Shown here: positions 1-64,000 of the stretch, piece after piece
How the letters are laid out: each line of letters starts with the position of its first letter
How positions within the stretch are numbered: position 1 is the stretch's first letter
Source of the DNA: Gari tellinella
Taxonomy: Eukaryota; Mollusca; Bivalvia; Cardiida; Psammobiidae
Assembly: GCA_922989275.2 (NCBI GenBank)
Contig: OV277859.1
Span: 82,332,198-82,396,197 of the forward strand
Reading direction: 5' to 3'
DNA: 64,000 nucleotides
Notes under the pieces: model-generated
What the model saw: the letters and a program-made list of their open reading frames with translations, nothing else
Databases searched by the model: none
Told to the model about the DNA's origin: nothing
Program-made: the position numbers and the translations under genes

Positions 1-1597
1 AAAGAGACAGACAGACAGACAGAAAGAAATACAGAGAGTGAGACAAACAGAGAGAGACACACACAGAAAGACAGAAAATGACAGAGACAGAGAAAGAGAC
101 AGACAGAGACAGACAGAAAGAGAGACAGAAACAGAGATATAGATAGATATACAGAGAGAGGCAGAGAGAGACAGAGAGAGAGGCAAAGAAAGACAGACAG
201 ACAGAGAAAGATAGGCACAGAGAGAGACAGAAACAGAGAGACAGACATACATACAAACAGATAGAGAGAGATAGAGAGATACAGGGTGAGGCGGATGGAA
301 AGAGACTGAGAGAGACAAAGAGACAGAGATGGGAACCGAGAAACAGAGAGAGACAGAGACAGACATGAACAGAAAGAAAGAGAGAGACAGGCATACAGAC
401 GGACAGACATACATACAGACAGACAGACAGACAGAGACACAGAGAGAGATACATAGAGAGACAGAGAGAGAGAGACAGAGAGAGACTGACATGAAGAGAG
501 AGAGAGACAAATACAGAGACAGACAGAGAGTCAGTAAAACAGACAGACAGACAGACAGACAGAGACAGAGGCAGAGAGAGACAGAGACAGACAGAAATAG
601 ACAGAAAGAGACAGAGGCAGAGAGAGACAAAGACAAATATAGAGAGAGACATAGACAGAGACAGACAAAGTCAGAGTGAGATAGAGAGAGACAGAGACAT
701 TGACAACAAGACAACAGAGCCAGACAGATATAGACAAAGACAGAGACAGAGAGAGACAGAGATAGATGGATGGATGGATGGATAGAGAGGCAGACATACA
801 TACAAAAGAAAAGAGAGAAAGAGAGGGGGATATACAAACAGACATAAACAGACAAGACAGAGAGAGACAGACAGACAGGGACAGACAAAGAGAGAGAGAA
901 AATGGAGATAGAAAGACATAGACAGGAAAATGGAGAGAGAGACACAGAGACAGAGACAGAGAGAGATAGAGCGACAGTCAGAGACAGACAAAGAGAGAAA
1001 CAGAGATACAGAAACAGAAATACAGAGAAAGAAGGAGAAACAAAGATAAAGAGGCAGAGAGAGACACAGAGAGAAACAAATATACATGCAGACACACACA
1101 GAGAGAAAGAGAGACAAAATGACAGACAGGCAGCGCTAGAGAAATACAGAGAGGCAGAGGCAGAGAGACAGAGATAAGAGAAACACATAGAGAGACAGAG
1201 ACAGAGACAGACATAGTCAAGGTGATAGTCAAAGAAAGACAGAGAGACAACAGAGAGAGACATAGAGAGAGACACACACATACAGAAACAAACAGAGAGA
1301 CAGACACAGAGAGAAACAGAGAGTAAGACACACACAGAGCGACTGAGAAAGAGGTGGCGAGAGAGAGATTCATAGACAGAGACAAATAGAGACACAGAAA
1401 TAAAGAGAAAGAAATAGAGAGACACTCAGAGAGAGACAGACATTGACAGACATTCAGGCAGACAGAGAGAGAGAGACAGAGAAACACATAGAGAGACAGA
1501 GGGACATCGAACCAGAGGCAGAAAGAGTGAGAGAGACATATAGAGACACAGATATGAAGACAAACATACAGACATAGACAGAGAGATAGATAGCGCA
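1..1597. repeat. Purine-rich low-complexity tract (GACA/GAGA)
   Basis: Almost pure A/G with interspersed C, built from imperfect GACA, GAGA and CAGA units with no fixed long period. Open frames on both strands here only echo the short repeat (Asp/Arg/Glu/Thr-rich one way, Ser/Leu/Cys-rich the other) and are not genes. The tract may begin before the window. Confidence 0.95.
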
Positions 1598-2006
1598 GTT
1601 AGTAGTTAGAGTCGTTATCGGGTAGTTGTAGCGTCGTAGGGTACTTAACTTTAGTGTTCGGTAGTTGGTTCTGTTATCGGGTGGTTTGTAGAGTTATGGG
1701 GTATTTACTGTTAGTGTTCAGTATCTAGCGTTTAAACAGACCAAATTGTTCGAATTTAGACCGGTTCTGTTGGAATAAAGAAAAGTAAAGCGAGTTGTTC
1801 GAATCGTCTCCTTTTATTTTTAAAGAAAAATACAAATCATAAAGAATTCATAACATCTCCAAGTAGCTATATTTCCTGTGTAGCTCGCTTTTTGTACAGA
1901 ATACCATCGTGACGGAACCAATGTGATTTGATTTATTGAAATTAAAGGAGTTAAATATCATTTAAGATAACACGGTTGCACGTTATAATCAACAGATCAA
2001 ACAGTC
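1598..2006. other. No gene seen
   Basis: The first ~130 bases hold imperfect direct repeats around TAGTTAGAGTCGTTATCGGG and related text; the remainder is AT-rich single-copy-looking DNA. No open frame or RNA gene is supported. Confidence 0.5.
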
Positions 2007-2215
2007 GTTCTGTCTCTATCTATCTCTCTCTCTCGCGCCTTTCTCTTTCTCTTCCTCGTTTCTCTTTCTCCATTTGTGTCTGTCTGTGGATCTGAAAGTT
2101 TGTAAAACCGTCGATCCGTAACCCACCCCACACCCGTCTCTTCTGACTCTCCCTCCAGCTACCGTGTGCCTGTATGTCTTTCTGTCTGTCTATCTATCTC
2201 TGTCGCTGTCTCTGT
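2007..2215. repeat. Pyrimidine-rich low-complexity tract
   Basis: CT-rich stretch of TCTG/TCTC units, the complement of the preceding purine tract, so the two lie in inverted orientation about 400 bases apart. Followed to about 2670 by AT-rich sequence in which I see nothing. Confidence 0.85.
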
Positions 2216-2682
2216 TTTGTCTTATGTTTTTGCTGTGAATGACATGGTGATATCTGAGTGTCATTTGTTGATTCATGTCATTTTACTGTACTTTAAGTCA
2301 TTAATCCATATTCACGCCCCTTCACGCCTCTAACACATTAAGCCCTGACAACGTCAATTGCAAACAAAGTACCTGTGAAAAGTAGACTTGTCCTTTGCAA
2401 ACAGTGTACAGAAGTTCTGATCACGGTCTTCTCTTTTTGCACACTAGAATTCAATCGTTAAAACACCAACCAGAAATGAACATAAATGAACTAAACTGAA
2501 CTAAAATGTAGTCCTTAATGAAAGAAACAAGTTCCTCTTGACACAGTCATGAATTTGCAACATAAGAATTCGTTCCTATGCAATTAAATCTCTTCATTAC
2601 GCCCACTAAATTGTGTTAGTTATTAGTAGTTTTTGACAGTTGACTGCGCCAAGGAGGGTGACAGTAAAACAGAAAGCTCCTT

Positions 2683-3345
2683 TTTGAGACGGAGAGAGAT
2701 CGAGAGAGACAGACATGTGGTCACAGAGAGACAGGAATTGATAGAGACAGACATAAAGAGAGAATTATATAGATAGACAGAAAGGAATAGACACATATAG
2801 TCAAAAATAGATACAGACATATAGACCAACAGACAGAGACATAAAAAATAGAGGACAAAGACACACATAGAGACTAATAGACAGACAGAGAGACGGAAAC
2901 AGAGAGACAGATTAGGAGAGAGAGAGAGAGGAGAGAAAGAGAGAGAGAGAGAGAACCAGTGTGTAGACACATGTAGAAATTGATATACTTCATACAGTGG
3001 GAAACGTTATTATTTCCCGGTACATCTGTGTTCGATAAATCTATAATTTTCATTGTAAATAGTTTGGAGCAAGATCAGACTCCGGGTAACCGGGAGACAG
3101 GGTGAAATACAGATATAGAGATAGCCATTAAGAGAGAAAGACAGAGATACAGAAAGGGGGAGACACACAGGGACAGATACAAAAGAAACAGAGAGATACA
3201 GATAGACAGACAGAGACAAAGACAGAGACATTCACAATTGGAGCGACAAAAACACACAGAGATACAGAGAGAAACAGAAACAGAGATACAATGACAAAGA
3301 GAGACAGATAGGGAGAGAAAAAGATATAGAACAAGTGTGTTGATA
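2683..3345. repeat. Duplicated block: GA-rich tract plus half of a family A MITE
   Basis: Two GA-rich tracts (2683-2955 and 3098-3345) are each followed by the same unique text (aaccagtgtgtagac... and aacaagtgtgttgat...) and then by the left end of a family A element (AGTGGGAAACGTTATT at about 2994; AGGTGGAGAAACGTTAT at 3367). The first copy carries only the left half of A, ending in the hairpin core near 3095. This reads as a segmental tandem duplication of about 370 bp in which the second A copy is complete. Confidence 0.7.
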
Positions 3346-3366
3346 GAAATCGATACATACTCCATT

Positions 3367-3614
3367 AGGTGGAGAAACGTTATGCTTTCGCAATAAACAC
3401 GTTTACGCTTAATCTTTTATTTCCATTGCAAACAGTTTAGGGCCAGATCAGATGCTAGGTAACCCGGCGCCTGATCAGGTTCCAAACTGTTTGCAACTCA
3501 GATTAAAATAAACAGGTGGAAATATCAAACATTTACCTATTTCTACATTTTCCTGCACTCCGTTTGCGTTTCGTTTGCGTTTAAATGGGGAAAAATAAAG
3601 TTTTTCTCCACTGT
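3367..3614. mobile_element. Family A MITE
   Basis: Inverted termini of the CAGTGGAGAAAACGTTATTC type, then CGTTTACGC-like subterminal text on one side and GTTTGCGTTTCGTTTGCG on the other, around a central hairpin GCAAACAGTTTGGAGCCTGA / reverse complement. Non-autonomous, no open frame. Confidence 0.85.
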
Positions 3615-4560
3615 GTTTGGCATCTGTATTCAAATGAAGCGCTTGAGCTCGTTGCTGCTTGGGTCATGTCCGACAAAGGTCAAAGTCATTTAGAGGTCAT
3701 GGTCTGTAGCAACATGGTTTGTAAAAAAATATCTAAATTTTATTTCATTTTTTACAAATCATGTCAATTTTTACAAATCATGTTCATATTCGACATTATT
3801 TGATTTTTTTTTTAAAAATCATGTCGAATACCTGGTATTAAATAACATACTTAAGTGTTTATATAAGTGTTTCCGGCACCGCAACACAGTGAACACAATT
3901 TAGTGATTTATATGTTAAATAAGACAGTCAGTAGAAATAATTACTACATAAATGGCATACATGTGCATCTCATGGAGCTGCACATTTTGAATGAATGCAT
4001 ATCAAGGTCAAGGTCATCATTAAAGGTCAAAAGTCAAATATATAGGTCAATGTCATAACTGTTGAGCCAGTAGACACAACAACTTCATAATTGGCATACT
4101 AAATAAAAGAGATTTTCATGTTGGTTTATATGTTTTTCAAGTCCCATTGTGTTTTCAGAATTATTTTAAATGTCTGAAATACAATAACGGTCAATAATAA
4201 TGTTTGAACATTCTTAAAGGCCAAACCGATCTATGAAATGTTGAAGACAGATCTAATTCGCCAAAAAGGGCGATTTAAAACCATAATAAACCGAGAATAG
4301 AAGTTATGACATAAAAAATACCGCCCGGCTTAGTGTCACGTGATACGCCCGGGATCAACTTCACTGTGTGCAAACGTATCCAAGATATTGCTATAAAATA
4401 AGCCTCATTTCGACACATCGGTGGCAAAACAAAAGCAACGAGGATAAGTATGTATGTGCATTTTAAGGCTCCATCGTGTGGCCCTACAGTAAACGCCCTG
4501 TCCGCCCCCTGTCCGTCCCTCCGCCCGTCCCTCCACCAATCAGTCAGACTGTCGCACTAT
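3615..4560. other. AT-rich sequence, no gene seen
   Basis: Contains a threefold acaaatcatgt repeat near 3735-3830 and several AAGGTCAAGGTCA-like stretches around 3675-4050, but no supported gene or element boundary. Confidence 0.5.
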
Positions 4561-5400
4561 TTTTGCCAGTATTCTTACTCGATTATTTTTTATATGATCT
4601 TCCACAATCTTCCTGAAAATGTTTATTTGTATAAAGTGTAGGCCAAGTTCGATAACACATCAAATTGTATTAGGCATGTCTGAGTTATAACCCTTGAATT
4701 ATAAAAAAGTTGTTGTTTCAGCCTTGTCCGCTCTCTAACATATACAGTTTTTATTGGATCTTCACCAGACTTGCTGAAATTGTTCAGTAATATAAAATCT
4801 AGGTCCAGTTTGATTACTACTAAATCGCACAAGGCATGTCTGAGAAATTGTCCTTTGATTATTAAAAATTACTGTTTCAGCCCTTTTTGCTCTCTAACAC
4901 AAATACTTTTTATCGGATCTTCACCAAACTTGCTAAACATTTTCATTAACATAAATTCTAGGTCCTGTTTGATCACTGCTAAAATCGCATGAGGCATGTT
5001 TGAGTTATTTACCTTGAATTATTTAAAAAAAATGACTGTAACAGCTTTTTCTGCGCTCTAACACGAACAGTTTATAGTGGATCGTCATCAAACTTGCTGA
5101 AAATGTTAGTTTATTTAAAATCTAGGTCCAGTCTGATTACTACTAAAATCGCATGAGGCATGTCTGAGTTTTCCCTTTAAGTATTAAAATTACTGTTTCA
5201 ACATTTTTTGCTTTCTTACATGAATAATTTTTATTTGACTTTATTGGTATAAAATCTAGGTCACTCATGTTATCTACCAAAATGATTAAGAATTGCCTGT
5301 TTCAGCCTTGTCCGCTTTCTAACTCAAACTATTTCCATTCAACTGTATTCGATTTGTTTACCTGAATTTAATACCAATAAACAGTTTCAGCAAGTTTGAT
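4560..5400. repeat. Tandem repeat, ~160-bp period, about 4-5 units
   Basis: The landmark GGCATGTCTGAG recurs at 4673, 4833, 4993 and 5157 (spacings 160, 160, 164), each time with TAAAATCTAGGTCCAGT upstream and TTTCAGCC...GCTCTCTAACA downstream. Units are diverged from each other, with indels, so the array is old. Confidence 0.85.
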
Positions 5401-5535
5401 GATGATCCAATTAAAGTTGTTTGTGTAAGAGAGCAGAAAAGGCTGAAACATTCATTTTTAATAATTAATGGGCAATAACTCAGACATGCCTTATGCGATT
5501 TTGGTAGTTATTGAACTTGACCTAGTTTTTAGATC
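5385..5535. repeat. Inverted unit of the ~160-bp repeat
   Basis: CAGCAAGTTTGATGATGATC ... CTCAGACATGCC ... is the reverse complement of one unit of the preceding array, so the array ends in a head-to-head unit. It is followed at 5561-5585 by a short ATGGATGG run. Confidence 0.75.
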
Positions 5536-5589
5536 CAAAAACGAAAGTATTTGTGTTATGGATGGATGGATGAATGGATGGATGGGTCT

Positions 5590-6085
5590 TTTTTCAGTAA
5601 CTTGAACTTACAAATTCCTCGTTACTCACAACATATATTCAGATTTTTCATGTTCTCAAACACGCAGGCAGCCTGCTTTAAGTTTCCTTCTACTAGACTG
5701 TAGAAAATATGTATTTTAGTTCATATTCATAACTGTATAAAGAGGAACGATTTCCTTAAGTTGATGAATACATTTAAGGCGTAAACGAGTGTATTTATGT
5801 GGTAATTGGTAAACAAAAAAAAAGATTGATACATACATACAGATTCCAAAGATGATCAGGGCATATATAACCTGATATAGTATGTGCATATTCATCAAAC
5901 AGTATTGACCCGTCTGGTTAATTCAAGTCAACATAGCAAATATCAAATTCAGTCGCTATAATATAATATTGTGATTCATCCGTCTGTCAATCAGAGTCCA
6001 GGTCACCTACATAACATGTTCTATATTTACAAAAAGGTTCATGCGTCTCCGTAACATACGTGAAGACAGCAAATAACCTCTAAAT
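5590..6085. other. No gene seen
   Basis: AT-rich sequence without supported coding potential or repeat structure I can delimit. Confidence 0.4.
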
Positions 6086-6087
6086 CA

Positions 6088-6300
6088 TTTGATTAGTTCG
6101 AATCCCAGTCTGGTCATTTGGATTTTTTATTTGGGGAAGCCTTTGGCGTAGCTTGCGAAAGGTCGGTGGTTCTACCCTGTTGCCGATTTGTGACTGAAGC
6201 AGTTTATAAAGGGCTTCTGGGGTCTCCCTCCACCTGTTATTAGCTGGGCGTCACGATATGACTGAAATACAAATCCAATCAAATCAAAATCGGTCAGCAA
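6088..6300 (+). mobile_element. tRNA-derived SINE, 5'-truncated or degraded head
   Basis: A box-B-like GTTCGAATCCCAG is followed by the same central domain as the intact copy at 59.65 kb (TTTGGGGAAGCC, GAAAGGTCGGTGGTTCTACC, CTTCTGGGGTC, ATATGACTGAAATAC) and an AAATC-type 3' tail. The 5' half of the tRNA head is not recognisable. Confidence 0.85.
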
Positions 6301-6860
6301 AAACAGTCTCTAGAGTGTACTTTTCCGTCAGCCAATATAAGTTAAGAGCTAATTAATTGATTATCAATTAATAATTATTTTCTTCAGTATTCGAGCTAAA
6401 ACGCGTCTTGTCAGTATTGATCAACCTAAAATATTATCAATATTGGTCACCAAAGACATCAAAATAAATCAGGGACAATAACTCTTTACGGTCTATTCCG
6501 AGTTTACCCATTATCAAACTATACTTTCTATCAAAATATTACTAAGATTTATGAACACATCAGGTTACTAGAGTTTTCATGTGTTTTTTTTAAATCAGGG
6601 ACAAGTAACTGTTGACATAATGCTCAGATTCAATCCCCACGCTTTAAGTATACATACATGCACTTAAAGCCGCATTGTGCTTTTGGGAAACCTGCATAAA
6701 ACGGTTGCTTGGGATCCCATTAGAACTACATGGGACGTGATTCTTTCACAAAAAGCGGCTTTACCTAAGAAATTCGCTTTTTATTTATGTTTTTAATTTA
6801 TGGGTGTTAACACCCATTAATTTGACCTTGTCAACGGAAAGAAGGACAACTCTGTAAATA
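6301..6860. other. No gene seen
   Basis: AT-rich with two similar TCAGGGACAATAACTC / TCAGGGACAAGTAACTG phrases near 6470 and 6595; nothing else supported. Confidence 0.4.
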
Positions 6861-7030
6861 CAGGGCTCCAGATAAGGGGAGTATTTCGAAAACTAAAACC
6901 TTTATTTCTGCTTTAAAACCAATGGTGTCACTACTCATTAGAATCGTCTCCAAGAGACAATTCTAATGAGTAGTAACATCATATCATTCGGTGCTGAAAT
7001 GAGTGATAAACTGTTGGATTTGTTCAGTTT
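6861..7030. mobile_element. Family J MITE, right end decayed
   Basis: Begins CAGGGCTCCAGATAAGGGGA and contains the palindromic core ACTCATTAGAATCGTCTC / GAGACAATTCTAATGAGT. The right terminal GGAGCCCTG-type end present in the other two copies is missing. Confidence 0.75.
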
Positions 7031-7063
7031 ACTTCGGATTAGCTGGAGCATAGGAATGAAGTG

Positions 7064-7240
7064 CTTAACCCTTATTCTGCTGCACAGACGTCTGCTTTGA
7101 AATTGTCATGTGCAAAATTTGTTTAGTTTAGATTTATTCATAGTTTTGATTAAAAGAACCTTAAGACGATTGTCAAACAGTTTGGATCCAGATAAGACGC
7201 CGAGTTACGCGGCGTCTGTTCGAGATTCAAACAGTCAAAC
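7064..7240. mobile_element. MITE with TTAACCC end and GATCAGACGCC-type core
   Basis: TTAACCCTTATTCTGCTG at 7067 and an imperfect hairpin CAAACAGTTTGGATCCAGAT ... GTTCGAGATTCAAACAGTC at 7166-7235. Right end is not clear. Confidence 0.6.
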
Positions 7241-7424
7241 AACTAGGTTTGACGTGTCAAAGGTCAGCCGAGTCCAATTTTTAGGGTACACAGCATTCCG
7301 CATGTTCTCGGACCATATTTTAAACAGCCGAGTTTCGTATATGATGTGAAATAATGAAGGCGGAATTATTGTGAGCAGTTTAGCACAGTAGGCAAAGGTT
7401 AGGTATGCAAAGGCAAATAGCAGT

Positions 7425-7463
7425 ATTTTTAGTAAGCGTGGGTTCGAATCCCACGTCGACCTT
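7425..7463 (+). pseudogene. tRNA-like 3' half (T arm and acceptor)
   Basis: GCGTGGGTTCGAATCCCACG forms a perfect T-stem and loop with box B, followed by TCGACC as a 3' acceptor strand. Upstream text does not supply a convincing D arm or box A, so this is a tRNA or SINE-head relic and not a functional tRNA gene. Confidence 0.6.
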
Positions 7464-7711
7464 ACACTTTTTTTATTTAAATCTTGCATGAATAGTAAAG
7501 CATTATATTTTATTCCATACTGTATAATAGAAGCTGACCATTTATGAACACGTTCGCCAGTGTTGGTGAAGGGTTGCTTTGTTTCAGTTCGAGTCCGATA
7601 TTAGTCATATTTTAAACAATTAATCGATGATAAACTACATACATGTACATGTATACACATATAGGCTTCTATAATATTGAAATGTAATGAGTTACAAGCA
7701 TGATCTGTTTA

Positions 7712-7904
7712 CTGGGCTCCAGATAAGGGGGAATAGACACAAGTTTTCCAACATTTTCCTCATGTCTGCACTAAACCTTATGGTTTGATTGCATGTACTA
7801 ATTAGAATGGTCTCTTCGAGAAGCTTTTGATTAGTAGTCACACTATGGGTTTGAAGGAGACATGAAGATTTTACTTTTTGAAATACTCTCCTTGTCTGGA
7901 GCCT
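7712..7904. mobile_element. Family J MITE
   Basis: Ends CTGGGCTCCAGATAAGGGGG and CTCCTTGTCTGGAGCC, with diverged inverted halves around GAATGGTCTCTTCGAGAAGC. Same family as 6861 and 50962. Confidence 0.85.
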
Positions 7905-8192
7905 TAATTACGGTGAAACACATAGGAATCGACCACTCATTAAGGACTATTAAAGTGGTCTTTTTAGACAGGCTGCTGCTGAATGTAGAACAAAAGTAAT
8001 GGAGACTGCCTTATGCATTATTCCCCCATTATGCTGTCACCTGCCTTAAGTGCCAACAATGACTTATGTATAGAGATGTTTCACCGTATAATCATCTACA
8101 TAGATCTACATTACAATGAAAGTATATGATGGTTGAAATGAAATTGGAAATAAAGTAATTATAGAATTCTTAATGTATTTTAGCAAAAAAAA

Positions 8193-8300
8193 AGTTTTAG
8201 GTTGATGCGAGTTTCGAACCCACGCCAAATAAAATTTCCCCGATCATATACTCGATTATGGGCCTACGACCTATCCATTACGCTATGTTTCTGATAACTA
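8193..8300 (-). pseudogene. tRNA-like sequence with box A and box B
   Basis: On the minus strand TAGCGTAATGGATAG resembles box A and GTGGGTTCGAAACTCGC resembles box B and the T loop, but they are about 20 bases further apart than in an intronless tRNA. Could be a SINE head or an intron-containing tRNA pseudogene; no cloverleaf was verified. Confidence 0.45.
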
Positions 8301-8768
8301 ATCCGCTCATTGTTTATACCTATAACTCAACCTTGCTTTTTAAAAGAATGAGACGAGGATATCCGAAATGCTGATCTCCCTTAAAAATGGACTCGGCGAC
8401 CCCGTGACACGTCAGACCTAGTTGTTTGACTATACTTTCGGTTTGTTATGGTTTTAAACTGCCACTTTTGATGAATTAGGTCTGTCTTTAACATTTCATA
8501 GATCAGTTTGGCCCATAAGAAGGTTGAAACATTATTATTAACCGTTATTGTATTTCGGACATTAAAAGAAGGTCTGAAAACACAATGGGACTTTAATATG
8601 TAAATAACCCGAGTTATCGTGACATATCAAAAGTTTTGACGGACAGACAGACGGATATGTTGACGCAAGGACTTTAGATAAAGATGGTGTTGAATATGAT
8701 GATGTTGGTGATGAGGATTATACCAACAAAAAAATCACCTTAAATATTTGGTTCTTGCAGTCATTGGT

Positions 8769-8948
8769 CCTAGTTACATTTAGGGCCACGTAGTTACATA
8801 TAGGGCCGGAGTTACATATAGGGCCGTTTTTTGTTACAAGTAGGGCCACTTTTTTTTCGACGTCATTTCGACGTTTAGTTACATTTATGGCCGTTTAGTT
8901 ACAAGTAGGGCCGCGTAGTTACATTTGGGGCCTAGTTATATAGGGCCG
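8769..8948. repeat. GTTACATWTAGGGCC irregular short tandem array
   Basis: Eight iterations of GTTACATTTAGGGCC or variants (GTTACATATAGGGCC, GTTACAAGTAGGGCC, GTTATATAGGGCC) at irregular spacing of about 18-45 bases, with a CGACGTCATTTCGACG interruption near 8858. Confidence 0.85.
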
Positions 8949-8974
8949 CTACAGACGCGCTTAAAGCGCGTCCT

Positions 8975-9087
8975 CTGATCTGGCTATTTGCTGTTTGTAG
9001 CAAGTGATAATAAAAAATATAAACTGAAATTCAAAATTTTGACTTACGCAAATTTTTTGCGTAAGTAGTTTAGAAAAACGGGCCCAG
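8975..9087. mobile_element. Family L MITE, one-ended fragment
   Basis: Matches the intact copy at 39099-39278 in inverted orientation: GTTTGTAGCAAGTGATAATA, GACTTACGCAAA and the terminal GAAAAACGGGCCC. The other terminus is absent. Confidence 0.75.
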
Positions 9088-9127
9088 ATCTACAACAACA
9101 GAGAAAATTCTACCGGTTTATTGATAG

Positions 9128-9472
9128 TACAGTACTCCCTCCCCCGACGGCCCTCAGAAATACAATTCCCTCCTTACAACAACACTGTCCGCATTTCCCA
9201 TTACTTTTTCACAGTTGCAATATCGTCTGCTTGAAATTGTCGTCTTCTCAAAGGCAACTATTTGACATTTTGACAGAAAAATACAACACCATAATGACGA
9301 GTGACAAACAACATGAATCCAGATCAGACGCCGCGTCACGCGGCCTCTCATCTTGATTTAAGCTGTTTGCAAAAGTAAGCAAATTTCCTTCTCTGTAACA
9401 ACTCCCTCCGAACAACAAACACACACTCCTTGTCTCCAATGTTGGATGTTGTTGTAGAGAGGAACCACTGTA
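9128..9472. mobile_element. Family B MITE
   Basis: Termini TACAGTACTCCCTCCC and GTAGAGAGGAACCACTGTA; internal second-tier text GCAATATCGTCTGCTTGAAA and a hairpin core centred on CAGACGCCGCGTCACGCGGC. One core arm has degraded (CTCTCATCTTGATTTAAGCT). Confidence 0.85.
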
Positions 9473-9552
9473 TCGAGCACGGAATAAATATCGCAGTATA
9501 ACACGAGCTAGCTTTTGAAATACTAACTCGTATTTCTGCAAGTGAATCTTAA

Positions 9553-9730
9553 TGACTTGAACCCTTTATTCGAACAGACCCGTTTGTCCCTCAATAGCCT
9601 GTTTCTAGATTTGAAGACAGGTGACCACTTAGAACAGGTTGATAGTAAAGTCGAATGCGCCTTAAGGCACATTATGTTTATTTTTATCCTGTTTTAGGAT
9701 ACCATCTAATATATAGGTTATAGTTTTTTT
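9553..9730. mobile_element. Family D MITE, decayed
   Basis: Retains AACCCTTT, the ATAGCCTGTTTCTAGATTTG block, GACAGGTGACCACTTAGAAC and the decayed hairpin AGTCGAATGCGCCTTAAGG. The right terminus is lost. Confidence 0.7.
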
Positions 9731-9754
9731 TATGGGACATGTTTATGAAAAAAG

Positions 9755-10090
9755 ATATGGCTTACATTTGCAAACAGCTTGAATCGCGGCGTCTGATCTA
9801 GATTCAAGCTGTTTGTCATTCGTCATTATATGTCTTCTGTCAAAATGTCCACTAAAATGTAACTTTGAGCAAAAACATTTTCATTTTTGATAACATTTTC
9901 AGCAAAAACATTTCCATTGTTGACAACATTTTCAGCAAAAAAATTTCCATTTTTGACAACATTTTCAGCAGATGATATTGCAGCAGTGCAAGATTTAGAC
10001 ATAAGGATAGTTAAGCAAAATTGTTTAAACATTGCATTTAAATATTATGACATGTACAGCAATAGTTCAGCAGACTATATTGTAACATTG
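9755..10090. mobile_element. Family B MITE fragment with internal 33-bp triplication
   Basis: Central part of a B element (CTTACATTTGCAAACAGCTT, core hairpin, GTCATTCGTCATTATAT, then GCAGCAGTGCAAGATTTAGAC). Between 9868 and 9972 the phrase GACAACATTTTCAGCAAAAA is repeated about three times at a 33-base period. It produces short open frames on both strands that are not genes. Confidence 0.75.
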
Positions 10091-10621
10091 TAATAGACGA
10101 AAAGTTTAATGGTACCCATAGCCTAAATGAAACAACATCGGTTTTGATCTAGTTTAATCAGACTCGAACCAGTACTTGTTGGGGTATAATAGGGCTTAAC
10201 AAGGTGCAAACTACGGGTGAATCTGTGATAACTGTAATTTGCCAATAGTTTGGATATCTGCGTCTAGCCGGACGCAAAACAGTAAGTCAGTCTGTAGATA
10301 TACTCGTTAAAAATGTCCTGCACACATGGATAATTAAGGTGATAATATTTTTATTAAAAAATGCAAAACAAAGATCAATATACCAGATTAAACTTTAATT
10401 AAACTTAATACAAAACTGAAAACAAAAATCCAACAATCCGTTCTTTTGAAATCCATACACAATTACACTAGGGGTCCCCAGTCAAAAACTGCAAAATTAC
10501 TGTTTTTTAGTACAATTCAACACTAATAATGTGTATAGCCTCCATGTTGGATGTGACACTCTTGGATTCGTCTTCGCATAGAAAACACCAAACGGCGTAT
10601 TTTGGCCTATGGAATCAATGC

Positions 10622-11883
10622 TCACTCCTGGTGAAAAACTGCGGATAGCTGTGCAAGTGTTATTCTGTTTGTAATTCGTTTGTTCATGGCACGAACGAGA
10701 ATGTCCCAAACATGTACAATGCAGGCCAAGTCTGGTGACATTGGAGGCCCATCCATACGTTGTATGCCGTTTTGTTGCAGGAAGTTGTCCACAATACGAG
10801 CCCGGTGTGGTCGTGCATCATCGTCTTGGAAAACGGCTTAAACACCCAACTCCTGTTGTATATATGGCAATACATGTGGTGTTAATACCTCGTTGATGTG
10901 CCTCTGTCCATTTAGGTTGCCATTGATAACCTGAAGTGTGGTCTTAGTAGCGCTGATGCCTGCCCAAACCATTACACTTCCTCCGTTGTAAGCTGTGGTT
11001 GGTTTAACAGTAGGCTCCAAATGCTGTTCTCCTCGCCGCCGCCAAACATGTATACGTTCATCCGCCTTTCTGAGACAAAATCTGCATTCATCAGAAAACA
11101 GAACTTGTGACCATTGCTGACAGTTCCATCTGTTACAGTACTGAACCTTATTAAATTAAATTGATAATCGCAAGCGAATTGCCATCGAATTGCCATCGAA
11201 TCGGGCGCTTCAAAAATCAAATCCTATGTTTGAATACTTTTACGCGAATTTTCCGAAGCGGTTTTGACGAAAATGGAATCGAAAAAATAAACGTAGACAT
11301 ATTTGCGAACATTTGTGAGATAAACCATTCAAGAAAACTTATCTGAGGGAAAAGTTAGTATTTTGAATCGCAAGCGAATTGCAAGCGAATTGCAAGCGAA
11401 TCGCAAAAATTGTTAATTTAATAAGGTTCAGTACTGTATGATTCGTACAAAATTGACGCCTCAACCTTCTGTGTCGTGGAGATGGCTGGGCATTTTTTGC
11501 TGTTTCCCTGGATTTGAAACCTGCAGATTTCACATGATTTCTGATTGTCTGAAGAGAGACAGATCTGCCTCCTGGTCCACGAACATGGTATATCATTCGT
11601 TGAAGACTTGGGCCATTGACAAAACGTCTTCTAGCAACCAACCGTTGACAATGTATCGATCTTCTCGGTGTGTTGTTACCCTCGGTCACCCGGACCTAGG
11701 TCTGTCAGAAACGGAAACCGTTGCGTTATACCGCTGATTTAGACGAACAATAGTACTGCGATAAACTCTAAATATCGCTGCAACATCTCTGGGTAGCATC
11801 CCAGCCTGCAAATGGCCCAGGGCACGAGTCCGATCATCATTAGTGAGTATTTGTATTGGACGCCTTGGCAGGATATTAGCCAT
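10622..11883 (-). pseudogene. Tc1/mariner-type transposase, dead, split by a MITE
   Basis: Reading on the minus strand from ATG at 11883 (MANILPRRPIQ) gives an N-terminal helix-turn-helix region, then GPSLQRMIYHVRGPGGRSVS and TIRNHVKSAGF, then the catalytic domain with FSDECRF (first Asp), GGSVMVWAGIS, QDDDARPH (second Asp) and SPDLACIVHVWD. About 319 codons without the insert, close to the usual ~340. Damage: a frameshift near 11690 just after SVSDRPRSG; a 301-bp family C MITE at 11136-11436 inserted at TA in frame; an in-frame TAA near 10840 directly before the second Asp motif; and the third catalytic Glu of the family's NPIEHVW motif replaced by Val. The Asp-to-position spacing fits D34E. 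No clear terminal inverted repeats were found. The element cannot be active. Confidence 0.93.
11136..11436. mobile_element. Family C MITE (TA target site) inside Tc1 transposase
   Basis: Perfect termini CAGTACTGAACCTTATTAAA and reverse complement, flanked by TA (11134-11135, 11437-11438). Removing one TA plus the element restores a continuous transposase frame across the junction (FCTNH then NRWNCQQW). Interior carries 12-base subrepeats of GCAAGCGAATT and GCCATCGAATT at both ends. Confidence 0.95.
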
Positions 11884-12300
11884 TATCAGATTATTTTGAC
11901 TGTGACCAAATGTAGAATATGAGCAAATGGCAATTTTGTTTTTCTTGTAGCAATTTACTAGGTATTTGATTGATAAGGACGTTTCCGGTTGAATGGTCAG
12001 AATGCAATCAAGACTATTGTGAGCTCTTTTCAAATTTACCGTTTAGTTTGCACTGTTTGATGGCTAACCCCTATTGCATCAAAACTGTTATAACTTTATC
12101 ATGTATGTATCAATTTTCGTTCTGTTTTTACCTTTTTACTTGAAACTTATATCTCTTGACTTTGGTAGATAAATAAATTGTATGTATTGTTTTTAACAGC
12201 ACTATAATGTAGAAAATATCAAAGTGTGCAGGACTTTCTTAACCGTGTACATGTATATATTCTGAAAGTAAATGCAGAAAACCTGCTTTGGCAAATATTC
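11884..12300. other. Flank of the Tc1-like element, no gene seen
   Basis: AT-rich text that may include the Tc1 left terminus, which I cannot delimit. No other feature supported. Confidence 0.4.
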
Positions 12301-12490
12301 TACAGTGCTCCCTCTCGAAAACAACACCCACTGGGAGGCAAACATTGAGTGTGTTGTTAGGTGGGAGTTGTTATACGGAGGGACAACTAATACCATTATA
12401 ATGCAAATAGTATGAATCCAGATCATACGCCGTGGAACTCAAACTGTATGTCACTCGTCATTATATTTATTCAAATGGTCAATATGTAAA
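12301..12490. mobile_element. Family B MITE, 3' part missing
   Basis: Starts TACAGTGCTCCCTCTCGAAA, with the usual GGAGGCAAACATTGAGTGTG block and GGTGGGAGTTGTTATACGGA, then a shrunken core (AGATCATACGCCGTGGAAC) and GTCACTCGTCATTATAT. The right terminus is absent. Confidence 0.8.
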
Positions 12491-13022
12491 CGTATATATA
12501 TTTTCCACTGTATATTGCTAGTGCGTGAAGGAAGCTGCACATCTGCTATAACTGCTGTACACAGTTTGGATCACTAATGAGATGTTGCTTTAGTCGGTGT
12601 CTGTTCTGCATTCAAGCTGTTTGGCATACTGTTGATATGTTTGGAAATGATACTAGATAAACCAACTCTGTCAGATAATGCCTGAAGACGACACATTTAG
12701 CAGTAGCATAACGTGCTCAAAGGTTAGATACTACATATATCAAGTGTCCCATAGGAAAATATCAGCATATCCTTCGACAGCGAATATATGCTGAAAGTGT
12801 GAGAAATTACAGAAAGATAGTGACTGATTGCATACATACAAAATCATGTTGATATCCAATAGATATGATCCGTCTTATTTTAATAAAGTCTATACTCCAC
12901 AAATAACGGTATGTCCTGATGCTAGGACTATTTATTTTCATTACTACATGTGTTTCATATTTTTGAATATTGTTAATTTGTAATTGTAAATTTTAACTAA
13001 TTTGTTCAATCTACATGTACGT
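12491..13022. other. No gene seen
   Basis: AT-rich; no supported element or open frame. Confidence 0.4.
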
Positions 13023-13292
13023 CTTCTTTTTTTCTCTCCCCCTCTCTCCGTCTCTCTCTAGCTCTGTCCTTATGTGTGTCTCTCTGTCTTACCCTACATT
13101 TCTCTCTCTTTCCCGCTATCCCTCCCTCTCTCTCTAGCGCTGTCTCTATCAGTGTATCTATGTCTTACCCTACATTTCTCTCTGTTTCTCTCTCTCTCTC
13201 TCACTCTCTCACTCTCTAGCTCTGCCTTTCCGTGTGTCTTTCTGTCTTTCCCTACATTTCGCTTTCGCTTTCGCTATCTCTCTCATTGAAAC
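13023..13292. repeat. CT-rich low-complexity tract
   Basis: TCTCTC/TCTG units with a longer echo: CTCTAGCTCTG ... CTTACCCTACATTTCTCTCT recurs three times at about 70-85 base spacing, suggesting a degraded minisatellite within the tract. The Ser/Leu-rich frames are artefacts. Confidence 0.85.
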
Positions 13293-13342
13293 TTACATTT
13301 CACCCCTATTATTCTCTCTGTATTACACCCACGTCCACGCAT

Positions 13343-13550
13343 TTAACCCATTTACGCCTAGTGGATTATTCCATGTTTATATATTAGATTAGTCCAATTT
13401 TTATCAAAGGGATGTCTAGTCAAAAGTTTCATTTTTATTTTGTTTTATATTGAAATTTCTTTCAGCAAACAGTGTAGACTCTGATCAGACGCCGCATAAT
13501 GCGGCGTCTGATCAGAGTCTACACTGTTTGCCTATGTCCCATATATGGGA
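13343..13550. mobile_element. Family G MITE
   Basis: Starts TTAACCCATTTACGCCTAGT, then a T-rich spacer, GCAAACAGTGTAGACTCTGA and a perfect hairpin through GACGCCGCATAATGCGGCGT to CACTGTTTGCCTATGTCCC. Shared start and core with 25217 and 30824. Confidence 0.8.
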
Positions 13551-13819
13551 TCGTGGGCAGAAATGGGTTTTAATCACACGTCTTCCCTACTCGCAGACAC
13601 ACAAATGGACACATGTACACACAGTCCGGCTGTTTATCACTGTAAGCATGCATTCTCCGAGCTATTTAAGGATAATCGTTTTACGAGAGCATCGTGGATG
13701 TTTGCCAGACAATCTTTAAAAGCCATTTACACCTAATGTAGTATTTGCACTTTCTTTCGAATCCCTTGAGAACGCATTATACGTATACAAAATTATGGCA
13801 ATGCGGTCTCCTTTGCTAG

Positions 13820-14179
13820 TATAGTGTTCCCTCCCTACAACGGCCCTCCAAACAACGGTTCCCTCCTTACAGTGACCCTTGCTGCAGTTCTCTAAACAAG
13901 ACACATATTTACAACCCTTTTTACGGCTATAATATCGTCTGCTTGAAAATAGTCGTATGCTGTTTTTCTCAAGTTACATATTGAACATTTTGACAGAAAA
14001 AACTTAATGACAAACAGCTTGAATTTAGATCAGACGCCGCGTTACGCAACGTGGCGTATGATCTTGAATCAAGCTGTTTGCATATGTAAGCCAATTTCCC
14101 TCTCTATAACGACTCCCTCTGAACAACGCACACAATTTATGTCTCCAAATGAGTGTCGTTGTAGAGAGGGAGCGCTGTA
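13820..14179. mobile_element. Family B MITE
   Basis: Termini TATAGTGTTCCCTCCCTACA and GTCGTTGTAGAGAGGGAGCG, both second-tier blocks present, core hairpin around CAGACGCCGCGTTACGC. Confidence 0.9.
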
Positions 14180-14311
14180 CATGTGTATATTCATTTAACT
14201 CTATCACTGCCAGGCCAACATCACTGACACATTCAAACAGTATGGTTGATAGTTGTGATGATAATGAGCAAGAGTAGTATAGTGGTGTTGATAACAGTAT
14301 ACAATTGTATA

Positions 14312-14462
14312 ATAGGTACTGAGGGAACAGTCAATTATTTGACCCGAGGTAACAGGGAATACCTTGATAATTGTTGCACGAAGCAAACGACAGAGAGCAA
14401 CCGTTCTCGATGTCCCCCTTGCTACCGAGGGAGACTGATTTAATTGTTCCCCCAGTACCTAT
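14312..14462. mobile_element. Short MITE, family K
   Basis: Inverted termini ATAGGTACTGAGGGAACAGT and AATTGTTCCCCCAGTACCTA with interior GACCCGAGGTAACAGGG / CCCCCTTGCTACCGAGGG pairing. Only copy in the window. Confidence 0.75.
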
Positions 14463-14790
14463 GAACACTTTTTAAATGATTTATTACTTTAGTCAACGTT
14501 TACAACTCACGCGTGGGCTGTTTTCGACGAGAGCTGTATACGGCGCCGCACGTTCACTAATTTTGGCGTATATATGTAGATCGCAGAAAATTCCTTTGCC
14601 CTATATTCTTCACAAAAGACGATGTGCGGCAACATTAAAAAATGAGTTTGATTCTAAACTCAGGACTGCCATTCCTCATGATTTTTCCGAAATTTCTAAA
14701 ATTCTCCGGACCTGCGGATTTTTTGCGAAGTCGTATTTCTGTTTTACTTTTTTTTTTTTCATTTTATGCATGTTTTACTAGGGAAATATT
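14463..14790. other. No gene seen
   Basis: A 101-codon open frame from 14476 has no recognisable motif, an unlike-coding low-complexity Phe-rich end, and no splice or repeat context; I leave it uncalled. Confidence 0.4.
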
Positions 14791-14792
14791 GA

Positions 14793-14905
14793 TATAGGTG
14801 TCAGACAGTTTAAATCCAGATCAGACGCCGTGTCTGATCTGGATCCAAACTGTTTGCATATTCATTTTATTGTTATAGAGTCTGGTAGCGAAAGAATTAA
14901 AGGTA
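14793..14905. mobile_element. Hairpin-core MITE remnant (family H)
   Basis: GACAGTTTAAATCCAGATCA ... GATCTGGATCCAAACTGTTT hairpin, then CATATTCATTTTATTG and a decayed AGCGAAAGAATTAA terminus similar to family H ends. Confidence 0.7.
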
Positions 14906-15020
14906 CTATTCCTAAAATCGCCCTACAAAATTTGGAAATCTTAGGATTGTTTTGAGCATCTTATGGCAATAGCACTGTAAACTTGTTATAGTATAACAAA
15001 CAACCAGTTCATCACCATAT

Positions 15021-15270
15021 AAAGCGGAGACAACGTTATTCTTTCCCATTTAAACGCAAACGAAACGCAAACGAAAATCGCTAAATAGTCGAAAATTGCC
15101 ATTTTTTGACATTTCTGATTATTTATTTTAAACTGAGTTGCAAACAGTTTGGAGCCTGATCAGACGCCGGGTTACCCGGCGTCTGATCTGGCTCCAAACT
15201 GATTGCAATGGAACTAATAGTTTTAGCGTAAACGCGTTGATTGGGAAAGAATAACGTTTTTTCCAATGTA
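15021..15270. mobile_element. Family A MITE
   Basis: AGCGGAGACAACGTTATTCT ... AAAGAATAACGTTTTTTCCA termini, AAACGCAAACGAAACGCAAA subterminal block and GGAGCCTGATCAGACGCCGG core. Confidence 0.93.
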
Positions 15271-15292
15271 TTATCGTCTGTTCTTACCTATA

Positions 15293-15613
15293 TACACCGT
15301 TCCTTCTCTACAACGACACCCAGTCGGAGACACATTCTATGTGCATTATTCGAAGGGAGTCGTTATAGGGAGGGAAATTGGCTTTTATATGCAAACAGTT
15401 TGAATACAGATCAGACGCCGCATCATAAAAAAAATCCTGTCAAAATGTCCATTATGTATGTTTGAGAAAAACAGCAGACAACAATTTCAAACAGACGATT
15501 TTGCAGTTGTGAAAAGATTGGACATAGTTGTCTTGTTTTGGGGAATAATGACAAGGGTCGTTGTAAGGAGTGAATAGTTGTTGGGAGGGCCGTTGTAGGG
15601 AGGGAACACTGTA
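15293..15613. mobile_element. Family B MITE with half a core
   Basis: ACACCGTTCCTTCTCTACAA ... GTTGTAGGGAGGGAACACTG termini. The core stops after CAGATCAGACGCCGCATCAT, and the second arm is deleted. Confidence 0.88.
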
Positions 15614-15629
15614 ACCTATTGTAGCGGTA

Positions 15630-15952
15630 CAGTACTGAACCTTATTAAATTAACAATTTTTGCGATTCGCTTGTAATTCGATGGCAATTCGCTTGCAATT
15701 CGATGGCAATTCGCTTGCGATTCAAAATACTAACTTTACCCTCGGGTAAGTTTTCTTGAATGGTGTATCTCACAAATGTTCGCAAATATGCCTTCGTTAA
15801 CTTTTTCGATTCCATTTTTGTCACAACCGCTTCGGAAAATTCGCGTAAAAATATTCAAACGTAGGATTTGTTTTTTGAAGCACCCGATTCGATGGCAATT
15901 CGATGGCAATTCGCTTGCGATTATCAATTTAATTTAATAAGGTTCAGTACTG
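15630..15952. mobile_element. Family C MITE (TA target site)
   Basis: CAGTACTGAACCTTATTAAA termini, flanking TA at 15628-15629 and 15953-15954, 12-base TTCGATGGCAA / TTCGCTTGCAA subrepeats at both ends. Confidence 0.95.
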
Positions 15953-16004
15953 TACCGTAAAACCAATCTCATCCATCCAGCCTTCTTACATTTTCACTGC
16001 AATT

Positions 16005-16263
16005 ACACTGGAGAAAACGTTATTCTTTCCCAATAAACGCATTTACGCTAAAACCATTATTTCCATCGCAACCAATTTGAAGCCAGATCAAACGCCGGAT
16101 AAACGGCGTCTGATCAGGCTCCAAATTGTTTGCCACTCAGTTTAAAATGAGTCATCACAATTGTCAAAAAAAATTTGTTTTTGGTTTTTTTACCCATTTT
16201 AATGCACTGCGTTTGCGTTTCGTTTGCGTTTAAACGGGAAAGAATAACGTTGTCTCCACTGTA
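16005..16263. mobile_element. Family A MITE
   Basis: ACACTGGAGAAAACGTTATT ... AACGTTGTCTCCACTGTA termini, CAATAAACGCATTTACGCT block and hairpin core. Confidence 0.93.
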
Positions 16264-16317
16264 TCGTCTGTTTTACAATTGTGATCTGCACTATTGGTTC
16301 AAAGCAAGCTTTAAGGC

Positions 16318-16444
16318 AAAATGACTGAAGAAATTTCGAAATGATTGTCAAACAATTTAGATCCTGATCAGATGCCGCGTTACGCGGCATCTGATCAGGA
16401 TATAAACTGTTTGCAAATTCGCCTGAGGGGCTGTTAGAGTTAAT
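16318..16444. mobile_element. Hairpin-core MITE (family H type)
   Basis: CAAACAATTTAGATCCTGAT, GCCGCGTTACGCGGC loop, and GATCAGGATATAAACTGTTT, ending GGGGCTGTTAGAGTTAA. Confidence 0.75.
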
Positions 16445-16672
16445 AGTTATATGAACATCTATTTCGACATACAATTCTTTGAGCAAATGTTCGTACTGAC
16501 ATTATTGGATGTTTGATTGGCATTGTTGATCAGCGCTAGTCACAATTTCCATTTGCTTTCATTCTTTAAATGCACAGTTCTGTCAATGTTTATGATTTTA
16601 AAATGTCTTTCTTGCATTACGATAGTATTTGAAAGTACTAAAATATGTATTAAGGTTCAAACATTTACAAAA

Positions 16673-16743
16673 CACAGTTCTCCCTCCTTACAACGACCCG
16701 TGCAGCTGTTCCCCAAATTGATTTAATCATATTTTATTGCATA
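16673..16743. mobile_element. Family B MITE left-end fragment
   Basis: CACAGTTCTCCCTCCTTACA and ACGACCCGTGCAGCTGTTCC, then the sequence leaves the family just before the C element. Confidence 0.7.
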
Positions 16744-16745
16744 TA

Positions 16746-17068
16746 CAGTACTGAACCTTATTAAATTAAATTGATAATCGCAAGCGAATTGCCATCGAAT
16801 TGCAATCGAATTGCCATCGAATCGGACTCTTCAAAAAACAAATCCTACGTTTGAATATTTTTGCGCGAATTTTCCGAAGCGGTTGTGACAAAAAATGGAA
16901 TCGAAAAAATTAACCAAGACATATTTGCGAACATTTGTGAGATACACCATTCAAGAAACTTACCCGAGGATAAAGTTAGTATTTTGAATCGCAAGCGAAT
17001 CGCCATCGAATTGAAAGCGAATTGCAAGCGAATCGCAACAATTGTTAATTTAAAAAGGTTCAGTACTG
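16746..17068. mobile_element. Family C MITE (TA target site)
   Basis: 323 bp, CAGTACTGAACCTTATTAAA left end, GTTCAGTACTG right end, TA on both sides. Confidence 0.95.
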
Positions 17069-17406
17069 TATCAGATATCATATACATTTATCGACTAACA
17101 TGTACACAGTTTTACAGCATATATGTATACAAATTATCAAAATACTATAATATATTGCAAACGGGTTGGGCCACAAGTTATACCAACATTAGAGAAGGCC
17201 CTTCCCTTGATGTCAATCGTAAGTACGTATGATGTAATGCAGAAGAAAATATTATTAGTTTACAAAAAGAAAAGGGAAAAAAAGAAACTTATTCAAGTAT
17301 AAAGAAGAAAAGAAAATCCATTTGTCCTCCCCCACATGTGACCACCCAGCCAAGATCCAACCAATTGTTATCTACATAGTTTGTGGATATTGGAATAGGT
17401 AAAGTA

Positions 17407-17880
17407 TTATGTTCCAAAACGTTTGGTTCTTTTAATAAATTTCTGAAACTCCTTAAAGAGCAGCGAATTATCTTTGTGTGTAAAGTCAGTGTTGCCAAAT
17501 AGCACAGTATTAGCATTCAGTGTACGGAGGTGTTGTGTGTTTTTTTTAGAAAGAGAAGACGTTCATCAGCATACATTTGACATTCAAAAATAAAATGTTC
17601 AGCATCTTCTATATCAGAGCCGAATCCACAAGTAGGGCTTTCACGTAAATGATTATTGTAAAGATCGAAACTAAGATCACTACAGTTGTTACGTATTCTA
17701 CAGTGGTATACTGATAAACGTCTGTCTCCTTCTACAAAAAGGGATGGTACTTTAGGGGCTTTATAAAGTTCTTTAAGTCGAGACTTGAAAATTGCTAAAG
17801 ATACAGATTCACGTATGACCGATACTTTCAACATGGAGAAACACAATTTATGCGTAAATCCATATCCACGTGAAAATGGT
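17407..17880 (-). pseudogene. Non-LTR retrotransposon ORF2, C-terminal remnant
   Basis: Minus-strand frame reads GYGFTHKLCFSMLKVS ... RRLSVYHCRIRNNCSDLSFD ... LRESPTCGFGSDIEDAEHF ... ADERLLF, the Cys/His-containing tail (C-x-G ... E-x-A-E-H-F-x-x-x-C) found downstream of the reverse transcriptase domain in LINE ORF2 proteins. After an A8 run at about 17541-17548 the frame shifts by one and continues as LRTLNANTVLFGNTDFTH to FIKRTKRFGT and stop at 17407. The 5' side is cut exactly where a family B MITE begins (17884), so either the LINE was 5'-truncated or the MITE marks the break. About 120 bp of probable LINE 3' untranslated sequence lies below 17407. Clade not resolved. Confidence 0.85.
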
Positions 17881-17883
17881 ATA

Positions 17884-18131
17884 TACAGTGCTCCCTCTCT
17901 ACAACAACACCTTATGGAAGACAAAGATTGCGCGCATTGTTCGGAGGGAGTTGCTAGGGGGAGAGAAAATTAAAGCTTGACTTACATTTGCAAACGGCTT
18001 GAATCAAGATTAGACGCCGCGTAAAGCGACGTCTGGTCTGGATTCAATCTGTTTGTTATTCTTCATTATATTCCTTTTTTGTCTAAATGTCAACAAATAT
18101 GTAATGTTGAGAAAAACGGCAGACGCCAACG
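17884..18131. mobile_element. Family B MITE, right end missing
   Basis: TACAGTGCTCCCTCTCTACA start, CTTACATTTGCAAACGGCTT, hairpin core, GAGAAAAACGGCAGACG; then departs from the family. Confidence 0.88.
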
Positions 18132-19881
18132 GTAAATTCCGATAATAAAAGAGTGCGCTGTCACCCCCAAAGTTTAAATGCAATGGTCCGCATCGGAACT
18201 CCACACTGCCAGGTCAATAAAATCGGTCTATACCCACCTTGTAAATGTTGCGAAAACCGTAAAAATCCACAGTAAAACTACTGCTTATGATAGCATACCA
18301 CTGTAGTTGTCACGTGACACAGCCGAACGGGCTGAATGTCAAATATCTACTGTTACTGATCGTAAAAAAATATTGATAACTAGGTGACCTTTTAGCTCGG
18401 CCAAAGGCATAATTTTGATTGTATTGACTTGTCAGTCATTCCACCATAACGTAATAGAAAAGAGCTATGTAGCGGTCACTGATTCTCACCAACAAAGACT
18501 GAGCAAAGTATTTGAGAACACTGATGGTGGTTTCAACTCAAAATAAAAAGGTATGGAGTGGAAAGAAAACTAGCTTACTAATAGTGAAAATTCTGTGAAA
18601 CAATATTCCTTTATTTAATGTTTTTGATAATAGGATTAAAGTCAACTTGAAATATTGAGCAATACTGTAAGGAGTCTGAACTCCGTATTTGAACTTAACC
18701 CTATTTTGTGATTGATGTCTTGAAACACGTGAATATTGTTCCCGTTTATTTGGATATTATCTATATACATAACCTAAAAATGTCACTAAACAATCTCAAG
18801 GAAGCTGTTTCCAACAACCGCGGGGGCGACTGCAACGACACCTTTGGTACCGCCACATTTAAAAGCAGTATTTTAACTTCCCTGGTACCAAAATAACAAA
18901 AAGTGTTATGGTAAATCACCAGAAGTTTACTATTTTAAATCGTTTCTAATGCAGATCTCAAAATTAATCGATGTCTGTTTAACACGCCCTCCAATCAGTT
19001 GCTTCTTCTCCGAAAAGAGTAGCAAAGCAACTCAGCGCTTCCGATAAGTAGCGCACGGACATAAATATTGACAACAAATGGAAAACGGCGAATGGTGTTT
19101 ACCTATTTTCACTATTAAACTAATTTTAACCCCACAACTTAGAAAGTAAGAATGTCATGCTTCGGGGAATTCTTTTTACTATTCACCGAACATGATATTT
19201 CTACATAAAAACTGTTTTTGTAAGCTTGAATCCACTTGGCGTAAAAGGGTTAAAATTGATGACGTCACTGCAGAGAAGTAGGAGCATTATCGATTAGATT
19301 TTTTTGCCCGATTGATTTATTATTTCTTTCTGTCGAGAATGCTTTGAGCGCACATTGAATATACGAACATATTAAATTGTGTAACACAGTTTCTTCGTTT
19401 GAAATGGCAACTTGTATAATTGAGAAAAGATATTCCATCTCCGAAAACGTGCATTGTGATTACAATAAATGTCATAAAGCAGGATTTCCCCACAAATTAC
19501 TATAGTTTAGTATAATTTCAAAATAGGTCACGCATTTACCATATGTACTATTAATTCTTTGTCTGTCGCACAAATGTATAAATGGTTCTGGATTTCATTT
19601 GGACCGCCATGCAACACATCTTTACCCTGTGAACCCTATTCACGCATATAAGCGTCCTTTACATACTGTGTACTTTTGAAGAGTACACTAAGTTTTGTCC
19701 TATGCAAATTGTGAAGACCCAGATCAGAGGGATCCTAAAGCAGTCCTATTACCAGGGTCTGCACGTACTGTTTGCCATATTACAATACATTAACAAAACA
19801 CAACTCTAAATAGTCAAAAATGGACAATACTCAATTGAAAACTTGAACTGTTCATTGGACGTTTCAGGAAGAAAATACATG
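18132..19881. other. No gene seen
   Basis: Mixed AT-rich DNA. A short AGATCAGAGGGATCCTAAAG and core-like GGTCTGCACGTACTGTTTGC near 19720-19775 may be a decayed hairpin core. No coding exon or RNA gene supported. Confidence 0.4.
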
Positions 19882-20132
19882 TACAGAAGAGAAAACGTTA
19901 TTCTTTCCCGTTTAAACGCAAACGAAACGCAAACGCAGTGCATTAAAATGGGTAAAAGCACATTTTTTTGACAATTTGGGCGACTCATTTTAAACTGAGT
20001 GGCAAACAGTTTGGAGCCTGATCAGACGCCGGGTTACCCGGCGTCTGATCTGGATCCAAACTGTTTGCACTGGTAATAATAGTTTTAGCGTAAACGCGTT
20101 TATTTGAAAAGAATAACGTTTTCTCCACTGTA
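19882..20132. mobile_element. Family A MITE
   Basis: TACAGAAGAGAAAACGTTAT ... ATAACGTTTTCTCCACTGTA termini, AAACGCAAACGAAACGCAAA block, near-perfect core hairpin. Confidence 0.93.
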
Positions 20133-20294
20133 TTTCATACGTTTTTCTTTCCGTATGTTTCACACATGTTTCATTTATATCAATTGACCCTTGCCCTATA
20201 GATACGCATTTTACTCATATCACTTTACGGATTTAATTCCTACACTGAAAAAGTTAGTTCCATGTTATACAGGAGTGTTGTCACAAACTAACTA

Positions 20295-20412
20295 TTTCAT
20301 ATACCCTAGCAGATAAAAGCTTGAATCGGGTTGAGAGCAAAGCAGAACGCGCCTTATGGCACATTCTGATGTACTGTCGTCCTGCTGTAATTGGGCTTCT
20401 GCCTCCCAAATA
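20295..20412. mobile_element. Family D MITE, decayed
   Basis: CATATACCCTAGCAGAT, TTGAGAGCAAAGCAGAACGC and GGCACATTCTGATGTACTG correspond to the D core with many substitutions. Confidence 0.6.
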
Positions 20413-21484
20413 TAATATATTTTATATATGATTTATACAGGCTATAGAATAAAGGTAACACTTGAAGTAACACCGTTTTCACAATTGTAGTCGTTGTGAA
20501 ATAACAATGTTACAGCCGTTTAGCGTGAGCACATCACTTAATACCAATAATGTTGGTCTGTCTGACATTTCGGAATAGTGTCTGGCTGAAGTACTCGCGA
20601 GACCAGTCTGAGACTGGCACACAACATACTGGGATTCTGTTTGCTTCAAGTAAGGCTAATTCTCATTGATACATTATGACAGTCTTCAGGAAAACAATAA
20701 CCCCCTTTCAAACGAAACAACTCTAAATGTATTTATATAAATAATAAAAGAAAATAATCACCATATTGGACACGTTATCACCACAATTGAATTTATCGAC
20801 CAATTGCCGTGCTGGTTTTACATTTTACTGAACGATTATGTATCAGTTAAGATTTATTGCGCAGAATAAAAACATTAAATACTAACTTGTTAACATTTCA
20901 ATCTCAGTTGAGGCCATCTTCAGAACTACGATCTGTGCATGGGCAGATTTTCGCCGCCACAGTTACAGAAAGGGACGGGAATCGACGTTCATGACACGAA
21001 TGTTTTAAGTAATCGCGCTTAAAAAAAAAAAAAAAAAAAGAGAAATCTTAGGATTGTTAGATATCAAATTAGGGGAGCACTGTTTTTACATGTACTACTG
21101 CAGTAAGTATTAAGATGAACTTTTATAAACATATACATGTTCTTTGAACAATTAAAATAGACGAAATTTGTAAAACAAATATGACATCATAGCAGGGAAG
21201 GATTTAAGACGTTTTTGTTGTAAGACTGTGTAGGCAGCAGGCCCCGGAAGGCTATACTGACACTCTTCGACCTCCAGTTACTAGACTTATTTGACACTGA
21301 GTCGTTTGAACGTTTTATCTAATTGACCATACTTTATTTGGTAACAAGAGCTTCACAATACTGTCACCCTAGTCGTAAATATGAGTAGCGACATAACATA
21401 GTGGAACTCCATTGCTGACTGATTAACATTGATCTAGCCCTAGAGCATTCTTAAAAATCATGATCAATTTTATCGTGAGGTTTT
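20413..21484. other. No gene seen; A18 run at about 21021
   Basis: AT-rich. An uninterrupted A run near 21020-21038 could be a retroposon tail but nothing recognisable precedes it. Confidence 0.4.
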
Positions 21485-22206
21485 ACCCCTTCATCGCCAT
21501 ATTGTCGTTTGATTCAATATTGTGGTCAGCAATATCGTTTCAAAGTTAGATTAAAGGCAGTATAACTGACGTAATTTCAACACAAGTGACAGGCAGTTTT
21601 GATCCTGACCAAACGCAGCATTTCACCGCCCTAGTGTTGCCTGCTTCAATATCGTTGTCTGCAATATCGTTTCAAAATTAGATTTAAGGAAGTATAACTG
21701 ACGTAATTTCAAAACAAGTGGCAAACAGTTTTGATACTGATCAGTCGATGCCCTACACCGCCATTATGTCGTCTGCTTCAATATTGTTGTCTGAAAAATC
21801 GTTTCAACGTTAGTTGTAAGGGAGTATAACTGACGTAACTTCAAAACAAATGATGGCAAACAGTTTTGACCCTGATCAGACACCGTCCTCCACCGCCATA
21901 TTGTCGTCTGTTGCAATATTGTTGTCTGCAAAACAGTTTCAAACTAATATTTAAGGCGTTATAGCATTACTGACGTAATTTCAAAACAAGTGGCAAACAG
22001 TTATGATCCTGATCAGACGCCGCCCTTCACTGGCATATTGTCGTCTGCTTCAAAATCGTTGTCTGCAATATTGTTTCAAAGTTAAATTTAAGGCAGTATA
22101 ACTGACGTAATTTCAAAACAAGTGGCGAACATATACGCGGCGTCTGATCAGGATCAAAACTGTTTGCAAATTCATTTTATGACGTCATTGAGAGTGAAAG
22201 GGTTAA
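21485..22206. repeat. MITE (family H) with ~134-bp internal tandem expansion
   Basis: Units begin near 21556, 21688, 21820, 21954 and 22091, each with GTATAACTGACGTAATTTCA, ACAAGTGGCAAACAGTTTTG, GATCAGACGCC-type half core and ATATTGTCGTCTGCTTCAA. The last unit alone completes the hairpin (GTCTGATCAGGATCAAAACT) and ends GAGAGTGAAAGGGTTAA; a partial unit starts the block after TTTTACCCCTTCATCG. Structure is one element whose left half was amplified about fivefold. Confidence 0.88.
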
Positions 22207-22315
22207 CCTTTATCACGTTGAACACGATTTTGGTAACACGTGCAAACAGTTTTAACTATAACATGCGGGTAAGCGATCTGCTTTATCGAACATCAAATAA
22301 AGAAATACAGTAGAA

Positions 22316-22514
22316 CCTTTCTATTACGATCACAAAAAAGAAGGCTAATTGTCCGTATAAAGGACAGGTGACAGCTTAAAGCAATGTGAAAGTGAAACAG
22401 AAAGCTCCTGTAAGAGCTTTCTGTTTCACTTTCACATTGCTTTAAGCAGTCACCTGTCTTAAACGGCTAATATTTTGCACAACTTAGTGGTCGTAATAGA
22501 GAGGTTCTACTGTA
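22316..22514. mobile_element. Family E MITE
   Basis: TACAGTAGAACCTTTCTATT ... ATAGAGAGGTTCTACTGTA termini with TA at both ends and a near-perfect central hairpin TTAAAGCAATGTGAAAGTGA. Confidence 0.93.
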
Positions 22515-22584
22515 CGGATAAGTTCGACTTAGGTGAGTTCGAGTTATCAAGGTTTGACTATAATGCAACTTTATTTAAGCTAAG

Positions 22585-22796
22585 TACAGTAAAACCTCTC
22601 TATTACGACCACTAAAACGAAGAATTATTGATTGTATAAAAGACAGGTGACAGCTTAAAGTAATGTGACAATAAAACAGAAAGCTCATTAAGGAGCTTTC
22701 TGTTTTATTGCTGCATTGCTTTAAAAGCAGTAACTTGTCGTAATCACATTATATGTGACACAATTTAGTGGTCGTAATAGAGAGGTTCTACTGTTA
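22585..22796. mobile_element. Family E MITE
   Basis: TACAGTAAAACCTCTCTATT ... AGAGAGGTTCTACTGTTA termini; central hairpin AACAGAAAGCTCATTAAGGA. Confidence 0.93.
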
Positions 22797-23577
22797 TTGA
22801 AGTGCAATAAAACATGTTCAAACCGAGCAAAATGTGGGGATTGTAGAGATTTCAGGAATTTGCAGGTTTGCTGTCCATTTACAGAAAGATGATCAGAAGT
22901 AATTGAGACTTGTTGAAACTTAAAGAACCATAGTGGATATAAAGCAGAAAGCCCCTAATGTCCTGTATTATCACATTGAATCCGAGCGACGAGTATACTC
23001 GTCATTTACAAACAGTGTACATCGTCTGCTGATACACAACAAATAGAACTTTATTTGTGTTTTGACTGAAGAAATATTGTTTGAAATCATTTGCGCGTCA
23101 AAAACTTTGGATTCTGATCAGAAGCTGCGTTACTTCAGTGTTTGCAAATGTCAGTTTGTCGGTTTCGGCAGTAAAAGGATGAACGATTCAAAAAATAAAT
23201 AATCATTGCTCACGCATGTCCTTTCATTATACAAATACACACACATGTAATAGTGTCTTGTGGTATGCCTTTCTTAAATCTTGTTTAAAAACAAGGTTTT
23301 GCGTAATTATACAACACAATAGTATTTTATAAACACGACTGTTTGTCTGTGATTAAGAATTCAATGACCTTTTTCAGTATTTTATAAACCGGCTGTTTTA
23401 TTACACACAAAATTATTTCTGAAATGGAATCTCTTTTTCTGTTATAATAGCTGGCATAGTTGACGTATTTGTAATATATGTCTATATATAATGTTTTGTT
23501 CACTGTTTATCTGAGAGAAAAGGCACAGTACATGTAACATTTATGTTTGTTATAATTGAAAAGAGATGATGATATTA
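22797..23577. other. No gene; one decayed hairpin core
   Basis: Around 23090-23185 AACTTTGGATTCTGATCAGA and CAGTGTTTGCAAATGTC are the remains of a family H core ending near AAAAGGATGAAC. The rest is AT-rich and featureless. Confidence 0.45.
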
Positions 23578-23804
23578 GTTTCCGTTTAAACGAAAGGAAA
23601 CGAAACGCAGTCTATTAAAATGTAGAACATTATAACGTTTTGACAATTTTGAAGACTCATTTTAGTTTAAATAGCAAACAGTTTGAAGCTGTATCAGACT
23701 CTGGGTTGACCGGCTTCTGATCTTGCTCCAAAATATTTGCAATTGGTGTAGTTGTTTTTGGCGAAAGCGTGTTTATTTAGAAATAATAACGTTTTCTGGA
23801 CGGT
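23578..23804. mobile_element. Family A MITE, left end decayed
   Basis: GTTTCCGTTTAAACGAAAGG, core AGTTTGAAGCTGTATCAGAC / TCTTGCTCCAAAATATTTGC, and right end AATAATAACGTTTTCTGGAC. Confidence 0.8.
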
Positions 23805-24028
23805 TAAATGCTTTTGTGCCAAGTCTGACTGCACTTACATGATTCCAATCTGTGGTCGAGTATCAGGCGTGTTTGTCACAGTTGTCTTGTACATGCTCAA
23901 TTACTTGGTTAAAAGCTTTTTACAACCATGGCCCAAGGTTATAAATCTGACCAATCAAATGCTTGAGAACGGTCACATACACAATTCAGGCAAGGACAAC
24001 CCCACGTAACTCCTATGCTGGAAACACG

Positions 24029-24358
24029 TACATTGCTCCCGCTCTACAGCAACATCCAATGGGAAACCAGATCGTGTGTGTTGTTCAGAGGAAAATATTT
24101 TAGGGAGAGAAAATAGCTTACATTTGCAAATAGCTTGAATCCAGATCAGAAGGCACGTTTTGCGGCGTTTGTCACTCGTCATTATGTTTTTTATGTCAAA
24201 ATGTTCAATATTTGACATTGAGCAAAACAGCACGCGACAATTGTAAGCAGACGATATTGCAGCCATTAAACACTTAGATGTTATAGTACTGGCAACAGAG
24301 ACAAGCGTTCTCGTAAGACAGGAATCGTTCTGAGGGCGGTCTTAGGAGGGAACACTAT
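24029..24358. mobile_element. Family B MITE, core reduced
   Basis: TACATTGCTCCCGCTCTACA and TTAGGAGGGAACACTATA ends; the core keeps only CAGATCAGAAGGCACG and loses its partner arm. Confidence 0.85.
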
Positions 24359-25216
24359 ATATGATAACATTATAAAATTCTTAAACAAATCCTCATCAAT
24401 CATGACATGATAACCCGTTAAACACAGTCAATGCCATAACATCTGCCAATACTTTTCGTATGATTTCCTTCATAAACTGGGAAATATTAAGCGTTTTCTA
24501 TTTAAAAGAAATGATATATGTATCAGTCAGTTTGTATTTCGATCAGACTGCGTTATAAACGACGACTGATCAGTGTCCGACCCGTTTGAAAAAGAATAGA
24601 CTCTTTCCAAAACTCAATTGACGTCGGGGGTCAATACATAAAGCGAGTCTTGACAAATTAACGCCACCATTTCTTATTCCCGAGTACAATGAAATTAGCT
24701 AACAGTTTGACCCCGTCTGACTCTCGAGTAACTCGGTTTCGGATCCAAAGTGTTGGGTTTAATTCAATGATTCTTCAGTTAATATGTCTTAAATATATAG
24801 ATAAAAATAAACATATGATGCAGTTTAGGCAGGCGATGATTATCATGGCTGTCTAGAAGAGTCAGATTTAGCTGTATCGACTGACATTTGGCTAGCATTT
24901 AAGAGTTTGGACGTAATTGTAGGATGGGCAATAATAAATGAGGTATTTTTGAGAGATTTCCACTACAGCATATTGTAATTACATGTATGGGACAATTATG
25001 ATAGATTATGTCTGGTATGAACAAAAGTTGTAAACATGTTGAAATACTCTGTCATGAAGGTTTACATCAATGCTAATCTCAGATTCCGATTTTGTTTTTA
25101 AACAGCTGCAAGAATATCATTTATGCATCCACAATTGCGGGTTAGCAGATAGAAATAATACAGGAGTAGGAGAGAATTATATTCTGCTTTCAGAAGAAGC
25201 CTCGAGGTTTTACAAT
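24359..25216. other. No gene; two decayed hairpin cores
   Basis: Decayed cores near 24523-24580 (CAGTTTGTATTTCGATCAGA) and 24694-24755 (CTAACAGTTTGACCCCGTCT). Nothing else supported. Confidence 0.45.
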
Positions 25217-25402
25217 TAAACCCATTTATGCTAAGTGGGGGTTTTCTCGCTTATTTACTGAATGAGTCGATTTTTCATCAAAGGGGTATTTGATCTCATT
25301 TTTATTTCAACTACTTTTAATATTAAGTCATTTTGGAAACAATGTAGACACAGATCAGACGCCGCATCATGCGTCTACAACGTTTGCCTATGTCCCTTTC
25401 AG
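25217..25402. mobile_element. Family G MITE, core shortened
   Basis: TTAAACCCATTTATGCTAAG start and ACAATGTAGACACAGATCAG / GCGTCTACAACGTTTGCC core as in 13343. Confidence 0.75.
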
Positions 25403-27002
25403 AGTGTACCCTATATAAATTTATATATTCTTATTAATGAACAAACTAAATAGACACTGCCCCTCCCCCTCCAATAAACGTGATTTAAATAAATACATAG
25501 ATATCATTATTTGTGACAGTATGTCTTTGCAATATATTGGGCTTTCACTAATGCGAATTTCGTGGTATTCATAACTCATAGTTGTGCAAAAATTGGATTA
25601 TGTACAAAATGACGTTTTGTGGCGTTGAAAGTCATTAAGGGGTACATGTTCTAAAAGGGAATTTTTGTTTTCAATGATATCAGTTTTCCATTCGGCCTAT
25701 TTGTAGAGGTAGGTCGTTTCGACCCACTTTAATGAATTCTACCGATCCATAAGATGAAGCTTTCAATTCACGAATTGCTGCTCTTAACTTCCTTGACTGA
25801 GAAAACCTTAACTAATATTTCCGGCGTTTTTAGCGGTTTATGAGTGTTTGAATATTTGATTGTTTTTGTTTCCCAAAATGTAATTGAGTGTGATTTGATA
25901 TATTTACCTCTGGAAATAAGATGCTTAGTTGCTATTAAAAATTATGAAATTTGTGGAATCTTTGTTTGATGAGCATCTTATATTAACTTCAATCTAGAAT
26001 TTGCACTTCTGAACTGGCTAACGGCATCAGTAATAATTACATGTACGATTATTTTCAGATTAGTTCTACTGATTTCCTTATGCAGTCAGTGTATGGTTGT
26101 TTGTTTGTTGAATGAGTGTGCAATGTATGCTAATGAACAAATGTTTTGTTTTCTTATAGCTTCATTGTGGATATTCCGTATGCATAAGTAAATACAGATA
26201 ACTTTGATTTGAATATTCAAAATGAATTTTCTTCAATATTGTCTATAAATGTTTACAAAGAAGGGAAAACTGTTTGCATAATATACGTTTTGTACATTGT
26301 TTGTAGCGTTTAATTGTCGTCTTACATATAAGCTTGTTCTAATTACCACTATGTTATTTATAAAAGCAATACACCATTGCTGATTTGGCACTTGATAATT
26401 GTTCAAGGAGATAAAATGTGTTTCCTTTGTAAATTTTGTGAAAATGTCTTCGATCCACCCATTCGTCATATGTTTAGGCGATGGGAATGTTTTCAAACCG
26501 TTTTATTCTATAAGGAGTCGGCATCTGATTGATTATTTTATCGTTTGATGTAAAGAGTGTTTTTAGTTTTGTTATGTTAGGTATTGATACAATAGTTTGT
26601 TTGTGTTACGTGTTTGTATGTTGATGTTACTTTTGAAGGTAACGAGGAACAAATTATTGTTCAAGTTATTCAGCATCTGGTCTACTTCTGATCTGAATGG
26701 AAACTGGTTGACGCTTGGGTGAAAGCGATCTTACTTACATGTATGGAAGTTAAGTTATGCTTGGAAAGTATGCACTTGGTTCATGAAATCATTTACAATA
26801 TAGAGCTTGGGCAAATTTCCGTTTTTCGTCTCTATACAGTACTGTTCAATGTTTACAGAAATGCTGTTCTCTCCGAGGTGTTACTATACGTAAACACCTG
26901 GTTTATCTCCACACCCAATACCTCTCTAATTCAGTTTAAAACCAGCAAAAGTGCTCTCAAGGAATTTGATTAAACTTGTCAAAGTTCACAATAGAACCAT
27001 TC
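25403..27002. other. No gene seen
   Basis: AT-rich single-copy-looking DNA. Short open frames (for example minus 26233-26496 and plus 26719-26973) show no motif I recognise and no coherent splice context. Confidence 0.4.
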
Positions 27003-27165
27003 TAGGAATATACAACATCTTTTTGCCGTGTATGGCGTTATGAACACATTAGTTTCGCAGGGGGTAAGTTTCGTAAACGCCCGAAGGGCGTTTACGATAA
27101 ACTTACACTGCAAAGCTTATATGTTCATACCGCGTGAACGGCAAAAAGATGTTGTTCATTCCTTA
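27003..27165. repeat. Long palindrome, ~80-bp arms
   Basis: GAATATACAACATCTTTTTG ... GTTTCGTAAACGCCCG is followed at once by AAGGGCGTTTACGATAAAC ... CAAAAAGATGTTGTTCATTC. Arms pair over about 80 bases with a few mismatches and almost no loop. Possibly a MITE of which this is the only copy in view. Confidence 0.85.
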
Positions 27166-28603
27166 TATTTTTATCTTTCTTTTCTTTCTTGTCCATTTAA
27201 TGAGTATTTTACCAGATTTGTTTTCATGTATATGAATATATCATATACCGGCCAAATAGGTTTGATAGATGTAATCCTTCATGTAACAGCCATTCGATCT
27301 CTATAATATGCTATAAGAAAAGTAGTCCAAAATACTTGTTTCGGAGTTGATTACAAAGTCAAACTTTTACCCAGTAAACTGACCCACCCACTTCCTCTTA
27401 TTTTGTCCTTTTCAAACAGCCCGCTTCAATAAAATACATTTTAAATGAAAGCAAATATGATAATTTGGTTTTGTGTTATTTATTTCCTATCTATGGTAGT
27501 ATTTCTTCATACAAAAACTAATTTAAGAAAAAAAAGGCACCAAATGTGAAATTTATAAAGCTCTAAATATCATCGATATGGTACTTTTTTGTAAATTTTG
27601 TAAGGGGAGATAACTCTTTTTACTTTAATAACTCAAAATTTTCAACACTGACCTTTCAATTTCTTTTCATATTTTGAACTGCCTTAGCATGGGCTTTCAT
27701 CTGGTAGAACACAAGAAAAAGTTTAATACTAGAACTATTTCATTTTCAAACTTTTTTACTTTTTTTCATAAAATAAAAAATCTAATAAAATCATGCCCTA
27801 TATAAAGCATATTTTTGATATTCAAGGATCCATATTGTTCAAACCTGGTGCATGTTTTGTCTAAATTTGGTTTATATATGTGAAAATACCACCATAGACA
27901 TGAAATAAAGAAAGAAAACCCAAATTACCACTTTTGTTTTGTTTTGAAATAGATTTTACTGAAGCTTGTACTCTGAATGGGTAAAATTTGAAGAAAAAAA
28001 TCCCAAATTTGACATACCTTTTTCAAATCGCTGTAGCGCAAAAGAAAGGACACCACCATATATATTTTTTTTCATTTTTTCATTCATCATAAATAGCTCT
28101 TCCAAAAAAACAATGATAGAAAAAAAGTTTAATACTTTGAAAATATCGCTTATGGGTTGGATACAACCTTAAATACCGATACGATGTTTGTCTAAAAAGA
28201 AGCAGAGTTTGTTTGTTTCAATCAGGTTGAAATACAGTTACTCGTGGCATGTGTTTACATAGAATATAAATGAACAAATTCAGTTGCATTAAAACTTGTC
28301 TTAAGCAGGTACTATCTGGAGAAATATGTGTCTCTCTTAAGACCAATGGCTGGTTCATGTTTTTGCATTTCTACCAATCATTACGAAGCAAAACAACACT
28401 AGCCTGTGTAAATAGAGTTGATCAAGATAAGACGCATAATGTGGCATCTGATCAGGACCAAAGCTGCGTGATACTCATATAAATAAACGTTTAAATCAAA
28501 CTGTAAATAGTTTTAAATGTCAGAATTGAAAGCAGACGATTTTTTGAGAAAATGATATTATCGAAAATAAATGTGTTATGACAAAATGATGGCTGTCATA
28601 TGG
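27166..28603. other. Very AT-rich sequence, no gene seen
   Basis: Long A/T runs between 27500 and 28180. A decayed hairpin core sits near 28400-28470 (GTTGATCAAGATAAGACGCA / TGGCATCTGATCAGGACC). Confidence 0.45.
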
Positions 28604-28855
28604 TTAACCCTTTTCCCAATAGAAGCGCCTTTTAGCGAATATGAATTATTCCTCCGCTCAAGAAAATAGTTCCAATTTAATCAGTTATGAATATCTGTTA
28701 TAGGGAATATGTTTTATATTCTAGCACATGATAGCTTAAAGCAGGCTGAAAGTAAAGCAGAATGCGCCTTAGGGCGCATTCTGCTTTACTTTCAACCTGC
28801 TTTAAGAAGTCACATATATTCAATAATAGAAATAGACTATCAGGTAAAGGGTTAA
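28604..28855. mobile_element. Family D MITE (TTAA target site)
   Basis: TTAACCCTTTTCCCAATAGA ... CAGGTAAAGGGTTAA, 252 bp, with an almost perfect hairpin TTAAAGCAGGCTGAAAGTAA around GCGCCTTAGGGCGC. TTAA duplication plus CCC...GGG ends is what piggyBac-superfamily elements show. Confidence 0.95.
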
Positions 28856-29144
28856 GCTGCAACTTGTATTTAAGATTGATATTGCCCAAATTATTATGTG
28901 CTTGCTATTTAATATATCTCCGGTCATTTTAATATTTATGTAGATGCCTTCTAGTTTATGATATATGCATAATAGCCTGTATTGAATCCTAATTTCCTAC
29001 ATTCAAAAGACTGCAGCGGAAGAATATAGGAGAGGAAATATGAACGGCAGACATCCTTATATAGTGGTATATTATTTCGAAGAATGGTGGCATTCGATAG
29101 CGTTACCTTCTGGGTGCAGCAGGCGAATTTGTTTGTAATAATTT

Positions 29145-29205
29145 GTGCAAACAGTTTGGACCAAGATGAGACGCCGAGTAACCTGGCGTCATATATACAC
29201 GTTTA
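29145..29205. repeat. Half hairpin core
   Basis: GTGCAAACAGTTTGGACCAA and GAGACGCCGAGTAACCTGGC only; no termini found. Confidence 0.6.
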
Positions 29206-29307
29206 TTTGGAAACATTACGTTGTTTTCCCAACAGCGGGTTGTCTTACATAGTTTCTTGTCCGTACATAAGTTTTGAACGTGCTAAAAGAATCTTTTCAT
29301 TTGAAAT

Positions 29308-29559
29308 TTAACCCATTACCCCATAGCCTGTTTATAGTTTTGAAAATAGGTGACTACTTAAAGCAGGTTGAAAGTAAAGCAGAATGCGCCATATGGCGCA
29401 TTCTGCTTTACTTTCAGCCTGCTTTAAGCTTTTACCAGCTAGAATAAGGAAAGTATTAAATATGACACATATTCATTACGGTTTATATTGGAACTATTTT
29501 CTTCAGCGGATGAATAAAATGCATGTGCTAAAAGTCGCTTATATAAGGGAAAGGGTTAA
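29308..29559. mobile_element. Family D MITE (TTAA), reverse orientation
   Basis: TTAACCCATTACCCCATAGC ... AAGGGAAAGGGTTAA, 252 bp, hairpin around GCGCCATATGGCGC. Confidence 0.95.
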
Positions 29560-29916
29560 ATGTGTTCAAGTAGTGTGGAAAGTGCGCAATGAAGGATAGA
29601 GGGCCATTTACAGCTATATCGACCCACATTTGGCTAGCATTCTAGCGTAAGACACACTCATAGTCTCGTCTAACAATGGGGTATAATGTTTGGTGTATTT
29701 TATGAGACGTTTCCACTGCAGCATATGTTAATTAAGGGGCAGTTGTGATTGATGAAGTCTGGTATGGACAATTAAATTGTCAATGAGTTTACATACTCTT
29801 CCATGATGTTTAATGTCAACGCCCGTCTGAGACGTCGAGTTGACTCCGTTCAATAGTTCCGTACTGATTAATAGTTGTGCATTTAAATATATATTGAAAA
29901 ATACAGTTTACACGAA

Positions 29917-30318
29917 TAAAGTGGAACCCCTCCAAACCGGAACCTCTAAATACCGGAATTCTCTCGGACAACAGTTTTGGTCTCGTGTCCAACCCTTCTG
30001 TCTTCTAACCCATTACACAATAATAACACATTTTCACGCCTTTGTTTTATTTCACTCTGAAAATAACACAATCATGAATATGTATTATTAGAAATACTTT
30101 TATCTTCTAGTAGATGACAGCTAAAATCAGGTTGAAAATAAAGCAAAATGCACCTTAAGACGAATTCTGCTTTACTTTAAACCTGCTTGAAGTTGCCAGC
30201 TATCTTCTAGACTAGAAACATGGAGAATGGGTTAAAACACCTCTGAACAGGAAACCCTTCTAAACCGGAAATTTATGTTGTCCCAACACATGTCCGGTTA
30301 AGAGGGGTTTCACTGTAT
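29917..30318. mobile_element. Family F element with nested D
   Basis: Left AAAGTGGAACCCCTCCAAAC and right GTTAAGAGGGGTTTCACTGT are imperfect inverted ends; inner AACCGGAACCTCTAAATACC and GGAAACCCTTCTAAACCGGA also pair. The pairing is interrupted by the D element at 30005-30235. Confidence 0.75.
30005..30235. mobile_element. Family D MITE nested in F
   Basis: CTAACCCATTACACAATAAT start, hairpin AGCAAAATGCACCTTAAGAC / GAATTCTGCTTTACTTTAAA, GAGAATGGGTTAA end. More diverged than neighbouring D copies. Confidence 0.85.
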
Positions 30319-30823
30319 CGACATATCGCTTTTGTCAAAAATACCCGTATTATAAGTTATGCTGCGTTAACATTTATAAAATCACTTCTGTTGACTTAAA
30401 CATGTTTTCGTTATCAACATTCTACAGGTCAGACTGTACATGATAGTATGCAAATTTAGGCGAATTCGGTTAACCATGAATTGTGAATCTCTTTTTGTGC
30501 ATGGTGCAAGCAACTAACAATACTAAAGCTTCAAAAGAAAAATGTCTGAACTGCAAACATTCATGAGTGGTGATGGACTCTAATACGAATGTGACCTTTT
30601 AAAACCAAAGTTTAGCGTGATGTATTTATACATTCACAAATTCGTCATTAGCGTGTAGAATGTCAATAATAAATATCTGCGAATGTGTTCTCATTTTCAG
30701 TAGAGGCAATGTGTTAAGTATGACAAATTACAAAACCAAATAACGTAGTAATGTAAATTAGCTAATCATTACCGTCCTTGATGACCGAATATGTTTACAT
30801 TATGAACTATTATTAGCAGTCCA

Positions 30824-31030
30824 TTAACCCATTTGCACCAAGTAGATTTGATTATGCTTATCAATATGTTAATTCCATTTTTTATATGGGGTGTCTGGTC
30901 TAAATTTTCATTTTCGTTTTGTTTTATATAGAAATTCTTATCAGCAAACAGTGTAGACTCTGCTCAGACGTCGCATAATGCGGCGTCTGATCAGAGTCTA
31001 CACTGTTTGCATATGTCCCTTTTATTACGC
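30824..31030. mobile_element. Family G MITE
   Basis: TTAACCCATTTGCACCAAGT start and CAAACAGTGTAGACTCTGCT / GAGTCTACACTGTTTGCATA hairpin. Confidence 0.8.
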
Positions 31031-31530
31031 TAGGCACAAGTGGGTAAAGAAAGGAACTGTTACGTATTTACAATTTTTTCAGCTCCGTTGTCATTCTTTT
31101 ACTATTGACAAATGCCATATCATGAAAATGGACAATATGCAGCTCCGTTACTATTCTGTATTTTATGACAGTCTGTAAAGTATGATAAAATGAAACACTA
31201 CAGTTCCATTATTCTAGTGATGATTACAACAAATGCTTTACTATGAAATTTGAAACAAATGGATCCATTGTCACTCTGGAATTAATGATTAATCATATAT
31301 CATGAAATTTGAAAAGTTAAGCCTGATACTTTACATATATAAGAATTTGGACGTGTGCTGGACTTTTTGTTTGTCTTAAAACTACGTCTACATATCTGGA
31401 AACAAAATTTTAATTTCATTCTCAACCATCGCTATTTTCAAATGTTTAAGACAAATAGATCTGGCTGTTTAAGGCACATTGAAAGTTTAGCAGGAAAACG
31501 CATTCAATCTCGTTTAGGCCGCACATATCG
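31031..31530. other. No gene seen
   Basis: Short direct echoes of CAGCTCCGTT...TATTCT near 31080 and 31140 and of TATCATGAAA; no gene supported. Confidence 0.4.
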
Positions 31531-31830
31531 GAATTTCTGAGGTAAAACGTAGATTATCGTTGTTTAAACATTTAAATACGAACATCCGAATTTCAGATGG
31601 CAAACGTAGATTATCGTTGTTTAAACATTTAAATACGAACATCCGAATTTCTGAGGTGAAACGTAGATTATCCTTGTTTAAACATTTGAATACGAACATC
31701 CGAATTTCTGAGGTAAAACGTAGATTATCGTTGTTTAAACATTTAAATACGAACATCCGAATTTCTGAGGTGAAACGTAGATTATCCTTGTTTAAACATT
31801 TAAATACGAACATCCGAATTTATGAGATGA
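31531..31830. repeat. 57-bp minisatellite, 5 units
   Basis: Unit CGTAGATTATCGTTGTTTAA + ACATTTAAATACGAACATCC + GAATTTCTGAGGTAAAA repeated about five times with only a few substitutions. Because 57 is a multiple of three, both strands stay open (plus: 19-residue FKHLNTNIRISEVKRRLSL; minus: FVFKCLNKDNLRFTSEIR). I regard these frames as by-products of the repeat, not a gene. Confidence 0.93.
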
Positions 31831-31993
31831 ATCTCGATGCAACGACACTGTTGGTTACCAACACAAATATTGTTGTAATGAATTTGCATTTATTATGAAT
31901 ATCATATAATAATAATTATACTGCTTTGTGCAGGTTCGTTTCCGTTAAGTGTGAATTATGGTGTAACGTGTGTCGCTGTATTGATTCTGACTG

Positions 31994-32200
31994 TACAGTA
32001 AAATCCCTCTACAACGTCCACTTAATTTATTTAACTATCACGTGTTAAAGGCAGCGGTTGCTTAAATCAATGTGAATGTAAAACAGGAAGCTTCTTTAGA
32101 AGCTTTCTGCTAAACATTCCCCTTGCTTTAAGCTGTCACCTTTCTTTATACAATCAATTAACCTTGGTTTTAGTGGTCGTAATAGAGACGTTTAACTGTA
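31994..32200. mobile_element. Family E MITE
   Basis: TACAGTAAAATCCCTCTACA ... GTAATAGAGACGTTTAACTG ends, hairpin AACAGGAAGCTTCTTTAGAA. Confidence 0.9.
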
Positions 32201-33353
32201 TTGATTATTTTAATATACATTAACGAATCTGATAATATCAGTTTACTTCGATTGTGTTACACGACCATATTCTCGTATTCTGACATTTAACTCAAACATA
32301 AAGTTTAAATATAATGTTGTTGTTTTTTTCAAATTGAGTCACAAGCACCGCATTTGACGCTCAATAAGTCAAACCTGTGGCTCAGCCACGTTTTAACTTG
32401 AGATGCAGGTATTTTAGACTTCGCCAGGCTGAAGCAATATGATACGGAAAATAATTAAGTGCGGTCAAAAGTCAAATTTAAAGTATCCGTGACCTGACAA
32501 TAGTACAATGTACTCCACAAATGGCATGATGTACTCGCAACATTAAATTTGGTATCCCTTGCTGATATAGTATAACAAATATGGTTGGGAAAATGTTTTT
32601 TCTATGATTGAGGTAAAAGTCATGGTTAATGTCACAGTTATCGATAATCATACATAACACTTCGCAATCTCGTGGTGCATTTACACAATGCAGTTGGTGT
32701 CCCTTGTTGGTGTGCTCATGACAAGCTTATTATTCAATTGAGGTTTAAGGTAAATATCAAGATCACAGTGACCTGAAAACGGTATGCGACACTCCGCAAT
32801 ACTAATGTGAACTCAAACACAAAACATGATAACCCTATATCATAACTATAAGGTCTGGAATGAGTATGAATATAGTTGAAATCGGACTATTAGGTCATGA
32901 GTTACCTACGAATGCTATTACTTAAAGTGATTACACTCTAGAGGCCACACTTTAAGTCTATCTTTCTCAAACTTGCGCGGATTCTGTATGACTATAAGTT
33001 CCCGGGTGAGTTGGATTATGGTTGAAATCGAATCATTAGGTTATGAGTCATCTGCCCTTGACGTGTCAAAAATGCCATTTTTGATAGTGTTTAGACTCTA
33101 GCATCTTCAGTTTTCAAAGGATTTTGATTATACATGTACTTGCATATTATGTAAACAAGTAGACGTTCTTGAAGTAGTGATTTATTGTTGAAATATTGTC
33201 TTTGTGTCAAGAGTTAACTACCCTTTATGTACTCAGCTTTATTAGTTTAAATAGTGTTTATCCTCTAGTGTCTTCATATTTGAATGGATTTTTAAAATTC
33301 TTGACTGACTAAATATTGATACAAGTTGAAGAGGATCCTGATCAGTCATTATG
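32201..33353. other. No gene seen
   Basis: AT-rich. Several AGGTCA...GTCACAGTGACCTG phrases and two similar GGTTGAAATCGA / ATTAGGT-ATGAGT phrases near 32875 and 33020 suggest a very old tandem repeat. Confidence 0.4.
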
Positions 33354-33605
33354 TTAACCCTTTCCCCCAAAGAAGCGACTTTTAGCGTATTTAAGTTATT
33401 CCTCCGCTGAAGAAAACAGTTCCAGTTTATACCCTCATGAACAATTACCATTACAAATATTTTATATAGCCTAGCAGATTTTAGATTAAAGCAGGCTGAA
33501 AGTAAAGCAGAATGTGCCTTAAGGCACATTCTGCTTTACTTGCAACCTGCTTTAAGTGGTCACCTGTCTTCAAAACTAGAAACAGGCTATAAGGTAAAGG
33601 GTTAA
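33354..33605. mobile_element. Family D MITE (TTAA)
   Basis: TTAACCCTTTCCCCCAAAGA ... AGGTAAAGGGTTAA, 252 bp, near-perfect hairpin. Confidence 0.95.
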
Positions 33606-33674
33606 GCAGCAACTGATGTGGAACGAAATTGTTTGATATAAATAAATACGGCTGCACCATTAGCAGTGACAGAG

Positions 33675-33926
33675 TTAACCCTTTACCTGATAGCCTATTT
33701 CTAGTTTTGAAGATAGATGACCACTTAAAGCAGGTTGAAAGTAAAGCAGAATGCGCCTTAGGGCGCATTCTGCTTTACTTTCAACCTTCTTTAAGCTTCC
33801 ATGTGCTAGAATATATAAAATATAAGCTATAATATTTATTCACAACTGATTAAATTGGAACTACTTTCTTCAGCGGAGGAATAAATTAAATGCGCTAAAA
33901 GTCGCTTCTATGGGGGAAAGGGTTAA
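33675..33926. mobile_element. Family D MITE (TTAA), opposite orientation
   Basis: TTAACCCTTTACCTGATAGC ... TGGGGGAAAGGGTTAA, 252 bp, only 69 bases from the previous D copy and inverted relative to it, so the pair forms a ~570-bp inverted structure. Confidence 0.95.
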
Positions 33927-35594
33927 GACAGGTGGTCGATGAGTTTAAAGTAGAACACTCGTGGACCTTTCCATCTATCTACATTTACATCTATACATCC
34001 TGGAACACACACTCAAGGGTCATTACGGGCAGTGCGCGTATGTGCCTATTAGTAGAGTTAAGAACAGTATAAAAGAAAAGAGACAACGTGTATAACATCT
34101 GTTTATTAATTAGGAATTACTTGTGGAGAGACTAGGGTGGTACCATATCTAGACAATCATGTCCAAACAACATCAAAACAGGGATGTTCAAAAACGCCTA
34201 ACAAATATTAACATCTGTTTATTTATGAATACATATATAATGATATATAAAAACAATATTGTTGACTATTTCTATTAGAGCCACCACATATACATTTCAC
34301 ATTAGCTAAACAGTGACGAGGTTAATAAAGAATAATTAATATCAAGCTCTTCCGAACAGTTTGGGTCAAGATCAAATTCTAAATTATTATGCGGTCTAAC
34401 TGTCACCTGCAATTGTTTATCTGCAAATGTATTAAACCATTTTTCAAAATTAAGAATGTTATTGAAAGGCTGATCAGATGTTTCCTATTTGACATTTCAA
34501 TGTTAAAAATACAAAATTAACAGTAATATAATAAGAGGGGCATCATACCAACATCCAAAATCATTTCAACTTAAGTTAAATGGTCTTAACTATTTAAACA
34601 GTTGAAATGGGAGATATAAGTTTGACCAAAAGTAACTGTTGTTGATATTTTTCTAAGAATGACAACCTATAATTGTTTATTCTGCAGTTCATATGAAATA
34701 CACTGTAGTCCGCATATATACATTGTAGTCTTATTAATACCCGTGCAGTCCAAAGGATATAATATCGCCCACTACTGGAGTCCAAATATGGAAATAATAG
34801 AGTCCAAATAAGATTTACTAGGGTTAAATGAAAATAATGTCTAAATAAGATATACTGTCATTCCAATAAAAACAGTTTAGTCAAAATAAAATACAATGTA
34901 CTCCGAGTACAGATGTAAAGTATGACAACGAATATTCTAACAAAGCTACTTACAAAACAAGCTTATAATACAAATAAGAAGCAATATCATGCAAGCCTGA
35001 TATAACAATTAGAAATAAAAATCTGATGAGTATTTCTTTATTTCTACTAGGAATCTAAGAAGTGAGTAGTAAATTACTAGTAATACCTTGTGAGCAACCC
35101 TTTTTATATTACAATTAGATGTACGCAAGCCTATATATTTGAGCAATACATTGTAGGAGGCGACTATATATGTTTTGTTAACCATACCTGTTGTAATACA
35201 ATAAGTGGTGAGCAGACATATCTGTTGAGCTATACATTTTGGTTACGAAAGGTATTATTGTTGTCAGCCATCTGCTGTTATTCAAAACTAAACACTTTCG
35301 AAAGTTTCTTTGTGTCAAACAATTTTCCTGTGGATACAAGCTGTTTGCAAAGGTATTCGTCTTTCACCATTAGTGTGCAACGAGTTTCAGATTAGTTGTA
35401 ATTGAGTTTCAGCAACAGTTTTAGGCTCTGTGCACTTCAAGTTGTTTGTCGTTCTTTGTCCATTGCAGTTTGTAGTGTTTGGAATGAATGTGGACCATAC
35501 CTGATTTCAACTTGATATCAGTTTTGATATGTAATAAGTGGAGAAGACATTGTTCTTTTAATGTACTGAAGTTCAGCTTAATATCAGAACGATA
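33927..35594. other. No gene seen
   Basis: AT-rich. The region 34680-34920 has a loose repeat of GTAGTCC / GAGTCCAAATA phrases. A 101-codon open frame at 35090-35395 has no motif or context. Confidence 0.4.
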
Positions 35595-35796
35595 TACAGT
35601 AGAACCTCTCTATTACGACCACTAAAAAGAATGCTAATTGTCTGTATAAAAGACAGCTTAAAGCAATATGAAAGTGAAACAGAAAGCTCCTGTAGGAGCT
35701 TTCTGTTTCACTTTCACATTGCTTTAAGAGGTCACCTGTCTTAAACGACTAATATTTGACACAATTTAGTGGTCGTAATAGAGAGGTTCTACTGTA
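35595..35796. mobile_element. Family E MITE
   Basis: TACAGTAGAACCTCTCTATT ... GTAATAGAGAGGTTCTACTG, hairpin AGCTCCTGTAGGAGCT. Confidence 0.95.
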
Positions 35797-35848
35797 CTAC
35801 AGTAGTAGCATGCAGTGGAGAAGACATTCTTTCCCATTGGAACAAAAC

Positions 35849-36216
35849 TACAGTACTCCTTCTCTACAACAACATCCAATGAGATACAAAGATGGTGTGT
35901 GTTGTTTTGAAGGAGTTGTTATAGAGAATGTCAAGTAAAACCCTTAAAGTTCTGAGCACTACCTGGTTAACATTTGCAAATAGTTTGAATCCAGATTAGA
36001 CGCCGTGTCACGCGGCGTCTGGTCTGGATTCAATTTGTTTGCAACTCGTGATTATGTTGTTTTTTCTGTCAAAAATCCAACTTTGAGAGAAAAACAGCAG
36101 ACGTAAATTTAAAACAGACAATATTTCAAAAATGAAAAGGTGAAACAATTGTATTGTTTGAGGAACTGGCGCAAATCTTATTGTTTGGAAGGTCGTTGTA
36201 GGGAGGGAGCACTGTA
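35849..36216. mobile_element. Family B MITE
   Basis: TACAGTACTCCTTCTCTACA ... GTAGGGAGGGAGCACTGTA, full core. Immediately left (35812-35848) is a short family A left end, GCAGTGGAGAAGACATTCTT, and a second A left end follows at 36221. Confidence 0.93.
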
Positions 36217-36393
36217 ATACGTAGCGGAGAAGACGTTATTTTCCCATATAAACGAAACTAAATGCAAGCGCAATCCAATGCAATGAAAATGAGCAAATGA
36301 AAGCGCTGTGAAATGTTAATGATTCGCTTTAATCTTAGTAGCCAATAGATTGAAGCCTCATCATATGCCGAGTAACCCGACCACTATTCATAC

Positions 36394-36874
36394 TTAACCC
36401 TTTCCCTCATAGAAGCGCCTTTTAGCGCATTCAAGTCGGCAATCTTTAGCCGGTCGGTTCATTGCTGATTGATGGGGGTAATGTGATCGCCGTTTTGGGG
36501 ACTGTCTCTTATATGTTTATTCAAGTTTTATTTCAGATCTAATTATAGTTATTTTGTCTTTTCTCGATTTGTAGGTACATTTATGTTATTTCATGTAAAG
36601 CGCTTTTGAACGCACAACCCCTGTGTGAAAAGAGCGCTATATAAATCTGGTATAAAAATAATAATAATACTCCGCTGAAGAAAATAGTTCCAATTTAAAC
36701 TGTCATGAACAATTAACATAAGAAATATTTTTATATAGCCTTACAGATGGTAGTTTAAAGCAGGCTGAAAGTAAAACAGAATGTGCCTTAAGGCACATTC
36801 TGATTTACTTTCAACCTACTTTAAGTGATCACCTGTCTTTAATATTATAAAAGGGTTATTGGGTAAAGGGTTAA
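36394..36874. mobile_element. Family D MITE (TTAA) nested in A
   Basis: TTAACCCTTTCCCTCATAGA ... GGGTAAAGGGTTAA with intact hairpin, but 229 bases longer than other D copies because of the insertion at 36437-36669. Confidence 0.92.
36437..36669 (+). mobile_element. SINE-like insertion with ATAATA tail
   Basis: Interrupts D after GCGCATTCAAGT and before ACTCCGCTGAAG. Its 3' end GTGTGAAAAGAGCGCTATAT AAAT...ATAATAATAAT resembles SINE or LINE tails, and a short relative GTGAAAAGAGCACTATATAA occurs at 50936. No box A/B identified, so class is uncertain. Confidence 0.65.
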
Positions 36875-37025
36875 TAAGCCTGCGTCTGATATGGCTCCAA
36901 ACTGTTTGTAACGGACATAAGGGTTATTAAATACAAATAACACTTTATATGGGGAAGATATCTTCTCTATACTGCAATTAACTGAGTTATTTTCCAGTGA
37001 TATCGTGCTTGTCAACAGGTAATTG

Positions 37026-37166
37026 TTAGTATCCACTGCTTGTTAGCCAATCGCTGAGAGCAGGGACATGGGACGTCACCCACTTGATGTTTTCTTTCAC
37101 TTTAGATATGGCAGATGTTACAGTAGAATCAGATGTCATGTCATTCTTTAGTGCAAAGCGTTCGAG
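37026..37166 (-). CDS. Aminopeptidase terminal exon
   Basis: Acceptor TATTTTGCAG|, encoding LERFALKNDMTSDSTVTSAI, SKVKENIKWVTSHVPALSDW, LTSSGY and TAA at 37028-37026. The last ~20 residues match the ..A.E....NI.W.......I..WL tail of M1 enzymes. The 3' untranslated region runs into the nested A/D MITE; the nearest AATAAA motifs on this strand that I see are at 36516-36533, inside the SINE-like insertion. Confidence 0.97.
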   Translation of the reverse strand, partial: LERFALKNDMTSDSTVTSAISKVKENIKWVTSHVPALSDWLTSSGY

Positions 37167-40100
37167 CTGCAAAATAAAAGAGACAGTGAGCAGACATATA
37201 TTACATCTTTATACTATCTTTTTCAACCCATAATATTGTAATTGCAATTGTATTCTCTATCAAAATGCTCAATCTGATCTCATCTTTCAAATTCAAACAT
37301 TGAGGCATTTTAAATCAATGAACAGTGATATAAGCCTTAAGCAGTTTGGCTCCTGATCAGACGCCGAGTAAGTCGCCATCTGATTTGGATTAAAACTGGT
37401 TTGAAAAGACAATGAAGTCGGGCTTAGCAGTGACATTTTTGGTTGTTGTAGATGACCATTGATATGGAAGAAGTATACCAATACAATAGTTCTTACCTCC
37501 TTAAGCCTAAGTTCTGTGTTGAAACCACTCGATATTTCCGACAATAAAGTCATAGTTGAAGATGCACCAAGCCTAAAATATAGCGAAAGGCTACCTGTTG
37601 TGACGTTTGTCTAAGATGAACATTAACCTTTGCAATGTGAGAAGCGAGTTTTCTAAACCTTTACAAATTGTTACAATGGAAAAAAACGTTTTTGTTTCCA
37701 AATAAACGCGTTTGTAAACGCTAAAGCTATTATTTTGTATTGTAATTAGTTTGGAGCCGCATAAGACACCGCGTCATACTCTTTGTCACTCAGATTTAAA
37801 AATGTGTTATTTTGTACGTTTTAATTCAGCGCGTTTGCCTTTCATTTGCGTTTAAACGGGGAAAAATAACGTATTATCCACTGTAGAATCCAAATTAAAT
37901 ACAGAGTAAGACATTGTCTTATCAGGAACTGAACTGTCTATCACTCTGGGTTTATTGTGTTACAATCTAAACATTTATTAAAGACCATGCCTGTGCTGGA
38001 AACAAGTTAAATATTGCACGGTTCCTTTGCAAGCCCTCTGATTGGGGTCTGTTTAATCAGATTTACTTATATTTTTCAATGGTATAGCTTTGAAAACACC
38101 CCTTCAAAATGAAAAAAGATAATTTTCTAAAAATGAAATAATCTGTATGAAAAGTTAACCGAAAATAGGAATGCGCATAAACTAATTGAATTACAGTTCA
38201 ATATGAGAGTGGGAGCACTTTGTATGAAGGTTGTCTTGCTGGAAGGTTAAGTTACCGGCAGCACAACGTCACCAAGAAGTACAAGATCTCTGTACCTCTT
38301 GGCATTAAGGGTGCCGGAAATAACGATGAGGCTAAACTTTCCCTCCCGTTACCATAACAGTTTCTGATCCTCGTCGAAATCGGCCAGCCTCTATCATATC
38401 GCGTTAGTCTAAAGCACGTACACGGTCGTCTGTTTTCTGCAGCATAGACCGTGACTTCTCTGGTAATCCCTATTCAACTATCCTGTATCCATCCTCTACC
38501 CATGTATTATCCTGTTGACCATCGTAGGCGATGTCGACACGTCAGATCTAGTCCAACGTATGCCACGCTCACGTAACCTATTTACTACTGTCTTACTACT
38601 AATTGGACGGTTATGTGTCCCATGATGAATGTTGCAGAAGTGGTAACTAGCATGATGGCTCTGTATCCATGAGACAAAATACCTACGAAGAGCCACGTGC
38701 TGTATGTGAACCTCAATTTGCGCCAAACAACTTTTTTGTCATGTGTTCACCCAGCCGTGATAAAATGTCAATGAAAGGTATATGACTAATCTCTCAAGTG
38801 CGTAGAAACGTGTTTTAAGCCCTACATATTAAATTCAGGAGAATTATCAAGTATGTATGGTTTTGCGTTAGAAGTTTGTATAAGTATCTTTACTTACTTC
38901 TCCATTATATCTTCGTAGTTACTTCTAAATAAATCCCATGCCAAGCACAAATCAGACTTGATGTAGCTTAAAGCAGTGTAATTTGAAGTGGAAATCATCA
39001 TTTCTACATATCTGAAAACAAAACACAAAAACCTGTTTACACGGCAATCAGCTAAGTACATAATTGCAATGATATACCCTTCACTGTAAGGAGAACGGGG
39101 GCCCGTTTTACTAAACAACTTATGAAAATGATTTGCGTAAGTCAAATTTTTAAACTTTAATTTATACTTTTTATTATCACTTGCTACAAACAGCAAAACG
39201 TTTATGGTCGAAAAATAAGAGTTAAACGATTATGACTTACGCAAAAATTTTGTGTAAGTTGTTGAGTAAAACGGGCCCCGGATGTATAAAATTGCATGTG
39301 TTGTCTTCCCCGCGACGAAGGCGCCGTCAGACATTTGGATATAGCCAAGCGTAAAATATGTTTTCAAACTATTTCTCATTGCCATAAATTCATTCTCACT
39401 TTCGCTCACTTCCCACTGCAACGTGGCATGTAATTCAGCAGAATTATTGTGGCTTGTTTAACCATTTTAATCTCAATGACGCTTACAAGCGCGTTTGCAA
39501 ACAATTTGGATCCTAATCAGACGAAGCTAACGCGGCAACGCGCAACTTTTTGACACTCGTTTTGAAATTTCTTAAACTGCCCTTTTGTAACTTTCAAACG
39601 ACATTGCAGACAACACAACTGAAGCAGGCGACAATGAAACGGTTACAGGGTATAAAATTTCACAAAAGATTTGGCAGTGAAAGGGTCAAATTTAGTTTTT
39701 AAGCATTCAAATTATCTGAGCACAACTCATTGTGAGTTATGATCGCTATTCTTCTGGAGTTCACAATATCATGCAAATCCGTCAATATTTAGAGGTGTGT
39801 GAAGTTTGCACGACATTCGACAATTCGACATTCGACCTTTCACAAATGAAAGGTCGAACAGCTGTCGAATTTCGACTTTCGACATTTAAGCTTTCACATA
39901 ATGTAACAAATTTTGCCGATCGACAAGTCAACTTTGCCATAATGTAGAAATATTGTCGAAATTCGACTTTCGACATTCAAAACTTCTTAAACACATTACT
40001 TTGTCGAACTGATGTCGAATTTCGACGTTCGACATTTATACAAAGTCGGCAAATTGTCGAACTAGGGTTGAATTTCGACGTTCGACAAACTGCAAGTAAG

Positions 40101-43100
40101 GGAAAAGTCGAAATATTGTCGAAATTCGACGTTCGACATTCAAAACTTCTTAAACACATTACTTTGTCGAACTGATGTCGAATTTCGACGTTCGACATTT
40201 ATACAAAGTCGGAAAATTGTCGAATTAGGGTCGAATTTCGACGTTCGACAAACTGCAAGTAAGGGAAAAAGTCGAACTATTGTCGAAATTCGACGTTCGA
40301 CATTCAAAACTTCTTAAACACATTACTTTGTCGAACTGGTGTCGAATTTGGACGTTCAACATTTGTACAAAGTCGGCAAATTGTCGAACTAGGGTTGAAT
40401 TTCGACGTTCGACAAACTGCAAGTAAGGGAAAAGTCGAAATAATGTCGAAATTCGACGTTCGACATTCAAAACTTCTTAAACACATTACTTTGTCGAACT
40501 GATGTCGAATTTCGACGTTCGACATTTATACAAAGTCGGCAAATTGTCGAAATAGGGTTGAATTTCGACGTTCGACAAACTGCAAGTAAGGGAAAAGTCG
40601 AAATATTGTCGAAATTCGACGTTCGACATTCAAAACTTCTTAAACACTTTACTTTGTCGAACTGGTGTCGAATTTCGACGTTCGACATTTGTACAAAGTC
40701 GGCAAATTGTCGAACTAGGGTTGAATTTCGACGTTCGACAAACTGCAAGTAAGGGAAAAGTCGAAATATTGTCGAAATTCGACGTTCGACATTCAAAACT
40801 TCTTAAACACATTACTTTGTCGAACTGATGTCGAATTTCGACTTTCGTCATTTATACAAAGTTGGGAAATTGTCGAAATAGGGTCGAATTTCGACGTTCG
40901 ACAAACTGCAAGTAAGGGGGAAAGTCGAAATATTGTCGAAATTCGACGTTCGACATTCAAAATTTCTTAAACACATTACTTTGTCGAACTGATGTCGAAT
41001 TTCGACTTTCGTCATTTATACAAAGTTGGGAAATTGTCGAAATAGGGTCGAATTTCGACGTTCGACAAACTGCAAGTAAGGGGGAAAGTCGAAATATTGT
41101 CGAAATTCGAAGTTCGACATTCAAAATTTCTTCTCAACACATTACTTTGTCGAACTGATGTCGAATTTCGACGTTCGACACTTATACAAAGTCGGGAAAT
41201 TGTCGAATTAGGGTCGAATTTCGACGTTCGACAAACTGCAAGTAACGGAAAAAGTCGAAACATTGTCGAAATTCGACGTTCGACATTCAAAATTTCTTAA
41301 ACACATTACTTTGTCGAACTCATGCCGAATTTCGACGTTCGACATTTATACAAAGTCGGGAAATTGTCGAACTAGGGTCGAATTTCGACGTTCGACAAAC
41401 TGCAAGTAAGGGAGAAAGTCGAACTATTGTCGAAATTCGACGTTCGACATTCAAGATTTCTTAATACACATTCCCTCTGTTGAAATTATGTCGAATTTCG
41501 ACGTCCAACAATTTTCCGGACCCGGGAAAAGTCCAAATATTGTCGAAATTCGACATTGTTCTTTCAACAATTCTTTAATGCATTCACTATGTCGACCTTA
41601 TGTCTACCTTCGACGTTCGACAAGTGATCTGTCAAGGAAAAAATCGAAATATTGTCGAATTTCGACATTCGACATTTCAACAAAGCCAGTAAAGTGTCTA
41701 ATTTATGTATATTTTCGACAATCGACAAATTTCCCGATAGTGCAATAGTCGAAATAGTGTCGAATATCGACGTTGGACATTATCCTTTTACCAAAATATT
41801 GAAAAATTGTCAAAATATTCGACTTTCTTCTTTTAAAATTACTTGAACACACCCACTATGTCGATCATGTGTCCAATTTCGACATACGACAATTTTCCAG
41901 GCCGGGAAAAAGTCGACACATTATGTCGAATTTCGACATTTGACATAGTCCGTTTACCAAAATGTCGAACGTTTGACGAAATTCAATGTTCGACTTTCAA
42001 CACTACTTAAAAACATTCACTATGTCGAACTTGTGTAGAAATTAGACGTTCAATAATTTAGCGAGCCTAAAAAAGTCGAAATGTTGTCGAAATTCGTCAT
42101 TTGACAATCAACATTTCTTTACCACATTCACAATGTCGAACTTATGTGGAATTGTGACGTTTTACAAGTGCCATTGCAGGGAAAATGTCGAGTTATTGTC
42201 GAAGTTCGACTTGCGAGAAATTGCCAGACAGGTAAATAGTCGAACTATTTTCGAATTTCGACTTTCGATATTGTCCTTTCACCAAAGTGGTAAACATTCA
42301 ACATTTCTATAAAGTCTGGGAAATGTGGAAAAAGTATCAGATTTCAATTGCGACAATTTAACGGCAGATAGTGCGAATAAGTCTTCGGGAGTCGTGCGAT
42401 TAAATCTGTATACGTATGGGGCAATTGCGGACTGGACCGAAAGTGCCTAGAAGAGCACTTTGATCTAGTAATACACTGTTTACTACATGTATTTGACAAG
42501 AATGAATAACTGTACCAGGCACTATTATTTTGTAATTGTATTTAGATGTATAACCTGAATATTTATACGAAACACAGTTTGAATTCAGATTAAAGGTCTT
42601 CTACCGAACTATATTCATCTAGGTCTTATACTTGTCTAACCTGCTGTGTAACGTATTGATGTATATTTGGTACAGCTAGACCGCAAACAGATCACACCGG
42701 GCCTGGTGTCTCCTACCAGAGCCCACTGGGCAGGGTCTTCACTATAAAAATTATACAATAACATGTATTTTGTGTAATTTTATATAGGCGTATAGTCGGT
42801 AAGTTCAGTGACATATTAAAGATTGCTCACGATCAAGTCTTCAATAACCTTAAATGTACGAGTTACTATATATGTAATAAAGTTAAGTAATATTTTACAT
42901 ATACTCGTAGATACGGTGTATATACTGATTATACCAGGACTATATTAGTCACCTGGGAGGGCCATTGTGCTGATCCTTCACTGTTTTCAGTAATCTTGCA
43001 TGCACGGATTATCTTACACTGGTAGAATGCCATTTCTATAATAAGATGGAATATTTATAAGACAAACTGTTTTGGGAGTAGGTCGGTGGTCTTCAATCCG

Positions 43101-46100
43101 AAACCATTGACATGTGGCTGTTTCTAGTATTGAAGATGGATGACCGTTTAGAGTTAAGTAGAATGCAAGTAAAGACCAGTTCTGCTTTGCGTTCAACCTG
43201 CTTTAAGCTTTAGACTATCATCTGCTAGATTATAGAGAATGTTACTAATAATAAATATTCTTGAATGCGTAGAATAGAACTATTTTCGGCAAAAAGTGGA
43301 AGATGAAAGATGTTAAAATGCGTATCTGTGGAGTAATGAGTTTAAACTTAAAAGCAAACGTTTACCTTCCGGTATCTAATCCCTTATAGCTGATCTATAG
43401 ATTGAAACATGATGCGCCTTATAGGGTACGGTCTGTTTCAAGTTCAGACTGCTTTACCCGATAAATACGCCTCTAATTTATTCTTTCACCGACGAAAATA
43501 CTTCCATTTATACAGTCATGAAAATGTATCATAAAGCAGACTAAAAGTAAAGCAGAATGTGCCTTAATGCGCATTCTGTTATACCTTCAACCTGCTTCAA
43601 GTATTCGGTTATTCATCTATCTTAAAAACAAAGAAACGGGCTTTGTGGTTTGTGGTAAATAGAAAATATTTGTTATGATAAAATTGGTGACTGTCTAGGC
43701 AGAATTTTTTTCTTTAGTGTTGGAGTGAATTGAAATGCGTATATGGAGCAATGGGTTAATTGGTCAACCTATATGTGTGGTCCCTGAACATTAACCCTTT
43801 GTTCCATAGACTGTTTCTAGTATTGAATATAGTTGACCAATTAAAGCGGGTTAAGAGTAAAGCTAAATGCGCATTGAGACTGCTTTAAGCTTTAAACTTT
43901 CGGTTAACATCTGTTTGAGAATAATATATAATATTTGTTATTATATATTACTGTGTACTTACTTACTTACCTATTTGCTCGTCTGTAATAGACAGAGCAG
44001 AACAGAACAACCCTTTCTTTTTTTGTCACAGAAAACAAAACATATGTTTTGTAATTACATGTGAAGTATAATATAATAAAAAACTATTGAGTTAGTAGGA
44101 CATTTGGTGGTCGAATACTGAATTAATCTGCGATCTAGAGGGAAGGTGGAAAAATATTAAAATACTTAACTAAATGGTATGGACACAATATGTAGAAATA
44201 AATACCAAGCTATTATTAGATGATACAATATATAAATTAGCTATGCAGATCAGTTCACTTATAATAAAGCAAACTGGTCCGTCTATAGTTAAAGCTGCGA
44301 CTATTCTTTCTTTTGAACAATTTCCAAATAAAAAAAACCTCACATGTCTATAGAGGGCATCATTGCTGATGTAGTCTTATAGTGAGTAACAGAGTTGACA
44401 AGAGAGAAGTACAATGTAACCCTCCCCAAACGGACATTAAAAAAACGAAGTCAAATTGCGACAAATACATCGTCAAGCAAGAACAAGAAGAAAACTGAGT
44501 GAGGCGCTGCCTTGGCAATGCCTCAGACCGTTTGGATCCTGATCTGGCGACGAAATGCACAAGTGAGAGGTATGTGTCGTAAAGTCCGGGGGAAGTAGGC
44601 TACACTGTACTTCATTTTATTGACGGATACCGTGGGAGTTTTGTCCATTTCCTTCAAGGTCAGCACGTGCAGATGTAGAATTTTAGTAAATAATAACACT
44701 GACAGACGAGAAGTACTGTGTTGCCCTGCTCAGCCGGACAAATATATAAAGAAGCATAGTTTGTCAAATATTTTGTCAGTTCAAAAACCGAAGGGAAGAA
44801 TCGCGTACGTTTCTATTAGGGAAGATACACTCTACTTGGATCATGTTTTATGTGACAAGACGCATCAGACGATGGTTAAGATAGTGTCCCTAAGAACGTT
44901 ATATTGTAATAGAGACGATCATTTTTAATAAATGTTCAAAGTACATGTACTACGCGAATTATATGTTTCTGAATTAGTCGTATATCGACTATTCAGCATT
45001 ATCGTCTCTTAAAGACGATTACATTTTGTCCTATAGCGCGTTTTATATTTTCAGTGAATCGTCTTTGAACTACAATTAAACATTATCGTCTCAAAGAAAC
45101 GATATAAGTTTGCGCCATTATGCATTTTTCAATGCTACACTTGGTGTGGTAGCTATTTGCCCGTTGCTGTCAATCACACTAGACTAAACGCCTTGAGAAC
45201 GTTAGACCTTTTTGTTTTTTAAATTGGCATTATAAAATAAGCAAATTTTGATAATGTAAACTTTTTTATTATTTCGACAATGTTTTAAGGTTATAGATCC
45301 ATAATGCGAAAATCTGAACACCGTTTCCGCATAATTATTCTGTAATATGCCCGGCACAATCTTACTACACGAACATTAAAGCTACATGTATATATCGATG
45401 GTCGATGTTTTCTATTATGGCTCTAAAACCTTAACAAAGAAAGGACCAGTGAAAGAAGAGCCATTTACTCCATAGCCAATTTCTATTTATGAAGACTAGT
45501 GACTACGAAAAAAAGGTTGAAAGTAAAGCAGAATGATCCTTATTACACATGCTGCTTTACCTTAAGCTATCATCTGCTAGAACATAGAATTATTTATTAT
45601 GATACATATTCATGACTGTGTGAGTTGTACCAATTTTCTTCATTAGGAGGAATTACATGTAGTTCACAGCGTTAAACGGCATATCTAGGGAGTAAATGGT
45701 TAACATAAAAAGGCACTGCAAAATCATAGCATTGCTCTATTCCAATATTTCGGGACATTTTGCAAAGAAAATTATGTCCGACATGATTTTCTTTAAAAAG
45801 GCAATTAGAGGTCGAACTATCAGAAAAGAGCATCGTTATAATTTTTAACTAATTTATTTCCCCATTTCGAATATTGCTATATCTGTCTTTAAAGGCACTG
45901 CAGATAAATCTTTAAAATGGCGTTAATCCATTGTATTTCAATTATATTATGAAACACCAGGTACCTTTGAACATCGTAGGACTTTTATGTTCTTATTGAA
46001 GCTTATGATTGCTTTGGCAAACAGTGCATCCATTGATCAGAATGCTCTTGTATGAGCTATCTGAGCTGGGTCTACATTATTTGCATAATACTGATCCATC

Positions 46101-49100
46101 AGTATCCAGCCTGTAATAAGTTACACATAAGCAATACTTGTAATTCAAAGACATACATGTATAAGGACCTCCTTGACATTATAATCAGCAATGCCTAGAA
46201 AGTGTACATGTAACATGGACATAGTCTGTTCGCAGGCATAGGGATAAAGTAAAATCAAAGGCCACCCTCTAAGTATTTTGTAAAATACGAGTAGTGTATA
46301 ATGAAAGGTCAACTTCATGTATTGATTCTAATCTGTTATTCAGAAATTAGATGACCACATGGCAAAGTGACCCACAGAAAGTGTTTCTGCATAATAATTC
46401 GAATATGCAAAAAAGCAGAGGCCAATTTATAAGGGAAAAAATAATGAATCCTTCGTAGATTGGATCAGAAGGTAATATCTTTTTAAAAGTTAAATAAGGC
46501 TGAGCTTTTCGATATATTTCCACTGATTTCATAATTATACAGTTCGGTATGAGAAGGATGTAATACATATAATTGTGCATTTCTAACATTCATGAAAGAT
46601 CTTATTCGCTGTTCACCTAAACCCCGTCCTATAAATCAGGGCGGCCATTTCTCCGGATGTCTTCCGAAATCTTCTGATTTGTATCCTAGCAGATGGTACA
46701 TGTAGTTTTGAACAGACTGGAAGTAAAGCAGAATGCGCCTAAATACGCATCCTGTTTTACTTTCAATATCTGTTTTAAGTTTCCTTGTGTCTAGATAATG
46801 ACTATAGTGTAAAATCGCGTTTGAAAAATAGAAAAAATGGGAAATCGACAATATTTCGACTATTTCCTGGCTCGGCAAATTGTCGAACGTCGAAATTCGA
46901 TATAAATTCGACAAAGTGAATGTGTTTAAGATATGTTGAAAGTCGAACGTCGAATTTGGACAAATTTTCGACATTTTGGTAAAAGACCAATGTCAAACGT
47001 CGATATTCGACAATAATTCGACTATTGCACTATCGGGAAATTTGTCGATTGTCGAAAATATACATAAATTAGACACTTTACTGGCTTTGTTGAAATGTCG
47101 AATGTCGAAATTCGACAATATTTCGATTTTTTCCTTGCCAGGCCACTTGTCGAACGTCGAAAGTAGACATAAGGTCGACATAGTGAATGTATTAAAGAAT
47201 TGTTGAAAGAACAATGTCGAATTTCGACAATATTTCGACTTTTCCCGGGTCCGGAAATTGTTGGACGTCGAAATTCGACATAATTTCAACAGAGGGAATG
47301 TGTATTAAGAAATCTTGAATGTTGAACGTCGAATTTCGACAATAGTTCGACTTTTTCCCTTACTTGCAGTTTGTCGAACGTCGAAATTCGACCCTAATTC
47401 GACAATTTGCCGACTTTGTATAAGTGTCGAACGTCGAAATTCGGCATGAGTTCGACAAAGTAATGAGTTTCAGAAATTTTGAATGTCGAACGTCAAATTT
47501 CGACAATATTTCGACTTTTTCTCTTACTTGCAGTTTGTCGAACGTCGAAATTCGACCCTAATTCGACAATTTCCCGACTTTGTATTAATGTCGAACGTCG
47601 AAATTCGACATCGGTTCGACAAAGTAATGTGTTTAAGAAATTTTGAATGTCGAACGTCGAATTTCGACAATGTTTCGACTTTTTCCCTTACTTTCAGTTT
47701 GTCGAACGTCGAAATTCAACCCTAATTCGACAATTCCTGACTTTGTATAAGTGTCGAACGTCGAAATTCGACATCAGTTCGACAAAGTAATGTGTTTCAG
47801 AAATTTTGAATGTCGAACGTCGAATTTCGACAATATTTCGACTTTTTCCCTTACTTGCAGTTTGTCGAACGTCGAAATTCGACCCTAGTTCGACAATTTC
47901 CCGACTTTGTATAAATGTCGAACGTCGAAATTCGACATCAGTTCGACAAAGTAATGTGTTTAAGAAATTTTGAATGTCGAACGTCGAATTTCGACAATGT
48001 TTCGACTTTTTCCCTTACTTTCAGTTTGTCGAACGTCGAAATTCGACCCTAATTCGACATTTCCCGACTTTGTATAAGTGTCGAACGTCGAAATTCGACA
48101 TCAGTTCGACAAAGTAATGTGTTTAAGAAATTTTGAATGTCGGATGTCGAATTTCGACAATATTTCGACTTTTCCCCTTACTTGCAGTTTGTCGAACGAC
48201 GAAATTCGACCCTAATTCGACAATTTCCCGACTTTGTATAAGTGTCGAACGTCGAAATTCGACATCAGTTTGACAAAGTAATGTGTTTAAGAAATTTTGA
48301 ATGTCGAACGTCGAATTTCGACAATATTTCGACTTTTCCCTTACTTGCAGTTTGTCGAACGTCGAAATTCAACCCTAGTTCGACCAAGTCCCGACTTTGT
48401 ATAAATGTCGAACGTCGAAATTCGACATCAGTTCGACAAAGTAATGTGTTTAAGAAGTTTTGAATGTCGAACGTCGAATTTCGACAATATTTTGACTTTT
48501 TCCTTACTTGCAGTTTGTCGAACGTCGAAATTCAACCCTAGTTCGACAATTTCCCGACTTTGTATAAATGTCGAACGTCGAAATTCGACATCAGTTCGAC
48601 AAAGTAATGTGTTTTAAAAATGTTGAATGTCGAAAGTCGAATTTCGACAATATTTCTACATTATGGCAAAGCTGACTTATCGATCGGCAAAATTTGTTAC
48701 ATTATGTGAAAGCTTAAATGTCGAAAGTCGAAATTCGACAGCTGTTCGACCTTTCATTTGTGAAAGGTCGAATGTCGAATTGTCGAATGTCGTGCAAACT
48801 TCACACACCTAATATTTAGTCCGTTGCCGTTTTAGTGTCTACAAATGTGTACCGGCGGACGGTAACACGTTAAAAAGCCCATCCATGGTAATGAGTTCGA
48901 TCCCCCGCCGGACCATGTCCTTCGAATAAGACTTTAAAACAAGGTCCCATGTATCAGTGCTCATGTAAAAGGACCAAAGGTCTCTATGGAAAGAGAGAAT
49001 GCCTATGCACCCGATTCCCTCTCTATCTGACGCCAATTAGCCCAAAGTTGGCAGAAACGGACATAAATCAAAAGCAACAACACAATGAGTGTGTCTTTTG

Positions 49101-52100
49101 ATTAATTTCATAGAAACTCATTAATGAACAATTTGTTTTACTTTAACCTGCTTTAAGCCTAGCGGGTTATCTTTTTTTGATAATAAGAAACAGGCTATTA
49201 GGTAACAGGTTAATATACTCAGATGATACACATTTTTACTATCAGTTTGCTTTAAGCTACTATCTGCTAGGATATAGAAACTATTTCTTATGGTGTATAT
49301 TTATAACTGTATAGAGTGGAACCTACTTTCTTCAGATGTGGAATATTTTACAAATGTTAATAGGCGTATTTCTGCGTCTGAGGGTAGTGGGCTAATACAG
49401 AACACCTTAAAAAATATCGACAAACAGTTGGGACCTTGACCAAACGCCAGTTTGCAAAGTGGACTATAGATGACTACAACGTTGAATTAGATTTAACTAA
49501 ATCAAGTGTACCTGACCAGCAGCCGTCGTTCACCGGTGCAAGCCATTGCCTTGATCGCTGCCATGTCACCGGAAGTCTCGAACAAGTTGAGCATGAACTT
49601 CCATTCTTTCTCACCCCCATAGCGGACTGCATTACAGTATACAAACTCTTGTAGGTCATCGGTTATACTTGCCCTGGATTGATACATGAACGCTGTTGTT
49701 GCTCTGACTCTCTTCAGTCGAACTTACACGTATATCAAAATATCGATAACATGCACTGGTACAGTAAAGAATCTGTTATTCTTTTCCGTTTAAACGCAAA
49801 CGCATTGCACTAAAACATAGAAAATGACAATTTTTCGACAATTTTGACTATTCGTGTTGATCTAAGTGGCAAACAGTTTGGAGCCTGATCAGACGCCGGG
49901 TAATGGCTCCAAACTGTTTGCAATGGAAAAATATTTTTAGCGTAAACGCGTTTATTGGGAATGAATAACGTTTTCTCCCCTGTATAAGTTGCGCTTGCTC
50001 ATATATAACAGATGTACCAGAATGTACTGGTAATTTAGACAAGTTTCTGTGTCCAACTAACCGTAGTCCGTTCGTGTTATTTGGAGATTTCTTTCTATCT
50101 ATAATTAATGTCCTTGATCTTTTTAAAACGAACTGGCTGTGGATATGTGGTATAAATCTCGGACAGCTTATTTTATTTATTTAGGGTGTAATAAGCAATG
50201 GTTTATGTTGGTCGTTTGTGTACGGTGGATGTGGGGCGAGGGGGCGGGGATAACAATGACTTTTAAATTACTAATTTAAGCATGTGATTAATATTTGGAG
50301 TAGTTGATGCATTGTAAAACTAATTTGATAAACTAATGAAATAATTATATAATAATCTGACGAAATTTCACTTATTTATGATTCACGTATATGTAAAACT
50401 ATAACATGGTATTTAAGTAAAACATATACTTTGCTTTCTTTACCTTCACTCTTGCCTTGACAATACTTTTACAGTTTCTAGAATTCATCATTCATCAATC
50501 TGAACATTTCATCAAACCCCTATGTTTTCTGACATGCATTCTTAGAACTTTAATACATGTTGCATTCAGGCTCTACATGCATTCGGGGTTTTCCAAATTT
50601 TTATTTAGTATATGTAGAGTGATCTTGTTTTCCATGCATGGTTGATGTAGATCTATTCGGTTTATTTACATGAAAAAAGAAACAACACACAGATCAAAGA
50701 CGACGGGTGTCAGAAGTCAAAACTCAAAATGCAGTTAGCACAATAACTAAAGTTGTCTCACTTTGTCCCAATGTATAAGCGTGTCAAATATTAAAACAAC
50801 GGGCTGCATGTATATTTATTTACAAACGCACGCGTGTTTGTAATTTGTTTACTGCTAATGGTTTAAATAACCCTTTCGGCGCCGAAGTCGCATAAATGCG
50901 ATTGTGTAAACAGTTTGAATTCTGATCAGACGCCGTGTGAAAAGAGCACTATATAAATCGCAGGGCTCCAGATAAGAGGGAGTAAACTGAACAAATGCAA
51001 CCTTGTCTCACTAATTTCAGTATCAAATTCTATGGTGTTACTACTCATTAGAATCGTCTCGAAGAGACGATTCTAATGAGTAGTGGCACCATAGGGTTTA
51101 ATGCAGAAATAACGATTTCAGTTTTTGAAATACCCCCCCTTATCTGGAGCTCTGAAATCAGGTATGATAGTAATAATAATGGTGATATAAAATATGCCAA
51201 AATAACAAGGGTCCATACAAGAGCCCTCTGATCTTTGTCCTCGCCGCTTGCACATGTCATATAAATAGTTTACAGGTAAAATGTTCGTGAATGAGTTTAA
51301 TGCCAATGCGTACACAAAACAAATCCCACATGCCTGTCATACACGGCTTTGCTTATTTACAGTCGCATGACAATGCCTCTGTCATCCTTCTGACCAGTTT
51401 AAAGACCATCGCGGCAGTTTATGCGAATTTTCAAAAACATTCAGAATTTTTTCTGAAAAATTCAAATGTCTGCATTAAGAGTAACGCATGTAAATCCATT
51501 ACATATAGGGATATCTACAATTGATATATGATAACCGCTTTTAAATGCTAGAATGTCTCCAAATATATACTGTTAAATCGCCAACAATATGTCATTATTC
51601 AATCATTATTAGTATATATCATTAATCTTGGTCGCCAAATGCTGGTATGACCGCACAATTGAACTTATTGAGGTAGAATAAAAAATACAAATTTCAAATA
51701 TAAACTTTGTAATAGAGAATTGGTCAAAGGAATACAACTCAGCATGAGTTGCCTCCACTTGACCGTAAAAACTGAAACTGGTGCGATATTCCTTAAAATT
51801 CAAACACTTACGGCTTTTTGGCCGGGTCGTTCATCCACAGACCAATTTGTGACACGGCAAAGTCAACACTGGCCTTTACTCCGAAATTATAGGACTGTGT
51901 TATTATAAGATTGGCGATACTGAAATGATGACAAAAACTACAATAAACGTCCGCTAGTACAAAATTATATGAGCATAATGTTGCATGTTAGCAGATCTGA
52001 AAATAAGTAATAAAGTGTCTTTGCGACGGAATTGTATATTGCAGAGCTACCCCCGCCTTTAACCCTTTCGCTCTCAATGACGCTTAAAAGCGCTTTGCAA

Positions 52101-55100
52101 ACAGTTTGGACCCTGATAAGATGCCGCGTTACGCGGCGTCTGATCAGGACCCAAACTGTTTGACACTATTTTCGATATTTATTAAGTCATACAACCTTAA
52201 TTGAACTTTGAGACTTGTCTTACAGACAGAGATACAGACGCAGACGACCATAAAGCGGTGAATGTAATAAAAATCTCCCGAATAATTTGATCATGAAAGG
52301 GTTTGGTCCATACCCTGTCAGGAAAGTTTAAGAAATGAAGAAAACAAAATGAGGAGGACCACCATTGCAGCGTTTCATTAGGCTTGTCGTTGCATTCTCT
52401 AGCTTTGCAACAATAGACAATACTCCGAAATAGAAAAAAACAGTATTTGGCGAATGATTTCACTAAGCATGTTATAACGTTCTTTCAAAATTATGTTGGA
52501 ATATAATGGTTTCATTGACACCTGAAACATAAAATAAACAAATTGCTTCAAATTAAAATTGCCGTCAAATGAATTGTGGATATATCGTTAGATGAATCAA
52601 ATACATATGTAACTCAATTAAAGATCTCTTCATTTGACTGAACGCAACTTTGATAAATTGAATATATCGTCAAATAATTGAACACATATGTGCAGAACAG
52701 AAACCAGGCAACTCGGTATCTAGCCAGACACCAAACTATTTGTCTCTCCGTTTAACGAGGAGCACCAACATGTTTAAATGCTGTTTTTTTATTTTTTGAA
52801 CAGGAAATAAAAAACGTCACCGCCCTTGTAATCAAATAGCCTTCAAGTAAAAACAAATATACTTTACATTGTCGTCAATTCTCTAAAAGATTGAGGCTGT
52901 GCAGTACAGCAAAAACTAATACAGTGTTCCCTCTCTACAACGACATCCAGTGGGAGACACAGATTGTGTGTGTTGTTCGGAGGGAGTCGTTATAGAGAGG
53001 GAATATAAAGCCTGGGCTTACATTTGCAAACAGCTTGAATCCAGATCAGACGCCGCGTAACGCGGCGTCTGATCTGGATCAAGTTGTTTGTCACTCATAA
53101 TTATATTTGTTCTATCAAAATATCCACTTCTATGTAATATTAAGAAAAACAGCAGACGAAAATTTTAAGCAGACGACAATGCAGCAGTAAAACGTAAGAC
53201 ATAATTGTCCGGTTTAGGGAACTGAGACAAGAGTCGTTGTAAGGAGGGAGTCGTTGTTGGGAGGGCCGTTGTAGAGAGGGAACGATGTACTCTACTTTAA
53301 GAGTGGCCGGTGTTAAAAGAATAATAATATACTTTCAGTCCGAATGACCGCTCAGCCGACTGTACAGTTACTTCCCCAATCAGTGAGCTGCCTACAATAT
53401 TGAGCAATCTAATGTAGCCGCAGTACCGGCTCAGACCCTTCACATGTACCCATTTTAATCCCTGGGTGGAGAGGAGAAATTCGCGGTACATGTCTTGCTA
53501 AAATATATTCCAGTTCATCATCGGGCATTCAGAAAAAATCCCCTAGTCAGACCGCTGGTTCGGTGGGGGATCGAACTAACGACCCCTGGTACCGTAGTCA
53601 AATGTATTACCACTTCAACACTACCGCCACTAACTTCATACATGTAGGTATATGTGTTTATCTAATCAGTAGGAGCTTAACACAAACTTTATTCTACGGG
53701 AAATCAACTTAATTCAAACTTGTATTCATCGAGTATTTTGCATGCATTAGCCGTTACCCTTAGCTTGTGTTCAGTCTTTAAACAGGCTGCAGGAATTTTC
53801 TGCATTATTTTCAGTCTATTTCGATAAGCAGCAAACTGTAGTAATACAAAACTACTTTTTCTATGCATTTTAACAAGGCATGACAAAGGTATGAACTGGT
53901 GTTTCTATGAAGGGCAAGTTTCTATGAAGGACAGGTCAATGCGCTCTAAGACGCTTCTCTGCAGGAATAGGTTAGGCGATAGCCAGTCTAACACTAAATA
54001 CGTGTCGTCCACACTACCAGTGTATATTCTTTTCACTGACCCCTTAACCCTTTACCTTATAGAAGCGACTTTTAGCGCATTCCGTTTAATCCTCCGCGGA
54101 AGAAAATAATTCCAGTCTATACAGTCATGAAAATGTCTAAGAAGAAATATTTTCTTAAATCTAGTTGGTGGTAAGTTAAAGCAGGCTGAAAGTAAAGCAG
54201 AATGCGCCTTAGTGCGCATTCTGCTTTACTTTCAACCTGCTTTAAATAGTCAATTATTTTCAAATCTAGAAACAGGCTATAGGGTAAAGGGTTAAGAAAA
54301 GATATACAAATAACGAAAGCTGATTGTTAATACTGTGAGGTTATAATTATAACATTATCCCTTTCCCCCATAGAAGCGCCTTTTAGCACGTTTAATTTAT
54401 TCCTCCACTGAAGAAAATAGTCCCAATTTATACAGTTATGAACATGTTTTATAAGAAATATGTTCTCTATTCTAGCAGATACTAGCTTAAAGCAGGCTGA
54501 AAGTAAAGCAGAATGTGCCCTAAGGCACATTCTGCTTTACTTTCAACCTGCTTTAAATGATCACCTATCTTCAATACAAGAAATCCGCTATGGGGTAAAG
54601 GGTTATAGAGTGCAATACTAAATTTTATCAGACAAGTACACATCAGTCATAATCAATATTTGGACAATGCGAATGAAATTCAGTACAATACGCGTTTATC
54701 TTGTATCGTCACGTGGTAGGAAGAGAAACTTCCAATTGTTTAAATCTAAATGGATGAGAAATAAAAACTCTTACCCCGATGGGTATTCCTCGCTAGATTG
54801 TGACAAACCGGAAACCACTTCATAAGGCTGTTTAAGTAACTCTGCCATGAATTTCTGCAAAGATCAGAAAGGTCAATGCAATGTCAAACCCAACCCAACC
54901 TGCATTCATTAGTTATTGTATAATGATTTAGCTAGATAAACTTAAGGCATTCTAGCCAATACAGTAGCTACTATAAACAACATACAACTAAATTGCAAAT
55001 ATTAGCTACAATGTGGATAGATTGAGAGATGATGAGAAATAGTAACTCAAATACAAATTTAGGATGAGAAAACATAAATAGAGAGTCTAATAATATATAA

Positions 55101-58100
55101 TATTAACAAAAACACTGTGACAGCCTATCAGGAGATGATGGCTTGTCTTATCAAATGTTTATACTTTCACCAGCCTGATGAGAACCATGGAGAGGTATTG
55201 CCTATTTCCTGTTGTGTATTCTATCAGTAAGTTATTCATGCCGTCTGTGAATGAAGGGTTTAATCCACAGGTTAATCTTTCGTGCGATAAATTCAGGGCA
55301 ACCAGAAAATAATTCTGGTTGCCGTGTGGGCAACCAGCTTTTATTAAAATGTGTCGTGCCATGCAGTGCCAAACAAAAAGCGTTGTATCAGCGACAGAAC
55401 ATGAAGAAGTGCTCAGTACTTTCTATTTCAACACAGTGACAAAGTGGTGAATGTACTTTATCCTTATGAATAAGAGTAAGGTTAAGAGAACTTCAGTTTG
55501 TTCTTAGTCGGGTATTGAGAAAGTGCGCATACCTATGTTCAGTGTAGTAGTAAGGCGGTATATTCGATGTTCTGTCTAAGCTTAGCGAGTGCTTGAAAGA
55601 AGATTCGAGTTTCAGGTAAGAGAACCAGTTTAAGCTATACTAGACAGTTTTGAAATAATATAGCCTGTGTTGGCTATAGTAAACAGTTTAAGTAAAAACT
55701 ACAAAAAACAAAACAAGAATGATATAGCCAGTTTAAGTTATAAATGTTTACAAATGATAAAGCCATTTATTAGCTACCATAAATAATTTAAACACGATAT
55801 AGCCACCAAAAACTATACTTAACAGTTTAAAATTGATATACATGTAGTCAGTATAAGATTTAAACAATTCAAAAACGATTACCTACAACAAACGATTTAA
55901 AAACGAAATTATCATTATAAGTTACAATAAACAATTTAATTCATTAAAGCCAAATTATCTACAGTATACAAATAAAAGCAATATAACAAGTATCATCCAA
56001 AATGCACAACTTAGAAACCCATATATAGCCAATATTGTCTACATTGTCTGTTTGCAGACATAGCCGGCGAGAGTCGTCTAGCCAAACAACTAGATCTACA
56101 GGTATCCTTGCTACTGCAAGGGGCTGGGAGTTTCAAGGGAATCACAGGAGCTTATTGAAATTGTCACCACATGTAGGCATCACCATACACAGGCAAGATG
56201 TACTGTTGCACTCAAAATGCACATATCATCTAGTCATTCTGGAACTGGCTGTACCATGTGCGAAAAAGGTATAAGAAGCTCTTGACAAGAACAAGGCAAA
56301 GTAGCAGCCTCATATTAAATAGATCCTATCATAAAGGTTGGAAGATATTGTGCCTATCTAAAGAAACTTCGTACGACATAAGTCAGATTATGAATTTCTA
56401 AATTATTTTTTATTTATCCATCTAATAATGTATTGTGACATCTCTTTGACTTAGTCTTGAAAAAACGATTTAATCGAAATGTCACAGGACATGATTAGAT
56501 GGGGAAATTGTATGTGTTTTAATGTTTTGACTAACGACCGTTTTGTCGTACGACGTTTCGTAAGACAGGTCCCTGGTCCTTGTCTGTTGAAGTACGGTGC
56601 CGATGATTCTTGGCATCATAGGAGCTATCAAAAGAACGGTAATATATGGCATATGCAGGCAAAGAAGATTAGCCTCGCAGTGGCTGTGGCAAAAGAGGGG
56701 GCAGCAATGACATAGCAAACCAGCTCCTGGCTCAGCTTGAGCACCGTTATCGGCACATATCTGGGATACGTTGTCGAAAGCTCCAACACGTCCAGTGAAA
56801 GAGACTCCACCTGATGATGGGGCTTGTTTTGCATTGTAATAACATTGTATCATAGTACAGCGCTCCCTCTCTACAACGACCCTCCAACAACGACACCCTC
56901 CTTACAACGACCTTTGCCGCAGTTCCCTAAACAGGACAATTATGTCTAACGTTTAAATGCTGCAATATCGTCTGCTTAAAATTTCGTCTGCTGATTTTCT
57001 TAAAATTACATATAAGTGGACAATTTGATAGAATTAAGTATAATGACGAGTGACAAACAACTTGAATCCAGAGCAGACGCCGCGTTACGCGGCGTCTGAT
57101 CTGGATTCAAGCTGTTTGCAAATGTAAGCCAAGTTTTTTAATATAACGACTCCCTCCGAACAACGCACACAATCTGTGTCTCCCATTGAGTGTCGTTGTA
57201 GAGAGGGAGCATTGTAATTTGATATTTATTAATCTTAAAATAACAAATTTTTCGATATGCCTTAAGTTCTTTTCCTATGAAACTTTAAAAGTAAGGGAAT
57301 ACCCCAATGTTTGAACAAACGATATGTTTTCGGTCAAAAGGGTTAAGGAATTTGGCGTTGAAAGATTAAAGATTTATCATTTATTGCAATGAAGATGTAA
57401 ATCTTAGAAATGCTACTGCTTCTAGTTCATTTCTCCATGTTCAGATAAACTAGTGGTTAACCCATTACCCCATAGCTTGATTTTAGTTTTGAAATTGGTG
57501 ACCTCTTAAAGCAGGTTGAAAGTAAAGCAGAATGTGCCTTAAGGCACATTCTGCTTTACTTTCAGCCTGCTTTAAGCTACTATCTGCTAGAATATATAAA
57601 CTATTTCTTATGATTCTTATTTGTAACACTATAAATTGGAACTATTTTCTTCAGTAGAGGAATAAATTAAAGGCGTACAAAAGCGTATTTATGGGGTACT
57701 TGGTTAACATTGCCTCTTGGTGAGAATTTCGAAACATATGAGTGACGGTAAATAGAGGGATCTCACCCTTATGTGTCTACACATATACTTATTCCCAGCG
57801 CTGAAATGGTTTATTCCACCATCAAGTTGCAAATGGATTTAGTATATGACAAACAGTGTAGACCTTGAACAGAAGGCTTCATTATCAGTGTTGTTATACT
57901 TTCTGGTCCTTTGGAATCATTGATGTCTGCGCATTTACAGTTGAAAGTTGAATTCCGCTTAAGCTGGTGCTAGGGGGTGTGAACACTGTTGTATATTTCA
58001 GTATTGCTCATGAACAGACTCAATTAAACCGAGTCTGCAATTTTCAGTATTTGCTTTGTTTTCTGTGCTTTCAAAGGATCTCCCCTTATTCAGATTTAGC

Positions 58101-61100
58101 AAAGGATGTATGCACTGTAAGCACAAATACGAACGGACAAACTGTGGTACCTATTCCTCAATCTTACCCATTTCAAACAGTTAGGATCTAGATCAGGTGC
58201 TACATATGAGTTGTCTGATCAGAATGCAAACTGTATGACGCTTGTATCAGTATTCTACTCTTTCATGATCACATATTCGTGAGGTTTTTACCTCTTCGCC
58301 GTTTCATTGTCGTCTGCTTCAATTTTATTGTTTGCAAGATCGATTCACATTAAGATTCCATGTAGTATTACTTAAAATATATCAATACGAGTGTCAAACG
58401 GCGTCTGATCAGGACCAAAACTGTTTGAAAACGCGCCTTGTGCCTCATTGAGGGTAAAAGAGTTAACGCCAGAGCTTCAAAGTTTGATGTTGCATGCAAT
58501 TGCAGACGAACATTTTAGCAGACGATATATTGTAAAGACTAAAGGTTAACGGTGGTGAAAGGGTTAACCCATTACCTCATAGCCTGTTTCTTGTTTTGAA
58601 GACAGGTGATCACTTAAAGCAGGTTGAAAGTAAAGCAGAATGTGCCATAAGGCACATTCTGCTTTACTTTCAGCCTGCTTGAAGCTAAAATCTGCTAGGC
58701 CATATAAAATTTTTGTAATGGTAATTGTTCATGAGGGTATAAACTGGAACTACTTTTCTTCAGCGGAGTAATAAATTAAATACGCTAAAAGTCGCTTCCA
58801 TGGGGGAAAGGGTTATCATACTACATTGTACATGTAAATACTACGCGGCACACGCTGCTAGGCTTGCTGATGGTTTGAAAGAAAACTACTGGACTTATGG
58901 CTGCAATTGCTACTTTTCGGACCCTGAATCTAAGAATTATTCTATTTATGTTCACCTCACCTTAAACTGCCAATATACTGAAAATCCGTTTGTCATTTGG
59001 TGAATAGTAGTCCACTGGTTCACCGTGTCATACCAGTGATGATATTCCCTCTGATTGACGATGTGTGCCGTGCATTGTACTGCAATATCCATGTCAAGTT
59101 TACCAGTCCTTAAAATAAAGTAATTGGATACTAAATGTAATCGATAACCTGATAAATGGCGTATTCTTTCCGTTAAAATTTGAAAAAAACACACAAGTAT
59201 ACGCCATGAAATGAATAAAAAATGTAAATGTACTTCAGTCTTTCCACGTAATGACTGAAATTTACAGTCATTTAATGAAATAACTGATTAAACAGATTTA
59301 CCATAAGATAAACATATCTAATAATCTGTAAGTCAAAACATTTGTGGCGTGATCAGACTTCTCCAAACTATATAACATGTTTTTCACTGTTTGCTGCCCA
59401 TTTTACTCCTTCACGGCCTTGTCTCGAGTACAAAAACTATTTGCAAACAGTTTGAGTCAAGATCAGACGCCGAGCGGCTCAACATCTGTACAGGAACCAA
59501 ACTGTTCGACACTCATCATTGTTTATTACATAAACAAACTGACCCCTAGCGACGTACATATACTGGTCACGTTCAAACAGTGTACATGTGAAAAACATTT
59601 GACGAATTCAAACAGTATTGACTCTAATCAGAGGGCTCCTTTTGAAAAGGGGTCTCCGTGGCCTAGTGGTATAGTCACTGTGACTTACATCACTAAGCTC
59701 CTCACCGCTGTGAGTTCGAATCCCAGTAGGGTCGTTCGAATTTTTCATTTGGGGAAGCCTTCCAGCTGGCTTGCGGAAGGTCGGTGGTTCTACCCAGTTG
59801 CCGATTTGTGCCTGAAACAGTGCATAAAGAACTTCTGGGGTCTTCCTCCACCTATAATTAGCTGGACGTCGTGATATGACTGAAATACTGTTGAAAGCGA
59901 CGTAAAATCAAAACAAATCAAATCAAAATCCTTTTGTAAAGGGTTTTGCACTATTTGTTATTTTAATATATGCTATAAAAACGCTTACAGTGGAGAATCT
60001 GTTATTCTTTCCCAATATAAACGCATTTACGCTAAAACTATTATTTGCAGTGCAAACAGTTTGGAGCCAGATCAGACGCCGGGTAACCCGGCGTCTGATC
60101 AGGCTCCAAACTGTTTGCCACCAAGATAAACATGAAATATCAGAATTGTCCAAAAGTTGTTCTTTTCTACGTTTTAGCGCTTTGCGTTTGCGTACGTTTG
60201 CGTTTAAACGGGAAAGAATAACAGATTCTCCACTGTACGTATAGACAAAAGTTGACCAGCCTTCATCGGATACTGAAATTCTTTCATCTTAAGTTTCATG
60301 GATTAATGAATTGAACGTTTTGAAAAAAAAATCAAATCAATTATGCATTTTTATCACAAAACACGCAAAATATGCAGTGTAATATAAATCGTAAACACAA
60401 TATGCAGATAGTATGATACTAATTTACGATTTACTGAAATACTGTATAACTACCCCGACTGTAACAAAAGTTTAGTTTCACAAACTTGGAACACCTTGAG
60501 TCAGCGAAATATCTCCTAGTGTCCAATTGAGTTTATTTTCTCTTTGTTCCGAGCAACCAAAAAGAAAAGACTTTGTATTATTAACAGTGACTCAGAATAA
60601 GACTTATAAAACAGCTTGTAGCATGATCAAATCTGATTTTTGAAAATTTAACGTTACATTATAATGACTTCATATCATTGTAAGAATGTTATTCCGAAAA
60701 CAAAGGTGAGTATCAAAGAATCATTTCAGTCAATAAAAAGAACTGATTAGGGTGAACTCGAATTTCGAAAATTTAATATGTTGTCAGACAAGGCTTCTCA
60801 TAACATAAATTGTAGATGTTTCCCGTAACTTTACATTCCTAAATATTAATACCGCCCACAAAAAAATGTGTGTTAAATGTCATTAAGTTTAACTTTTACA
60901 TGATATCTGGTTTTCAGGTCTTAAACATCTGAAATTGACCACTTAAAGACTTTTCCTCATTCCATTGATGGACTATCCCCATTATCCTGGATAGGTGAGA
61001 AAAAGCATGCCGCTAATGCTTACCAATCTCAGTTTAACTGGTGAGGTCCAGCTTACACTCATGTTCTATTGCTTTTCAATGGTTATTTCTAACCAAACTA

Positions 61101-63188
61101 TCAAGTATAAGGTCGGGTCTCACACAAGACGCTTCAATGGTTCAATATGCACAATACCCATGCTTTTTGCAAGGAAATTGTCTGGCAAGGCCTTATGACC
61201 AAAAGGTTGTCAGGAGATGTCTTTAACACTGGATGTCCTTGCAAGTTTTTTGTTTATGGTCTCTAAACTATGTACATATGGCACATTAAGCGGTTTCCTG
61301 CAGAGTTAGTGTTTGGTTTCACTTACTTTGCAAGGTTTAAGACGTCATGGACAATTTGGTATCTGTTTAGGAAGGGTATCACCTGAAACCATTAGAATCA
61401 TATCAGCTGTTGAAATTGTTACACTTTAAAACAAATTCATTCCCACTTTTTGCAAAATAAACAAAATCCTTGCTTTGAAAAAAAAAAGACATATTATATT
61501 GCAAAATAGTGTAGACCATGCCAAGGCGACACGTGAGTTACAATTTTTGATCAAGGTCTACGCTGTCATACAAGTGAAGCAACATAATTATGTAGATGCG
61601 TCAAACAGACGCTCTGTCTCTGATGCGGCGGCTGGATTTGATCGGCTCTATTTGCCATGCGATACGTTTGAATTTCGTTCCAACAACATAGCTCAAATAC
61701 AATGCAATAAAACGTATAACATATCCGTAAATTGTTTAAGCCCTCAGCATGCTCAGCGCGACTTGGCTTCCATTTGCAAACAGTTTTGATCAAGATCAGA
61801 CACCACGTTACACGGCGTCTGCTCTGGATCTAAACCGTGTGCCATTCATTTTCAACATTCGTACGTAAAATATTTTTTATTCATTGTCGCAGACTATACT
61901 TGAAGTAGACGACAATTTAACACGATAAGAGTTAAAACATGTTGACTATTTATTGCGAAATAAGTGTTAAGTATTTTGTAGTCTGATCAGGAAACTATTT
62001 CAATGGCACCTCAGTTAAGTGGTCTCCTCACTGCTACTGACAGTATACAGTTATTCCATGTGTGTTTGGGAACAGAGTCTACCCGAGGCCGATAGACCCT
62101 GATAACGAGGATAAAAGTTTTGATAATTCCCCTAACACATTCAAATAGCCGGTTTATTACCTAATTAACTAGATTTTAGAAAATCTGAGCCAAAGTACAA
62201 ATGAAACAAATTTTGATTCATCATTTTGAGTTTTTGACAGATGTCTGATAAATTATAAGCGTCTTTATGTTTACATTCGCACATTATTGTAAGGTTCTGG
62301 TCCGTTTTGATTTTTGGTTTAAAGGATAGCAGCGAAACTTGGTATGTATAACGAACTCGTCTCATTGATTATAGTATTGTTTTAGATAATAGTAAAGCAT
62401 AAAAAGGTATTAAACCTTCACCAGACACCAATAAATGACAGTTATTAAATACTGTTTCATTACAATACGACAGACTTCTATTTGACCCTGATTTTTAAAC
62501 TTCTACGCATCTTTTTTCACACGTGACACATTTCGCAATAGAGGTCAACAGTTTAAACAGTTTCCCCCGAATAAGGCAATGTTAGAACAATACGTCAAAA
62601 CAGTCAAAACTAACTAATTACAAGTAATATAGAGCATTATAGAATGAGCGGATCTGGTGCAAGCAAACAACCATGACACTAATCCAACAAAGAGTGGCTC
62701 TGTATGTAAAGAATTCAAATTGATTGACATCAATTTCGATATTTCATAAGTTTAACTACTTCCCACCGTCAAACGAAGATATGACGGTGAAATGACCGTT
62801 AAATTTTCAAAATATAAGTAATTAGCTAATGGAAACCTCGCGACGAGTAAATTCTTTTTTACGAACAGTTACAGACTTTCCAATTTGTCCTAACTTATAT
62901 GTGAAATGCTCATTATGTCTTTTTGTAACCATATGCGGTCACTACCGATTAGCCTTGTCTCGAAGACATAGAGATTAATAGATGTAGACGTATTTTTCTA
63001 CATTGTACATTTATTTGAAATATATTTAAGTATTTAATATGTTACCGTATAGTCAGTGTCCAGTTGTTTGCAGATAGCCTCCCAGTTCCTGCGGTCATAG
63101 TTAACCATGAAAAACCCCATGGCCTGGAGGTTTCCAATAATCCAGTTGTCCCCCGTTGGACTGGGGATCCTATCACTTTGGAACAGCG
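37026..63188 (-). CDS. M1 zinc aminopeptidase (aminopeptidase N / ERAP-like), 3' nine exons
   Basis: Spliced gene on the minus strand; exons 63188-63046, 61382-61327, 59108-58961, 54854-54775, 51919-51812, 49673-49512, 39011-38898, 37572-37497 and 37166-37026. Joined they give 341 codons and a stop with every split codon in phase and GT-AG at each intron. Diagnostic stretches in order: MGFFMVNYDRRNW (family GYYRVNYD..NW), LNRYQIVHDVLNLAKTG (NRAQ.I.DA..LA..G), REYHHWYDTVNQW, YNFGVKASVDFA, VYCNAVRYGGEKEW, LAWDLFRSNYEDI, and the C-terminal LERF...VKENIKWV. This is the helical ERAP1-like C-terminal domain of M1 peptidases, type II membrane or secreted enzymes that trim N-terminal residues. The HExxH zinc site and GAMEN motif would be encoded beyond the window, so activity cannot be judged. 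Several usually conserved residues differ. Introns hold dozens of MITEs and a 9-kb foldback element. Confidence 0.95.
37337..37405. repeat. Decayed hairpin core in last intron
   Basis: AGCAGTTTGGCTCCTGATCA ... GCCATCTGATTTGGATTAAA; no termini found. Confidence 0.6.
37497..37572 (-). CDS. Aminopeptidase exon 8 of window
   Basis: 76-nt exon giving K (split) LGASSTMTLLSEISSGFN and TELRLKE; donor GAG|GTAAGA. Matches the ...TRRFST..EL.....F segment. Confidence 0.95.
37672..37885. mobile_element. Family A MITE, core deleted
   Basis: TACAATGGAAAAAAACGTTT ... AATAACGTATTATCCACTGT; the hairpin keeps one partial arm (GTTTGGAGCCGCATAAGACA). Confidence 0.85.
38235..38730 (-). pseudogene. Second Tc1-like transposase remnant
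   Basis: Minus strand reads HVALRRYFVSW ... NRPISSKTVVNRLRERGIR (the DNA-binding domain signature), then after decay SLIVISGTLNAKRYRDLVLL and GDVVLPVT, equivalent to the LIVINGNLNAQRYRDEIL segment of Tc1 transposases. Multiple stops and frameshifts, and the stretch with the first catalytic Asp is unrecognisable. Much older or faster decayed than the copy at 10.6-11.9 kb. It sits in an intron of the aminopeptidase gene in the same orientation. Confidence 0.75.
38898..39011 (-). CDS. Aminopeptidase exon 7 of window
   Basis: Acceptor GTTTTCAG|A completes an Arg codon; encodes YVEMMISTSN, YTALSYIKSD, LCLAWDLFRSNYEDIME; donor AA|GTAAGT. Corresponds to RYLE...P..G..LAWDF...NW..I of the family. Confidence 0.95.
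39099..39278. mobile_element. Family L MITE
   Basis: GGGCCCGTTTTACTAAACAA ... AGTAAAACGGGCCC termini; inside, GATTTGCGTAAGTCAAA and GACTTACGCAAAAATTTTG are inverted. Confidence 0.88.
39299..39421 (-). other. Intronic coding-like patch, unassigned
   Basis: The minus strand after TTGCAG| reads WEVSESENEFMAMRNSLK then TYFTLGYIQMSDGAFVAGKT without stops, with codon-like composition unlike the neighbouring MITE. No GT donor gives a convincing exon, and exons 49512 and 39011 already join in phase. Could be a decayed alternative exon or a retroposed fragment. Confidence 0.25.
39457..39692. mobile_element. Family H MITE, decayed
   Basis: TAACCATTTTAATCTCAATG ... GCAGTGAAAGGGTCAA ends, GCTTACAAGCGCG, half core GTTTGGATCCTAATCAGACG, and GCAGGCGACAATGAAACG. 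Confidence 0.75.
39784..39792. repeat. Target-site duplication, left copy
   Basis: AATATTTAG, identical to 48811-48819, directly abutting the foldback element. Confidence 0.95.
39793..42345. repeat. Left foldback arm
   Basis: Unique 190-bp cap, then 163-bp units each composed of three ~54-bp subrepeats that share TGTCGAATTTCGACGTTCGA but differ in linkers (TTCTTAAACACATTAC, TATACAAAGTCGGCAAATTG, CTGCAAGTAAGGGAAAAGTC). Beyond 41500 units diverge strongly. Short open frames here are repeat artefacts. Confidence 0.93.
43101..43935. mobile_element. Three decayed family D MITEs
   Basis: 43101-43344 (GCTGTTTCTAGTATTGAAGA, hairpin GACCAGTTCTGCTTTGCGTT), 43375-43759 (a composite of two cores, ending CAATGGGTTAA) and 43791-43935 (TTAACCCTTTGTTCCATAGA, core shortened to GCTAAATGCGCATTGAGAC). 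All are more diverged than the intact D copies outside the loop. Confidence 0.75.
44375..44765 (+). other. Duplicated protein-like segment in foldback loop
   Basis: In the plus strand, about 44390-44455 reads LIVSNRVDKREVQCNPPQTD IKKTKS and about 44686-44757 reads ILVNNNTDRREVLCCPAQPD KYIKKHS, clearly related (V.N..D.REV.C.P.Q.D...KK..S). The second lies in a 102-codon open frame (44620-44928). No family is recognised. May be a captured host-gene fragment or an old internal repeat. Confidence 0.4.
45459..45703. mobile_element. Family D MITE, decayed
   Basis: CATAGCCAATTTCTATTTAT, AAAGTAAAGCAGAATGATCC, and AGTAAATGGTTAA right end. Confidence 0.75.
46676..46800. mobile_element. Family D MITE fragment
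   Basis: TCCTAGCAGATGGTA, GGAAGTAAAGCAGAATGCGC and CATCCTGTTTTACTTTCAA core. Confidence 0.7.
46830..48810. repeat. Right foldback arm
   Basis: Reverse complement of the left arm: decayed units to 47305, then eight 163-bp units, then the 187-bp cap. One unit fewer than the left arm. Confidence 0.93.
48811..48819. repeat. Target-site duplication, right copy
   Basis: AATATTTAG, identical to 39784-39792. Confidence 0.95.
48840..49065 (+). mobile_element. tRNA-derived SINE-like element, second type
   Basis: ACCGGCGGACGGTAACACG ... GAGTTCGATCCCCCGCCGGA has acceptor-like GGCGG/CCGCC pairing and a box-B T loop, then a body (CCATGTATCAGTGCTCATGT, GGTCTCTATGGAAAGAGAG) unlike the 59.65-kb SINE. Minus-strand frame here is an artefact. 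Confidence 0.65.
49090..49396. mobile_element. Two decayed family D remnants
   Basis: 49110-49214 (TTTTACTTTAACCTGCTTTA ... AGGTAACAGGTTAA) and 49220-49396 (TTGCTTTAAGCTACTATCTG ... GGGTAGTGGGCTAA), apparently two half elements. Confidence 0.7.
49512..49673 (-). CDS. Aminopeptidase exon 6 of window
   Basis: 162-nt exon, acceptor ATCCAG|G, donor AG|GTACAC. Encodes ASITDDLQEF, VYCNAVRYGGEKEWKFML, FETSGDMAAI, KAMACTGERRLLV; strongest family match (NLR..VYC..I..GG..EW.F / ALAC). The donor AG pairs in phase 2 with the next exon across the foldback-bearing intron. Confidence 0.97.
49760..49984. mobile_element. Family A MITE, unpaired termini
   Basis: Left TACAGTAAAGAATCTGTTAT and right AATAACGTTTTCTCCCCTGT belong to two terminal subtypes (GAATCTG and AAAACG); compare 59986 where both ends are GAATCTG. 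Confidence 0.88.
49985..50960. other. Intronic sequence, half core at 50903-50960
   Basis: AT-rich intron. Near the right end AAACAGTTTGAATTCTGATC AGACGCC is joined to GTGTGAAAAGAGCACTATAT, the same tail as the SINE-like insertion at 36.6 kb. Confidence 0.5.
50962..51154. mobile_element. Family J MITE
   Basis: CAGGGCTCCAGATAAGAGGG ... CCTTATCTGGAGCTCTG with a perfect centre TAGAATCGTCTC / GAGACGATTCTA. The short terminal repeat resembles hAT-type ends but target duplication is not clean (AAATCG / AAATCA). Confidence 0.88.
51812..51919 (-). CDS. Aminopeptidase exon 5 of window
   Basis: Acceptor ATCATTTCAG|T completes the Gly codon; encodes IANLIITQSYNFGVKASVDF then AVSQIGLWMNDPAKK with a split Pro codon at CC|GTAAGT. 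Matches LR..I...AC..G...C...A..LF..W of the family. Confidence 0.95.
52059..52200. mobile_element. Family H MITE
   Basis: TTAACCCTTTCGCTCTCAAT, GACGCTTAAAAGCGC, hairpin GCAAACAGTTTGGACCCTGA / TCAGGACCCAAACTGTTTGA. Right end not delimited. Confidence 0.8.
52920..53289. mobile_element. Family B MITE
   Basis: TACAGTGTTCCCTCTCTACA ... TTGTAGAGAGGGAACGATGT, perfect core hairpin around GACGCCGCGTAACGCGGC. The best full-length B copy in the window. Confidence 0.95.
53300..53635 (-). mobile_element. tRNA-derived SINE-like element, third type
   Basis: Minus strand: GTGGCGGTAGTGTTGAAGTG box-A region, GTCGTTAGTTCGATCCCCCA box B, then a ~250-bp body (GGGTCTGAGCCGGTACTGCG, GGCAGCTCACTGATTGGGG). Intronic, same orientation as the host gene. 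Confidence 0.65.
54044..54295. mobile_element. Family D MITE (TTAA)
   Basis: TTAACCCTTTACCTTATAGA ... AGGGTAAAGGGTTAA, 252 bp, near-perfect hairpin. Confidence 0.95.
54355..54606. mobile_element. Family D MITE, terminal TTAT
   Basis: TTATCCCTTTCCCCCATAGA ... GGGTAAAGGGTTAT, same orientation as the copy 60 bases away. Both ends show TTAT, a possible variant target duplication. Confidence 0.93.
54775..54854 (-). CDS. Aminopeptidase exon 4 of window
   Basis: 80-nt exon, acceptor CTTTGCAG|, donor GG|GTAAGAG. Encodes KFMAELLKQPYEVVSGLS then QSSEEYPS with a split Gly codon, aligning with the ...PLY..LGW segment. Confidence 0.92.
54855..56855. other. Intronic sequence, no further exon seen
   Basis: AT-rich; 55600-55950 has repeated ATAGCCA / AACAGTTTAA phrases. 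Open frames at 55159-55439, 56035-56274 and 56479-56853 have no recognised motif. Confidence 0.4.
56856..57216. mobile_element. Family B MITE
   Basis: TACAGCGCTCCCTCTCTACA ... GTAGAGAGGGAGCATTGTA, perfect core; opposite orientation to 52920. Confidence 0.95.
57457..57707. mobile_element. Family D MITE (TTAA)
   Basis: TTAACCCATTACCCCATAGC ... GGGGTACTTGGTTAA, near-perfect hairpin around GTGCCTTAAGGCAC. Confidence 0.95.
57870..58102. repeat. Dispersed repeat I, copy 1
   Basis: CTGGTCCTTTGGAATCATTG ... GCTTAAGCTGGTGCTAGGGG ... GGATCTCCCCTTATTCAGAT; reappears inverted at 63505-63700 and partly at 63775-63872. Nature unknown. Confidence 0.88.
58180..58465. mobile_element. Family H MITE, decayed
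   Basis: A core half (GGATCTAGATCAGGTGCTAC) at 58182, TTTTTACCTCTTCGCCGTTT, CATTGTCGTCTGCTTCAATT, then GGCGTCTGATCAGGACCAAA and GAGGGTAAAAGAGTTAA. Confidence 0.75.
58564..58816. mobile_element. Family D MITE (TTAA/TTAT)
   Basis: TTAACCCATTACCTCATAGC ... TGGGGGAAAGGGTTAT, near-perfect hairpin. Ends 145 bases downstream of aminopeptidase exon 3. Confidence 0.95.
58961..59108 (-). CDS. Aminopeptidase exon 3 of window
   Basis: TGKLDMDIAVQCTAHIVNQR then EYHHWYDTVNQWTTIHQM and TNGFSVYWQFK, acceptor TTTTAAG|G, donor AAG|GTGAGG, phase 0 end. Corresponds to the LTKYL..E.DYVPW.A..N.L segment. Confidence 0.95.
59440..59510. repeat. Decayed hairpin core
   Basis: GCAAACAGTTTGAGTCAAGA / CAGGAACCAAACTGTTCGAC. 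Confidence 0.65.
59649..59929 (+). mobile_element. tRNA-derived SINE, full length
   Basis: GGGTCTCCGTGGCCTAGTGG carries box A and GTGAGTTCGAATCCCAGTAG box B; then the central domain (TTGGGGAAGCCTTCCAGCTG, GGAAGGTCGGTGGTTCTACC, TTCTGGGGTCTTCCTCCACC, GTGATATGACTGAAATACTG) and an AAATC-repeat tail. Flanked by CCTTTTGAAAAGGG (59638) and CCTTTTGTAAAGGG (59930), a 14-bp target duplication with one mismatch. The central domain is one I know from molluscan and other invertebrate SINEs (MetaSINE-like; name from memory). Confidence 0.93.
59986..60237. mobile_element. Family A MITE, best preserved
   Basis: TACAGTGGAGAATCTGTTAT ... ATAACAGATTCTCCACTGTA, perfectly matched ends and core hairpin around CCGGGTAACCCGG. 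Confidence 0.95.
60238..61326. other. Intronic sequence, nothing seen
   Basis: AT-rich, no element recognised. Confidence 0.4.
61327..61382 (-). CDS. Aminopeptidase exon 2 of window
   Basis: 56-nt exon between GTTTCAG| and AA|GTAAGTG, encoding VIPFLNRYQIVHDVLNLA and two bases of a Lys codon completed by the next exon. Matches the NRAQ-I-DA-LA motif of the family. Confidence 0.95.
61383..63045. other. Intronic sequence with one hairpin core at 61775-61850
   Basis: GCAAACAGTTTTGATCAAGA ... GTCTGCTCTGGATCTAAACC is a decayed core with ACCACGTTACACGG centre. No further exon is needed between the flanking exons. Confidence 0.5.
63046..63188 (-). CDS. Aminopeptidase exon 1 of window
   Basis: Encodes LFQSDRIPSP through TGDNWIIGNL, MGFFMVNYDRRNW and CKQLDTDYT, ending phase 0 at donor ACG|GTAACA. 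Start chosen at the acceptor CTTTTTTATAG|CG because of its pyrimidine run; a later AG (CCCCAG|T) is possible, which would shorten the exon and change the start phase. Confidence 0.9.
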
Positions 63189-63504
63189 CTATAAAAAAGA
63201 ATATAAAAACTGTAGAAAGTATTACATAGGATTAGGCCAACCAGTATAGACCCGGAAGAGACTCCTGATTCTGTAATATATATGCCAAGCTATATTGAAG
63301 CATAAGCATATCGAGTGTATAAACACAATATATGTATATGTTCATGGATTTAATTAGGAAATAATAAATTCATACCTGTGTTTTATTGTGCATTAGAACA
63401 CGGGTAGGACTTGAGATGCGTAGTTATTTAATACACGTGTTCGATCAATCAATAAAACACTGGTATTTTTAAATTATATCGATTCTAACATTTCAATTCA
63501 ATAA

Positions 63505-63872
63505 ATCTGAATAAGGGGAGATCCTTTGAAAGCACAGAAAACAAAGCAAATACTGAAAATTGCAGACTCGGTTTAATTGAGTCTGTTCATGAGCAATACT
63601 GAAATATGCAACAGTGCTCACGCCCCCTAGCACCAGCTTAAGCGGAATTCAACTGTAAATGCGCTGAAATCAATGATTCCAAAGGACCAGAAAGTATAAT
63701 AACAATGAGAATGAAGTACGGCGCGACCTTTTACAGCCGCCACACAAGCACCTAACATCTGCTGTTGTGAATTATATAAATCTGAATAAGGGGAGATCCT
63801 TTGAAACACAGAAAACAAAGCAAATACTGAAAATTGCAGACTCGGTTTAATTGAGTCCGTTCATTCAACCAC
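63505..63872. repeat. Dispersed repeat I, copies 2 and 3
   Basis: 63505-63700 is the reverse complement of 57870-58102; 63775-63872 repeats AAATCTGAATAAGGGGAGAT ... GGTTTAATTGAGTC in the same orientation as copy 2. From 63873 to the edge nothing is seen. Confidence 0.88.
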
Positions 63873-64000
63873 GTTTGCACCGACGCAACGGCGCTTCATT
63901 TCTTGGCGTACGCATTTTCGAAGGCATATTACGCCAGTTACGTCACATTTCAGCCGTAACAGCGCGTGCTTGTTTATTGAGAATTCAAACACAGTTGCGT

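What the first reader, a model, noticed from the sequence alone, without database searches (positions are those of the whole stretch)
39784..48819. A 9-kb foldback-type transposon with a perfect 9-bp target duplication
Seen: identical AATATTFAG-type duplication (AATATTTAG) on both sides, 12-base perfect inverted tips, and ~187-bp caps differing at about two bases, so the whole 9,018 bp moved or expanded as one unit and the ends are young or homogenised. Known: foldback (FB) and Mutator-like elements make ~9-bp duplications and can have long repetitive arms. Inference: a non-autonomous member of an undescribed foldback family, with partner transposase elsewhere in the genome.
Basis: partly seen in the sequence, partly recalled or inferred. 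Interest (0 to 1): 0.9.

Follow-up and report, generated by a model that had tools for sequence, protein, structure and literature searches.

The report
Foldback transposon with multiplied motif arms
This is a 9-kb jumping-gene copy of a known architecture, the foldback transposon; its two mirror-image arms repeat one short DNA motif dozens of times, and that motif stays unusually constant, as expected if it is the landing site of the enzyme that moved the element.

Summary
Window 39793-48810 (9,018 bp) is flanked by an exact 9-bp duplication, AATATTTAG. The arms (~2.5 and ~2.0 kb) carry 9 and 8 copies of a 163-bp unit. No coding sequence was recognised in the ~4.5-kb loop. It is a foldback-type, apparently non-autonomous DNA transposon. 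A Mutator-like (MULE) enzyme is the best guess from the 9-bp duplication; without a transposase that is inference.

New here: the 163-bp unit is a trimer of 59+53+51-bp subunits, each with one 31-bp core of four half-sites, GTCGAA-N5-GTCGAA-W-TTCGAC-N-TTCGAC. The arms hold 77 cores (up to 6 substitutions); the central loop and the rest of the window hold none. Half-sites differ between arms 1.7-3.5 times less than other positions, by zone, and rotated masks rarely match this. One core lies 61-91 bp from each end; Galileo's proximal transposase site lies about 70 bp from its end. Best model: the arms are multiplied transposase-binding sites.

Genome-wide copies, host and partner transposase were not tested: the own-genome search did not complete ten times. 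New member of a known kind.

The parts
39784..39792 (.). Left copy of the 9-bp target-site duplication AATATTTAG
39793..39980 (+). Left cap (188 bp): perfect match to the right cap for 131 bp; holds a 12-bp stem with a 4-nt loop and the first four-half-site core (39853-39883)
   Evidence: folded as single-stranded DNA, z = -5.18, 0 of 200 shuffles as stable
39944..41417 (+). Left outer array: nine 163-bp trimer units, mostly 59+53+51 bp (approximate edges; the first core overlaps the inner end of the cap)
41418..42290 (+). Left inner arm: more diverged subunits still carrying recognisable cores (approximate inner edge)
42291..46841 (.). Loop, about 4.5 kb, no coding sequence recognised; contains five stretches of a dispersed hairpin repeat also found around the element
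46842..47351 (-). Right inner arm: more diverged subunits, counterpart of part of the left inner arm
47352..48659 (-). Right outer array: eight 163-bp trimer units (approximate edges)
48623..48810 (-). Right cap (188 bp), inverted counterpart of the left cap, two differences
48811..48819 (.). Right copy of the 9-bp target-site duplication

Best explanation
A foldback-type, apparently non-autonomous cut-and-paste DNA transposon, in what looks like eukaryotic intergenic DNA, inserted as a single 9,018-bp unit with a 9-bp target duplication (shown by structure). Its arms are multiplied copies of one module: a 31-bp core of four half-sites, GTCGAA-N5-GTCGAA-W-TTCGAC-N-TTCGAC. One core lies in each cap 61-91 bp from the end, the next 91 bp further in, then one about every 50-61 bp (one 112-bp gap on the left), the outer ones organised as 163-bp trimers (shown). 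Inferred: a transposase encoded elsewhere, most likely Mutator-like (8-11-bp duplications), binds the cap core and the arrayed cores, pairs the ends and cuts at the tip. The arrays raise binding strength and specificity and grow and shrink by unequal exchange or slippage. The caps are kept alike by functional constraint, gene conversion between the arms, or both.
For: Duplication, tips, caps and arms. Trimer structure of the 163-bp unit. Cores at up to 6 substitutions: 43 in the left arm and 34 in the right (each arm read on its own strand), 0 in the loop (42351-46800) and 0 in the rest of the window, both strands. TCGA occurs 58-62 times per kb in the arms against about 2 elsewhere. Constraint between arms: half-site positions differ at 26 of 839, other positions at 82 of 1,135 (Fisher p 5e-5). 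Mask rotations that do as well: 9 of 1,973 (all), 3 of 1,785 (outside caps), 1 of 1,268 (outer array, 11 of 556 against 50 of 713), 7 of 516 (inner arm, 15 of 235 against 30 of 282). Among the 17 trimers 12 of 72 half-site positions vary against 33 of 92 others (Fisher p 0.008); 1 of 163 rotations does as well. Array turnover: L6/L7 differ at 1 position and L3/L5 at 4, while R1, next to the right cap, is closest to L1, next to the left cap, at 6. Parallel: the Galileo THAP domain binds about 70 bp from the end and again inside the TIR tandem repeats (PMC3688188, passages).
Against: No transposase, no second copy and no binding data. Array units are related by duplication, so substitutions are not independent; the Fisher p values are optimistic and the rotations are the fairer control. 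In the between-arm test the half-site mask was drawn with the motif itself (up to 6 substitutions), which favours intact sites. Taking the whole 31-bp core instead of its half-sites weakens the trimer result (21 of 93 positions vary against 24 of 71, Fisher p 0.12; by changes 46 of 1,581 cells against 55 of 1,207, p 0.024): the constraint is on half-sites, not on the N5 between them. The inner arm shows only a 1.7-fold difference. CpG positions as a class are not less variable (23 changes over 32 positions against 78 over 132). The caps are alike outside half-sites too (2 of 140), so half-site binding does not explain all of the cap identity.
Confidence: 0.7

Rival explanations
1. The arms are a satellite-like repeat carried by a transposon; repeat homogenisation (unequal exchange, gene conversion) makes the motif look conserved and it has no binding role.
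For: Recent duplications within one arm are plain (L6/L7, L3/L5), and satellite-like arrays inside transposons are known in oysters and flies (PMC7492417 and PMC4079207, passages). The whole-core test on the trimers is weak.
Against: Homogenisation alone gives no reason for half-sites to change 1.7-3.5 times less than their neighbours, nor for one core to lie inside each cap. In the 13 inner left subunits spacers are nearly unalike (0.435 against 0.381 shuffled) while cores keep their shape (0.71, biased upward by how they were found).
Confidence: 0.2
2. Mobilised by a transposase outside the Mutator group (P/Galileo-like, or, from memory, Merlin or hAT kin) that left 9 bp here. This concerns the enzyme only and is compatible with the binding-site model.
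For: It has been suggested that foldback structure arose independently in different lineages; Galileo belongs to the P superfamily (PMC4079207 section 17 and PMC3573991).
Against: Galileo duplications are 7 bp (PMC3573991 passage). Tm1, Muta1, Phantom and Rehavkus lie at 8-10 bp (passages). One insertion cannot settle it.
Confidence: 0.3
3. Assembly artefact: an inverted duplication joined wrongly.
For: Long inverted arms with tandem arrays are hard to assemble (general knowledge).
Against: A false join would not be expected to create an exact 9-bp duplication at the two outer boundaries. The arms differ by 5.9% outside the caps and have different unit counts, 9 and 8, so they are not one arm written twice.
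Confidence: 0.04

Closest known systems
Tetris (Drosophila virilis foldback; PMC4079207, passages and section 17)
   Same: Terminal flanking domain, then ~220-bp tandem repeats, an inner domain and a middle with no apparent coding capacity; 8-10-bp duplications; no autonomous copy found; assigned to Mutator largely by duplication length
   Different: No sequence comparison made; unit here is 163 bp and a trimer of subunits sharing a four-half-site core; arms longer (about 2.5 and 2.0 kb against up to 1,735 bp)
Tm1 (root-knot nematode Mutator/Foldback; PMC3169594, passages)
   Same: Composite TIRs with a repeated short motif, mostly 9-bp duplications, several classes of copy of which one codes for a transposase
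   Different: Tm1 repeats a ~14-bp motif and ends in asymmetric 7-bp motifs; here the tips are symmetric for 131 bp
Galileo (P superfamily; PMC3688188 and PMC3573991, passages)
   Same: Long TIRs with tandem repeats that hold secondary transposase binding sites; [quoted passage not shown]
   Different: 7-bp duplications; three binding sites located in the TIR studied against 43 and 34 core motifs here; no palindrome mentioned (term searched, 0 occurrences)
Muta1 / Phantom MULEs (PMC5225508 and PMC6446971, passages)
   Same: 8-9-bp (Phantom 8-10-bp) duplications; Muta1 TIR of a terminal motif plus tandem subterminal repeats, with over 300 putative non-autonomous derivatives
   Different: Muta1 TIR is 145 bp with 9 copies of a 12-bp repeat, total 3.2 kb and coding; here no coding found
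Rehavkus (PMC6446971, passages)
   Same: 9-bp duplication, minisatellite near an end
   Different: Minisatellite described before the 3' TIR, TIR 26-400 bp, PHD-finger transposase; no transposase seen here

Membership tests
Foldback (structural class) | Long inverted arms built largely of tandem repeats around a loop | tested here: met
Foldback (structural class) | Target-site duplication flanking the arms | tested here: met
   (9 bp, exact)
Foldback (structural class) | Mobile: several copies at different sites | not tested
   own-genome search did not complete; no arm match outside the element among the self-comparison rows printed (at most 200 rows) and no core elsewhere in the window
Mutator-like elements (MULE) | 8-11-bp target-site duplication | tested here: met
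   9 bp, one insertion; range from PMC6446971, passage
Mutator-like elements (MULE) | MULE transposase in the element or in an autonomous copy with the same ends | tested here: inconclusive
   none recognised in the loop by Pfam-A; the rest of the genome was not searched
Galileo / P superfamily | 7-bp duplication (Galileo) | tested here: not met
   duplication is 9 bp; 7 bp from PMC3573991, passage
Galileo / P superfamily | THAP-domain transposase | tested here: inconclusive
   no THAP match in the loop; a trans-acting source was not searched
Tetris | Sequence identity to Tetris TIR domains | not tested
   Tetris sequence not fetched or compared

The most novel reading that the evidence does not exclude
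A new foldback family in which each arm is a large platform of 34-43 four-half-site (two forward, two reverse) binding modules, kept by selection on the half-sites even in a copy in which no coding sequence was recognised, so that the arms recruit a multimeric transposase (or a host protein that the element exploits) along more than 1.5 kb of DNA at each end.
Probability: 0.3. Interest if true: 0.65.

Novelty: new member of a known kind. Interest (0 to 1): 0.42.

Why it matters
Why foldback elements carry kilobase-long repetitive arms is a standing question. [quoted passage not shown] whether later work settled it was not checked beyond the searches listed. This element gives a precise, testable candidate site, its distance from the end, and a measured constraint on it.

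Tried and rejected
Loop as a decayed transposase gene: six frames with X at stops against Pfam-A gave one non-significant match. Three open frames from the element and two from elsewhere in the window were also scanned without a match (five proteins, 0 families at E 0.1).

Relatives through translated repeats: the translation of 47694-48014 (minus strand) found one candidate and no hit at E 0.01. Pattern scans found 0 stretches in genome contigs (one pattern) and 0 in viral contigs (two patterns). An animal element would not be expected in those two collections, and records of the window's own genome may be left out of them.

Empty site: the joined flanks (600 + 9 + 600 bp) against the window gave no match across the junction other than the flanks themselves.

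Structured RNA or tRNA: 0 Rfam matches at gathering scores and 0 ARAGORN genes in the window.

Literature, open-licence papers only: four short motif strings in full text gave one paper, a study of the fungus Ustilago maydis, taken as unrelated from its title and the start of its abstract. A five-term foldback search gave 0 papers. Other searches: 25 of 27 papers listed, 5, 9, 15 of 25 listed, 11. I read passages of eight papers (PMC3169594, PMC6446971, PMC4079207, PMC5225508, PMC3573991, PMC8268682, PMC7492417, PMC3688188), one section in addition of PMC4079207, and none in full. PMC8268682 gave nothing used here. None of the listings or passages seen describes this motif, but that does not show that the family is unpublished.

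A first attempt to cut the array at a fuzzy anchor split it mostly into 51-61-bp pieces and gave no distance matrix. That is how the trimer structure was seen; redid it.

Full report
WHAT IS THERE. AATATTTAG occurs at 39784-39792 and 48811-48819, directly outside a 9,018-bp segment. Reading inward from both ends, the first 131 bases are perfect inverted repeats and the first 188 differ at two. Two random places of the window share a 9-mer in 79 of 2,000,000 trials. The arms align as inverted repeats over most of their length: 87.8% over 1,890 bp in the register of the tips and 92.9% over 1,831 bp one unit out of register. The left arm has one more 163-bp unit than the right. The inner left arm runs on for about 300 bp of degenerate repeat without an in-register partner in the right arm.

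ARM ANATOMY. Tandem Repeats Finder gives a 163-bp unit, 9.5 copies left and 8.5 right. Cut at the repeated motif, the unit is a trimer of about 59, 53 and 51 bp. Each subunit holds GTCGAA-N5-GTCGAA-W-TTCGAC-N-TTCGAC, two forward and two reverse half-sites, followed by a spacer. With up to six substitutions allowed there are 43 such cores in the left arm and 34 in the right, each arm read inward on its own strand; none in the loop (42351-46800) and none in the rest of the window on either strand. One lies within each cap, 61-91 bp from the end. Spacing between neighbouring cores is 91 bp for the first pair, then 50-61 bp, with one exception of 112 bp in the left inner arm. Deeper in, trimers give way to more diverged subunits with worn cores. 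TCGA density is 58-62 per kb in the arms against about 2 per kb elsewhere, and CpG observed/expected is 2.26 and 2.45 against 0.84-0.86.

ARRAY HISTORY. Among the 17 trimers (nine left, eight right), L6 and L7 differ at one aligned position and L3 and L5 at four, so units were duplicated within an arm. R1, the unit next to the right cap, is closest to L1, next to the left cap, at six differences. This fits arrays that turn over inside while the cap-proximal unit stays put. Some units match best across arms out of register (L9 and R5, three differences).

CONSTRAINT. Between arms, half-site positions differ at 26 of 839 and other positions at 82 of 1,135. By zone, half-sites and others: caps 0 of 48 and 2 of 140; outer array 11 of 556 and 50 of 713 (3.5-fold); inner arm 15 of 235 and 30 of 282 (1.7-fold). 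Rotating the mask along the alignment, which keeps its spacing, reaches the observed low value in 9 of 1,973 (all), 3 of 1,785 (outside caps), 1 of 1,268 (outer array) and 7 of 516 (inner) rotations. Among the trimers, 12 of 72 half-site and 33 of 92 other positions vary, and 1 of 163 rotations does as well. Against: if the whole 31-bp core is taken instead of its half-sites, 21 of 93 positions vary against 24 of 71 (p 0.12). Limits: units share ancestry, and the between-arm mask was found with the motif. CpG positions as a class are not less variable, so low mutability of CpG does not explain the result.

LOOP. About 4.5 kb, G+C 0.349, with CpG and TCGA values like the surroundings. Pfam-A finds nothing significant in six frames. 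With the copy at 28640-28860 as query, a dispersed hairpin repeat covers 23 intervals of the window, five in the loop and 18 outside the element, the query included. The loop thus resembles the surrounding DNA, by capture or by later insertions; which of the two was not tested.

MECHANISM. Shown: the structure of an insertion as one unit, inverted caps, arrays of a four-half-site core, and lower variability of the half-sites. Inferred: a transposase supplied in trans binds the cap core and the arrayed cores and joins the ends. The parallel is Galileo, whose THAP domain binds about 70 bp from the end and again inside the tandem repeats (PMC3688188, passages). A Mutator-like enzyme is the best guess from the 9-bp duplication, as argued for Tetris (PMC4079207 section 17) and Tm1 (PMC3169594 passages). 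This is one insertion, so it remains a guess.

PLACE AMONG KNOWN THINGS. Structure and duplication meet the foldback description. Tetris has the same order of domains. Galileo membership fails on duplication length (9 against 7 bp). MULE membership stays open without a transposase.

VERDICT. Ordinary in kind, unusually clean in detail. The useful new part is the candidate binding core, its regular multiplication and the measured constraint.

Noticed in passing
window 28640-28860, 29308-29517, 33396-33610, 33675-33884, 36670-36874, 54086-54296, 54397-54605, 57457-57665, 58564-58774 and shorter pieces: A ~205-bp dispersed repeat with a ~60-bp near-perfect central hairpin; 23 intervals in the window with one query copy, 5 of them in the loop. 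In three copies read by eye the stem differs between copies yet stays paired. Its ends read about TTAACCCTTT, which recalls piggyBac-type MITEs (label from memory, not tested).
   Followed up: partly
window 17520-17969 (-): 150-aa open frame with 6 unnamed protein relatives of 20 candidates (E 1e-19 to 5e-12) and no Pfam match; looks like the end of a non-LTR retrotransposon protein (from memory).
   Followed up: partly
window 48851-48914: Just right of the element: CCGGCGG...GTTCGATCCCCCGCCGG, like a tRNA-derived SINE head with a B-box-like stretch (from memory); ARAGORN and Rfam report nothing.
   Followed up: partly
window 21487-22131 and 39458-39635: A 132-bp tandem array; sequence at its end (22037-22206) is about 70% similar to the left flank of the element (39458-39635).
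   Followed up: no
window 1-1600: About 1.6 kb of degenerate AGAC/AGAGAC-rich simple repeat, open for 475 codons on the minus strand.
   Followed up: no
window 31527-31826: Clean 57-bp tandem array, 5.3 copies, 93% matches.
   Followed up: no
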